Origin: an uncultured Bacteroidota bacterium | GTDB taxonomy: Bacteria; Bacteroidota; Bacteroidia; Flavobacteriales; Flavobacteriaceae | NCBI GenBank assembly: GCA_902515395.1 | Contig: CABXUL010000010.1 | Coordinates: 1 to 47,879, forward strand | Reading direction: 5' to 3' | DNA length: 47,879 nucleotides | In this document: in pieces, positions 1-47,879 of the stretch | Layout of the letters: each line of letters starts with the position of its first letter | How positions within the stretch are numbered: the stretch's first letter is position 1 | The notes under the pieces: generated by a model | Told to the model about the DNA's origin: nothing | Seen by the model: the letters and a program-made list of their open reading frames with translations, nothing else | The model's database searches: none | Translations under genes and position numbers: made by a program

Positions 1-377
1 TGTTTATCTAAAACCTTTCTATCAGTAATTACTATTATAGAATCAAACACTCTATCCTTACCATCATTTTTGAAAAGATTGGTTAACATAAAAGATAACC
101 ATCCTATGGAATAGGATTTACCTGAACCTGTGGTATGTTGTACTAAGTAATTTGTTCCAACTCCATCCTTACTGACTTGAGATTTAAGTTTTCTTATTAC
201 TTCTAACTGATGATATCTTGGAAAGATAAGTACAGGTTTTTTCTTCTCAATTACTTTCTTTTTTTCATCACTCCATAAGTAATCAGAAAAGTTCGTAAAC
301 AGAACAAAATTTTCAATGATATCAAGAAGAGATGTAGGAGTAAGAACTTCCTGAAAATAGAGGAAAGAAAGAGTTGA
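1..377 (-). pseudogene. hsdR: Type I restriction enzyme HsdR, helicase N-terminal fragment, inverted
   Basis: The minus strand from 377 to the window edge is open and encodes an internal part of HsdR, the motor and cleavage subunit of a type I restriction system. Visible signs are a segment reading LLDIIENFVLF, then FPRYHQLEVIRK, the Walker A motif HTTGSGKS, and the strand motif SIIVITDRKVLDK that precedes the DEAH box in this family. No start codon or N-terminal nuclease domain precedes it: the frame opens after a stop at 378-380, and only codons from about 353 down look like HsdR. The remaining HsdR C-terminal half lies on the opposite strand immediately to the right. The two pieces do not overlap in protein content, and the DEAH-box part, roughly 190 codons by family comparison, is absent from the window. 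Confidence 0.85.
341..373. other. Breakpoint between oppositely oriented hsdR fragments
   Basis: To the left the HsdR reading runs leftward on the minus strand; to the right it runs rightward on the plus strand. The minus frame is HsdR-like up to about 353. The plus frame follows a stop at 341-343 and is HsdR-like from about 365 (KKELIKWV). The junction carries an imperfect inverted repeat, CTTCCT at 347-352 and AGGAAAG at 361-367, around an 8-base centre. The exact breakpoint cannot be set without the uninverted parent sequence. Confidence 0.8.
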
Positions 378-1708
378 TTAAGTGGGTAGATTCTAATCCT
401 GAAACCATTACAAGGAAATGTGGTATTATAATCGACCATCTTCTTAATACAACAGTTAAATCTATTGAAGGAAGAGGAAAAGGAATGGTAATCGTTCGTT
501 CAATTCAAGATTCGGTGAAGTTCTTCATGGAGATGAACAAACAATTAAAAGATAAAGGTTTACATAATAAGATTAAATGTGTTGTAGGGTTTAGTGGAGA
601 ACAACAAGTTAATGGAGAGAAAGTAACAGAACACTCTCTAAACAAAGAAAATGGGTTTGATAGTAAAGATATCCCTACTGGTTTCAAAAACCCCTTATAT
701 CGTGTTCTAATCGTTTGTAATAAGTTTCAGACTGGGTTTGATGAACCCCTACTTCATTCTATGTTCATTGATAAACCAGTTAATGGAGTTCAATGTGTAC
801 AAACCCTTTCAAGATTGAATCGAAAAACAAGAGGTAAGAAAAGTACATTCGTTTTAGATTTTGTAAACAAGGTTGAAACCATACAAGAATCATTTCAGAA
901 CTTTTATCAAACCACAATTTTATCTGAAGATACAGACCCTAATTTAGTTTACGATATCCTTGATAAGATTAGAAACTACAATTTGTTTACTCCACAAGAG
1001 ATTGAAGATTGGAATAACATATTCTTTACTGAAAATAGAGATGATTCTCTTTTACAACCTACTCTCAATGTTGTGTTAGATAGATGGAAAGAACTCTCTG
1101 ATGAGGATAGAGATTTATCAAGAACTCAATTTTCAAACTATTGTAAGTTGTATGGATACATCTCAATGGTTCATCAGTTCGATAATATTGAGTTAGAGAA
1201 ACACTATATCTTTTTTGAATATTTAAGGAAGAAATTTCCTGTTGATGGTAATGAAAGAATTGATGTATCCGATTTAGTTGATTTAGATTCTTTGAACTTA
1301 GATATAAAAGGAAAATTGAATATTTCTTTAGAACAAGAAGATACCATCTTTGACCCAAATGAATACGGAGAAGGAAAAGGAAAAGATGAAGAAGAATTCG
1401 ATTTACTATCTGAAATCATTAGTGAGATAAATGATTACTATGGAAAAGTTCCTGAAGGAACAGAGGATGGAACAAAGAAACTTCTAAAGGATATCGTTAA
1501 CGATAAAGAGTTTCAGAGTGTTGTTGAATCAGATAATACAGATTCCAATAAAAGAGATAAACTTCAAAACATTATTTCAGATAAGAATATAAAAACATTG
1601 GATACTAATCATAAACTCTACGATTATTTTGAAAAGGAAGATGTCAAAGAAAAGATGATTAGAATGTTTATTTCAAGACCAGATTTATTGAATCAATTAA
1701 GGGGATGA
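374..1708 (+). pseudogene. hsdR: Type I restriction enzyme HsdR, C-terminal fragment
   Basis: This 444-residue open frame is the second half of HsdR. It holds the C-terminal helicase lobe: KGMVIVRSIQ (about 36-45), the segment FQTGFDEP (about 118-125) and the motif VI-like TLSRLNR (about 144-150), followed by FVLDFVN and a charged helical C-terminal domain that in this family contacts the methylase core. The listed TTG at 374 is only a convention: open codons run back to the stop at 341-343 and there is no convincing start. The N-terminal nuclease domain, Walker A and DEAH box are not in this frame, so it cannot translocate or cleave as it stands. No hsdM or hsdS lies to the right, so they may lie to the left beyond the window. 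Confidence 0.85.
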
Positions 1709-1710
1709 TT

Positions 1711-1775
1711 ACCCTATCATTTCCATATGAAGAAAAAACTAACCCCCAATATAAAAACCACTCCGATAGGGGTTT
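1711..1775 (+). terminator. Possible weak hairpin downstream of hsdR
   Basis: CCCTATC at 1712-1718 can pair with GATAGGG at 1765-1771. AACCCC at 1741-1746 can instead pair with GGGGTT at 1769-1774. The two pairings are mutually exclusive. Both loops are long and only three T residues follow, so this would be a poor intrinsic terminator. It sits just after the hsdR stop, which is the main reason to list it. Confidence 0.25.
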
Positions 1776-1916
1776 AGGGAAAAAGTATTTCTCCAGTAAA
1801 AAGAAACCTCATCCTGTAAATACTGATACATTAATCAAATCATGAGATTTAAGTAAAGTATATCAACCCTTCACTTCTCTTTATTCTTATACACTTTTGT
1901 TAATTAACCCCTTAAC

Positions 1917-2093
1917 TTAAGAGTCTTCTTTCTGACTATTCTCCCACTCTATCAAATCCTTTTCTGTGATATATTTTGAATGAGTAGACACTTCTATCAT
2001 TTTTAATCCTTTCGTTCTTCTCCAATCTTCTATAGTGTTTCTATTTACCCCGTAGAGTTTCATTAATCGTTTTTTTGATATTCTTTCTTCCAT
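1917..2093 (-). CDS. Small excisionase-like helix-turn-helix protein
   Basis: A 58-residue frame. Residues 8-30 (RLMKLYGVNRNTIEDWRRTKGL) form a helix-turn-helix and residues 40-50 (KYITEKDLIEWE) match the closing helix of the HTH_17/AlpA-excisionase fold, where a small winged helix binds DNA. Such proteins direct excision of integrated elements or regulate their genes. The ATG at 2093 lies inside the last codons of the upstream gene, whose stop is at 2063-2065, giving a 31-base overlap and likely translational coupling. The family call comes from sequence pattern only. Position near a putative att site supports an excision role, but a plain regulator is equally possible. Confidence 0.55.
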   Translation of the reverse strand: MEERISKKRLMKLYGVNRNTIEDWRRTKGLKMIEVSTHSKYITEKDLIEWENSQKEDS

Positions 2094-2278
2094 TTTGTAT
2101 TTCTTTCTTCTTTGTCCATTAATTCTTTGAATTTCCTCACATATCCTTCCCTATCTCCTTTTATTCTATATTCTTCTAATTCCTTGTGGAAGTTCTTTAC
2201 CATTTTTGATTTTCTTATCAATTCTTGGATAAATTCTTTTTGATTTGGTATTTGTGTTTGTTCGTTTTTAATTCTCAT
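2063..2278 (-). CDS. Small charged hypothetical protein
   Basis: A 71-residue, strongly charged, helix-forming protein (many Lys and Glu, no signal peptide, no membrane segment, no cysteine). I do not recognise the family. It is upstream of, and overlaps by 31 bases, the helix-turn-helix gene, an arrangement typical of small control modules on mobile elements. Its ATG at 2278 is the first in the frame. Support for it being real comes from the coupling and its length in an AT-rich region. It could be a cofactor of the neighbouring DNA-binding protein, but nothing in the sequence shows this. Confidence 0.45.
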   Translation of the reverse strand: MRIKNEQTQIPNQKEFIQELIRKSKMVKNFHKELEEYRIKGDREGYVRKFKELMDKEERNTKWKKEYQKND

Positions 2279-2304
2279 TTTTATACTTCTAACTGTAAAT
2301 TATC

Positions 2305-2421
2305 TTCGGAGTGGATACACCTCACCCTAAGGTGAGGATGATACATTTCTTCGGATATGGAAGAACACCATTGAGAATTTAATTTCTCAATTATCCATTC
2401 CCACTCTGAATGGACATCACC
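2305..2421 (+). repeat. Three hairpins with an imperfect direct repeat
   Basis: Hairpins: CCTCACC/GGTGAGG at 2320-2326 and 2331-2337 (4-base loop); TTGAGAA/TTCTCAA at 2371-2377 and 2384-2390 (6-base loop); CCATTC/GAATGG at 2395-2400 and 2408-2413 (7-base loop). An imperfect direct repeat of the form TTCGGA..TGGA...CACC recurs at 2305-2321, 2350-2369 and, less well, 2405-2421. All stems are perfect Watson-Crick pairs, which is unusual density for 117 bases. The strand of any transcript is unknown. Confidence 0.5.
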
Positions 2422-2684
2422 CCTCTCGTCTGATATATCTCAACATCTGGTGATTAAGAAACCGATAGATTTTAAGTATGAAAGAGGGTTAAGGTTACAA
2501 GGTGAGATACAACAACTACACTTAAACATTTCATATTCTCAGAAGGATATATATTTTATGGAACTATCAATCCATGAAACAATCCTTCCATGTATAAATA
2601 GTATACAATGAAAGAAAATGAAAGAAAATGGAGAAAAAAATTAAATTAGTTAATATAAACCCAATGTAATAAGGTGTTTTATTT

Positions 2685-2707
2685 TGGGTGGTTTACCACC
2701 CATTTTT
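2685..2707 (+). terminator. Rho-independent terminator without an assigned gene
   Basis: TGGGTGG (2685-2691) and CCACCCA (2696-2702) form a perfect 7-base-pair stem with a TTTA loop, followed by five T residues (2703-2707). The T tract is on the plus strand only, so it would end a rightward transcript. The nearest plus-strand coding frame ends about 980 bases upstream, hence the interest in an RNA from 2300-2680. Confidence 0.6.
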
Positions 2708-2781
2708 AGATAAATTAAAAAAAATAAATAATTTTTATATTTTAATATATTAAATATCAATAGTTAATAAAATTATTTTAC

Positions 2782-2806
2782 ACAAGTTCAAATCCTGTCA
2801 TCCCGA
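2782..2806 (+). tRNA. tRNA 3'-end fragment (putative attR)
   Basis: The 25 bases read as the last third of a tRNA: T-stem ACAAG (2782-2786), T-loop TTCAAAT (2787-2793), T-stem CCTGT (2794-2798), acceptor strand CATCCCG (2799-2805) and discriminator A (2806). The T-stem has one A-C mismatch (2785 with 2795), as expected if the crossover lies in the T-loop/acceptor part and the first bases come from the element. Upstream is AT-rich sequence with no anticodon or D arm. An acceptor CGGGATG/CATCCCG resembles tRNA-Pro of this phylum, but the identity is a guess. It sits 13 bases before the 3' end of the next gene. Confidence 0.65.
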
Positions 2807-2819
2807 CTTAATTTAATTA

Positions 2820-5800
2820 TTAATACGTCAGATATAGCCAACCTTTTTTCACTTTACCCGTCTCTGGTACTTCAACAACATAATAATAAGATCCAGCAGG
2901 AAGAAGTTCTCCAGTTTTATCATAAGTACCTGCCCAATCATTCTGATAATTTACTTTTCTAAATACAACTTGACCATATCTATTATAAACCTTAACAATT
3001 GAACTGGGGTACTGTTCAAAGTTAATAATCTTCCAAGTAGATTCTGGACCATTTACACCTGGTGTTAAAAGTGGAGATACAAATATTTGATTATCATCAG
3101 GATCAGTACAACTTGGGTCACCATCATTATCTCTATCTACGGGCACATCAAATGCACTTAATGGATTCGTCTCACACTTTTCTTCGATTTCGTCAGACCA
3201 TCCATCTCCGTCATCGTCCTCGTCATAACAGTTACTTAGTCCGTCGTTATCAGTATCTATTGGATATAAAGCTTTATTTAGCGGATCTGATCCACAGTTG
3301 ATTTCCTCTTCATCCATCCATCCATCATTATCATCATCTTTATCATCACAATTAGACATTCCATCATTATCAGTGTCTAATGGTTTTATCGCTGAATCTA
3401 ATGAATCAGAATTACAATTTAACTCCTCTTCATCTAACCATCCGTCATTATCATCGTCAGTATCTTTACAATTCGAAATGCCATCCAAATCAGTATCTAA
3501 AGGTATAATGCTAGAGTCAAATGGATCCGAGTTACAAGCCACCTCGTCTTGATCAGACCATCCGTCATTATCATCATCTGTATCAACACAATCAGCCTGT
3601 CCATCATAGTCATTGTCCGAGGGGAAACTATCAACATCAAGAGGATCAGATCCGCAATTTATTTCTGTTTCATCTAACCAATTATCATTGTCGTCATCTA
3701 AATCACACAAGTTTCCAATTGTATCTCCATCAGTATCTAATTGATTAGGATTTGCCACCCCAGGACAATTATCATAACTATCACCAATACCGTCTGAATC
3801 TAAGTCTGTGTCACCTACAAAAAAAACTGTGCTAATCATCCCTTGCGTGTAGAGGCTATTTGCTGGTTGAATAGCAGTTATTTTTGTCGAACCAACACCA
3901 TTAATTATAATTTTACCGTTAATTACTTGAGCAACAGATGAATTACTACTTGTATATTGAATATTTCCAGGTCTACTAGATATTGGTGCTTTAAATGTGA
4001 AGTCATCTTCACTAAAAATCTTACTAGGCAGATTAAAGTCCGTCAATACAGTTATTCCTTGAAGAACATTTATAATAATTCTTCTCGTTGGCGCCATATT
4101 GAATGCTGTATTTCCATGTTGTTTTATATCGACTATTATTTCACCAATATCATTAATTTCTAATTTATTTCCTGTTACTACAACACCTCCTGACACATAA
4201 TGGTAATCAATTGGCAGGCCAGAGTCAGATGCAGCACTTAATGTGTATGTTAGATTTTCAGAATAATACAAAACATAATTTAAGGCTGGGTCTATTGTAA
4301 TATTCTGATTGGATTTTATCACATCCATCACGAAAACTGTAGATACTGGATTATAATTTGGATGATCTGCTGCTATTGTTTTAAATGTTATTGTTACTAA
4401 CCCTGTCGAGTTTATACTGACAAGCTTATAATTTCCAACCGTTCCACTTAGTGTTGCAGCTGATCCAGGATCAAGTTCAATATAAACTGGGGCACCAGAT
4501 GGTGAAGCAACAGCAGATATTGGAAATACAGAAAAATCCTTCAATGGTTTCGTAATTGGAATTGTGCCAACAATAATTGACTGATTTGATTTATCAATAA
4601 ATAAACTTGTTGTTACTGTTGCTGAGTCAAAGTTATTGTCAGCGGCTAAATGTGCTGTTAAAATTACTGATCCTGCACCAACATTTTCAATTATAACTTC
4701 ACCAGTAACAGAGTTAACACTAGCAATACTAGGATCAGAGGAGCTAAAAGAAATTATACCAACGTAATCTGAATCAGTAATAGGCATGTCAAGAGTAAGT
4801 TCATCTCCAAATGTTTTATAAATATCTGTCATCCAAGATACAGTTTGGCTCACAGTATTAACATCTAGAGTCATTGATGTTGTAATTGAGTTATAGCACT
4901 GATTTTCTAATTGATTTACTAAAATTGTGGTGCTACCAGCTCCTTTAGTTGTTACGACTGAACCTGAGACAGTTGCAATGCTTGTATCAGTAATTGTATA
5001 TATTATATTTGCATCACTTGTCGAGGATGTTGTGAGAGTAAACGATTCTCCATAATTTTTGGTTAAATCATCCTGAGTTACAATTGGATCTCCTTTACTT
5101 ACCTTTAAACTAAAAGTAGCTGTCGCAGAGTTATAATTTCCATCCTCTGGGAGTGTAACTTGTATAACACTATCTCCAGAGTTACTTATAAGTGCAGTAT
5201 TCGTTCCTGTCACAGAAACAACATTTGTATTAAGCGAGGTAAATATAAAATCTGATCTATTGCATGAAGAGCAACTTGCAGTGAGTTGAAAATTTTCATC
5301 TCCACATTCAGCCTCATAATCAGAAGTTTCTATTACTATATCTGCTTTTTCAATATTTATATTTATAAATACTTCGGCAGATCGGTAGGCACCAAAGGCA
5401 GCTTGAGAAACCTTAACTTGGCATGAGCCAGCACCAATTATTGTAACATCAGATCCTGAAATTGAAATAAACGAACATGACGGGTCAACTTTTTGGAATG
5501 TAATTGCTCCACCACTTGTAGATGTGGCTGTTAATGTGAATTGAGAGTCTGCTTCATAGATTTTTGTCACACTTGTGACAGTTATAGACGGTGTAAATAA
5601 TTGATAATCAAATAGAATTGTATCTACGCTAGTTTCGTCTCCATTTAGTAAACCACCAATAGTTGAGTATGTATTTCCAGCTAGATCAGCTCCAGAGACG
5701 TTAACTGGATAGGACCCTGGGGTAATTGAAAGCAGACTAAAATCAAAAAAGTAAGTCCAGTTGTCTTGCGAACTGGTGGGACTCATCTGTGCATTTGTAA

Positions 5801-8771
5801 CTAATGATCCAAGGGAGATAGTTGGTGTAAGCTGAACAGACTCAGAAAAAGTTGCTGTTACTGTTAGAGAATCAATGGATGTAACTACATTATCAGAATC
5901 ATCATCATATAAAACCACTGTTGGAGTGGTTACATCTAAAGTATATGTAATACTCTCTGTACCAACATATGAATTCCCCGCTAAATCTGTTCCTGATACT
6001 GTTACAGAATAAACTCCATCTGAAGCTGCTAATGAGGAAACGTTTAGTGTATAAGTCCAATTCGAATCGTCACCTGCTACTGACATTGATTCATTTGAAA
6101 TCAGAGTTGGTGACATTGTTAGTTGTGGCGTTCTCATTGACTCACTAAAACTTGCTTGAACTAATACTGAATCTGATAAGTTAAGTAGCAGATCAGGATG
6201 ATTATCCGTTAGAGTTAATGTCGGAGGCACTCGGTCAATTATAAAATCAATTTTATCTGAGCCTGCATAAGCATTATAGTTTAAATCAGTGCCCGAAACT
6301 GTAAAGCTAATTGTTCCATCGCTTCCAGAATATGTTGATACATCAAAACTGTATGTCCAAACCGAAGAAGTAGTTTTAGACAGATTTTGATAATTACTAC
6401 CATCAATGCTATATTTTGGAAAGTCCATCATTGGCTCATCAAAAGTAACGGTGATTTGAACTACATCAGTCTCTACTAATAAATTATCTGAATCACTATC
6501 TAACATAGTAAGTACAGTAGGAGGTGTAACATCACATCGTATCACATATACTCCCCACTGGGGATCAGTTGAATCTGTTAAAAGAGATCCAACCTTAAAT
6601 GAGTTTGGTTCACTAGCTATATTCTCAACACACCACTCAGAAATATCATGATCAAATGCTGAGGCCCTTAAAAACATTTGCCGCATATTATCACGATTTG
6701 AGATATTTACTCTCCATGGTCCTATATCTTGATTGAAAACAGTAGCATCCTCAAACATTCTATCCATTTCACTAACTGAAGAAATATCCCAACCACCAAT
6801 ATCTTGATTAAATGAAAAGGCCCGCAGAAACAAATTCTTCATATTTGTTACCTGACTTACATTCCAATCACTTATATCACCGTTGAAATCAGATGCTCTG
6901 TAAAACATCCCGTCCATAGTAGTTGCACTGCTAGTATTCCAACTATTCAAATTTTGATTGAAAGTCGATGCTCCTTCAAACATTCTATGAAAAGTCTCTA
7001 CCGAGGATGTATTCCAATTGCTTATATCATGGTTGAATCCACTATCTTTAAAAGTACTATTCATGTCAGTGACCCCTGATGTATTCCAACTACTTAAGTC
7101 TTGATTGAAGTTGTCAGCTCCATTAAAAACACTTAACAGGCTATTTACATTAGAAATATCCCATCCTCCAATATCTTGATTAAATGTATCTGCATTTTTA
7201 AACATTTCTTTTATATTGTTGACAATAATGATATTCCACCCACTAATGTCCTGGTCAAAAGATTGAGCGTTCCTAAACATTGCCTCAGTCGTATTAACAT
7301 TTGAAAGATCCCAATTGCTAATATTGCCATTAAAATTTGTGGCACCATCGAACATAATATTCATAGTTGTTGCACTGGAGGTGACCCATGAATTTAAGTC
7401 CTGGTTAAAATTAACAGCATTCTGAAACATTCCACCAAATCTCAGAACTTTTGAAACATCCCATCCGTCAATATCTTGATCGAATGCATCAGTATTTCCA
7501 AACATATATATTGTATTTTCCAAACTTGAGGTATTCCAGGATCCTATATCTTGATTAAATGCTGTTGCAAATCTAAACATGCTTGAAGCGTTTCTTAAAC
7601 TTGAAACATTCCAAGAACTTATATCTTGATTAAAGGGAGTACTTTTAAAAGTCTCTTGCATATTAGTGACTTTTGAAACATCCCAACTGGATATATCGTT
7701 ATTAAAAGCAGATGACATAAACATTTGTTTCATATTTACATTACTACCTGTATTAATGTTCCAGTTATTTAGTGGTTGATTAAAATCCTCAGCAGATCTA
7801 AAAATTGATTCAAAATTAGTTACACTACCAACATCCCAATTATTTATGTTTTGATTAAAATCTCTCGCGTTATAAAAAGTTTGTTTCATATCTAAAACGC
7901 TTGAGGTATTAAAATTTAATGGTTGATTAAATTTTACAGCATTTTTAAACATCCAGCTCATACGTTTAACATTAGATGTATTTGAAAAATTTAATGGAGA
8001 ATTAAAAATACTTGCACCCTCAAACATAGTTTGCATGTTTGTGACAATATTAGTGTTTAAGGTAATAGGAGAGTTTAAACTATTTGATCTAAACATACCC
8101 CACATACTAGTTGCACTTACCGTCCCATCAGCTCCACCCCACTCAACGGGATGGTTAAATGAATTTGCTCCCCTTAAAAAGGCATAAAAATTAGAAACAT
8201 TACTTACATTCCATCTATTTGGTGCAGATGCGATTGGTTGATTAAATTGAAAAGCATTATAAAACATACTACTCATATTAGTAACACTACTTACGTCCCA
8301 TACATCTATATTTTGATTAAATGCCCTCGCATTTTCAAACATTTGCTGCATATTATTTACATTGCTGACATCCCAACTGCTAATATTTTGATCGAATATT
8401 CTAGCGTTATTGAACATATTATTCATATTTGTAACATTACTTACATCCCAATTTGATATGTCATCGTTAAATGATTGTTTACCTGAAAATAAACTACTCA
8501 TATTAGTAATTTGAGTTGTACAAACACAGCTTAGGTCAGTTGGAGTTACAGTTCCAGCGCCCACGTCATAGCTTCCAGTATTTATAACAGACTGAAGCGC
8601 ATCTAAATCAACAACATGGTATGTTTTTGAACCAATTGGTTTAGTGTATCCTGCAGCAAGAGGAGCAGGACATTTAACAGTTCCTCCATCAATTGTAATA
8701 TCTTGTGAAAAAGATAAAAGCACACAGAAAAAGGCTAGGCCAAAAAGTAATATTCTGTTTTTACTCCTCAT
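2820..8771 (-). CDS. Giant T9SS-secreted surface protein with DUF285, Ig-like and TSP3 repeats
   Basis: A 1983-residue exported protein. Order of parts: signal peptide (1-22); about 25 BspA-like DUF285 repeats of about 25 residues (about 88-735), each built on F.QDI..W.VS.V..M..MF..A; three bacterial Ig-like repeats (about 745-1055) beginning with PPT or TPT and ending in a VSG(T/A)DL.GN-like stretch; several further beta-rich MBG/Big-like repeats (about 1060-1640); thrombospondin type 3 repeats rich in Asp (about 1652-1890) that in this family bind calcium; and a type B T9SS C-terminal domain (about 1895-1983: VKVYNRYGQVVF, then AG.Y.K.GELLPAGSYYYVV). The tail marks export by the type IX system. 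Likely roles are adhesion or surface binding; no catalytic domain is visible. It overlaps the PorP/SprF gene upstream by 11 bases. Confidence 0.93.
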   Translation of the reverse strand: MRSKNRILLFGLAFFCVLLSFSQDITIDGGTVKCPAPLAAGYTKPIGSKTYHVVDLDALQSVINTGSYDVGAGTVTPTDLSCVCTTQITNMSSLFSGKQSFNDDISNWDVSNVTNMNNMFNNARIFDQNISSWDVSNVNNMQQMFENARAFNQNIDVWDVSSVTNMSSMFYNAFQFNQPIASAPNRWNVSNVSNFYAFLRGANSFNHPVEWGGADGTVSATSMWGMFRSNSLNSPITLNTNIVTNMQTMFEGASIFNSPLNFSNTSNVKRMSWMFKNAVKFNQPLNFNTSSVLDMKQTFYNARDFNQNINNWDVGSVTNFESIFRSAEDFNQPLNNWNINTGSNVNMKQMFMSSAFNNDISSWDVSKVTNMQETFKSTPFNQDISSWNVSSLRNASSMFRFATAFNQDIGSWNTSSLENTIYMFGNTDAFDQDIDGWDVSKVLRFGGMFQNAVNFNQDLNSWVTSSATTMNIMFDGATNFNGNISNWDLSNVNTTEAMFRNAQSFDQDISGWNIIIVNNIKEMFKNADTFNQDIGGWDISNVNSLLSVFNGADNFNQDLSSWNTSGVTDMNSTFKDSGFNHDISNWNTSSVETFHRMFEGASTFNQNLNSWNTSSATTMDGMFYRASDFNGDISDWNVSQVTNMKNLFLRAFSFNQDIGGWDISSVSEMDRMFEDATVFNQDIGPWRVNISNRDNMRQMFLRASAFDHDISEWCVENIASEPNSFKVGSLLTDSTDPQWGVYVIRCDVTPPTVLTMLDSDSDNLLVETDVVQITVTFDEPMMDFPKYSIDGSNYQNLSKTTSSVWTYSFDVSTYSGSDGTISFTVSGTDLNYNAYAGSDKIDFIIDRVPPTLTLTDNHPDLLLNLSDSVLVQASFSESMRTPQLTMSPTLISNESMSVAGDDSNWTYTLNVSSLAASDGVYSVTVSGTDLAGNSYVGTESITYTLDVTTPTVVLYDDDSDNVVTSIDSLTVTATFSESVQLTPTISLGSLVTNAQMSPTSSQDNWTYFFDFSLLSITPGSYPVNVSGADLAGNTYSTIGGLLNGDETSVDTILFDYQLFTPSITVTSVTKIYEADSQFTLTATSTSGGAITFQKVDPSCSFISISGSDVTIIGAGSCQVKVSQAAFGAYRSAEVFININIEKADIVIETSDYEAECGDENFQLTASCSSCNRSDFIFTSLNTNVVSVTGTNTALISNSGDSVIQVTLPEDGNYNSATATFSLKVSKGDPIVTQDDLTKNYGESFTLTTSSTSDANIIYTITDTSIATVSGSVVTTKGAGSTTILVNQLENQCYNSITTSMTLDVNTVSQTVSWMTDIYKTFGDELTLDMPITDSDYVGIISFSSSDPSIASVNSVTGEVIIENVGAGSVILTAHLAADNNFDSATVTTSLFIDKSNQSIIVGTIPITKPLKDFSVFPISAVASPSGAPVYIELDPGSAATLSGTVGNYKLVSINSTGLVTITFKTIAADHPNYNPVSTVFVMDVIKSNQNITIDPALNYVLYYSENLTYTLSAASDSGLPIDYHYVSGGVVVTGNKLEINDIGEIIVDIKQHGNTAFNMAPTRRIIINVLQGITVLTDFNLPSKIFSEDDFTFKAPISSRPGNIQYTSSNSSVAQVINGKIIINGVGSTKITAIQPANSLYTQGMISTVFFVGDTDLDSDGIGDSYDNCPGVANPNQLDTDGDTIGNLCDLDDDNDNWLDETEINCGSDPLDVDSFPSDNDYDGQADCVDTDDDNDGWSDQDEVACNSDPFDSSIIPLDTDLDGISNCKDTDDDNDGWLDEEELNCNSDSLDSAIKPLDTDNDGMSNCDDKDDDNDGWMDEEEINCGSDPLNKALYPIDTDNDGLSNCYDEDDDGDGWSDEIEEKCETNPLSAFDVPVDRDNDGDPSCTDPDDNQIFVSPLLTPGVNGPESTWKIINFEQYPSSIVKVYNRYGQVVFRKVNYQNDWAGTYDKTGELLPAGSYYYVVEVPETGKVKKGWLYLTY
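3102..3818 (-). repeat. Thrombospondin type 3 (calcium-binding type) repeat region
   Basis: Within the giant surface protein, six or seven units of about 35 residues alternate DTDNDG-type loops with DDDNDGW.DE.E..C.SDPL. The Asp spacing is that of calcium-coordinating TSP3 loops. At DNA level the units are similar enough to give near-identical 60-100 base blocks, so assembly collapse is possible here. Confidence 0.85.
6560..8510 (-). repeat. BspA-like DUF285 25-residue repeat region
   Basis: About 25 consecutive units of 75 bases encode the pattern FNQDI..WDVS.VTNM..MF..A. The units are diverged at DNA level but keep the Phe, Trp and Met positions. The 75-base period is coding, so it is not a CRISPR array. 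Confidence 0.88.
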
Positions 8772-9705
8772 TATCTTCTGATGTTGTTAATTGTTCTTCC
8801 TCAGCTTTTGACTTATTATCCAAATTAATTCTAATCATAATCTCATGGGCAGGCTCTTTTGTAACATCACTTAATGCAATACTTGAAAATTCATAAACAT
8901 ACCCCCATTCAAACCCCCATTTATTTTTTGAGGTAAAAAATAGTGCTAAATTATCATTGTTCGAGTAACCGGCTCCAATGGAAATTTTTTCTTTAAAAGC
9001 TAAATTAAATGTACTTGTAAAAAGGTTTGGGCTATCTCTTAAAGTTCTATAAACAAATACTGGATTAAGGCTGAAATCTCCAACAGATATGGTAAATCCA
9101 GAGGAAAAATGAAGAAAAGAGTAATCACTTGCATTTGTTTCCCAAACTTCACTGTCTTCAAACCTTTTATTGTTAAATAAATTTGGTATACCTACTCCAA
9201 TAAAATAATTGGGAGCTTTATAATGTGCACCTACACCAATTACGGGTGTAAAATAACTTTTCACTAAGGAAAGTGCTGGGTTAAATTCATTAAATATTCT
9301 ACCTAAACCATTGGTGTCAATATCATTATAAAATCCACCACCCTTTAGACCCAAATATAAAAAACGATTTTCTGAAAGTTGAAGCTGATAGTTATAGTCA
9401 AGAGTAAAAAAAGTTTTATTCTCTATGAATACTCTATCATTTTGAGCAGTAAAACCCAATTGAACATTATTTTTTTTAGGCAAGTGATAGATTAGAAAAT
9501 TGGTTCTAGGAGCCCCCTCCACATTATTCCATTGACTTCTTCTGTTAAAGGAAACTATGGAACCCTCACTTCCAGTAAAAGCTGGATTAAAAACACTAAA
9601 GCTGGTTCTATTAAAAATAAAACTCGCCTCCTGAGATTTAAGCTCATCAAATGGCAAAGAAAAAGCAAGAAAAAGAAGTAAGCCCCAATATTGTTTTTTA
9701 ACCAT
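8761..9705 (-). CDS. PorP/SprF family type IX secretion system membrane protein
   Basis: A 314-residue outer-membrane beta-barrel of the PorP/SprF family. It has a signal peptide (about 1-24, ending DELKSQ), then the family's N-terminal signature FSVFNPAFTGSEG and strand-rich alternation to the end. Proteins of this family accompany type B T9SS substrates such as SprB and are thought to anchor or help export the partner. The giant type B substrate directly follows with an 11-base overlap, which makes it the obvious partner. A promoter candidate lies at 9760-9787. The last 20 residues are acidic (EEEQLTTSEDNEE), which is uncommon for a barrel end. Confidence 0.92.
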   Translation of the reverse strand: MVKKQYWGLLLFLAFSLPFDELKSQEASFIFNRTSFSVFNPAFTGSEGSIVSFNRRSQWNNVEGAPRTNFLIYHLPKKNNVQLGFTAQNDRVFIENKTFFTLDYNYQLQLSENRFLYLGLKGGGFYNDIDTNGLGRIFNEFNPALSLVKSYFTPVIGVGAHYKAPNYFIGVGIPNLFNNKRFEDSEVWETNASDYSFLHFSSGFTISVGDFSLNPVFVYRTLRDSPNLFTSTFNLAFKEKISIGAGYSNNDNLALFFTSKNKWGFEWGYVYEFSSIALSDVTKEPAHEIMIRINLDNKSKAEEEQLTTSEDNEE

Positions 9706-9759
9706 TATAGTTTAATTAACTCTTTTTAATCAAGGATAGATTAAATTAAGTAATTGATT

Positions 9760-9787
9760 CAAAGATATTGAGAAATTTAAAAATCAA
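9760..9787 (-). promoter_or_regulatory. Promoter of the PorP/SprF-surface protein operon
   Basis: On the minus strand TTG (9785-9787) is followed after 17 bases by TATCTTTG (9760-9767), matching the Bacteroidota -33/-7 form TTG...TAnnTTTG. The expected start is about 50 bases before the ATG at 9705. The -33 element lies inside the end of the nagB-like gene. Confidence 0.5.
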
Positions 9788-10559
9788 GCCTTGAGGCTGA
9801 AAATTGATCTAAAAAAAGTCTTGATCGAGAGTGAGTTCTTAATATAGATGCAGGGCAACTAGTATTTATTTTACCATTTAATGTATCGTAAACAGCTTTA
9901 GATTTTCTTTGATCTGGAACAACACAGCTAATCACCTTACTGTTTAAAATTGCTGGTATAGTAAGAGTAAGAGCCTGCCTTGGAACATCATCAAAATATG
10001 GGAACCAACCCTCGGTGAATTGTTGCCTCCTGCAGGCTTCGTCAAGATTTACAAGCTTCACTTGGTCCCTATCATTAAAATCTGCTTCATAAGGGTCATT
10101 AAAGGCTATATGACCATTTTCACCAATTCCAATACAAGCTATATCAATGGGATGATTAATTAAGATTTGCTCATATTCTTTCATCTCTTTTTCACAGTCT
10201 GCTGCATCGCCATTCAAAAAATAGACTTTTTTGGGGTTAACAAAACTCAAAATTCTATCTTTTAAATACTTTCTAAAGCTAGCAGGGTGGTTTGGCGAAA
10301 TATCTTTGTATTCATCCAAATGAAAAACAGTAATTTTTTTCCAATCAATCTCTTTATTTCTTAATGCTTCCAAAAACAGAAATTGTGAGGAGCCTGTTGC
10401 TAGGAGAATATTTGCAAAACCACTTTTATTAATCGCTTCTTTAATATTTTTTTCTACAAAATCAGATGCATTATCGGCCATCACCTTCGGCTGCTCATAA
10501 ATAACTACGTTAAGATGGTCAATAGTTATTTCTTTTCTGATTTGTTTTTTTAAATTCAT
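9777..10559 (-). CDS. nagB: Glucosamine-6-phosphate deaminase-like protein (NagB family)
   Basis: A 260-residue cytoplasmic enzyme of the NagB/6-phosphogluconolactonase family. It carries LATGSS (53-58, phosphate loop), FHLDEY (79-84, with the catalytic Asp region) and GIGENGHIAFNDP (144-156, His150 as ring-opening base). In NagB these convert glucosamine-6-phosphate to fructose-6-phosphate and ammonia. It is the last gene of the leftward ThuA-hydrolase-NagB group, 74 bases after the hydrolase. NagB paralogues in such clusters may act on other amino or keto sugar phosphates, so the exact substrate is open. No sugar kinase or transporter is in the window. Confidence 0.82.
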   Translation of the reverse strand: MNLKKQIRKEITIDHLNVVIYEQPKVMADNASDFVEKNIKEAINKSGFANILLATGSSQFLFLEALRNKEIDWKKITVFHLDEYKDISPNHPASFRKYLKDRILSFVNPKKVYFLNGDAADCEKEMKEYEQILINHPIDIACIGIGENGHIAFNDPYEADFNDRDQVKLVNLDEACRRQQFTEGWFPYFDDVPRQALTLTIPAILNSKVISCVVPDQRKSKAVYDTLNGKINTSCPASILRTHSRSRLFLDQFSASRLDF

Positions 10560-10633
10560 CTTTTTCTATAAATATTAATCTACTTTATAAAATTCTTAAT
10601 TAAAAATTAATTTACAAGAGTTAAAGCTAATTT

Positions 10634-11398
10634 TTAACGTTTATTTGAAAACAACCAATGCATCAAATCTGGCTCGGCAAAAGCATTATCCCAGCTATTA
10701 TGATTGACCTCTGGGTAAATAGTCAGCCTGACACTTGCTTTTTCTTTACCAAGGGCTTCATGCATTTTACGTGAAAAATCAACTGAAACCACCCCATCAT
10801 CTTCCCCGTGAAAAATCCAAAAAGGTGTAGTTTTCAAAAGATCAGACCAATCTGGATTACCTCCTCCACAAATTGGGAAAGCAGCTGCAAAAAAATCCGG
10901 GTTTCTAGCTACCAATTCAAAAGTTCCCATTCCTCCCATTGAGAGACCGCCAACATACCTTCTAGTTTCATCTATATCATATTTTTTTTGAATTAAATCC
11001 AATAATTTTTCTACCATAATCAGTTGCTTGTTTTCTGATATCTCTTTAAAAAAATCAAACTTTTGACCAGCTGACATCTCATAGTTCCTTTTTACATTAG
11101 CCCAAGAAGATTTCTCTGGACATTGAGGAAAAACAACTATTGCGGGATAGTTATTTCTAAAGTCTTCAGATTTAAAAAGAAAACTTCCGTGTACCAATTG
11201 TGATTTATTATCACTTCCCCTTTCCCCTGCGCCATGTAAAAAAATCAATAGTGGGTAGGATTTTTGGGAATTATAATTCTCAGGAATTAAAATCCTGTAT
11301 GGTAATGTATCGTTTTGATGAACTAAAAGCTCCTCTTTAAATTCTTGACTAAAAACAGACGTAGTAGATATTAATAAAAGTATAAGAATTCTTTTCAT
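10634..11398 (-). CDS. Secreted alpha/beta hydrolase (phospholipase/carboxylesterase type)
   Basis: A 254-residue exported hydrolase. Signal peptide 1-18 (ending SVFSQ). Oxyanion segment FLHGAGERG (53-61), nucleophile elbow GLSMGG with Ser153, acid in the HGEDDG region (197-202, Asp200 or Asp201) and His233 in VNHNSW complete the triad. The family includes PHB depolymerase-like and carbohydrate deacetylase-like esterases. In the context of sulfatase and sugar oxidoreductases, removing an ester from a sugar is a reasonable guess, not shown by the sequence. It lies 13 bases after the ThuA-like gene. Confidence 0.85.
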   Translation of the reverse strand: MKRILILLLISTTSVFSQEFKEELLVHQNDTLPYRILIPENYNSQKSYPLLIFLHGAGERGSDNKSQLVHGSFLFKSEDFRNNYPAIVVFPQCPEKSSWANVKRNYEMSAGQKFDFFKEISENKQLIMVEKLLDLIQKKYDIDETRRYVGGLSMGGMGTFELVARNPDFFAAAFPICGGGNPDWSDLLKTTPFWIFHGEDDGVVSVDFSRKMHEALGKEKASVRLTIYPEVNHNSWDNAFAEPDLMHWLFSNKR

Positions 11399-11411
11399 TT
11401 GAATTATTTAT

Positions 11412-12347
11412 CTAATCAATTAATTCGTTAACTAAAATTGGTGAGTCATCACAACTTAATTCTCCAGCAGCATAATATAATCCATTGAGAAAAAAATTAA
11501 CCAATTTTGGATTATCCATACTTTGAGCATTGTGAGAGGGTGAGGAATAGAAAACTCTTCCTCTACCATATCTTTTTATCCATGAAATGAACTTTATATT
11601 ATCTTTTGGCCGATCGCGAGTCATCTTAATCTGGTCAAGGTTCATATATAACAAGGGTCTAAAGTTATAATTAAAATAAGCATTTTTAAAAAAATATGGC
11701 TCATCATAATGGGTAAAGCCTTTACCCTCGAAACTACTTACTAACGGATGTTTGGGGTCAAATAATTTAACGTTAATTTCCTGCTGTAGGGGATGAAAGT
11801 CAAAACTTCCTCCAACCATTTCACTAAAATCCAAAGAATTATTCTGCATTACTATTGCGCCATGAAGCACAACAAGGCCGTTCCCTCTTTTAATATGTTT
11901 TAAGAGATTTTTTTCAAGTTTTTTTGCCTTATCAATGACCTGTTCCTCATCTAAAAATTTATTCTCATTTATTACATCCCAAAACATATCTCTTCTCTCC
12001 CTGTCAGAGCAATTATTATTGAGTACTATAACATCATATTTCGATATGTTTTTTTTCTCAAATACACTTATATCCTTTGATACTTCAACATTAAAATCCC
12101 CTGTTTTAAGTGCAATTATTTTAATTGCTTCCTCAGTATGAGGTATGGTCCAATGATTATATCCGGTATGTAACGAAAAAATTAAAAGATTCTTCTTTTT
12201 ATTGGGCGCAAGACTTTTTTTTCCCTCAACCATAGCCTCAATTTTATTTAACCAACTTTGAGTAATTTCAACCTCAGGAAGGTTTTGCGAGTATGAGTTA
12301 AAAGTAATCAGTAGTGATAAAAACATTAATCCTATTTTCATCTTCAC
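11412..12347 (-). CDS. ThuA domain protein, exported
   Basis: A 311-residue protein with a signal peptide (1-20) and a ThuA domain, a class I glutamine amidotransferase-like fold without a visible amidotransferase catalytic Cys. Marks are LLIFSLHTGYNHW (N-terminal strand), DVIVLNNNCSD, GNGLVVLHGAI and the YGRGRVFYSSPSHN segment near the C-terminus. ThuA proteins take part in metabolism of trehalose and of 3-keto sugars. The first gene of its operon, it is divergent from the sulfatase operon across a 133-base gap that contains the operator candidate. Confidence 0.88.
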   Translation of the reverse strand: MKMKIGLMFLSLLITFNSYSQNLPEVEITQSWLNKIEAMVEGKKSLAPNKKKNLLIFSLHTGYNHWTIPHTEEAIKIIALKTGDFNVEVSKDISVFEKKNISKYDVIVLNNNCSDRERRDMFWDVINENKFLDEEQVIDKAKKLEKNLLKHIKRGNGLVVLHGAIVMQNNSLDFSEMVGGSFDFHPLQQEINVKLFDPKHPLVSSFEGKGFTHYDEPYFFKNAYFNYNFRPLLYMNLDQIKMTRDRPKDNIKFISWIKRYGRGRVFYSSPSHNAQSMDNPKLVNFFLNGLYYAAGELSCDDSPILVNELID

Positions 12348-12411
12348 AATAGATAGTTTTAAGTTTTGAATCTACTTGAAATTTAAGTCATTTTAAATTA
12401 AAGAATCACGA

Positions 12412-12442
12412 TTTGAATTTCAGGTAAATTTATGTAAGTTTA
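12412..12442 (+). promoter_or_regulatory. Promoter of the sulfatase-cytochrome operon
   Basis: TTTG (12412-12415), 19 bases, then TAAGTTTA (12435-12442): a close match to the Bacteroidota vegetative promoter TTTG-N19-TAnnTTTG, with A for the last G. Transcription would begin near 12449, inside the palindrome at 12447-12458. Confidence 0.6.
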
Positions 12443-12446
12443 TATT

Positions 12447-12458
12447 GTGTACGTACAC
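12447..12458. promoter_or_regulatory. Perfect 12-base palindrome, operator candidate
   Basis: GTGTACGTACAC reads identically on both strands and has a central CG, as in many LacI-family operators. It covers the predicted transcription start of the rightward operon and lies 23 bases before the chosen start codon at 12481, and about 100 bases before the leftward ThuA start. No regulator gene is adjacent. Confidence 0.5.
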
Positions 12459-12480
12459 GATATTAAGGATTTATTTTAGT

Positions 12481-13971
12481 TTGTTAGGAAAAAATCATAT
12501 TATTTTGCTGCTTTTTATAGTCTTATCAACTGCTTGTCAGTCTGAAAAAGAGACTAAATCACTAACCTCACCAAATATACTTTTTATTGCTGTTGATGAC
12601 CTAAGACCTGAGCTAGGAGTCTATGGAAATCAAACTGTTAAAAGTCCTAACATAGATAAATTAGCGGACGAAGGAAGCCATTTTACAAGACATTATGTAC
12701 AAGTGCCTACTTGTGGCGCTTCAAGATATAGTCTAATGACAGGTATGCGACCACGAAAGAGGATACATGTCGATAATAAAGCTTTTTACGAAGAAACATC
12801 TCAACAGCCCGAAAGAGAAAGACCAGAGTCTTTTGTTCATCACCTTAAAAGAAATGGCTATAATACTGTTGGAATTGGAAAAATAAGCCACTCAGTAGAC
12901 GGTTTAGTTTATAAGTATGAAGAACAGCCAACTAAAATAAAGGAAATGCCCCATAGCTGGAATCGATTTATATTTAATCCTGGAAAATGGAAAACTGGAT
13001 GGAATGCCTTTTTTGCATATGCCAATGGTGAAAATCGGCAAAGTCTTAAAGGTCAGGTTAAACCCTATGAAAGTGCAGACATTTCAGACGATGGTTACCC
13101 AGATGGACTAATTTTAAAAAGTGCACTTGACGAATTAAAAAGATTAAAAGAGGAAGAAAAACCCTTTTTTTTAGGAGTAGGCTTTTTTAAACCACACTTA
13201 CCGTTTAATGCTCCAAAAAAGTATTGGGACTTTTATTACAGAGATTCCATCTCCATTGCACCTGATCCAAATATTCCAACGGGGGTCAATCCGATAAGTG
13301 TTGGTAAAATGGGTGAGTTTTATAATTATAAGCTTTCTGACGAAAAGCCTACTCTCAAACAAACTGTTTCAGATGAATATGCTAGAAAATTAATTCATGG
13401 ATATTATGCATCTATCAGTTATATTGATAATCTAATTGGAAAATTAATCCGAGAACTTAAATCACTTGATCTAGACGGGAATACCATGGTAATTCTTTGG
13501 GGTGATCATGGTTGGCATTTAGGCAACGACAGAAAGTGGGGAAAACACACCTTGTTTGAAAGGTCATTAAAAAGTGCCCTGATTATAAAACTTCCTGGTA
13601 AACAAAATAAAAATAAAGAGATCAATTCAATTGTTGAAACTGTTGATATCTACCCTACTCTTATGGAATTTTGTTCAATCACACCTCCATATAAATTGGA
13701 TGGTGAAAGCTTGTTAAAGCATATGAATTCTGTAAATACAAATAAAAAAAATATTGCTTATAGCTACTGGAAAGATGGAATAAGTATAAGGACAGAAAAA
13801 TACCGATTAACAAAATTTTTTAGGAAGGAGGAACCAAAAATAGAACTTTACGACCATTTACTTGATTCAGAGGAGAATAATAATATAGCTTTTGTAAATA
13901 AAAAATTAATAGATTCACTAATGCCAACTTTGATGAAATCAATCCCAAAATTCTATCAAGTTGCTAATTAA
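12481..13971 (+). CDS. Iduronate-2-sulfatase-like sulfatase lipoprotein
   Basis: A 496-residue type I sulfatase. Lipoprotein signal with lipobox LSTAC (Cys19), so membrane-anchored. Metal ligands DD at 39-40 in FIAVDDLRPELGVYG; formylglycine motif CGASR with Cys78, an allowed C-x-A-x-R variant; later GDHGWHLG (about 341) and KWGKHTLFE, all typical of iduronate-2-sulfatase relatives that act on sulfated sugars. Start choice: the frame is open to a TTG at 12445, but this lies over the operator, while the TTG at 12481 gives a compact lipoprotein signal (MLGKNHIILLLF). Needs a formylglycine-generating enzyme encoded elsewhere. First gene of the six-gene rightward operon. Confidence 0.88.
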   Translation: MLGKNHIILLLFIVLSTACQSEKETKSLTSPNILFIAVDDLRPELGVYGNQTVKSPNIDKLADEGSHFTRHYVQVPTCGASRYSLMTGMRPRKRIHVDNKAFYEETSQQPERERPESFVHHLKRNGYNTVGIGKISHSVDGLVYKYEEQPTKIKEMPHSWNRFIFNPGKWKTGWNAFFAYANGENRQSLKGQVKPYESADISDDGYPDGLILKSALDELKRLKEEEKPFFLGVGFFKPHLPFNAPKKYWDFYYRDSISIAPDPNIPTGVNPISVGKMGEFYNYKLSDEKPTLKQTVSDEYARKLIHGYYASISYIDNLIGKLIRELKSLDLDGNTMVILWGDHGWHLGNDRKWGKHTLFERSLKSALIIKLPGKQNKNKEINSIVETVDIYPTLMEFCSITPPYKLDGESLLKHMNSVNTNKKNIAYSYWKDGISIRTEKYRLTKFFRKEEPKIELYDHLLDSEENNNIAFVNKKLIDSLMPTLMKSIPKFYQVAN

Positions 13972-14001
13972 TAAAAATTGAAAACTTAACTTAACTTAAA
14001 A

Positions 14002-15252
14002 ATGTTAGAAAAAATTAAACTTTTAATAATCATTTGTAGTATTTTTTTTGCTAAGTCCTCTATTGCTCAGAAAGATAGATCTGTTTGTTTTGAAGTTGCC
14101 AATAGTAAATCAAATTCTGTTGAAAGTCTAATTTCAGTTAAATTTAATGAAGAGAGTTTTAAATCAATCAAAAATGAAATGGTTCTTTTGAAAGTTTCAG
14201 AGAAAGGGGAAATGATTGTTCCTTATCAAATCGAAAAAGAACAATCAAAGATTTGGTTTAAGCATAAAGAATCAGAAAAAACAATTTCATATTGTCTAAA
14301 AAAATCAAATAGTTTATTCAACAATGAAATGTTTAATTTCAAAAAACAAAATGGTGTATTAAAATTTGATTACAATGGTCAATCTTTGATTGGATATAGA
14401 TACAAAATGAAACTTCCTCCGATTGGGGTTGATAAGTTGTACCAGAAATCGGGGTATATACATCCCGTTATTTCTCCTAAAGGAGATACACTTACAAGGA
14501 TTCAACCTCCAGATCATTATCATCATTATGGTGTATGGGGACCTTGGACAAAAACCAAAATAAATGATAGAGAAGTAGATTTTTGGAACTTGAAAGAAGG
14601 CCAGGGAACAGTACTTTTTAAAGAGTTCAAAAGTATATCATCTGGTAAAGTTTTTGCAGGCTTTACAGCAAAACAAGAGCATCTAAATTTCATAAAAAAA
14701 GATAATCCTAGAATTGCAATTAATGAAAACTTAGAAGTTAAAGTATGGAAAAATAATAATCCAAATCAATATTTTATTGACTATACTTCAGAGTTTACAA
14801 CCCCTCTTAAAGAAGGAATCCTATTTGAAGCATACCGATATGGAGGTGGATTAGGTTTTAGATTTAAAGAACAATGGAACAAAAATAATTGTAATGTTTT
14901 GACCTCAGAAGGTAAAAACAGGATGACTGCAGATGGTACTAAAGCAAAATGGTGTATTATTTATGGGGAATCTAATAAAAGAAAGTCAACTAATGGAGTT
15001 CTTTTTATGAGTCACCCTCAAAACCGTGCACATCCAGAGCCAATGAGGGTATGGCCAATAACTGCAAATAAAGATAGTGGGGATATGTTTTTTGAGTTCT
15101 GTCCAATTCGTCACAAAGAATGGCAAATAAAACGTAGTAAAAAATATAAGCTTAATTATAGAATGCTTGTATTTGAAGGGTCTATAAGCCGTGAACAAGC
15201 TGAGTCCCACTGGAAAGCTTTTGCCTACAAACCAGAAATAAAGATCAATTAA
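14002..15252 (+). CDS. DUF6807 (PmoA-like) exported protein
   Basis: A 416-residue protein with a signal peptide (1-22, ending SSIAQ). The hallmark of the DUF6807 family is seen in the His-rich PPDHYHHYGVWGPW (about 171-184), followed by DFWNLKEGQG and a beta-rich body with a later SHPQNRAHPEPMR segment. Databases often call it methane oxygenase PmoA; that name is unsupported, since the fold is beta-sandwich-like and the family is found in sugar catabolic loci. The clustered histidines could bind metal or act on a sugar. It lies between sulfatase and oxidoreductase, 30 bases after the former. Confidence 0.8.
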   Translation: MLEKIKLLIIICSIFFAKSSIAQKDRSVCFEVANSKSNSVESLISVKFNEESFKSIKNEMVLLKVSEKGEMIVPYQIEKEQSKIWFKHKESEKTISYCLKKSNSLFNNEMFNFKKQNGVLKFDYNGQSLIGYRYKMKLPPIGVDKLYQKSGYIHPVISPKGDTLTRIQPPDHYHHYGVWGPWTKTKINDREVDFWNLKEGQGTVLFKEFKSISSGKVFAGFTAKQEHLNFIKKDNPRIAINENLEVKVWKNNNPNQYFIDYTSEFTTPLKEGILFEAYRYGGGLGFRFKEQWNKNNCNVLTSEGKNRMTADGTKAKWCIIYGESNKRKSTNGVLFMSHPQNRAHPEPMRVWPITANKDSGDMFFEFCPIRHKEWQIKRSKKYKLNYRMLVFEGSISREQAESHWKAFAYKPEIKIN

Positions 15253-15260
15253 AAATTTAA

Positions 15261-16640
15261 ATGATGAAAAGAAGAAGTTTTATTGAAAAAACAACAATTA
15301 GTTCGGCAGCAATGGTTGGTATTCCAAGTATTGTCCCTGCAACTGTATTTGGTAAAAATGCACCTAGCAATAGAATAAATATTGGACAAATAGGATGCGG
15401 TCGTATTGCTCGAAGTCATGATTTACCAGAAACCATGACCTATGATGTTTCAAATGTTATGGCAGTATCCGATCTGGATTCTAACCGCTTGAAAGATGGA
15501 AAAATTTTAGTAGACGATTTTTATAAAGAAAAAAAAGACAAAAAGCGATATAACGGAACAAAAATGTACGAGGATTATCGGGAAATGTTGTTAAACAAAG
15601 ATATAGATGCTGTAATGATATCTACACCTGACCACTGGCATGCTCAGCCTGCTATAGAAGCAGCTATTGCTGGAAAGGACATTTACCTTCAAAAGCCTAA
15701 TTCTCTTACTGTAAAGGAAGGAAGGCAATTAGTCAACGCCGTTAAAAAAAGTAATGTAATTCTGCAAGTTGGAACGCAGCAAAGGGCTATGCCTCAATTT
15801 AGAATTGCCGCAGAGCTTGTACGAAACGGTAGAATTGGAAAATTACACACTGTAAAAATTGGACTTCCGGGAGATCCACCTGGACCTGAATTAACTCCTA
15901 TGGCAATTCCAAAAAACTTGAACTTCGATATGTGGTTGGGATCAACACCTGAGGTGCCTTATACTGAAATTGGAGTTCACCCTCAAGAGGGATACAGCAG
16001 ACCTGGTTGGTTAAGACATGAAAATTATGGTGCTGGAATGATTACTGGCTGGGGACAACATCATTATGATTCTGCAGCATGGGGAATGGATACAGAACTT
16101 AAAGGTCCAATATCTGTTCAATCTATTGCAGATTTCCCAAAATCAGGTCTATGGAATGTACACGGTGATTTTATGGTAAAGCATGAATACAGTAATGGTA
16201 TTAGTGTTTTAACCAGTGGAGGCTATCCTAATGGTGTTAGATACGAGGGATCTGAGGGGTGGATTTTCGTTTCTCGAGGTAGTTATGTTGCTTCAAGCTC
16301 AGACCCAGTGGCAATGGAGGAAAGTAAAAAAGCATTGGATGCGTCTGATCCTAATATATTATTATCTGAGATTGGCGTTAATGAAACTCATCTATACAAA
16401 ATAGATGATCAACACGGTAATTGGCTGGATTGTATTCAAAGCAGAAATCAACCTATATCACCGGTTGACATTGGTCATATGGCATGTGTCGTGTGTTTGA
16501 TTAGTCACATTGCAATGAAAATACCCAGAAAATTAAAATGGGACTCTAAAGAGGAGATATTCATTAATGACGATGAAGCAAATAGATTACTAAGCAGATC
16601 GCAACGAAAACCTTATGGAACTGATCACTTAAATACTTAA
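15261..16640 (+). CDS. Tat-exported Gfo/Idh/MocA family oxidoreductase
   Basis: A 459-residue dehydrogenase. It begins with a twin-arginine signal (KRRSFIEK at 3-10, hydrophobic stretch to about 30). Next come the dinucleotide-binding GQIGCGRIA (42-50), STPDHWHA (121-128) and the family QKP motif (144-146, Lys145). Family members oxidise a sugar carbon using NAD(P). Exported members keep the cofactor bound, as in glucose-fructose oxidoreductase, which explains Tat export after folding. An ATG at 15264 is an equally good start. The gene follows the DUF6807 gene by 8 bases. Substrate unknown; a keto-sugar from a desulfated sugar is an inference from context. Confidence 0.9.
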   Translation: MMKRRSFIEKTTISSAAMVGIPSIVPATVFGKNAPSNRINIGQIGCGRIARSHDLPETMTYDVSNVMAVSDLDSNRLKDGKILVDDFYKEKKDKKRYNGTKMYEDYREMLLNKDIDAVMISTPDHWHAQPAIEAAIAGKDIYLQKPNSLTVKEGRQLVNAVKKSNVILQVGTQQRAMPQFRIAAELVRNGRIGKLHTVKIGLPGDPPGPELTPMAIPKNLNFDMWLGSTPEVPYTEIGVHPQEGYSRPGWLRHENYGAGMITGWGQHHYDSAAWGMDTELKGPISVQSIADFPKSGLWNVHGDFMVKHEYSNGISVLTSGGYPNGVRYEGSEGWIFVSRGSYVASSSDPVAMEESKKALDASDPNILLSEIGVNETHLYKIDDQHGNWLDCIQSRNQPISPVDIGHMACVVCLISHIAMKIPRKLKWDSKEEIFINDDEANRLLSRSQRKPYGTDHLNT

Positions 16641-16659
16641 TTTTGAAAAAGAAAAACGA

Positions 16660-18009
16660 ATGAAACTAACATATTTATTATTAATAGCTTTTACAATTTT
16701 AAGTTGTTCTTCTAATGAGGACAACAAAATAGTCAAGCTTATGACGCTCGATCCCGGTCACTTTCATGCTGCTCTTATCCAAAAAACTTCATATGAAAAT
16801 ATTGATTCAACTGTAGATGTTTATGCCCCAGAAGGACCTGAAGTAAGTACATTTTTAAAAAGTATTGATGCATATAATAATAGGGATAACAACCCTACTA
16901 ATTGGTCCATTAATACCCATTTAGGTGATAATTATCTTGAGCTAATGATTTCTGAAAAGTCTGGAAACGTAATGGTTGTATCTGGAAAAAATTCAAAAAA
17001 AATTGATTATATACTGGCGGCAGTTAAAGCAGGATTGAATGTTTATGCAGATAAGCCACTAGTAACCAATCCAGTTGGATTAAAAAAACTAAAAGAGGTA
17101 TTTAGAGTTGCCAAAGAGAATAATGTTTTAGTTTATGATATCATGACGGAGCGTTTTGAGGTTACTACAGGAATCCAAAAGGCCCTTTCAATGGTTTCCT
17201 CTGTTTTTGGAGAACTTGTAGATGGAACACTTGAAAATCCTGCTATCAGTAAAGAAAGTATTCACCACTTATTTAAGTATGTATCTGGAAAGCCACTGGT
17301 AAGACCTGCCTGGTTTCTCGATACAGAGCAACAAGGTGAAGGAATTATCGATGTAACCACTCATTTAGTAGATTTAGTTCAATGGGAGGCTTTTCCAAAT
17401 CAAATCATTCAAAAGACTGATATCGATATGGTAAGTGCAAAAAGATGGCCAACTATACTATCAAAGGATCAATTTAAAAAAATTACTGGGCTAGATTCTT
17501 ATCCAAACTACTTAAAGAAAGATAAAATAGAAAATGATTTACACATATATTGTAATGGAGAAATGAATTACACCATAAAAGGGAAACATGCTAAAGTCTC
17601 CGTTATTTGGAATTTCAGAGCACCAGAAGGAACTGGAGACACTCACCAAAGTATAATGAGAGGAACAAAAAGTGATTTAGTGATCAAACAAGGTGCAGAG
17701 GAAAACTTTAAACCGACCCTATATGTAAATTCTAAAATTGGTAGTGGCTTAGAGACGGATTTAAATTTAACTATAACTGAATTACAATCTGAGTTTCCTG
17801 GAATTAAAGCTGAAAAAATATCCGGCTCAGTATGGAAGATTCTTATCCCAAACGTATTAAAAATTGGACATGAAGCTCACTTTGGACAAGTAACTAATAA
17901 TTTCCTGAAATATTTTAAAGAAGGGATGTTACCTGAATGGGAAATTCCCAATATGATGGCAAAATATTACACCACTATTGAGGCGTATAAATTAGCAATA
18001 AAAAATTAA
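16660..18009 (+). CDS. Gfo/Idh/MocA-related oxidoreductase lipoprotein
   Basis: A 449-residue lipoprotein (lipobox ILSC, Cys16) of the group known as putative oxidoreductase C-terminal domain proteins. It starts after the anchor with LMTLDPGHFHAALIQ, lacks the normal GxGxxG loop at that point, and then has VVSGKNSKKIDYILAAVKAGLNVYADKP (Lys-Pro of the family) and ERFE. The altered N-terminal loop suggests changed or lost cofactor binding, so it may be an accessory or lyase-like partner of the preceding enzyme. Gap 19 bases. Confidence 0.8.
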   Translation: MKLTYLLLIAFTILSCSSNEDNKIVKLMTLDPGHFHAALIQKTSYENIDSTVDVYAPEGPEVSTFLKSIDAYNNRDNNPTNWSINTHLGDNYLELMISEKSGNVMVVSGKNSKKIDYILAAVKAGLNVYADKPLVTNPVGLKKLKEVFRVAKENNVLVYDIMTERFEVTTGIQKALSMVSSVFGELVDGTLENPAISKESIHHLFKYVSGKPLVRPAWFLDTEQQGEGIIDVTTHLVDLVQWEAFPNQIIQKTDIDMVSAKRWPTILSKDQFKKITGLDSYPNYLKKDKIENDLHIYCNGEMNYTIKGKHAKVSVIWNFRAPEGTGDTHQSIMRGTKSDLVIKQGAEENFKPTLYVNSKIGSGLETDLNLTITELQSEFPGIKAEKISGSVWKILIPNVLKIGHEAHFGQVTNNFLKYFKEGMLPEWEIPNMMAKYYTTIEAYKLAIKN

Positions 18010-18027
18010 CCATAAATAATATCTCTA

Positions 18028-19152
18028 ATGAAAAATTATTTTTTTTTAATATTAATCAATTCTATTTTCTACATTACTTCATGTATTTCTCAGGAGAATC
18101 CTCCAATGATTGAGATACCTGATCAATCAAAGTATACTACTGAATTAATTGTAGATGGTATTGATATTCCCTGGGGAATGGATTTTATAAATGAAGAAGA
18201 ATTACTCGTAACTGACAAAAAAGGGACTTTATATCATGTTTTAAGGGGAGTAAAAACAGAAGTAAGTGGTTTACCCAAAATATATGTAAGAGGTCAAGGT
18301 GGTCTTCTAGATGTAGCTCTTCATCCAAAGTTCAAATCTAATGGAATAGTTTACTTAGCTATTTCAGTTAATATTGAAGGAGATGAAGGAGGAAATACAG
18401 CTCTATATAGAGGGACTTATAAAGAATTTAAAATTAAAAATATAGAATTATTATACAAAGCGGTGCCAAATACCAAAAAGGGTCAACATTGGGGCTCAAG
18501 AATTGTTTTTGATGACGAAGGCCATTTATTTTTTGGAGTTGGAGACAGGGGAAATCGAGATGTTAATCCCCAAGATCTTAAAAAAGACGGAGGCAAAATT
18601 TATAGATTAAATTTAGATGGAAGTATTCCAGATGATAATCCCTTTATTAATTCAGAGGGAGCTAAAAAAGCTATTTATACTTATGGGAATAGAAATCCTC
18701 AAGGTCTAATTTTTCATTATAAAACAGGGGAACTATGGGAGCACGAACATGGTCCAAAAGGTGGAGATGAAATAAATATTCTTGAAAAAGGCAAAAATTT
18801 TGGATGGCCAGTAATTACTTATGGTATTAATTATAGTGGCACTTCAATAACCGATAAAAGAGAAATGCCAGGCATGGAACAACCATTATATTATTGGGTA
18901 CCATCTATAGCTCCAAGTGGTATGGCATTTTCAACATCAGGAGTATATAAAGATTGGGAAGGGGACTTATTTGTTGGTTCTCTAAAGTTTAAATACCTAG
19001 AGAGGTTAGTCATAAAGGATAAAAAGGTCATAAAACGAGAAAAAATTCTTGATGAAATTGGTAGAGTAAGAAACGTAAAAGAAGGTCCTGATGGGTACCT
19101 TTATTTAGGAGTTGACGGGAAAGGAATTTTAAAAGTAATTTTAAAAGAATGA
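18028..19152 (+). CDS. PQQ-dependent sugar dehydrogenase lipoprotein
   Basis: A 374-residue soluble aldose dehydrogenase-like six-bladed propeller. Likely lipoprotein (ITSC, Cys19). Family marks: IPWGMDF (about 48), VRGQGGLLDVALHP with the active-site His region, GQHWGSRIVFDDEGHLFFGVGDRG, GNRNPQGL, EHGPKGGDEIN and the WVPSIAPSGMAF segment. Enzymes of this type oxidise the C1 of sugars to lactones in the periplasm using PQQ and pass electrons to a cytochrome. The next gene encodes a cytochrome c with a 4-base overlap, a natural acceptor. No PQQ synthesis genes are in the window. Confidence 0.9.
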   Translation: MKNYFFLILINSIFYITSCISQENPPMIEIPDQSKYTTELIVDGIDIPWGMDFINEEELLVTDKKGTLYHVLRGVKTEVSGLPKIYVRGQGGLLDVALHPKFKSNGIVYLAISVNIEGDEGGNTALYRGTYKEFKIKNIELLYKAVPNTKKGQHWGSRIVFDDEGHLFFGVGDRGNRDVNPQDLKKDGGKIYRLNLDGSIPDDNPFINSEGAKKAIYTYGNRNPQGLIFHYKTGELWEHEHGPKGGDEINILEKGKNFGWPVITYGINYSGTSITDKREMPGMEQPLYYWVPSIAPSGMAFSTSGVYKDWEGDLFVGSLKFKYLERLVIKDKKVIKREKILDEIGRVRNVKEGPDGYLYLGVDGKGILKVILKE

Positions 19153-19550
19153 AACAAGGCATAGCCTTTTTCTGCTGTTATATTTTTTTTCAAACTTCAT
19201 GGCTTATACAATATAAGCCACTAAAAGAAAGTATAGCTGATGGTGCCCTTATTTATGATGAATTTTGTGTTCAATGTCATCTAGGTAAAGGAGAAGGTGT
19301 CTCTGGAATTAACCCTCCACTATCCAAATCCGACTACTTATTTGATGATATTGATAGAAGTATAAGCAATATTAAATATGGTCTTTCTGGACCAATAATC
19401 GTAAATGATGAGGAGTATAATGGTGTTATGTTAAATAACGGACTAGATGATGAAGAAATCGCTGATGTAATGAATTATATTTTAAATAGCTGGGGAAACA
19501 AGTCAGATGAGATAATAACAAAAGAGCGTGTTGCTAAGATATCTGAATAA
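19149..19550 (+). CDS. Monohaem cytochrome c, electron acceptor
   Basis: A 133-residue class I cytochrome c with an N-terminal hydrophobic export segment (1-21), one haem site CVQCH (Cys40, Cys43, His44) and a probable axial Met94 in YNGVMLNNG. It overlaps the PQQ dehydrogenase stop by four bases (ATGA), so the two are probably translated together and form a dehydrogenase-cytochrome pair. It ends the sugar operon. Confidence 0.9.
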   Translation: MKQGIAFFCCYIFFQTSWLIQYKPLKESIADGALIYDEFCVQCHLGKGEGVSGINPPLSKSDYLFDDIDRSISNIKYGLSGPIIVNDEEYNGVMLNNGLDDEEIADVMNYILNSWGNKSDEIITKERVAKISE

Positions 19551-19564
19551 TTAATAAGCTTAGT

Positions 19565-19864
19565 ATGTCTGTAAAAAATATATATCGCTATTTATATATT
19601 TCAATTTTTTTAATTTTTGTGTTTTGGATGGCTTTTCTTGACACGAACTCCTTTAAAATTCATCGCGAATTAAACCAAGAAGTGGAAAAGCTCGAAGAGC
19701 AAAAGAAGGCATTGATTAATATTATTGATAAAGATAAAAGGAGTCTTCAACAGTTAAGTGATAAAGATAGTCTTGAACATTTCGCACGAGAAAATTATGG
19801 TCACAAAAAAGAGGATGAGACAATATTTTATATAGAATTTGAAGATGGTTTAGATATAAAATAA
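19565..19864 (+). CDS. Septum formation initiator FtsB/DivIC
   Basis: A 99-residue bitopic membrane protein: one membrane segment (about 9-27), then a coiled coil (about 32-70, KLEEQKKALINIIDKDKRSLQQL) and the conserved ENYG motif (about 76-79, in FARENYGHKKEDE). FtsB/DivIC joins FtsL and FtsQ in the division complex. It starts 14 bases after the cytochrome gene, on the same strand, but its role is unrelated. Confidence 0.85.
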   Translation: MSVKNIYRYLYISIFLIFVFWMAFLDTNSFKIHRELNQEVEKLEEQKKALINIIDKDKRSLQQLSDKDSLEHFARENYGHKKEDETIFYIEFEDGLDIK

Positions 19865-19894
19865 GTTATAATCATCAAATTTCAGTAATATTTT

Positions 19895-19922
19895 TTTGAC
19901 CATAATTTTAATTGTATTTTTA
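19895..19922 (+). promoter_or_regulatory. Candidate promoter of parAB operon
   Basis: TTTG (19895-19898), 16 bases, then TATTTTTA (19915-19922). The spacing is shorter than the usual 19 and the last base deviates, so this is a weak candidate. Confidence 0.3.
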
Positions 19923-19938
19923 AGCAAATTTCATTTAC

Positions 19939-20727
19939 TTGGTAAAGGCCAAAATCATAGCAATTGCAAATCAAAAAGGGGGTGTTGGTAAAACAACAAC
20001 TGCTGTCAATCTGGCGGCAGCTTTAGCAATACTCGAGAAAAAAATTCTTTTGGTTGATGCTGATCCACAAGCCAATGCAACTTCTGGTTTAGGTATCGAT
20101 GTAAAAAGTCAGAGATTAGGCACATACCAATTATTGGAGCATACTGCTAAGACTCATGATACTATATTAACCACTAATACACCAAATCTAGATATAATCC
20201 CATCTCATATTGATTTAGTTGCCTCAGAGATTGAATTAATAGATAAAAAAAACAGGGAGTATATGTTAAAAAAAGCCTTGGATCCTGTCGTTGATTTATA
20301 TGATTATATAATTATAGATTGTGCTCCTTCATTAGGATTGATTACACTTAATGCACTTTCTGCAGCAGATTCTTTAGTGATTCCAATACAATGCGAGTAC
20401 TTTGCTTTGGAAGGATTAGGTAAGCTTTTAAATACTATAAAAAGTGTACAGAAAATTCATAATAAAAACTTGGACATTGAAGGACTACTGCTTACGATGT
20501 ATGATTCTCGTTTAAGATTATCTAATCAAGTAGTAGAGGAAGTTAGAAAGCACTTTGGAAAGATGGTTTTCAGAACAATAATTCAACGTAATATTAGATT
20601 GAGTGAAGCCCCTAGTTTTGGAGAAAATATTATTCATTACGACGCTACGAGTAGAGGGGCAAAAAATTATCTATCCCTTGCCAACGAAATTTTGAAAAAG
20701 AAAAAAAAACAAACTGTTGATGGCTAA
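19939..20727 (+). CDS. parA: Chromosome partitioning ATPase ParA
   Basis: A 262-residue ParA/Soj ATPase. Deviant Walker A KGGVGKTT (13-20), VDADPQANAT, and the Walker B/switch DYIIIDCAPSLGLIT are complete. It moves the ParB-parS complex for chromosome segregation. Start is a TTG at 19939 giving the normal family N-terminus; no ATG is available before the Walker motif. It overlaps parB by eight bases. Confidence 0.95.
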   Translation: MVKAKIIAIANQKGGVGKTTTAVNLAAALAILEKKILLVDADPQANATSGLGIDVKSQRLGTYQLLEHTAKTHDTILTTNTPNLDIIPSHIDLVASEIELIDKKNREYMLKKALDPVVDLYDYIIIDCAPSLGLITLNALSAADSLVIPIQCEYFALEGLGKLLNTIKSVQKIHNKNLDIEGLLLTMYDSRLRLSNQVVEEVRKHFGKMVFRTIIQRNIRLSEAPSFGENIIHYDATSRGAKNYLSLANEILKKKKKQTVDG

Positions 20728-21616
20728 GAAAAATAAAAAACAGGCTTTGGGTAGAGGTTTGTCTGCTCTTCTAGACGATCCTCAAAATGAGATCAATTCA
20801 ATTAATGAGATTAGTGCAGATAAGGTTACAGGCAATATTATCGATTTAGATTTAAAACAAATTGAAATCAACCCTTTCCAACCCAGAACAAATTTTAATG
20901 AAGAATCTGTTTTAGAATTAGCTGAATCTATTAAAACACTTGGCATAATCCAGCCCATAACAGTAAGAAAATTAGATAATAATAAATATCAATTAGTTTC
21001 AGGCGAACGGCGATTAAGAGCTGCAAGATCTATTAAACTCAAAACCATTCCTACTTATGTTAGAATTGCGAATGACCAAGAAATCCTTGAGATGGCTTTG
21101 GTTGAAAATATTCAGAGAAGAGATCTTGACCCTATTGAAATAGCACTTTCTTATAATAGATTGGTTGAAGAAATAAATCTTACTCAAAACCAACTAAGCC
21201 AAAGGGTTGGTAAAAAGAGGTCTACAGTCGCAAACTACATGAGGCTTCTCAAATTAGACCCTATTATTCAGTCAGGAATTAGAGATGGTTTTTTATCTAT
21301 GGGGCATGGTAGAGCCCTAATAAACATTGAACAGCAGGAAGAGCAATTAAAAATTTATGAAAAAATCATTTCAAAAGGACTTTCTGTTAGGAATACTGAG
21401 GAGTTAGTTAAAAAACTCAATTTAGGTAAAGAAACTAAGAAAAAATACGCTAAAATTTCTAAAGTTCATACCGATGCTGAAAATGAACTTAAGAAATATT
21501 TGAATTCTAGTGTATTCGTTAAAGTAAATAAAAAAGGTAAAGGTTCAATTATAATACCCTTTGGCTCCAATAAAAATTTAAACGATTTAATTAAAAGAAT
21601 CAAACGTGAAGACTAG
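20720..21616 (+). CDS. parB: Chromosome partitioning protein ParB
   Basis: A 298-residue ParB. N-terminal LGRGLSALL (ParA-contact end), a ParB/sulfiredoxin CTPase domain with NPFQPR (about 52-57) and GERRLRAAR (about 95-103), a helix-turn-helix (NQLSQRVGKKRSTVANYMRLL), and a C-terminal dimerisation part. The ATG at 20720 lies within the last codons of parA. No parS site was searched for computationally. The following DUF5683-dapB-lepB order is conserved in flavobacteria. Confidence 0.95.
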   Translation: MAKKNKKQALGRGLSALLDDPQNEINSINEISADKVTGNIIDLDLKQIEINPFQPRTNFNEESVLELAESIKTLGIIQPITVRKLDNNKYQLVSGERRLRAARSIKLKTIPTYVRIANDQEILEMALVENIQRRDLDPIEIALSYNRLVEEINLTQNQLSQRVGKKRSTVANYMRLLKLDPIIQSGIRDGFLSMGHGRALINIEQQEEQLKIYEKIISKGLSVRNTEELVKKLNLGKETKKKYAKISKVHTDAENELKKYLNSSVFVKVNKKGKGSIIIPFGSNKNLNDLIKRIKRED

Positions 21617-22160
21617 TGTCTTTCTCTTATTTCTATTTACAGTCAATCTGCAACTTTTAGCTCAAGAACTCCCCAAAGAGAATCCTAAAAGCCGAAAACA
21701 ACGCTTGATAGAAGATCCTCTAACTCCATCAAAAGCCGCATTTTACTCAGCAATTTTTCCCGGTTTAGGTCAAATATATATTGGAAAAGTCTGGAAGGTT
21801 CCTCTTGTATTTGCTGCGATAGGTGGATCAGTATACGGCTATGTTTATAATCAGGACGAATTAAGTCGATATAGAACTGCATATAAAAGAAGAAATGCTG
21901 GGTATAGGGATGACGAATTTATCGAACTGATACCAAATAAAAGTAAATTAATTGAAGGTATGAAGTTCCACAAAAATTATAGAGATATGTCATTTCTTTT
22001 TATATTAGGGACTTATATGTTAAATATTTTAGATGCTAATGTTAGCGCGCATTTAATGCAATTTAATGTTAAAGACAATTTAAGTGTAAAACCTCAATTC
22101 AACTCTGATTTTTTAGGCTCACAAACCAATGTGGGATTGAAAGTTTTAGTTAAAATTTAA
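21606..22160 (+). CDS. DUF5683 membrane protein
   Basis: A 184-residue protein with a signal peptide or first membrane segment (1-19), a conserved LTPSKAAFYSAIFPGLGQIYIGKVWKVP block with two membrane segments, and a further segment near 128-143. The GLGQ-Y-G-W pattern is shared with TM2-like and DUF5683 families of unknown function. GTG start at 21606 overlaps parB by 11 bases. Function unknown; its position between parB and dapB is typical for the group. Confidence 0.85.
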   Translation: MKTSVFLLFLFTVNLQLLAQELPKENPKSRKQRLIEDPLTPSKAAFYSAIFPGLGQIYIGKVWKVPLVFAAIGGSVYGYVYNQDELSRYRTAYKRRNAGYRDDEFIELIPNKSKLIEGMKFHKNYRDMSFLFILGTYMLNILDANVSAHLMQFNVKDNLSVKPQFNSDFLGSQTNVGLKVLVKI

Positions 22161-22169
22161 AAGTTTTAA

Positions 22170-22868
22170 ATGAAGATAGGGCTATTAGGTTATGGTCGAA
22201 TGGGAAAAGCAATTGAAAAAATTGCCCTAGAAAGAGGACACGAAATAGTCTATAAAATAGACAAAGATTATAATCACGGTAATCTAATTAAAGCAGATGT
22301 TGCTATAAATTTTAGCATCCCTTCAGCCGCGGTTAATAACGTAATTATTGCATTAGAAAATTCAATCCCTGTTATCTGCGGAACAACAGGGTGGTTAGAC
22401 CATTATAAAAAAGTTACCCAAATTGCATTACACAATAAGACTGCTTTTTTATACGCTTCGAACTTCAGTATAGGAGTGAATTTGTTTTTTAAGCTCAATA
22501 AGACTCTGGCAAAAATAGTACAGAACCAGTCAGATTATAAAGCCTCCGTGGAGGAAATACATCATATTCACAAATTAGATGCACCTAGTGGAACTGCCAT
22601 AACTCTTGCGGAAGAAATTATCGAAAACTCTAATTTGAAACAATGGTGTAAGCAAGATGCTGGGGAAGATGAATTAGAAATTAAATCAATTAGAGAGGGC
22701 GAAGTCGCTGGAATTCATACTATCCAATATAAATCTGATATTGATTCAATAACAATTAGGCATGAGGCATTTGATAGGAGAGGGTTTGCTTATGGAGCAC
22801 TAATTGCTGCTGAATGGATAGTTGGTAAAAAAGGGATTTTTAAAATGGATGATGTTTTAAATTTTTAA
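22170..22868 (+). CDS. dapB: 4-hydroxy-tetrahydrodipicolinate reductase
   Basis: A 232-residue DapB, the NAD(P)H enzyme of lysine and diaminopimelate synthesis. GYGRMGKA (7-14) binds cofactor, CGTTGW holds the substrate-side loop, and HHIHKLDAPSGTA (about 131-143) contains the catalytic His-Lys signature. Length is on the short side of the normal range, as usual for flavobacteria. It supplies cell-wall diaminopimelate. Gap to DUF5683 is 9 bases and to lepB 5 bases. Confidence 0.95.
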   Translation: MKIGLLGYGRMGKAIEKIALERGHEIVYKIDKDYNHGNLIKADVAINFSIPSAAVNNVIIALENSIPVICGTTGWLDHYKKVTQIALHNKTAFLYASNFSIGVNLFFKLNKTLAKIVQNQSDYKASVEEIHHIHKLDAPSGTAITLAEEIIENSNLKQWCKQDAGEDELEIKSIREGEVAGIHTIQYKSDIDSITIRHEAFDRRGFAYGALIAAEWIVGKKGIFKMDDVLNF

Positions 22869-22873
22869 TTAAT

Positions 22874-24577
22874 ATGAATGAATTTCAGTGGATTTTATTT
22901 TTTCTTTCAATACAAATAATTCATTTCTTAGGAACATGGAAACTCTATAAAACAGCTGGAGAAGACCCATGGAAAGCAATTGTACCGGTTTATAACGCAA
23001 TTATATTCTTAAAAATATTACATCGTCCCAAATGGTGGGTTTTACTTTTATTTCTTCCAGTCATTAACATTATGATGTTTATGGTCCTATGGGTAGATAC
23101 CGCAAAACACTTTGGTAAAAACACTCCTACTGATGGTCTTTTGACTATTTTATCTCTAGGTTTCTTTATCTATACTATTAATTACCAAAAAAAACCAAAA
23201 TATATTTCCGATAAATCGATGATCGTAAGATCAACTTTTAATGAGTGGATTGGTTCGATAATTTTTGCTGTTGTGGCTGCAACTTTTGTCCACAATTATT
23301 TTTTTCAACCCTACATCATACCAACTGGATCATTAGAGAAATCATTATTAATTGGGGATTTTCTGTTTGTTAGTAAATTTCATTATGGAGCTAGAGTTCC
23401 CTCAACTACTATTGCTTTTCCAATGGTTCACGACACACTTCCATTAATCAAAACAAGATCGTACCTAAAAAAACCACAGCTACCTTACATGCGACTTCCT
23501 AAATTTCAAAAAATTAAAAGAAACGATATTGTTGTTTTTAATTGGCCAGCAGATACAGTGAGGCAGTTTTTTGTTAGAGAAGCAGGAGTAAAAAAACCAA
23601 CGGACAAAAAATCAAATTATGTTAAAAGATGTGTTGGTTTACCTGGAGATAAGCTAGAAATAAAAAAAGGATTTGTTTACATTAATGGAAACAAAAATGT
23701 GCTACCAGATCGAGCAAGGATTCAACACAGCTATACTGCTTACAGTAGTAAAGGTGTTTCTTCTAGAAAACTTTCTCAATTAGGACTAACAGATTTCTAT
23801 CGAAGATTTCGAATAGAAAATATCACACAAAATAGTTATTCCAAACTTTCACCGTATATAGTTGGAACCAGTGGTAATAGCACAGATAATTTTATAGTTA
23901 TAACCCGAGAAAGGGGAATACCTATTTCCCTGGTCAGATCATTAGGCCTAAGGATAAGTGAAGTACTCGAAAAGTCTAAAGAACTAAATCTAACTATTGA
24001 GGAAGCAGAAGAAATAGAAAAACAAGGCTGGGTTGATAGTTTGGTTCAAAAAAATCAAAATGTAAAAACTCCTAATACTAACTTCTTTCCCAATAAAATT
24101 CCATTTGATTGGAATCAAGATAATTTTGGACCTATTGAAATACCTGCTAGTGGTCAAACCATAGCAATAAATTTATCTAATCTTCCGCTTTATAAAAAGA
24201 TCATTGTAGATTATGAAAACAATAGCCTTAAAACTATAGGAAATGAAATTTTCATAAATGATAAAAAAGTCAATCAATACACATTCTTACAAGATTATTT
24301 TTGGATGATGGGTGACAATCGCCACCGATCAGAGGACAGCCGTTTTTGGGGGTTTGTACCTGAAGATCACATTGTTGGAAAACCTGTATTTATTTGGTTT
24401 AGTATTTCTGGAATTAATGGTGGGTTAAGTAATTGGAAGGTCAGGTGGGATAGAGTGTTTAGCACTGTGGGAGGTGAGGGAAAACGTGTTTCATACTTTC
24501 CATATTTCTTAATATCAATAATAATTTGGCAAGGCTACTTATTTATCCGAAAAAGAAAAAAGAAAAAAGCAAGCTAA
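22874..24577 (+). CDS. lepB: Signal peptidase I with N-terminal membrane extension
   Basis: A 567-residue LepB, about twice the size of the proteobacterial enzyme. An N-terminal DUF5684-like part with about three membrane segments (1-105) precedes the peptidase. Catalytic Ser lies in PTGSLEKSL (about 149-157), Lys in YVKRCVGLPGD (about 250), and the box GDNRHRSEDSRFWGFV near 477. Between the Lys box and the last box is a long insert of about 200 residues, normal for Bacteroidota. A final membrane segment (about 541-560) and a Lys-rich end follow. It cleaves signal peptides of exported proteins at the inner membrane. Confidence 0.95.
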   Translation: MNEFQWILFFLSIQIIHFLGTWKLYKTAGEDPWKAIVPVYNAIIFLKILHRPKWWVLLLFLPVINIMMFMVLWVDTAKHFGKNTPTDGLLTILSLGFFIYTINYQKKPKYISDKSMIVRSTFNEWIGSIIFAVVAATFVHNYFFQPYIIPTGSLEKSLLIGDFLFVSKFHYGARVPSTTIAFPMVHDTLPLIKTRSYLKKPQLPYMRLPKFQKIKRNDIVVFNWPADTVRQFFVREAGVKKPTDKKSNYVKRCVGLPGDKLEIKKGFVYINGNKNVLPDRARIQHSYTAYSSKGVSSRKLSQLGLTDFYRRFRIENITQNSYSKLSPYIVGTSGNSTDNFIVITRERGIPISLVRSLGLRISEVLEKSKELNLTIEEAEEIEKQGWVDSLVQKNQNVKTPNTNFFPNKIPFDWNQDNFGPIEIPASGQTIAINLSNLPLYKKIIVDYENNSLKTIGNEIFINDKKVNQYTFLQDYFWMMGDNRHRSEDSRFWGFVPEDHIVGKPVFIWFSISGINGGLSNWKVRWDRVFSTVGGEGKRVSYFPYFLISIIIWQGYLFIRKRKKKKAS

Positions 24578-25173
24578 TGAACGCTGGGGTTTGTCCTGCA
24601 TATCTTCCTTCTATTAGGTATATGGCATGGATAGTTGCAAAAAAAGAGGTTTCATTTGTTTTAACCAATCATTACCAAAAACAAACATATCGCAATCGTA
24701 CGGAAATTTATGGCGCTAATGGTAAATTAAAACTCACTATTCCAATTTCACATAATAAATTTCAAAAAAATCAGCTAGATAGCGAGGTTAAAATTTTTAA
24801 TGACTCCTCTTGGCAAAGAGATCACTGGAAATCGTTAGAATCTTCATATCGTTCGTCTCCCTTCTTTGAATTTTATGAAGATGATCTATATCCTTTTTTT
24901 CATAGGAGACACGAGAAATTAATGGATCTAAACATCGCTTTGATTAAAAAAATATTTTCCTTATTAGAAATAGTTATAAAATTTAAAAAAACAAATGAGG
25001 TTGACGAATTTTCCGAATTAATCCGTGCTAAACAAAAAACCATTTATAAAATACCCACTTATCATCAGGTATTTAATTCAAAATATGGATTTATCGATAA
25101 TTTAAGTATTCTAGATTTGATTTTTAATGTAGGCCCGGAAAGTAATAATTATCTAAAAAAACTTCAGATTTAA
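24577..25173 (+). CDS. WbqC family protein
   Basis: A 198-residue WbqC-like protein beginning AYLPSIRYMAWI and with the conserved Y-RNRTEIYGANGKLKLTIPI segment. WbqC members occur in O-antigen and glycan loci and may be acyl or aminotransferase-like, but no reaction is firm. Start at the ATG at 24577, whose A is the last base of the lepB stop; this fits the family N-terminus better than any upstream codon. The 3' end is three bases from the convergent endonuclease-like gene. Confidence 0.85.
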   Translation: MNAGVCPAYLPSIRYMAWIVAKKEVSFVLTNHYQKQTYRNRTEIYGANGKLKLTIPISHNKFQKNQLDSEVKIFNDSSWQRDHWKSLESSYRSSPFFEFYEDDLYPFFHRRHEKLMDLNIALIKKIFSLLEIVIKFKKTNEVDEFSELIRAKQKTIYKIPTYHQVFNSKYGFIDNLSILDLIFNVGPESNNYLKKLQI

Positions 25174-25176
25174 TTA

Positions 25177-26181
25177 TCATTTCCACCTTAAAACTGCACT
25201 CACTGGATTGTGATCAGAGAGATTAATATTGTAGGTGTTAAAGTCAATTATCTCCATTCTGGGGTCAAAAAAAATAAAATCGATTCGAAAAGGAAAATTG
25301 GCCAAATTATAAGTCCCACCTAACCCATTTCCTGCAATTGAAAAGGCATCTAACCTTTTATTTTTAATACCTTTATAAATCTTAGAAAAAGCATTATTAT
25401 TTAAATCGGTACAGATTATGGAAGGATGTAAATTATTTTTATCAATCTTTCCAAATTCAACCATTTGAGCTTCTTGTTTTTTAATTACATCAGTAATTCG
25501 ATTAATAAATTTCTGAGAGTTTACTCTGGTTAAAAGAGTATCCTTAAAATTAATTCTCAATGATTCTAGGTGAAGGTTATAAATTCTTAGCGTATCCCTT
25601 TTGTAAAATATTTCTGCATATACAGCACCGTTATTTGAATTTTCAAAAGGTATAAAGCCCTTGTTATAAAGGGGGAATTTAGATAAAATGCTTAGGCCGT
25701 TTTGACCATTCTTACTTGAGGATTGAATATAGTTATAAGGGTAACTTTCAAATGATGGGCTAAATTCTTTTGAAAACTCTTGTAAACATAAAATATCTGG
25801 ACTCTCCTGATTTACGAAAGATAAGATGGATTCAGGAATATTTTCCTTATCTATCCAATTATAACTATTAAATAATCTGACGTTAAAGCTCATCAATTTA
25901 AGTCCCTTTGAAACAGGAATTCCATTATTTGGGAGCTTATAAAGGCGTTCCCACTCAGTATATCCTATTAAAATAGAAAAAATAAACATTACAAACGGCC
26001 ACTTTAGTTTGATAATCCAAAAGATAAAAAACAAGCAATTAATCAAAACAATAAAAGGTACCATCAAGTTTAAAAAAGGATAATAATAAAACCCCCCAAA
26101 TGTGCCCATCAGAATTAGCTGAAGGATCAATAATATAAGATTGATAAACATCAAGGATTTACCTATGAAATTTAATTTCAT
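25177..26181 (-). CDS. Endonuclease/exonuclease/phosphatase family membrane protein
   Basis: A 334-residue protein with three N-terminal membrane segments (about 9-80) followed by an EEP fold: MSFNVRLFNSYNWID, PDILCLQEF (catalytic Glu), CTDLNNNAFS (Asp-Asn), FRIDFIFFD and SDHNPV (Asp-His). All metal and catalytic positions are present. In flavobacteria such proteins follow rhomboid genes; substrate (nucleic acid, phospholipid or sugar phosphate) is unknown. The membrane anchor suggests the domain faces the periplasm. Confidence 0.85.
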   Translation of the reverse strand: MKLNFIGKSLMFINLILLILQLILMGTFGGFYYYPFLNLMVPFIVLINCLFFIFWIIKLKWPFVMFIFSILIGYTEWERLYKLPNNGIPVSKGLKLMSFNVRLFNSYNWIDKENIPESILSFVNQESPDILCLQEFSKEFSPSFESYPYNYIQSSSKNGQNGLSILSKFPLYNKGFIPFENSNNGAVYAEIFYKRDTLRIYNLHLESLRINFKDTLLTRVNSQKFINRITDVIKKQEAQMVEFGKIDKNNLHPSIICTDLNNNAFSKIYKGIKNKRLDAFSIAGNGLGGTYNLANFPFRIDFIFFDPRMEIIDFNTYNINLSDHNPVSAVLRWK

Positions 26182-26215
26182 GCTTTAGCAATTAAATCCA
26201 AATGAAACTCCCTAA

Positions 26216-27076
26216 TCATTTTTTTCCTGCTTCAAAAAGAAAGTCTTTATCCTCTTTAGAAAGGCTTTCATATCCTGACTTACTAATCTTATCTAAAATA
26301 GCATCAATTTTTTTTTGACGTTCAGCACTATTTTTGTTGTTTGGATTGTGATTTTCTTTTTTTTGGGATTTATAAATAGTTTTAAGTTGCTTTGACATAA
26401 ATAAGTATTGCCAAACTCTCTCAAATCCAATTCCAATATCTCGCCCATTTTCCAATTGTCTTGCATAGAAAAAGCCTAATAATGCTCCGCCAATGTGTGC
26501 CAAATGACCACCAGCATTACCATAGGGTATTTGAATAACATCTAGTAAGAAAAATACCATCCCAAGATATTTTAGTTTAACGTTAAAAAATAAAACCCTT
26601 ATTTCTCGATCAGGGTTATAAGTACAGATAAATATAAATACTGCCATCACTCCAGCTGAGGCTCCTATCATAGGGGGATAAATCCCTTTGAAAACCGGAA
26701 AAAGCGAATAGCTCAAAACAAAGATTAAACCTCCAGCAAAGACTCCTAAAAAATAATTATTTATAAATATTTTATCTGGAAATAGGTTAAGTAATAACCT
26801 GCCTGCATAGAAAAGCAAAAGCATATTCCATAAAAGGTGAAAAAAACTACTGTGAAAAAAACTATAGGAAATCAAGGTCCAAGGTCTTGTGATAAAGGTG
26901 TCGAATTTAGGAGAAAGTTGAATCCAATTCATATAAGCTCCTGAAGGTACTTTTAGCAAGAAAAAAAATGTGTTAAGCAGCATTGGTATTACAAAACAAA
27001 ATACGTTGAACAAAATTATTTTTTCAGCAATGGAAAAAGTAGATATTCTGTAGCGCATGTTATCCAAGAAATTCAT
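26216..27076 (-). CDS. Rhomboid family intramembrane serine protease
   Basis: A 286-residue rhomboid with six membrane segments. The catalytic dyad is intact: Ser140 in GASAG and His194 in HLAHIGGALLGF. A cytoplasmic Lys-rich C-terminal tail (about 225-286) ends in DKISKSGYESLSKEDKDFLFEAGKK, a short motif also seen in other rhomboids of this phylum. It starts with a 4-base overlap on the preceding rhomboid gene. Substrates unknown. Confidence 0.92.
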   Translation of the reverse strand: MNFLDNMRYRISTFSIAEKIILFNVFCFVIPMLLNTFFFLLKVPSGAYMNWIQLSPKFDTFITRPWTLISYSFFHSSFFHLLWNMLLLFYAGRLLLNLFPDKIFINNYFLGVFAGGLIFVLSYSLFPVFKGIYPPMIGASAGVMAVFIFICTYNPDREIRVLFFNVKLKYLGMVFFLLDVIQIPYGNAGGHLAHIGGALLGFFYARQLENGRDIGIGFERVWQYLFMSKQLKTIYKSQKKENHNPNNKNSAERQKKIDAILDKISKSGYESLSKEDKDFLFEAGKK

Positions 27077-27813
27077 AAATCCCAGCGGTTATTTTTAAAC
27101 TGATGTTTTTTCCAGTACCACATCATTGCAAGTCCTGTAAGTGCTCCACCAACGTGAGCAAAGTGGGCAATTGGACCAATGGAATATGAAGAAAAGCCAA
27201 AGAAAAGATCAGCCAGGATAAGAATAGGAACAAGTATTTTTGCTTTTACAGGTATGGGTGGGAACAACAACATCAATTGAGCATTTGGGAACAACATTGC
27301 AAAACCAACCAAAACTCCGTAGAGAGCTCCTGAAGCACCCACCATAAGAGAGCGGTAGGCATTGTATGCTCCTGAAAGACTTTTCTCTCCCACTTCGTTT
27401 ATTGCTTGAGTAGGAAGTTGAGCAGTTTCATAAAATTGACCTATATCATAGTCTGACAAACCAAAATCGGTTAGTGAGGAATTAACCATATCTATTTGAT
27501 AGTAGTAAAGTAATAATTGAAGAAAGGCAGCACCTAGGCCTGTTGAAATATAAAAAAATATGAATTTCTGCTTTCCCCACATTTGCTCTAATGGAGTTCC
27601 AAACATCCATAATCCAAACATATTAAAAAAAATATGGGAAAAATCTCCATGCATGAACATGTGAGTTAATGGCTGCCAATACTCAAACTTTGAATTAGTA
27701 GGGTAATGTAAAGCAAACCAATCATATACTTGATTGCCTATTGTAAGTGTGGCTAAGAAAAAAATACCATTAATGATCAGTAAATGCTTTACTGTTTCAG
27801 TGATGTTGCGCAT
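27073..27813 (-). CDS. Rhomboid family intramembrane serine protease
   Basis: A 246-residue rhomboid. Catalytic Ser161 lies in GASGALYG, His220 in HFAHVGGALTGL, and the loop-1 motif region THMFMHGDFSHIFFNM is complete. ATG 27813 shares its A with the mutL stop; a TTG one codon earlier is less likely. A 50-residue loop after the third segment (about 108-152) is longer than in its neighbour. It forms a pair with the next rhomboid and the two differ clearly, so this is an old duplication. Confidence 0.92.
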   Translation of the reverse strand: MRNITETVKHLLIINGIFFLATLTIGNQVYDWFALHYPTNSKFEYWQPLTHMFMHGDFSHIFFNMFGLWMFGTPLEQMWGKQKFIFFYISTGLGAAFLQLLLYYYQIDMVNSSLTDFGLSDYDIGQFYETAQLPTQAINEVGEKSLSGAYNAYRSLMVGASGALYGVLVGFAMLFPNAQLMLLFPPIPVKAKILVPILILADLFFGFSSYSIGPIAHFAHVGGALTGLAMMWYWKKHQFKNNRWDL

Positions 27814-29600
27814 CAATTCAATTTCTTATCTAATTCTTCTTTATCTAAAGTAATAAAAATCTTACGATTAAAAGGGCAGGTCAGTGGCTCTTTACAAGCA
27901 AAAAGATCATCAACAAGTACCTGTTGTTCAATTGTAGAGAGGGGTTTATAACTATCTACAGCAAGTGATCTTGACATAAGTTTTGCTATATAATCTGCTT
28001 GACTAAAACTCTCAAGATCTTCTGATGAATCTGAAGCAGTAAGGACTTCCTCAAACAACTGTTCCACTTGACGGTCATCACAAATTGAAGGAATTCCTAT
28101 TATCATCAATTTATTATTATGTCTCTCAGAAATAAAACCCATAGCCTTAAGGTTATCTTCAAAATCATCAAATAGGGCCAATTGCTTGGTTGACAATTCT
28201 AATTCTTTAGGAAACATTAGCTGTTGACTGTTAATATTTCTTTCTGTGATACTGGATAAAAAAGCCTCATAAAGTACCCTTTGGTGAGCGCGTTTTTGAT
28301 TAATTATTAGTAACCCGGAGCGGGTGCTTGTAACAATATATTTTTTGAACAATTGAAAAACTTTTGGAGTTTGTTCAACCGCCATTTTAAGCTCATCATC
28401 AGAGTTTTTTTGGGTTGCTGGGATATTTAGTCCTGAATATAAACTTTCCCACGTTTCTTTGGATACTTTGGTTTGCATTAAATCGACTTGCTGAAAGGGA
28501 TTGAAACTAGAATCAATCTCAACTGAAGGAATTTTAGTTAGTTTATTCTGTACCAATGAATAAGGGGTGTCAAACGCAGGATCTCGATCAAAATCCAATA
28601 TGGGAGATACTTGAAACATTCCCAAACTATGTTTTGTCATCGATTTAATTATGGCGTAAAGGTTTTGCTCTTCCTCAAATTTGATTTCAGTTTTGGTAGG
28701 GTGTATATTTATATCTATCATCTTGGGATCAATCTGAATATGTAAAAAATAACCAGGGTGATATCGATCCCTAATTAAACCCTCAAAAGCGCAACATATA
28801 GCGTGGTGAAAGAAAGGACTTTTAATGAATCTTCGATTGACAAAGAAAAACTGCTGACCTCGTGATTTTTTTGCAAATTCAGGTTTAATAACAAAACCTT
28901 CAAAACCTGCAACCGATGTCATTTCTTCAACAGGAATTAATTTTTCTTCAATTTTATTTCCAAAAATATTTGCAATTCTTTTTCTGAAATTACTTTCAGC
29001 AAGCGAAAACAGTTCCGTTCCATTTTGATAGAAAATAAACTTGACCTCTGGATGAGAGAGTGCAACTCGGTTAAACTCCTCGATAATGTGACGAAATTCA
29101 ACTTTATCTGATTTTAGAAAATTTCTTCTTGCAGGAACGTTAAAAAAAAGATTTTTCACAGAAATTGAGGTCCCTCTTGGGACAACTGAAACTTCCTGCA
29201 TTTCAAATTTACTTCCCGATATCTTGAGGCAAGTCCCTATTTCGTCATCTTCGGTTTTAGTATGAATTTCAACATGGGCAATTGCAGCAATAGATGCAAG
29301 TGCTTCTCCCCTAAAACCTTTAGAGCTTATTGAAAATAGATCATCTGCAGATCTAATCTTTGAAGTAGCATGTCGCTCAAAAGCCAAACGAGCATCACTA
29401 GTCGTCATCCCAATCCCATTATCAATTAACTGAATCATTGTTTTACCAGAGTCTTTAATCAATAACTTAATTTCATTTGCCCCTGCGTCTATGGCGTTTT
29501 CAAGTAATTCTTTAACCACAGATGCTGGTCTTTGAATTACCTCTCCAGCTGCTATTTGATTAGCGACATGATCCGGCAAAAGTGAAATGATGTCAGCCAT
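27813..29600 (-). CDS. mutL: DNA mismatch repair protein MutL
   Basis: A 595-residue MutL. The GHKL ATPase half has ENAIDAGA (about 35-42), DNGIGM and SKGFRGEALASIAAIA. The C-terminal dimerisation half has INQKRAHQRVLYE (about 431-443) and CPFNRKIFI near the end. The endonuclease motif DQHAxxExxxxE found in strand-nicking MutL is here NQKRAHQRVLYE, so Asp, His and the first Glu are replaced; nicking activity by the usual site is doubtful. Operon order is hypothetical-mutL-rhomboid-rhomboid-nuclease, with one-base joins. Confidence 0.94.
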   Translation of the reverse strand: MADIISLLPDHVANQIAAGEVIQRPASVVKELLENAIDAGANEIKLLIKDSGKTMIQLIDNGIGMTTSDARLAFERHATSKIRSADDLFSISSKGFRGEALASIAAIAHVEIHTKTEDDEIGTCLKISGSKFEMQEVSVVPRGTSISVKNLFFNVPARRNFLKSDKVEFRHIIEEFNRVALSHPEVKFIFYQNGTELFSLAESNFRKRIANIFGNKIEEKLIPVEEMTSVAGFEGFVIKPEFAKKSRGQQFFFVNRRFIKSPFFHHAICCAFEGLIRDRYHPGYFLHIQIDPKMIDINIHPTKTEIKFEEEQNLYAIIKSMTKHSLGMFQVSPILDFDRDPAFDTPYSLVQNKLTKIPSVEIDSSFNPFQQVDLMQTKVSKETWESLYSGLNIPATQKNSDDELKMAVEQTPKVFQLFKKYIVTSTRSGLLIINQKRAHQRVLYEAFLSSITERNINSQQLMFPKELELSTKQLALFDDFEDNLKAMGFISERHNNKLMIIGIPSICDDRQVEQLFEEVLTASDSSEDLESFSQADYIAKLMSRSLAVDSYKPLSTIEQQVLVDDLFACKEPLTCPFNRKIFITLDKEELDKKLN

Positions 29601-29893
29601 TAATTAAAAACAGTAAAAATGGAAAAATCAAAATCTAAAATATAAAGGAATAATAGTAATAAACAGGATACTATAATTAATAATCTAACAGAGAGTGCTC
29701 GGTTACTGCGAATTCTCATTTTCAATCTTGCCTCTTTCCATTGGTGACCCAAATCATTCTTATTGTAAGTATCTCGGTATTTTGAAAACTTAGAATCAAA
29801 ATCATAAAGGTTCCCCTGGTCTTTACCTTTAAAATATCTAGGGGTATAATTAAATCTACGGTTTTTTTTAAGTTTAAAAATGCTGACTTTCAT
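29600..29893 (-). CDS. Conserved flavobacterial membrane protein of unknown function
   Basis: A 97-residue protein with a basic, Tyr-rich N-terminal part (FNYTPRYFKG, residues about 14-23) and one C-terminal membrane segment (about 70-90). It is placed between ribH and mutL, the usual site of a small flavobacterial protein that databases sometimes mislabel as riboflavin synthase subunit beta; nothing here resembles riboflavin synthase. Function unknown. It is preceded by a good promoter (29934-29963) and its stop overlaps the mutL start by one base. Confidence 0.75.
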   Translation of the reverse strand: MKVSIFKLKKNRRFNYTPRYFKGKDQGNLYDFDSKFSKYRDTYNKNDLGHQWKEARLKMRIRSNRALSVRLLIIVSCLLLLFLYILDFDFSIFTVFN

Positions 29894-29933
29894 GATTAAT
29901 CAAAAAGTTGAAATATTGTATAAGATGCTATAT

Positions 29934-29963
29934 CAAATTTAACTAAAGCAGCTTAAACTGCAA
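29934..29963 (-). promoter_or_regulatory. Promoter of the mutL-rhomboid operon
   Basis: On the minus strand TTG (29961-29963), 19 bases, then TAAATTTG (29934-29941). Both boxes and the spacing match the Bacteroidota consensus exactly. It lies in the 102-base gap after ribH and would start transcription about 35 bases before the ATG at 29893. Confidence 0.6.
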
Positions 29964-29995
29964 TCACAGTTAGAAATTAATAAGTAGAAAACAAG

Positions 29996-30469
29996 CTAAA
30001 GCAAAATCATCTTAAGTGCAGCAATTGCCGCTTCTACTCCTTTATTACCGAATTTTCCTCCGCTACGAGACTGAGATTGCCTAATATTATCGTCTGTTAA
30101 AACACAAAAAATTACAGGAGACTTGCCATTTAGGTTCAAGTCTTTTATCCCCTGGGTAACAGCATTACTTATAAACTCAAAGTGTCTTGTTTCCCCTTGA
30201 ATAATGCATCCAATCGCAATCACAACATCAAAGTTTTGGGCTTGAGCTTTGCTTGCTCCATAAATAAGTTCGAAGCTCCCAGGCACATTAAATTTGACTA
30301 TATTTTCAGCCACTACGTTGTGCTTGAGTAATGTTTCTCTAGCACCTATATAAAGTTTATTCGTGATTGCTTGGTTCCACTGGGCAACAACTATAGCAAT
30401 CCGTAAATCATTTCCATCCGGAATATTTAAATCATCATATGAGGAAATATTTTTGTTGGCAGAAGCCAT
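29996..30469 (-). CDS. ribH: 6,7-dimethyl-8-ribityllumazine synthase
   Basis: A 157-residue lumazine synthase, second-last step of riboflavin synthesis, assembling into hollow capsids or pentamers. VAQWNQAIT (28-36), VPGSFEL (62-68), the catalytic GETRHF (92-97, His96) and a conserved C-terminal GGKFGNKGVEAA are present. The ATG shares a base with the stop of the upstream TPR gene. No FMN riboswitch was seen upstream of the operon. Confidence 0.95.
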   Translation of the reverse strand: MASANKNISSYDDLNIPDGNDLRIAIVVAQWNQAITNKLYIGARETLLKHNVVAENIVKFNVPGSFELIYGASKAQAQNFDVVIAIGCIIQGETRHFEFISNAVTQGIKDLNLNGKSPVIFCVLTDDNIRQSQSRSGGKFGNKGVEAAIAALKMILL

Positions 30470-31233
30470 TATCTCAGATTTTCTAATCGACCAATTTGAA
30501 CCTCTACAAGTTTTGCTTCATCAGCGTCAGGATAATCAGATTTTATACGCTTAAAATAATTTAAAGCTACTTTATTTTTGCCAAGATTAGCTCCTAACAT
30601 TCCAGCTTTATAAAGATATTTAGGGGTACTGAAAAGATTATTGCTCGCTTCGAAAGCAGCAACATAATAATCATAGGCATCTTCTGGTTGTCCTATTTGG
30701 GCAAATGCATCACCAATAGCTCCTTTAGCAAGTGCGTTTAATATTACATCTTTAGATTCGAATTTATCTAAATATTTAATAGCATTTATATAATCTTTGA
30801 GATTTAAATAGGACATACCAGCGCTGTAGTTAGCCAACATCCCAGCAGGTGTACCTGCATAATTTTCTATAATGTCTAAAAATCCATATTTACCATCTCC
30901 TCCATCTAATGCACGCAAGAAAAGAGAATCAGAATCATCGCTATTAATTGCTAACTCAAAGTAATATTGAGCTTGGCTTAATTCTCCAACAGCCTCTATT
31001 TTTTTTGGTTCATATATATAGTTTCTGTATCCCAAGTAACAAAGAACAGATAATGCAATTACAACAATTGCTATTAAGATTAAATTTTGATATTTTGAAA
31101 CTAACTGTTCAGTTTTGGAAGCTGAGGTTTCCAGAGTGTTAAATACTTCGGCAGTTGTACTTTCTAAATGTTCTTGTTTTACCGAATTAGTAGATCTGGA
31201 TTTTTTTTGACCTCTTTTTTTATAGGTTGACAT
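30469..31233 (-). CDS. Membrane-anchored tetratricopeptide protein
   Basis: A 254-residue protein: basic N-terminus, one membrane segment (50-69), and a periplasmic part with about four TPR-like helix pairs (e.g. AGMSYLNLKDYINAIKYLDKF and AGMLGANLGKNKVALNYFKRI). It resembles YfgM-type proteins that assist periplasmic folding. It leads the ribH operon, preceded by a consensus promoter. Confidence 0.82.
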   Translation of the reverse strand: MSTYKKRGQKKSRSTNSVKQEHLESTTAEVFNTLETSASKTEQLVSKYQNLILIAIVVIALSVLCYLGYRNYIYEPKKIEAVGELSQAQYYFELAINSDDSDSLFLRALDGGDGKYGFLDIIENYAGTPAGMLANYSAGMSYLNLKDYINAIKYLDKFESKDVILNALAKGAIGDAFAQIGQPEDAYDYYVAAFEASNNLFSTPKYLYKAGMLGANLGKNKVALNYFKRIKSDYPDADEAKLVEVQIGRLENLR

Positions 31234-31251
31234 CTATGATTTTTAGAATTT

Positions 31252-31282
31252 CAAAATTAATCTTTTTTAGACCAATACCAAA
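31252..31282 (-). promoter_or_regulatory. Promoter of the TPR-ribH operon
   Basis: On the minus strand TTTG (31279-31282), 19 bases, TAATTTTG (31252-31259): a full match to TTTG-N19-TAnnTTTG. Transcription would start near 31245, about 12 bases before the ATG at 31233. Confidence 0.65.
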
Positions 31283-31350
31283 AACTGAATAAATAATGAA
31301 AAACAATCAATATTGTAAGTCTAAAGTTATTTTACCTTTCAGAGGTAGAT

Positions 31351-31358
31351 TATATTTG
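31351..31358 (+). promoter_or_regulatory. -7 box of recF, possibly leaderless
   Basis: TATATTTG matches the TAnnTTTG box and ends six bases before the recF ATG at 31365, so the transcript would start at or next to the ATG. No clear TTG is seen 19 bases upstream. Confidence 0.4.
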
Positions 31359-31364
31359 TATTAA

Positions 31365-32447
31365 ATGTTTCTAAAAAGGTTATCGCTTAATAATTACAAA
31401 AATATTGAAGCTTCACGTTTCGATTTTGAAGCACGCATTAATTGTTTTATTGGAAACAACGGTATAGGAAAATCAAATGTTTTAGATAGTATCTATCACC
31501 TGGCTTTTACTAAAAGTTATTTTAACCCCTCAAGCCAACAAAATATTCAGTTTGGCAAGGATTTTTTTATGATCGAAGGACAATTTAAAATAGAAAACAA
31601 AGATGAAAAAATAAATTGCAGCCTAAAGAAGGGGCAAAAAAAAGTTATAAAACGAAATGGTAAACGCTATGAAAGAATTGCTAATCATATTGGACTAATT
31701 CCTTTGGTAATAATTTCCCCTGCCGATAGAAATTTAATTATTGAAGGTAGTAGCACTAGGAGAAAGTTCATTGACAGTGTAATTGGACAAACGGACAAGG
31801 ATTACCTAAAAAACTTAATGGATTACAATAAAACATTAGCACAACGGAATGCACTTCTTAAGTATTTTGCAATGAATCGGACATTTAATCGAGACAATCT
31901 AGAAATTTACAATTTCCAAATGAGTGTACTTTCAGAGCCAATTCATAAAAAAAGGATAGCTTTTATGAAAGCCTTTATTCCAATTTTTAAAAAACGTTAT
32001 GATAGTATTAGTGCAAAAACAGAATCAGTCGATATTCAGTATTATTCTGACTTGAATAAAAGTGATATGAATAAACTATTATCTCAAAATTTAGAAAGAG
32101 ATAAAGTCCTTCAGTATACAAGTATAGGTTTACACAAGGACGATTTAGATTTTGAGATCACAGAAGTACCTATAAAAAAATTTGGTAGTCAAGGGCAGCA
32201 AAAAACATTCCTTATTGCACTAAAACTTGCTCAATTTGACTTTCTAAAAAAAGTAGCTAAAGTTAATCCAATTGTTTTATTAGATGATATTTTTGATAAA
32301 TTGGATCAAAATAGAGTGAGTCAAACCATTAAACTATTCGAAAATGAAAGTATTGGACAAATATTTATATCTGATACACATGAGGACAGAGTAAAATTGG
32401 CATTATCAGATACATCTTCAGAGTATGAAATTTTTAATTTAAACTAG
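31365..32447 (+). CDS. recF: DNA replication and repair protein RecF
   Basis: A 360-residue SMC-like ATPase. Walker A GNNGIGKS (30-37), the ABC signature region [14 protein letters not shown] (about 265-278) and Walker [12 protein letters not shown] (about 303-313) are complete. RecF helps load RecA at gaps. The ATG follows a TATATTTG box by six bases. It starts a plus-strand group recF-lipoprotein-dciA-like and is divergent from the ribH operon. Confidence 0.94.
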
Positions 32448-32867
32448 ATGAAAATTTATAATTGGCCAATAATAATAATATTATTTCTTGATATTGGATG
32501 CAATTCAAGACCCGAAAAAACTGACGTTGGGCTTCTGGCTGGATATTGGAGGATTGATTTTATTAAACAAAAAAACGAAACATTCCACCCTAAAGGAATG
32601 AATAGGCTTTTAGATTATTATTTCATCGAAAAAAATAATGGAATAAGAAAAAAGGTTGAGCAATTAATTAATAATAATTTTATAATTACAGAGGATCAAA
32701 ATCCATTTACAATTATTGATAATGGTAAAGATTTTTTCATTCAATTTGAGACAAGATGGGATCAATGGAGAGAAAAAATTATTAAATTAAATAAATCCGA
32801 ATTAGTTTTGGAACACCAAGAAAAAAGATATCATTATGTTAGGTTTGTTAAAGACTTAGAGTTATGA
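32448..32867 (+). CDS. Lipocalin-like lipoprotein, unknown function
   Basis: A 139-residue lipoprotein with lipobox DIGC (Cys18) and a beta-rich domain that begins GLLAGYWRIDF and ends YHYVRF, the layout of lipocalin-like domains of Bacteroidota. It begins right after the recF stop. No binding partner can be read from the sequence. Confidence 0.7.
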   Translation: MKIYNWPIIIILFLDIGCNSRPEKTDVGLLAGYWRIDFIKQKNETFHPKGMNRLLDYYFIEKNNGIRKKVEQLINNNFIITEDQNPFTIIDNGKDFFIQFETRWDQWREKIIKLNKSELVLEHQEKRYHYVRFVKDLEL

Positions 32868-33166
32868 GATCACCCAAAAAGAAGTTTGAACCACAAACCA
32901 TAGGTGAAGTTTTGGATGATATTGTGGGTTCTAAAGCCCTGAAAACTGGTTTAAATAATGCAAAAGTTGTTCAACTATGGTCTAAATTGATGGGAGAGAA
33001 CATCGAAAGATATACTGATAAAATCATAGTCAAAAACAAAACACTAACAATCTCTATTTCAAGCGCTCCTTTGAGGGAGGAGTTAACATATGGAAAGGAA
33101 AAGATAATTAAAATGATTAATGAAGAAACAGGTGTTAAACTGATTGAAAAAATTATATTTCGCTAA
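32864..33166 (+). CDS. DUF721/DciA-like protein
   Basis: A 100-residue protein of the DUF721 family ([17 protein letters not shown], then [25 protein letters not shown]). DciA, the founding member, loads replicative helicase; short relatives such as this one consist of the KH-like core only. ATG overlaps the preceding stop by four bases; its 3' end overlaps the convergent ndk by 14 bases. Confidence 0.82.
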
Positions 33167-33581
33167 AAATTTCACTTTGCGAAAAATGAAATTGAATTTC
33201 AATAAGTGAGTTCTCATCACTGTCAGAACCATGAACTGCATTTTCTCCAACGGAGTAAGCAAAAAGTTTTCTGATTGTACCTTCAGCAGCTTCTTCAGGA
33301 TTAGTAGCGCCAAGGAGAGTTCTAAAATCGTCAACAGCATTTTCTTTCTCTAATACCGCTGCCACAATTGGTCCACTTGACATGAAAGCTATTAAGTCAT
33401 TAAAAAAAGGGCGATCTTTATGAATAGCATAAAAAATTTCTGCATCTCTTTTTGATAGCTGAGTCATTTTTATGGAAACGATTTTAAAGTCAGAGGCAGT
33501 GATTTTATTTAAAATAGGGCCGATATAACCCTTTTTAACTGCATCAGGTTTTATCATTATAAAAGTATGGTTCAAAGCCAT
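33153..33581 (-). CDS. ndk: Nucleoside diphosphate kinase
   Basis: A 142-residue NDP kinase, moving phosphate between nucleoside tri- and diphosphates. [10 protein letters not shown] (6-15), the GPILNKI loop and the active His117 in NAVHGSDS are all present. ATG 33581 gives the normal family start; the open frame extends 17 codons further upstream without family similarity. The C-terminus ends convergently inside the last 14 bases of the dciA-like gene. Confidence 0.95.
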
Positions 33582-33700
33582 TATTAATTTTTGATGTAAA
33601 ATTAAAAAAAATGTTATCGTTTGTATTTTCAACTCTATAAAATTCTTAATTCATCGTTAACTGACAATGAACAAGCTCTAAAATTTGGTATATTTAGCTA

Positions 33701-34714
33701 ATGAAAAAAAAATTAATTCTAACGTTCAATGAACTATTAAGCAGTAACAAAAAAATTATTATAATTCCCCACAAAAATCCAGATGGTGACGCAATTGGAA
33801 GTACATTATCACTTAATTTTTTCTTAAATAAAATTGGTCACAGATCACAAATTATATCTCCCAATCATTATCCTGATTTTTTAAAATGGATGCCTGGACA
33901 AGAAGAAATAATAAAGTTTTCAGATGAAGAAAAAAAATCAAAAACACTAATTCATTCTGCTGATTTAATTTTTACTTTAGACTTCAATAATCTATCTAGG
34001 ATAGACGAATTGGAACTTTTTGTCAAAAATAGTAAAGCTATCAAAATCATGATAGATCACCACGAAAATCCTGCTAATTACGCCCAAATCACCTATTCAG
34101 ATTCATCAATCGGATCAACATGTGAAATGATTTTTAACCTGATTTATGAGTTAAATAAAGATCTTATTGATGAAAAAATAGCAACTTGTTTATACACCGG
34201 TATAATGACCGACTCTGGGTCATTTAGATTCCCCTCTACTTCTGCAAAAACTCACCAGGTTATTTCAAAACTAATTGAAAAAGGCGCTAAGCACAGTGAA
34301 ATTCATCAACATATTTATGACAGTTATACTTTCAATCGAATGCAACTTTTGGGAACTGCTCTCAACAACCTTAAAAAAATTGATTCATTACCGGTTGTAT
34401 ATATGACACTTTCTCAAGAGGAGCTTAATCAAAATAAATTTAAAAAAGGGGATACTGAAGGATTTGTGAATTACGGTTTAAATTTAAAAGGTATTTTATT
34501 TGCCGTTATTATGATAGAAAATGAACAAGACAAAATCATCAAAATGTCTTTCAGATCGAAAGGTGGATTTGACGTTAATAAGTTTGCAAAAATATATTTT
34601 AATGGTGGAGGGCACGTGAATGCAGCCGGAGGTATTTCGAGGTTATCATTAAAAAAAACTGAATCTAAATTACTAACTGTATTGAAAAAAATAAAGATAC
34701 AGCTTAATGCATAA
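33701..34714 (+). CDS. DHH family phosphoesterase (NrnA-like)
   Basis: A 337-residue oligoribonuclease/pAp-phosphatase type enzyme. DHH motifs: HKNPDGDAIGS (24-34), the DFNNL region (about 92), DHHENP (about 122) and the DHHA1 motif GGGHVNAAGG (about 304-313). It degrades short RNAs, pAp or cyclic dinucleotide products in this family. A TATATTTA box lies five bases before the ATG. It overlaps gldI by eight bases. Confidence 0.92.
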   Translation: MKKKLILTFNELLSSNKKIIIIPHKNPDGDAIGSTLSLNFFLNKIGHRSQIISPNHYPDFLKWMPGQEEIIKFSDEEKKSKTLIHSADLIFTLDFNNLSRIDELELFVKNSKAIKIMIDHHENPANYAQITYSDSSIGSTCEMIFNLIYELNKDLIDEKIATCLYTGIMTDSGSFRFPSTSAKTHQVISKLIEKGAKHSEIHQHIYDSYTFNRMQLLGTALNNLKKIDSLPVVYMTLSQEELNQNKFKKGDTEGFVNYGLNLKGILFAVIMIENEQDKIIKMSFRSKGGFDVNKFAKIYFNGGGHVNAAGGISRLSLKKTESKLLTVLKKIKIQLNA

Positions 34715-35246
34715 GATTATTTTAATATTATTTTTTGTATCCATGTTATCTGCTTGTGGAGAGTCAGAACCGAGAAGACCTATTAATAAACAAAAGCAGA
34801 TTTTCCTTAAAGAGTCGGCAAAGCGAAACAAAAGTAAAATCAATATTGAGCAGAATCTCTTTAATAAAGTGATCAAGAAGGAAACAACTCTAAAGTTTAA
34901 TTCTAGTCCACTAGGATTTTGGTATGCTTTCAAAAAAAAAGGTAAAATTCCTGCCAAAAAACCAATCAAAGGAGATCGAGTCACCTTTAAATACCGAATT
35001 GAAGATCTTAATCAAAACTTACTATACGACGAGGACCAATTAGGTATTGTTTCATTCCATGTTGATCAGGAAGATTTAATTCCTGCCTTAAGAGAGGGAG
35101 TGAAATACATGACTGGAGGAGATGTTGCCGTATTTCTTTTTCCTTCCTACCTTTGTTTTGGTTATCTGGGGGACGGTGAAAAAATTGGAATCAATCAACC
35201 TCTCAGATTTACTATTGAAATGCTAAAAATCGAAAAAAATAAATAA
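34707..35246 (+). CDS. gldI: Gliding motility-associated peptidyl-prolyl isomerase lipoprotein GldI
   Basis: A 179-residue lipoprotein (lipobox LSAC, Cys17). The segment [21 protein letters not shown] (23-43) is the GldI N-terminal signature, followed by an FKBP domain (about 89-178) with [15 protein letters not shown] and [13 protein letters not shown]. GldI is needed for gliding in Flavobacterium, and related species keep it with T9SS. It starts within the end of the DHH gene and is directly followed by the cyclophilin-FKBP gene, a folding-factor pair. Confidence 0.9.
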
Positions 35247-35247
35247 A

Positions 35248-36330
35248 ATGAAAAAAATCACAATCTATATTCTGCTCTTATTGGCTGTAATTTTTGGCTG
35301 TTCAGATAAAAATCCATCTCTAGATGAAGGGTTATATGCAAATTTACAAACCAGTAAAGGAGAAATTATTTTACAATTAGAAATAGAAAAAACACCAGTT
35401 ACTGTAGCTAATTTTGTATCACTTGCTGAAGGAAAAAATGAAAAAGTATCAGATGAATTTAGTGGTAAAAAATATTATGATGGATTAATTTTTCATAGGG
35501 TAATAGATGATTTCATGATTCAGGGAGGAGATCCTACAGGAACTGGCTCAGGTGGCCCAGGTTATCAATTTACTGATGAGTTTACTGATCTTTCACATAG
35601 TGGCCCTGGAATACTTTCAATGGCAAATGCTGGACCTAGTACTAATGGTAGTCAGTTTTTCATAACACACAAAGAAACCCCATGGCTTGATGGAAAACAT
35701 ACTGTTTTTGGTAAGGTGATTAAAGGTCAAGTAGTTGTTGATAGTATTGCTCAAAACGATACAATTTTTAAAGTCAATATTATTCGAAAAGGAAACAAAG
35801 CTAAAAAATTTGATGCTGCAAAAATCTTCTCAAATCATTTTGAAGAAATAGAAAATTTAGCTAAAAAAGCTGCTGAGAAAACCGCAATAATTATTAAAGA
35901 AACACTCGAAAGATTTGAAAATCATAGAGCTCAAGCTACAAAAACAGAATCTGGATTAAGCTATTTCATTTCTGAAAAAGGAGATGGACCAAATGTTACC
36001 AATACTAATATAACTAACGTAAATTATTCTGTCTATTTTGAAGATGGCTTGCTTTTAGATACGAGTGTCTTAAAGATTGCAGAATCTTATGAAAGAGTTG
36101 ATCTAAATAGACTAGCTGCTGACGCTTATAAACCAATTACTGCTGATGTTAACAAAGAAGCAGCTATGATAGAAGGTTTTAAAGAGGGGGTCAGACTATT
36201 AAAAGTTGGTGATAAAGCGACGCTTTTTTTACCCTATAATCTGGCCTATGGAGTAGAAGGCAACCGAATGATCCCAGCACGCTCAAATCTAATATTTGAA
36301 ATTGAAGTTGTTTCTCTTGTGGAACAATGA
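35248..36330 (+). CDS. Cyclophilin-FKBP fusion peptidyl-prolyl isomerase lipoprotein
   Basis: A 360-residue lipoprotein (FGC, Cys18) with two isomerase domains. The cyclophilin part (about 28-175) has [31 protein letters not shown] and NGSQFFIT. After a helical linker (about 190-235) comes an FKBP part (about 243-358) with [27 protein letters not shown]. Cyclophilin-FKBP fusions are found in Bacteroidota and act in the periplasm on prolyl bonds. Adjacent to gldI. Confidence 0.92.
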
Positions 36331-36361
36331 AAAAAAATTCCCCGATTATGGGAAAGAGAAA

Positions 36362-37420
36362 ATGCTAAAAAATTCAAAATTAACTATATGGATTTCAGCA
36401 ATTCCCTTGTTATTTATTGTTAAATTTGCAAAGGAAAATCCTTATTTTACTGAAGCATATTACAGTCAATTATTCTACCCATGGGTGTTTGAAATTCACC
36501 GGTTTTTTTTTAATAAATTTCCTTTTTCATTAGGCGATATACTATACTTAACTTTTGCCATATTGATAATTAATCGGTTCATAAGAAAGAGATATTTTTG
36601 GTATTTAAGACCCTGGTCATTTTTTAATGATTTGGGAGTAGTTTTGATTCTTTTCTTGTGGATTTTTCATTTGAGTTGGGGCTTAAATTATCACAGATTA
36701 GCATTAAGTGAACAACTTGGTATATCTACTGATTATGATCTAGAGGAACTTACAGCAGGAATAAAAGAGTTAATCGTAAATGTCAATCAATTACAGAAAG
36801 AATTAGTTAAGGTTGACAGTCTTCCCGTCATCCCAAATAATTCAAAATCCTTTTTTTTAAAGTCAACTACTGTATATCATCCAACAAAACCAAGTCTAAC
36901 ATTTGAATTATTGGATGTAAAACGATCTCTATTTAGTATCCCTCTGAGTTACATGGGTTATGCAGGATATCTAAATCCTTTTACTCTTGAATCGCAAATT
37001 AATTCAAAAATACCAACACTTAATTTAGTCACTACCTCACTTCATGAAACTGCTCATCAAATGGGCTATGCATCTGAAAAAGAAGCTAATTTTATAGCTT
37101 ATCAATCTGCCATAAAAAATGATAATCCATACATACGTTATGCTGGTTATAGCTTTGCGCTTAGATACTTTTTTTCAGAGCTTAGTGCCATTAATCAACC
37201 TAGAGCAAATCATTTAGCAAAGAAAATTAACTCTGGTGTTCTAAAGAATTTTAAGGAAACATCTGATTTTTGGAAAAAATATGAAAATCCTTTTGAGGTG
37301 ATCTTTGAAAAAATCTATCATATTTTTTTAAAAGCTAACGGAGAACGAGGCGGTTTAAAAAGTTATAATGAAATGGTAGGGCTAGTGATCAACTATCACA
37401 AAAACATAGAGAAATTTTAG
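36362..37420 (+). CDS. DUF3810 membrane protein with zinc-protease motif
   Basis: A 352-residue protein with three N-terminal membrane segments (about 8-110) and an outside domain carrying HETAH at 228-232 plus a downstream Glu (EKEANF), the pattern of gluzincin metalloproteases. The DUF3810 family is otherwise uncharacterised. ATG at 36362 chosen because the preceding codons in this frame overlap the FKBP gene and are not family-like. Peptidase activity is an inference from the motif. Confidence 0.82.
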   Translation: MLKNSKLTIWISAIPLLFIVKFAKENPYFTEAYYSQLFYPWVFEIHRFFFNKFPFSLGDILYLTFAILIINRFIRKRYFWYLRPWSFFNDLGVVLILFLWIFHLSWGLNYHRLALSEQLGISTDYDLEELTAGIKELIVNVNQLQKELVKVDSLPVIPNNSKSFFLKSTTVYHPTKPSLTFELLDVKRSLFSIPLSYMGYAGYLNPFTLESQINSKIPTLNLVTTSLHETAHQMGYASEKEANFIAYQSAIKNDNPYIRYAGYSFALRYFFSELSAINQPRANHLAKKINSGVLKNFKETSDFWKKYENPFEVIFEKIYHIFLKANGERGGLKSYNEMVGLVINYHKNIEKF

Positions 37421-37444
37421 TCAAAACTATTACACTAAACCCTT

Positions 37445-37452
37445 TATCTTTG
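37445..37452 (+). promoter_or_regulatory. -7 box upstream of RNA methyltransferase
   Basis: TATCTTTG matches TAnnTTTG and ends 14 bases before the start codon at 37467. No good -33 box was seen. Confidence 0.35.
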
Positions 37453-37466
37453 GAAAAACTTCTCCA

Positions 37467-38237
37467 TTGAAATACATAAGCAGTAGTAGTAATAAAATTA
37501 TTAAACGTTTGACTGTTCTTCAATCCAAATCTAGAGAGCGGAAAAAACAGCAATGCTTCGTTATAGAGGGTAAACGAGAATTATCTAGAGCACTGGAAAT
37601 GGGGTATTCTTTGGAAACTATTTTCTACCGTGAAAACACTGGAATTGAATTAATTGATAAAGATTTTGATGCTTGTTACGAAGTTTCTGCAAAACTCTTT
37701 GATCGAATAAGTATACGATCAGGATCTGAGGAGGTTTTAGCAATTATGCAAACAATAAATCACGATTTGGAAAACTTAGATGTAAATCTAGAAAGTAAAT
37801 TGTTGGTATTGGAATCACCGGAAAAACCTGGAAATATTGGTCCCTTATTAAGAACCGCTGCTGCTGCAGGAATGGATGCAGTAATCATAGCTAATCCAAA
37901 AACTGATCTTTATCATCCCCATATTATTAGAAATAGCCTCGGAGGGGTGTTTTCTATTCCAGTAGCCATGGAAACCTCTGATAAGGTTATTTCCTTTTTA
38001 AAAAAAAATAACTTTAATATAATAGTAGCAGCTTTAGTAAATAAGGCTAAACATTATAAAAGGGTGAAATATGAAAAGCCTTTTGCATTAGTTTTTGGCT
38101 CTGAGGAAAAAGGGTTGAGCAATATTTGGATAAAAAAAGCTAATCAAGTAGTACAAATTCCTGTTAAATTCCCAATCGATTCTCTAAATTTATCAGTTTC
38201 GGCAGGGGTTTTGATATATCATTGCATAGATTATTGA
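37467..38237 (+). CDS. TrmH/SpoU family RNA methyltransferase
   Basis: A 256-residue SPOUT enzyme. N-terminal substrate-binding part (FVIEGKRELSRAL), then the three knot motifs: NIGPLLRTAAAAG, VFGSEEKGLS and IPVKFPIDSLNLSVSAGVLIYH. These methylate a ribose 2'-OH in tRNA or rRNA; the target cannot be told. Start is a TTG at 37467; no ATG is nearby that would keep the N-terminal domain. Confidence 0.92.
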   Translation: MKYISSSSNKIIKRLTVLQSKSRERKKQQCFVIEGKRELSRALEMGYSLETIFYRENTGIELIDKDFDACYEVSAKLFDRISIRSGSEEVLAIMQTINHDLENLDVNLESKLLVLESPEKPGNIGPLLRTAAAAGMDAVIIANPKTDLYHPHIIRNSLGGVFSIPVAMETSDKVISFLKKNNFNIIVAALVNKAKHYKRVKYEKPFALVFGSEEKGLSNIWIKKANQVVQIPVKFPIDSLNLSVSAGVLIYHCIDY

Positions 38238-38238
38238 T

Positions 38239-38269
38239 TTTGATGAATTAAAAGTTTCCTGTACCTTTA
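38239..38269 (+). promoter_or_regulatory. Promoter of the RelA/SpoT gene
   Basis: TTTG (38239-38242), 19 bases, TACCTTTA (38262-38269), a near-consensus Bacteroidota promoter; the box ends eight bases before the ATG at 38278, so the mRNA may lack a leader. Confidence 0.5.
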
Positions 38270-38277
38270 ATATTCCT

Positions 38278-40482
38278 ATGATTGTAAGTGATGAAATAGA
38301 GAACAAACAGATAGCAAAACAGTATAAAGAACTTTTGCAAATCAGTTATCAAACGCTTTCAGGAGAGGATAAAAAATTAATTCGCTCTGCATTTGATACG
38401 GCTGTTCATGCACACAGAAATCAGAGAAGAAAAACGGGAGAACCTTATGTTCATCACCCCATTAATGTTGCTAAAATTGTGGCACATGAAATAGGTTTGG
38501 ATGCAACCTCAATTGCTTCGGCTTTATTGCATGATGTATTGGAGGATACCGATTTTAAAACTGTAGAGTTAGAGAAACTTTTCGGAAAGGGGGTTGCCAA
38601 AATTGTTGAAGGTCTTACCAAAATATCCAAGCTAAGTAAAGAAAGTGATATATCTCTTCAAGCTGAGAACTTCAAAAAGCTACTTCTCACCCTGAATGAC
38701 GATATAAGAGTAATAATCATAAAGATTGCTGATAGACTTCACAATATGCAAACCCTAGATGCAATGCCTGAGGACAAACAGCTTAAAATATCTTCTGAGA
38801 CACTTTATATTTATGCCCCACTAGCACATAGGATAGGTTTGTACAACATTAAAACTGAATTAGAGGACTTGAGTTTTAAATATACTGAACCAATTCGATT
38901 TAGATCAATCAAAAGCAAGATTGAGGATAGTAAGGAAGAACAAAGTACATACATTAAATCTTTTTCAAAAATCATAAAAAATGCTTTAGCTGAAGAATCT
39001 TTAGAGTACACAATTAAAGGAAGAAGTAAGTCTATTTTTTCAATAAACAGAAAAATGATTAGGCAAAATATTCCTTTTGAAAAAGTTTTTGACAAATTTG
39101 CTATTCGTGTTATTTATAGAAGTACTCACCGGAATGAAAAGTTTTTGGCTTGGAAAATTTATTCAATAGTTACCGACCATTTTGTGCCTAATCCAACTCG
39201 ATTAAGAGACTGGATTACTTCTCCCAAATCAAATGGATATGAAGCTATACATATAACAGTTATGGGGCCAGATAATAAATGGGTAGAGGTACAAATTAGA
39301 TCAGAAAGAATGAATGAAATTGCTGAGAAAGGCTATGCTGCACATTATAAATATAAGCACGGAGGTCAAAAAGATATCGGTATTGAATCTTGGCTAGATA
39401 AGCTTCAGGAAGTATTGGAAAATAATGCAGAAAATCCAGTTGATTTTGTTGAAAACTTTAAATTAAACCTTTACGCCAAGGAAATTTTTGTTTTTACTCC
39501 TACGGGAGATATTAAGTCATTACCAAAAGGAGCTACAGCATTAGATTTTGCCTTTAATATACATACTGAAATCGGAATGAAAACTAGAGGTGCTAGAGTA
39601 AATGGAAAATTAGTTCCATTAAGTAGAATCTTAAAAAGTGGAGAACATATTGAAATTATAACCTCAAAAAATATTAAACCTACAGCCAACTGGTTAGATT
39701 TTGTTCAGACTTCTAGAGCCAAATCTAAAATTAAATCCTCACTAAATGAGGAAAAGAAGAGAATTGCTGAGGATGGAAAAGAGTCACTCAGAAGAAAACT
39801 TAAACATCTAAAGATTAAACTTAATGACAAAACTACAGCTTATTTGTTAAGATATTTTAATCTAAACAGTAGTCTAGATTTATTTTACCGTGTAGGACTT
39901 GGAACAATTGATAATAAAAAGTTAAAAGCTTTTTACAATGAGTATAATGGTACCTTCCTCAATTTTTTCAAGAAACGGATTACGAGAAAAAACTTAGATG
40001 TTAAAAAGATTGATAAAGAAGAAATTACAGAACGTTTTGACACATTAGTCTTTGGAAAAGAAAAAGAAACTTTAAAGCATAGCTTGGCATCTTGTTGTAA
40101 TCCAATACCTGGAGATCGAGTATTTGGTTATATAACCGTAAATGATGGAATTAAAGTGCATAAAAAAGAATGTTCCAATGCTTTGTCTTTACAGTCAAAT
40201 TTTGCATATCGTATAATATCATCCAAATGGGTCGACTCCTCTTCCATCGAATTCAAGGCACTATTAAAATTATCTGGGATAGATAATATGGGAATTGTAA
40301 GTGATGTTACTCAATTAATTTCTAATGAAATGAATGTAAATATTGATAAAATAAGATTTGACAGTGACGATGGAATTTTTACAGGATTAATTAGTGTAAG
40401 CGTAAAAAATAAAACAATACTAAATCGTTTAGTCTCCAAACTTCTCAGGCTGAAAGGTATCGATAAAGTTCTCCGAGAATAA
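38278..40482 (+). CDS. Bifunctional (p)ppGpp synthetase/hydrolase RelA/SpoT
   Basis: A 734-residue long RSH protein. HD hydrolase with HHPINVA (about 60) and LLHDVLEDT (about 83-91, His-Asp intact), synthetase (about 240-360: [42 protein letters not shown]), TGS (about 400-460) and a C-terminal ACT domain (about 665-734). Both activities appear complete. It sets the alarmone level in the stringent response. It is followed, after 22 bases, by the Fur-family gene. Confidence 0.95.
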
Positions 40483-40491
40483 TTTAAAACT

Positions 40492-40499
40492 TATATTTG
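40492..40499 (+). promoter_or_regulatory. -7 box of the Fur-family gene, possibly leaderless
   Basis: TATATTTG ends five bases before the ATG at 40505, the same arrangement as recF. It would allow fur-purA transcription independent of relA/spoT. Confidence 0.4.
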
Positions 40500-40504
40500 T
40501 TGCA

Positions 40505-40960
40505 ATGGATATTAACAAATCAAATCAAGAAATTGTAAAAGAAGTTTTCGTTAAATTTTTAAACAAGCATGCGCATAGAAAAACTCCTGAGCGTTTTGCT
40601 ATTCTTTTCGAAATATATGACAGTGATGAACACTTTGATATAGAGTCTCTTTATATTACCATGAAGAATAAAAATTACAGGGTAAGTAGAGCCACTTTAT
40701 ACAATACTATTGAATTACTTTTAGAGTGTCGTTTGGTTAGGAAACATCAGTTTGGTAAAAATCAAGCTCAGTACGAAAAATCTTATTTTGACCGCCAACA
40801 TGATCATATAATTTTAACAGATTCAGGAGAGGTAAAAGAATTTTGTGATCCAAGAATAGAAAATATAAAAAAAACAATTGAGGAAATCTTCGATGTAGAA
40901 ATCCATAACCATTCTTTATATTTCTATGGCACGAAAAAGAACAGCAAATCTGTAATTTAA
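40505..40960 (+). CDS. Fur family transcriptional regulator lacking zinc-site cysteines
   Basis: A 151-residue Fur-family protein. Winged helix (about 23-85, [14 protein letters not shown]) and dimerisation part with HDHI (99-102), EFCDPRI and HSLYFYG. The first structural-zinc pair that Fur usually has near 104 and 107 is replaced (Leu104, Ser107 in ILTDSGEV), and the C-terminal pair is also missing (YGTKKNSK). The regulatory metal residues His99, His101 and others remain. It may sense metal without structural zinc. The stop is directly followed by the purA ATG. Confidence 0.88.
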
Positions 40961-42232
40961 ATGTCTATAAACTTATTGTTAGGTCTCCAGTGGGGAGACG
41001 AGGGTAAAGGTAAAATAGTAGATGTATTAACTCAATCTTATGATATCATAGCTCGTTTCCAAGGTGGACCTAATGCTGGTCATACTTTGGAGTTTGAGGG
41101 GATTAAACATGTACTTCATACAATCCCGTCAGGTATTTTTCATACTAAAGTAATTAATTTAATTGGAAATGGTGTGGTGATTGATCCTGTGATTTTCAAA
41201 AAAGAACTTGAAAACCTTGCACCTTACAATATTGATTTTACTTCAAAACTGCTAATCTCCAAAAAAGCACATTTGATTTTACCAACGCACCGTTTGCTAG
41301 ACGCTGCCTCAGAGGCTTCCAAAGGGAAAGCAAAAATTGGATCTACTCTGAAGGGAATTGGGCCGACATATATGGATAAAACAGGTAGAAATGGTATGCG
41401 AGTTGGTGATGTTTTCACCAAAACATGGAAAAAACGTTACAAGACTCTAGTTCAAAAACACCTAAGAATGCTTGAATATCATGACTCTGCTCTGGAATTT
41501 GATATTAGTGAATTAGAAAGTACATTTTTCGAAGCTCTAAGTATATTAAAAAAATGTAAAATTGTTGACAGTGAAAACTACTTACACAAAGCACAAGAGG
41601 CTGGTAAAAAGATTTTAGCTGAGGGAGCGCAAGGGTCTCTTTTAGATATTGATTTTGGGACATACCCTTATGTTACTTCTTCTACTACAACGGCAGCCGG
41701 AGCTTGCACTGGTTTAGGAATAGCTCCAAATAAAATAAAAGAAGTTTTTGGGATTTTTAAAGCTTATACTACTCGTGTTGGAAGTGGCCCATTCCCAACA
41801 GAGCTGTTTGATGAAACAGGAAAACAAATAGCTAAAGTTGGACACGAATTTGGAGCAACTACTGGAAGGGCGAGAAGGGTTGGCTGGATTGACCTTGTAT
41901 CGCTCAAATACGCTATTAGAATTAATGGTGTAACACAACTCATGATGATGAAGGGTGATGTTCTTTCAGGTATTAAAACCATAAAAGTTTGTACTCATTA
42001 TAAAATCCAAAAAAAAGTTATCGATTACTTTCCATTTGATATTCAATCAGAAAGTGTTACGGCACAGTATGTCGATATTCCAGGATGGGAGGAAGACCTT
42101 ACTGGAATTGAAGAAATTAGTGAGCTTCCAAAGAAATTTTCTGACTATATCGACTTTCTTGAAAAAGAACTCCAAACCCCAATCAAAATCGTATCAGTGG
42201 GTCCAGATAGAAAACAAACTATTTTCAGGTAG
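40961..42232 (+). CDS. purA: Adenylosuccinate synthetase
   Basis: A 423-residue PurA joining IMP and aspartate with GTP. GDEGKGK (12-18) binds phosphate, GGPNAGHT (35-42) binds IMP, and the TTTAAGACTGLGI and RVGSGPFPTE segments are typical. Length is normal for the family. It begins directly after the Fur-family stop, so the two are probably cotranscribed. Confidence 0.96.
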   Translation: MSINLLLGLQWGDEGKGKIVDVLTQSYDIIARFQGGPNAGHTLEFEGIKHVLHTIPSGIFHTKVINLIGNGVVIDPVIFKKELENLAPYNIDFTSKLLISKKAHLILPTHRLLDAASEASKGKAKIGSTLKGIGPTYMDKTGRNGMRVGDVFTKTWKKRYKTLVQKHLRMLEYHDSALEFDISELESTFFEALSILKKCKIVDSENYLHKAQEAGKKILAEGAQGSLLDIDFGTYPYVTSSTTTAAGACTGLGIAPNKIKEVFGIFKAYTTRVGSGPFPTELFDETGKQIAKVGHEFGATTGRARRVGWIDLVSLKYAIRINGVTQLMMMKGDVLSGIKTIKVCTHYKIQKKVIDYFPFDIQSESVTAQYVDIPGWEEDLTGIEEISELPKKFSDYIDFLEKELQTPIKIVSVGPDRKQTIFR

Positions 42233-42240
42233 AATTAAAT

Positions 42241-43929
42241 TTGCCTAGGAAAACATTTAGTGTGAAAAAGAAATATTATTTCATTGTTATTAATTTGGTA
42301 ATAGGTTTTTGGTTTAATTCCATTATTGCCCAAGAAGGACCAAAAATTATTGAAATTCTTCAGGCAGGGGGATCAACTCAAGATCAGCAAAAATTTCCTG
42401 GTGCAAATATATTAGTTAAAAAAGATAATATTCGAGTTCACCTATTACACGAAGGAGCTTTAATAAAATCAAATATTTCTTATTTCTATCCTAAACGAAA
42501 TTTTTTTAAGGCAAATGGTAATGTAATTTTTACTCAAGGAGATACTTTAAAAATAACTTGTGACTATATTGAATACGATGGCACAAAAAAACTAGCTATA
42601 GCCTGCGGGAAAGTATTACTTGAACGGACAGACATGAACCTAAAAACAGATACTCTTTATTTAGATCGTCTGAAGTCAAAAGCCTACTATAACACATTTG
42701 GAACCATCCTAGACGAACAAACTAAGCTTACAAGTAAAAGAGGAATTTACTTTATGGATTTGAAAAAATACCGGTTTATATCCGATGTAAAAATTAACGA
42801 CCCTGAATATCAAATAAAGTCGCAGCAACTAGATTACTTTACCGAAAGTGATAAGGCTTTTTTTTATGGAAAGACATCTATTGAAGGTGATGAATATGAC
42901 ATCTATTGTGAAAAAGGTTCTTATGATACAAAACTACAAAAAGGTAGTTTTCAAAAAAATGCAATTATTTTCTACAATAACAAAGAAATCAGAGGTGACA
43001 GCCTTTATTTTGAAAATGAAAGAGATTATGCAGCAGCTACAAATAATATTAGTATTATTGACACTCTTAATAAATCAGTAATCAATGGCCATTACGGTGA
43101 AATTTTTAAATCGAGAGATTCTGCAATTATAACTAGAAGGGCAATGGCAATTAATATTGTGGATAAAGACTCCCTATTCATTCATGCTGATACACTTATC
43201 GCTACAGGTCCTCAAGAAAAAAGAATTTTAAGAGGTTATTACGACGTAAGAATTTTCAAATCTGATTTAAGAGGTAAATCAGATTCTTTACATCTAAATC
43301 AAAGTTCAGGTTTAATCAAAATGCTAAAACTTCCTCTGAGTAGAAAAGAAAATCAAATCTTTACGGAGAGTCAAAAAAATGCTAGGAATCCTATTTTATG
43401 GTTTGGTAAAAGTCAAATGTCAGGAAATAAAATTTTTCTTACTTCTAATATGAAAAACCAAAAATTGGATTCGTTGAAAATTATTGGTAATAGTTGGATT
43501 ATAGAAAAAGATTCACTTAGTGAAACAGGTTTTAATCAGATTAAAGGAGGTCTTTTAGATGGCTTATTTGAAGATGGGGAATTAGTAGAAATTGACATAA
43601 CTAAAAATACTGAAGTAATATATTACATGTACTCTGACGAAGAAAATGAACTAATAGGAATCGACAAGACGACTTGTAGTAGCTTAAAGATGATTACCAA
43701 AGGCAATAAAATAGAAGATATAACTTTTTTTGTTAGCCCAGAGGGGCAATTACTTCCTGAAAAAGATTTACCAATAAACGAAAGAAAATTAAACGGATTT
43801 TATTGGAGGGAATATGAGCGTCCAAAGAATATCTCTGATCTATTCAGTGAAGAAGATAAACAGTATCAAATAAAGGCAATAGAAAATGTAAAAACGCCTG
43901 AAGCATTCATTAGAAATAGTGTTGATTGA
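42241..43929 (+). CDS. OstA-like protein (LPS transport)
   Basis: A 562-residue exported protein with a signal peptide (ending IIAQ, about residue 30) and a beta-jellyroll OstA/LptA-type domain (about 45-250) of repeated strands such as ANGNVIFTQGDTLKITCDYIEYDGTKK. The family bridges or guides lipopolysaccharide between inner and outer membrane. TTG at 42241 is the first start; a GTG at 42262 gives a shorter signal peptide. It follows purA by eight bases, and shares one base with the aminotransferase start. Confidence 0.85.
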   Translation: MPRKTFSVKKKYYFIVINLVIGFWFNSIIAQEGPKIIEILQAGGSTQDQQKFPGANILVKKDNIRVHLLHEGALIKSNISYFYPKRNFFKANGNVIFTQGDTLKITCDYIEYDGTKKLAIACGKVLLERTDMNLKTDTLYLDRLKSKAYYNTFGTILDEQTKLTSKRGIYFMDLKKYRFISDVKINDPEYQIKSQQLDYFTESDKAFFYGKTSIEGDEYDIYCEKGSYDTKLQKGSFQKNAIIFYNNKEIRGDSLYFENERDYAAATNNISIIDTLNKSVINGHYGEIFKSRDSAIITRRAMAINIVDKDSLFIHADTLIATGPQEKRILRGYYDVRIFKSDLRGKSDSLHLNQSSGLIKMLKLPLSRKENQIFTESQKNARNPILWFGKSQMSGNKIFLTSNMKNQKLDSLKIIGNSWIIEKDSLSETGFNQIKGGLLDGLFEDGELVEIDITKNTEVIYYMYSDEENELIGIDKTTCSSLKMITKGNKIEDITFFVSPEGQLLPEKDLPINERKLNGFYWREYERPKNISDLFSEEDKQYQIKAIENVKTPEAFIRNSVD

Positions 43930-45104
43930 TGCTAGAGGATTTTTTAAAATACCAAGCCAAAACTAATCCTCATCCAATGGGTTTAGAAATTGCAAAAGCG
44001 AGTGGTAATTATTTATATGATACTGATGGAAAATCCTATCTCGATTTTATAGCTGGGGTATCAGCTTGTCCTCTTGGTCACTCTCATCCTAAGGTAATTA
44101 AGGCAATTCAAGATCAGGCCAACAAATATATGCACGTTATGGTTTACGGAGAATTTATCCAATCACCATCCGTTAAACTTTGTAAAAAACTAGTACAGCT
44201 ACTTCCAGAAAATCAAGAAGTTGTCTATTTAACTAACTCAGGGACAGAAGCTATTGAAGGAGCATTAAAACTAGCGAAAAGGGTAACCCAAAGATCAGGG
44301 TTAATAGCTGCAGATCAATCCTACCATGGCAGTACACATGGCGCACTAAGTTTATTGGGAAATGAAGAGCAAAAAAAAGGGTATCGTCCCTTGCTGACCG
44401 GAGTTAATTTTATCAAATTTAATGAAGATAGTGATTTAAAAAAAATCAATGAAAAAACTGCCGCAGTTCTCCTGGAAACTATTCAAGGAGGCGCAGGTTT
44501 CATAGAACCCGAAGATAATTATTTAAAAAAAGTAAAGGGAAGGTGTAGTGAAGTGGGTGCGTTATTAATTCTTGACGAAATCCAACCTGGATTTGGAAGA
44601 ACAGGCAAAATGTTTGGGTTTGAAAAATATGGTGTCTCACCTGATATTGTAGTCATGGGTAAAGCTCTTGGAGGTGGTCTTCCTATTGGAGCTTTTTCTG
44701 CTAGCTCATCGCTCATGAAAAAACTAGAATTAAATCCAAAACTTGGGCATATCACTACATTTGGGGGTAATCCAGTAATAGCAGCCTCAGCATTGGCTAC
44801 TTTGAAAGAAATTGATGATTCAAAAATTATTAATAAAATTTCGGACAAAGAAAAATTATTCAGAAAGTATTTAATCAATCCGAAGATAAAAAAAATACAA
44901 GGTACAGGACTGATGCTTGCCCCTATTTTTAAAAATGATAAGATTCCCAATTATTTAGTCCATCAATGTTTAAAAAAAGGATTACTTCTATTCTGGCTTT
45001 TATGGGAAAAAAATGCAATAAGAATCTCTCCTCCACTCACAATTTCAGAAGAGGAAATTATTCATGGATGTAAAATAATATCTGACACACTTGATGAAAT
45101 TTAG
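43929..45104 (+). CDS. Class III PLP-dependent aminotransferase
   Basis: A 391-residue fold-type I enzyme of the acetylornithine/ornithine aminotransferase group: TNSGTEAIEGALKLAKR (phosphate-binding), LDEIQPGFGRTGKMF (Asp holding the pyridine N), MGKALGGGLPIGAF with the PLP Lys at about 245, and TTFGGNPVIAASA. The substrate is not clear from sequence, and the chromosomal setting (OstA, TPR) gives no pathway hint. ATG at 43929 overlaps the upstream stop. Confidence 0.92.
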   Translation: MLEDFLKYQAKTNPHPMGLEIAKASGNYLYDTDGKSYLDFIAGVSACPLGHSHPKVIKAIQDQANKYMHVMVYGEFIQSPSVKLCKKLVQLLPENQEVVYLTNSGTEAIEGALKLAKRVTQRSGLIAADQSYHGSTHGALSLLGNEEQKKGYRPLLTGVNFIKFNEDSDLKKINEKTAAVLLETIQGGAGFIEPEDNYLKKVKGRCSEVGALLILDEIQPGFGRTGKMFGFEKYGVSPDIVVMGKALGGGLPIGAFSASSSLMKKLELNPKLGHITTFGGNPVIAASALATLKEIDDSKIINKISDKEKLFRKYLINPKIKKIQGTGLMLAPIFKNDKIPNYLVHQCLKKGLLLFWLLWEKNAIRISPPLTISEEEIIHGCKIISDTLDEI

Positions 45105-45201
45105 CCAGAGTGTTATGTTAATATTTTTGTTGAAAACAATAGACAGTCACACAAAATGAATCTTTAATTGTTCTATAACTTTATTTTATAATAAAAGCTA
45201 C

Positions 45202-46557
45202 ATGAACAATCCTTCATTCGAAGAAAACAATTCATCCTTAGTTAAGTTTGAAAATATGCTTAAAACCAATCAAATTCTTTTTTTTGATGCAATAGAATTT
45301 GAAGGTATTATTCATTATTATATTGATTTTGCCCAATTTAATCTTGCAAAAAAAGCCCTTAAAATGGCCATGGAACAGCATCCCCACAATATTGAATTAA
45401 TGTTGTTAAAAAGTGAAATCTTGTTGTTTGATGGTTCATTTACTGCTGCTGAAAATCTACTTGAACAAATTGAACAATTATCTCCTGAAAATGAGGAAAT
45501 TTTTTTACAAAGGGCGAATATTTCATCCAAACAGAAAGACCACACCAAAGCTGTAAATTATCTACTAAAGGCACTTAATTCAACCGATGAGCCCACGGAA
45601 ATTTGGAGTTTAATTGGAATGGAATATCTTTTTTTAGAGGATTATATTAAAGCAAAAGATTTTTTTTTAAAATGTGTTGTAGAAAACCCTATGGATTATC
45701 AGTCTCTTTACAACCTACTTTATTGCCACGAGCAGTTGGAAGAGAATATTGAGGCAATCAATACCCTAAATAATATCTTAGAGGCCAACCCATATTCTGA
45801 AATTGCCTGGCATCAGTTGGGTAAATTGTATACAAAAATCAATAAGTTTGAGGACGCTCTCTCGGCTTTTGAATTTGCCATTATAAGTGATGATACATTT
45901 ACTGGGGCGTATATTGAAAAAGGTAAACTTTTAGAAAAAATAGGTAGAATTAATCAAGCAATTGATAATTACGAGTTTTCAGTAAAATTAAATGGCTCTA
46001 ATGCATATGTAATTCATAGAATAGGAAAATGTCATCTTAAACTAGGCAATGAACAATTAGCTGTTCAATATTTTAAAGAATCTATAAAGTTGGAACCAAA
46101 TCACGAAAAAAGCTGGATTTCATTAGTTGATTACTTCGTTAAAAGTGAAACTTTTCCAAAAGCTAAATACTATGTTAAAAAATCGCTAAAATCAAATTCT
46201 GATAGTAAGGATTTGTGGAAAAAAAGTGCTGAAATTCATTTCAAATTGAATTTTTTCAAAGAAGCTTCGATTGCTTGTCAAAATGCAAATGAACTAGGTA
46301 ACCATGATTTTAAAACCTGGATTATTTGGATGGATGCTCAAATGTATTTGAAAGAATGGCAAGCTGCATTATCTATTTGCCAACTTGCCTTGCAATACTT
46401 TGACAACAAGTCAGCCATATTATATCGATTAGCAGGGTGTAAAATGCGTTTGGGTAAAAAAGATGAGGCAATAAGTATTTTTGATAAAATTAAATGTAAT
46501 TTTAAAATCCCTGAGGGGTTCAAACAATTATTTCCTGAATTAGCCAACACCCACTAG
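45202..46557 (+). CDS. Cytoplasmic tetratricopeptide repeat protein
   Basis: A 451-residue protein made almost entirely of about ten TPR units (for example AWHQLGKLYTKINKFEDALSAFEFAI and AYVIHRIGKCHLKLGNEQLAVQYFKESIKLEP). No signal peptide or membrane segment. In flavobacteria it precedes the DUF368 pair. Binding partner unknown. Confidence 0.9.
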   Translation: MNNPSFEENNSSLVKFENMLKTNQILFFDAIEFEGIIHYYIDFAQFNLAKKALKMAMEQHPHNIELMLLKSEILLFDGSFTAAENLLEQIEQLSPENEEIFLQRANISSKQKDHTKAVNYLLKALNSTDEPTEIWSLIGMEYLFLEDYIKAKDFFLKCVVENPMDYQSLYNLLYCHEQLEENIEAINTLNNILEANPYSEIAWHQLGKLYTKINKFEDALSAFEFAIISDDTFTGAYIEKGKLLEKIGRINQAIDNYEFSVKLNGSNAYVIHRIGKCHLKLGNEQLAVQYFKESIKLEPNHEKSWISLVDYFVKSETFPKAKYYVKKSLKSNSDSKDLWKKSAEIHFKLNFFKEASIACQNANELGNHDFKTWIIWMDAQMYLKEWQAALSICQLALQYFDNKSAILYRLAGCKMRLGKKDEAISIFDKIKCNFKIPEGFKQLFPELANTH

Positions 46558-46573
46558 GGACTTAAATAAGTCC
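46558..46573 (+). terminator. Weak hairpin after the TPR gene
   Basis: GGACTT and AAGTCC pair around an AAAT loop, starting right after the TPR stop. No T tract follows immediately, so it may attenuate rather than end transcription. Confidence 0.3.
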
Positions 46574-46617
46574 AAGAAATTCGGTTTTTCGCTATATATT
46601 GTGCTAAAATTTAATAC

Positions 46618-47562
46618 TTGACAAATTTCATTTCAAATAATTTAAATGTATTTATAAAGGGATTTGCAATGGGTTTTTCTGATCTTATGCCTGGTATTTC
46701 TGGAGGCACGATTGCACTGATTCTTGGTGTTTACAAAAAATTAATCCATTCCATTAATGCTATTAGTATAAAAAACTTTAAAACATTAACAGTAGATTTA
46801 TTTTGGAAAAAAATCAATGGTAATTTCCTTCTAAGTCTTTTTTCTGGAATTTTAAGCGCGGTTTTTGCATTTTCATTTATCATAGATTTTTTAATGAAGA
46901 CTTACCCTATTTTTCTTTGGTCTTTTTTTCTTGGAATTATAGTCACCAGTATATTTATTCTAATAAGGCACGTAAATCAATGGAGTTATCTTAACATTGG
47001 ACTACTAATTTTAGGATCAGTGATAAGTTTTTTTATAACTCAAATCAGCCCTAAAAGCAATGATATTGGATTAATCTACCTTTTCTTTTGTGGTTTTATA
47101 GGTATAATTGCGATGATATTACCTGGTATTTCTGGAGCATACATCTTGCTTATTCTAGGGGCATACCAGACAGTATTAAATTTAATTAAGATGGCAATTA
47201 AAAGTTTGATTACTTTAGATCTGAATATTCTGATTCCAACCTATACAAAATTATTCATTTTTGGATTAGGTATTCTTATTGGACTTCGGGTTTTTTCTTC
47301 AATATTAAAGTGGTTATTGGATAATGAAAATGATAAAACCATGTCTATACTCATTGGACTAATGATTGGAGCTATACATAAAATATGGCCTTGGCAGGAA
47401 GTTCTTAAGGTAACCATAGGTGATCAAAACAAGTCATTTTTTAGACCCATATCCCCTTTAAATTATTATGAAGATGCACATGTATTGTGGGCCACTATCC
47501 TTTTTTTATTTGGCTCAGGGTTGGTATTGATTTTAAATAGTAAGAAGGAGAAAAAAATGTAA
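46618..47562 (+). CDS. DUF368 (PopT-type undecaprenyl-phosphate translocase family) protein
   Basis: A 314-residue polytopic membrane protein with about eight membrane segments. The repeated family motif is seen twice: FSDLMPGISGGTIALILGVY (about 20-39) and MILPGISGAYILLILGAY (about 171-188). DUF368/PopT members recycle the lipid carrier undecaprenyl phosphate across the inner membrane. TTG start at 46618; the next in-frame ATG would cut the first motif. It is followed 2 bases later by a second DUF368 gene. Confidence 0.88.
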   Translation: MTNFISNNLNVFIKGFAMGFSDLMPGISGGTIALILGVYKKLIHSINAISIKNFKTLTVDLFWKKINGNFLLSLFSGILSAVFAFSFIIDFLMKTYPIFLWSFFLGIIVTSIFILIRHVNQWSYLNIGLLILGSVISFFITQISPKSNDIGLIYLFFCGFIGIIAMILPGISGAYILLILGAYQTVLNLIKMAIKSLITLDLNILIPTYTKLFIFGLGILIGLRVFSSILKWLLDNENDKTMSILIGLMIGAIHKIWPWQEVLKVTIGDQNKSFFRPISPLNYYEDAHVLWATILFLFGSGLVLILNSKKEKKM

Positions 47563-47564
47563 TC

Positions 47565-47879
47565 ATGGGTTGGTTTACCCCGATTTTATTGCAAAATATT
47601 ATTTTGATTTTAAAGGGAGTTGCAATGGGTGCTGCCAATAAAGTTCCGGGGGTTTCTGGTGGCATTGTAGCCTTTGTGGCTGGTTTCTATGAAGAATTGA
47701 TAGATTCTCTCCAAAAATTTAATTTAAAAGCTTTGTCGCTGTTATTTAAAAGAGAATGGTCTGAGTTCTACGTATATGTAAATGGTAGATTTTTAACTCT
47801 ATTATTTTCAGGGGTCATTATTAGCTACTTTAGTGTTTCACTAATATTGGACTATTTAATCAAGTATTATGAAATTAAA
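47565..47879 (+). CDS. Second DUF368 protein, cut by window end
   Basis: The first 105 codons of another DUF368 gene are in the window, with GVAMGAANKVPGVSGGIVAFVAGFY near residues 17-41 and membrane segments around it. The frame is open to the end, so it is truncated by the window, not broken. ATG at 47565 is two bases after the first DUF368 stop. It differs from its neighbour in the motif (NKVPGVSGG against SDLMPGISGG), so the duplication is old. Confidence 0.88.
   Translation, partial: MGWFTPILLQNIILILKGVAMGAANKVPGVSGGIVAFVAGFYEELIDSLQKFNLKALSLLFKREWSEFYVYVNGRFLTLLFSGVIISYFSVSLILDYLIKYYEIK

Follow-up and report, generated by a model that had tools for sequence, protein, structure and literature searches.

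The type I restriction gene hsdR at the start of the analysed stretch of DNA (47,879 bp, hereafter the window) is split into two pieces on opposite strands, and the sequence argues strongly, although short of proof, that this split is very probably an artefact of DNA amplification rather than an on/off switch. The form of the joint and its position at a contig end support an artefact. The strongest evidence is a control within the same assembly: two other contig ends carry the same kind of false inverted joint, which makes amplification the most likely source of the split. Against this reading stands the fact that a local inversion would give the same appearance at this one joint. In the cell, the gene was probably an ordinary intact hsdR located on an island at a tRNA-Pro gene.

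Two opposed hsdR pieces at a contig end

The window is the complete contig C10 of a 70-contig draft assembly (1,673,978 bp, 67.93% complete, contamination 0). C10 is covered by the window from end to end, with the joint 350 bp from its start, so the inverted tail constitutes the contig end, and the leftward continuation predicted by the first-pass annotation would lie beyond the first base. The features of this region are listed in Table 1.

Table 1. Features of the left end of contig C10, in window coordinates.
Feature	Position	Strand	Basis
Inverted tail: antisense to hsdR codons ~245-360, start of the ATPase part	1..350	-	DNA and amino acid match to L010; SWI2_SNF2 and ResIII
Joint with ~7-9 bp microhomology	343..352	.	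Fit of left and right sources to relatives
C-terminal part of hsdR: sense to codons ~545-998, to the stop	344..1708	+	DNA match to L010; T1R_D3-like; ORF 374-1708
Two small island ORFs	1917-2093 and 2063-2278	-	ORF list
Last 25 bp of tRNA-Pro(ggg), interpreted as the island's right boundary	2783..2807	+	Start of G006 collinearity; letter comparison

The minus-strand frame that ends at window position 3 (P0001, 122 aa) matched the Pfam domains SWI2_SNF2 and ResIII, and contains the sequence TGSGKS, which we take to be the Walker A motif. The plus-strand ORF (444 aa) matched a T1R_D3-like domain of type I R subunits; thus the ATPase and T1R_D3 domains of a type I HsdR are both present, on separate pieces. 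Relative to the HsdR of L010, which is intact at 998 aa, the left piece covered residues 243-360 (95% amino acid identity) and the right piece residues 549-997 (90%), with zero residues common to both. At the DNA level, window 1-350 corresponded to the minus strand of L010 5420-5071 (92% identity) and window 344-1696 to the plus strand of L010 5971-7323 (86%), and the identities to L009 were 76% for the left piece and 79% for the right one. The L010 alignment and the Pfam domains thus bear out the first-pass annotation, which had described two back-to-back hsdR fragments in opposite orientation without overlap in content. Of the breakpoint codons that it proposed, ~250 and ~545, the right one holds (~544-545) and the left one moves to ~245.

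Both frames are open, and dN/dS against L010 was ~0.07 for the left piece and ~0.09 for the right piece. This constraint indicates that hsdR was working until recently or still is, and an old pseudogene was set aside because the frames are open as well as constrained.

Intact hsdR in related genomes

The hsdR gene was found intact, on a single strand and in the operon order M-S-R, in L010 (AG-915-O22), L009 (AG-319-P13) and G358, where it encodes 998-999 aa. The names with the AG- prefix of L009 and L010 are presumably single-cell names, and the records are titled MAG. The identities of the M, S and R proteins of the L010 operon were backed by domain matches, and the right piece shared 83% amino acid identity with L009 and 72% with G358. 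These type I hsdR genes of marine Bacteroidetes are the same gene as the one in the window, but they are intact, whereas here it consists of two opposed pieces. In 33 other genomes of the family, the frame around the match to the right piece measured 984-1057 aa in 34/34 matches, one of them with a stop. L011 was rejected as informative on the joint: only the C-terminal end of hsdR is present, at a contig edge. None of the 21 same-genus genomes had a match to the left piece at an E value of 0.001, and no same-species genome carrying this hsdR was found. No relative of the right piece was found among viral contigs.

Missing parts of the operon

The assembly was searched for the remaining parts of the operon. 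Neither the N-terminal half of hsdR nor a second copy of the gene was found with the L010 HsdR as query, which did recover the two known pieces. The HSDR_N domain, present in L010, was not found in this 68%-complete assembly; hsdM was not found with two HsdM queries, run without a positive control for hsdM, and hsdS had no match in the 1.26 Mb searched, from which 410,466 bp in the central parts of the ten longest contigs apart from C10 were absent. Because the draft is only 68% complete, the missing hsdR N-terminus and hsdM are explained under any reading of the split.

An island at the 3' end of a tRNA gene

Collinearity with G019 and with G006 starts at window 2783; G006 belongs to the same genus and shares 96% identity over the 12 kb of window 20,000-32,000. 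The tRNA-Pro(ggg) gene is whole in G006 (L133 19283-19357), while only the 25-bp stub is found in C10. Since collinearity starts inside this stub, the restriction-modification genes appear to occupy an island inserted at the 3' end of tRNA-Pro(ggg), spanning window 1-2807. Its left part, which presumably holds hsdM, hsdS and the N-terminus of hsdR, is unassembled. The small contig C64 ends ~0.5 kb before tRNA-Pro on the G006 map. Next to hsdR, window 1967-2096 resembles the DNA downstream of hsdR in G358, with a 74% DNA match to L013. Of the two small ORFs (58 and 71 aa), Pfam was run on the 71-aa one, which had no match. Beyond the tRNA stub, the minus strand of window 2820-8771 encodes a protein of 1983 aa. 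It carries DUF285 in nine stretches, together with TSP3 repeats of the bacterial type and a CHU_C type IX secretion signal domain, and from these predicted domains it is probably a secreted surface protein.

Features of the joint

The left source fits the window up to position 350 (L010, L013) or 352 (L009), and the right source from position 343 or 344. The overlap common to both sources therefore ranges from GAACTTC to GAACTTCCT (window 344-350 to 344-352), that is, ~7-9 bp depending on the relative used. The first-pass annotation had reported a short inverted repeat at the junction; a short shared stretch is indeed present, although it is better called a stretch of ~7-9 bp that fits both sources. 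Among 200,000 random inverted joints drawn in the L010 gene, only 0.12% shared at least 7 bases, so the overlap exceeds chance and base pairing probably helped to make the joint. This would be true of mispriming in the tube and of rearrangement in the cell alike.

In the intact relatives L009, L010 and G358 the two breakpoints lie 898-900 bp apart. The joint therefore connects nearby (<10 kb) inverted segments and leaves out the intervening stretch, as is characteristic of chimeras formed during multiple displacement amplification (MDA). Its ~7-9 bp fall within the 2-21 complementary bases of such chimeras, a length judged here from relatives since the native left source is absent from the assembly.

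In the chimera counts given by Lasken and Stockwell 2007 (PMC1855051), 406 of 475 MDA chimeras were inverted, 337 of these 406 inversions spanned <10 kb, complementary bases were present at 93.5% of the inverted joints <10 kb, and about one chimera occurred per 22 kb of MDA product. The chimeras of that account resemble the hsdR joint in being inverted, with an intervening deletion, over <10 kb and with few complementary bases; they differ in that they were seen in single reads, whereas the hsdR joint lies in an assembled contig end of a genome whose MDA origin is presumed. As a point of comparison, the benchmark cited for single-cell genomes of the GORG-Tropics set is 1.5 misassemblies per 100 kb (PMC11247762), a figure that applies to that set; the same source describes little chimerism in those genomes, in the sense of mixing of organisms.

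Inverted joints at other contig ends

Given this profile of MDA chimeras, the same assembly (G000) was checked for further inverted joints. Both ends of every other contig were compared with ~760 kb of G006, and an end was assessable if it aligned to G006 up to its last 50 bases, which was the case for 38 of 140 ends. Matches with <85% identity or <60 bp and matches to G019 were dropped, as were those <200 bp when joints were described in detail, and only joints with both pieces on one G006 stretch were judged. The hsdR end is outside the 38 assessable ends because G006 lacks the island.

Inverted tails were found at two of the 38 ends, the 5' end of C1 and the 3' end of C39. The C1 tail (L033, G000:C1 1-1048) comprises 1,048 bp, with the joint at 1031-1048 and ~9 shared bases as judged by eye; its breakpoints are 3,595 bp apart in G006, so that the joint links two genes separated there by ~3.6 kb. 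The C39 tail (L070, G000:C39 9152-9361) comprises 210 bp, with 2-3 shared bases, also by eye, and breakpoints 1,883 bp apart in G006. All four breakpoints are within frames that are open in G006 (1147, 833, 191 and 274 codons, stop to stop).

The two joints are private to this assembly among 21 same-genus genomes. For C1, both pieces were on one contig in 18 of the 21 genomes, all 18 with the normal order (opposite match orientations), while two genomes had only the tail and one had the pieces on different contigs. For C39, both pieces were on one contig in 16 of the 21, again all in normal order; two had only the main piece, if a single match of 28 bp is disregarded, two had only the tail and one had neither. 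No match in these genomes spanned either joint. Further joints of the chimeric form are thus present in the same assembly, at 2/38 assessable ends, although by this same count the large majority of ends are free of them.

Just one more inverted flag arose in the 408,156 bp of aligned blocks. It came from two short C47 matches (68 and 77 bp) separated by 61 kb, and was set aside as a repeat. Two of the 38 assessable ends (C52 3' and C63 3') fall in repeats. A dispersed repeat family with matches of ~25-340 bp in both orientations is common to C23, C47, C50, C52 and C63 (L054, L078, L081, L083 and L094, respectively), and may break the assembly at these contigs. Comparison of the contig ends with the assembly itself returned only repeat-family and short matches and no self-inverted tail, which neither supports nor refutes a chimera. 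In the same alignments, a stretch of ~7.9 kb (G000:C4 74523-82390) was seen to separate two blocks that are directly adjacent in G006 (gap 0 there), representing either an insertion in this assembly or a deletion in G006.

Proposed origin of the joint

From the three joints we infer that the genome was amplified by single-cell MDA. The geometry, spacing and microhomology of the hsdR joint, together with its end position and the two sister joints, are compatible with the following strand switch. The cell would have carried an intact type I hsdR of ~998 codons as the last gene of an hsdM-hsdS-hsdR island at the tRNA-Pro gene. During strand-displacement whole-genome amplification, the 3' end of an antisense hsdR copy may have been displaced and, by pairing over ~7-9 bases, annealed to another displaced strand of like polarity at a distance of 900 bp. 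Extension of the annealed 3' end would have placed codons ~245-360, inverted, onto codon ~545 onward, with the stretch between them omitted; either breakpoint could have been the primer, as the sequence does not distinguish between them. With poor coverage here, the assembler would have retained the chimera as the final 350 bp of the contig.

Alternative explanations

The first-pass annotation had considered the geometry compatible with both an intragenic inversion and an MDA chimera, with which we agree. Of the two readings that it offered, the MDA chimera is backed by the private inverted joints at two other contig ends, and the inversion switch is not supported, with proof lacking for either.

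Such a switch would be a programmed intragenic inversion, in which inverted repeats flank the central ~0.9 kb of hsdR and a recombinase turns this segment around, so that restriction alternates between off and on and the methylase remains active throughout. The geometry and spacing fit, short complementary stretches are present at the breakpoints, and the open, constrained frames of the two pieces are what a gene with intermittent activity should show. However, no conserved bounding inverted repeats were found in L009, L010 and G358: perfect inverted repeats located no more than 60 bp from the breakpoints reached at most 8, 6 and 9 bp, respectively, all of them different, against a null median of 7. 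In addition, the gene is uninverted in all three of these relatives, the assembly yielded no N-terminal piece, and the joint is 350 bp from a contig end in an assembly with two other such joints. We therefore regard a programmed inversion as very unlikely. Invertible type I loci are reportedly present in Streptococcus pneumoniae, where hsdS undergoes inversions. The likeness lies in the rearrangement of type I restriction-modification genes by inversion; there, however, hsdS swaps target domains, whereas in this contig it is hsdR that is interrupted, and the cut lies at a contig end, between breakpoints with no conserved inverted repeats. A literature search for intragenic invertons in Bacteroid- found nothing, and we do not claim that an inversion of hsdR would be new to the literature.

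A recent accidental inversion, or another inverted rearrangement, could also have broken hsdR in the chromosome of this one cell. With two open pieces, the break could only have happened recently, and, since the left piece has no match in the 21 same-genus genomes, no close relative can show the intact order. The contig-end position and the two sister joints speak against this event, which we rate as slimmer still in probability.

Origin of the tail in a different molecule, either a further copy of hsdR or contaminating DNA, is the least credible explanation and extremely improbable: the left piece is nearer to L010 than the right piece is, but this order is reversed against L009, the assembly yielded each piece only once, their contents are distinct, and its contamination is given as 0.

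Implications

The split hsdR is most likely not a real feature. A real reversible inversion in a type I hsdR that removes the ATPase part, with restriction off and methylation on, has only a very small chance of being present here; if true, it would be an unusual route to switching restriction off with methylation kept, in an island of marine Bacteroidota. The main value of the finding is a warning that draft contigs of uncultured bacteria may end in short inverted tails that mimic intragenic inversions, and scans for DNA switches in such genomes should exclude joints less than ~1 kb from a contig end, or compare them with relatives.
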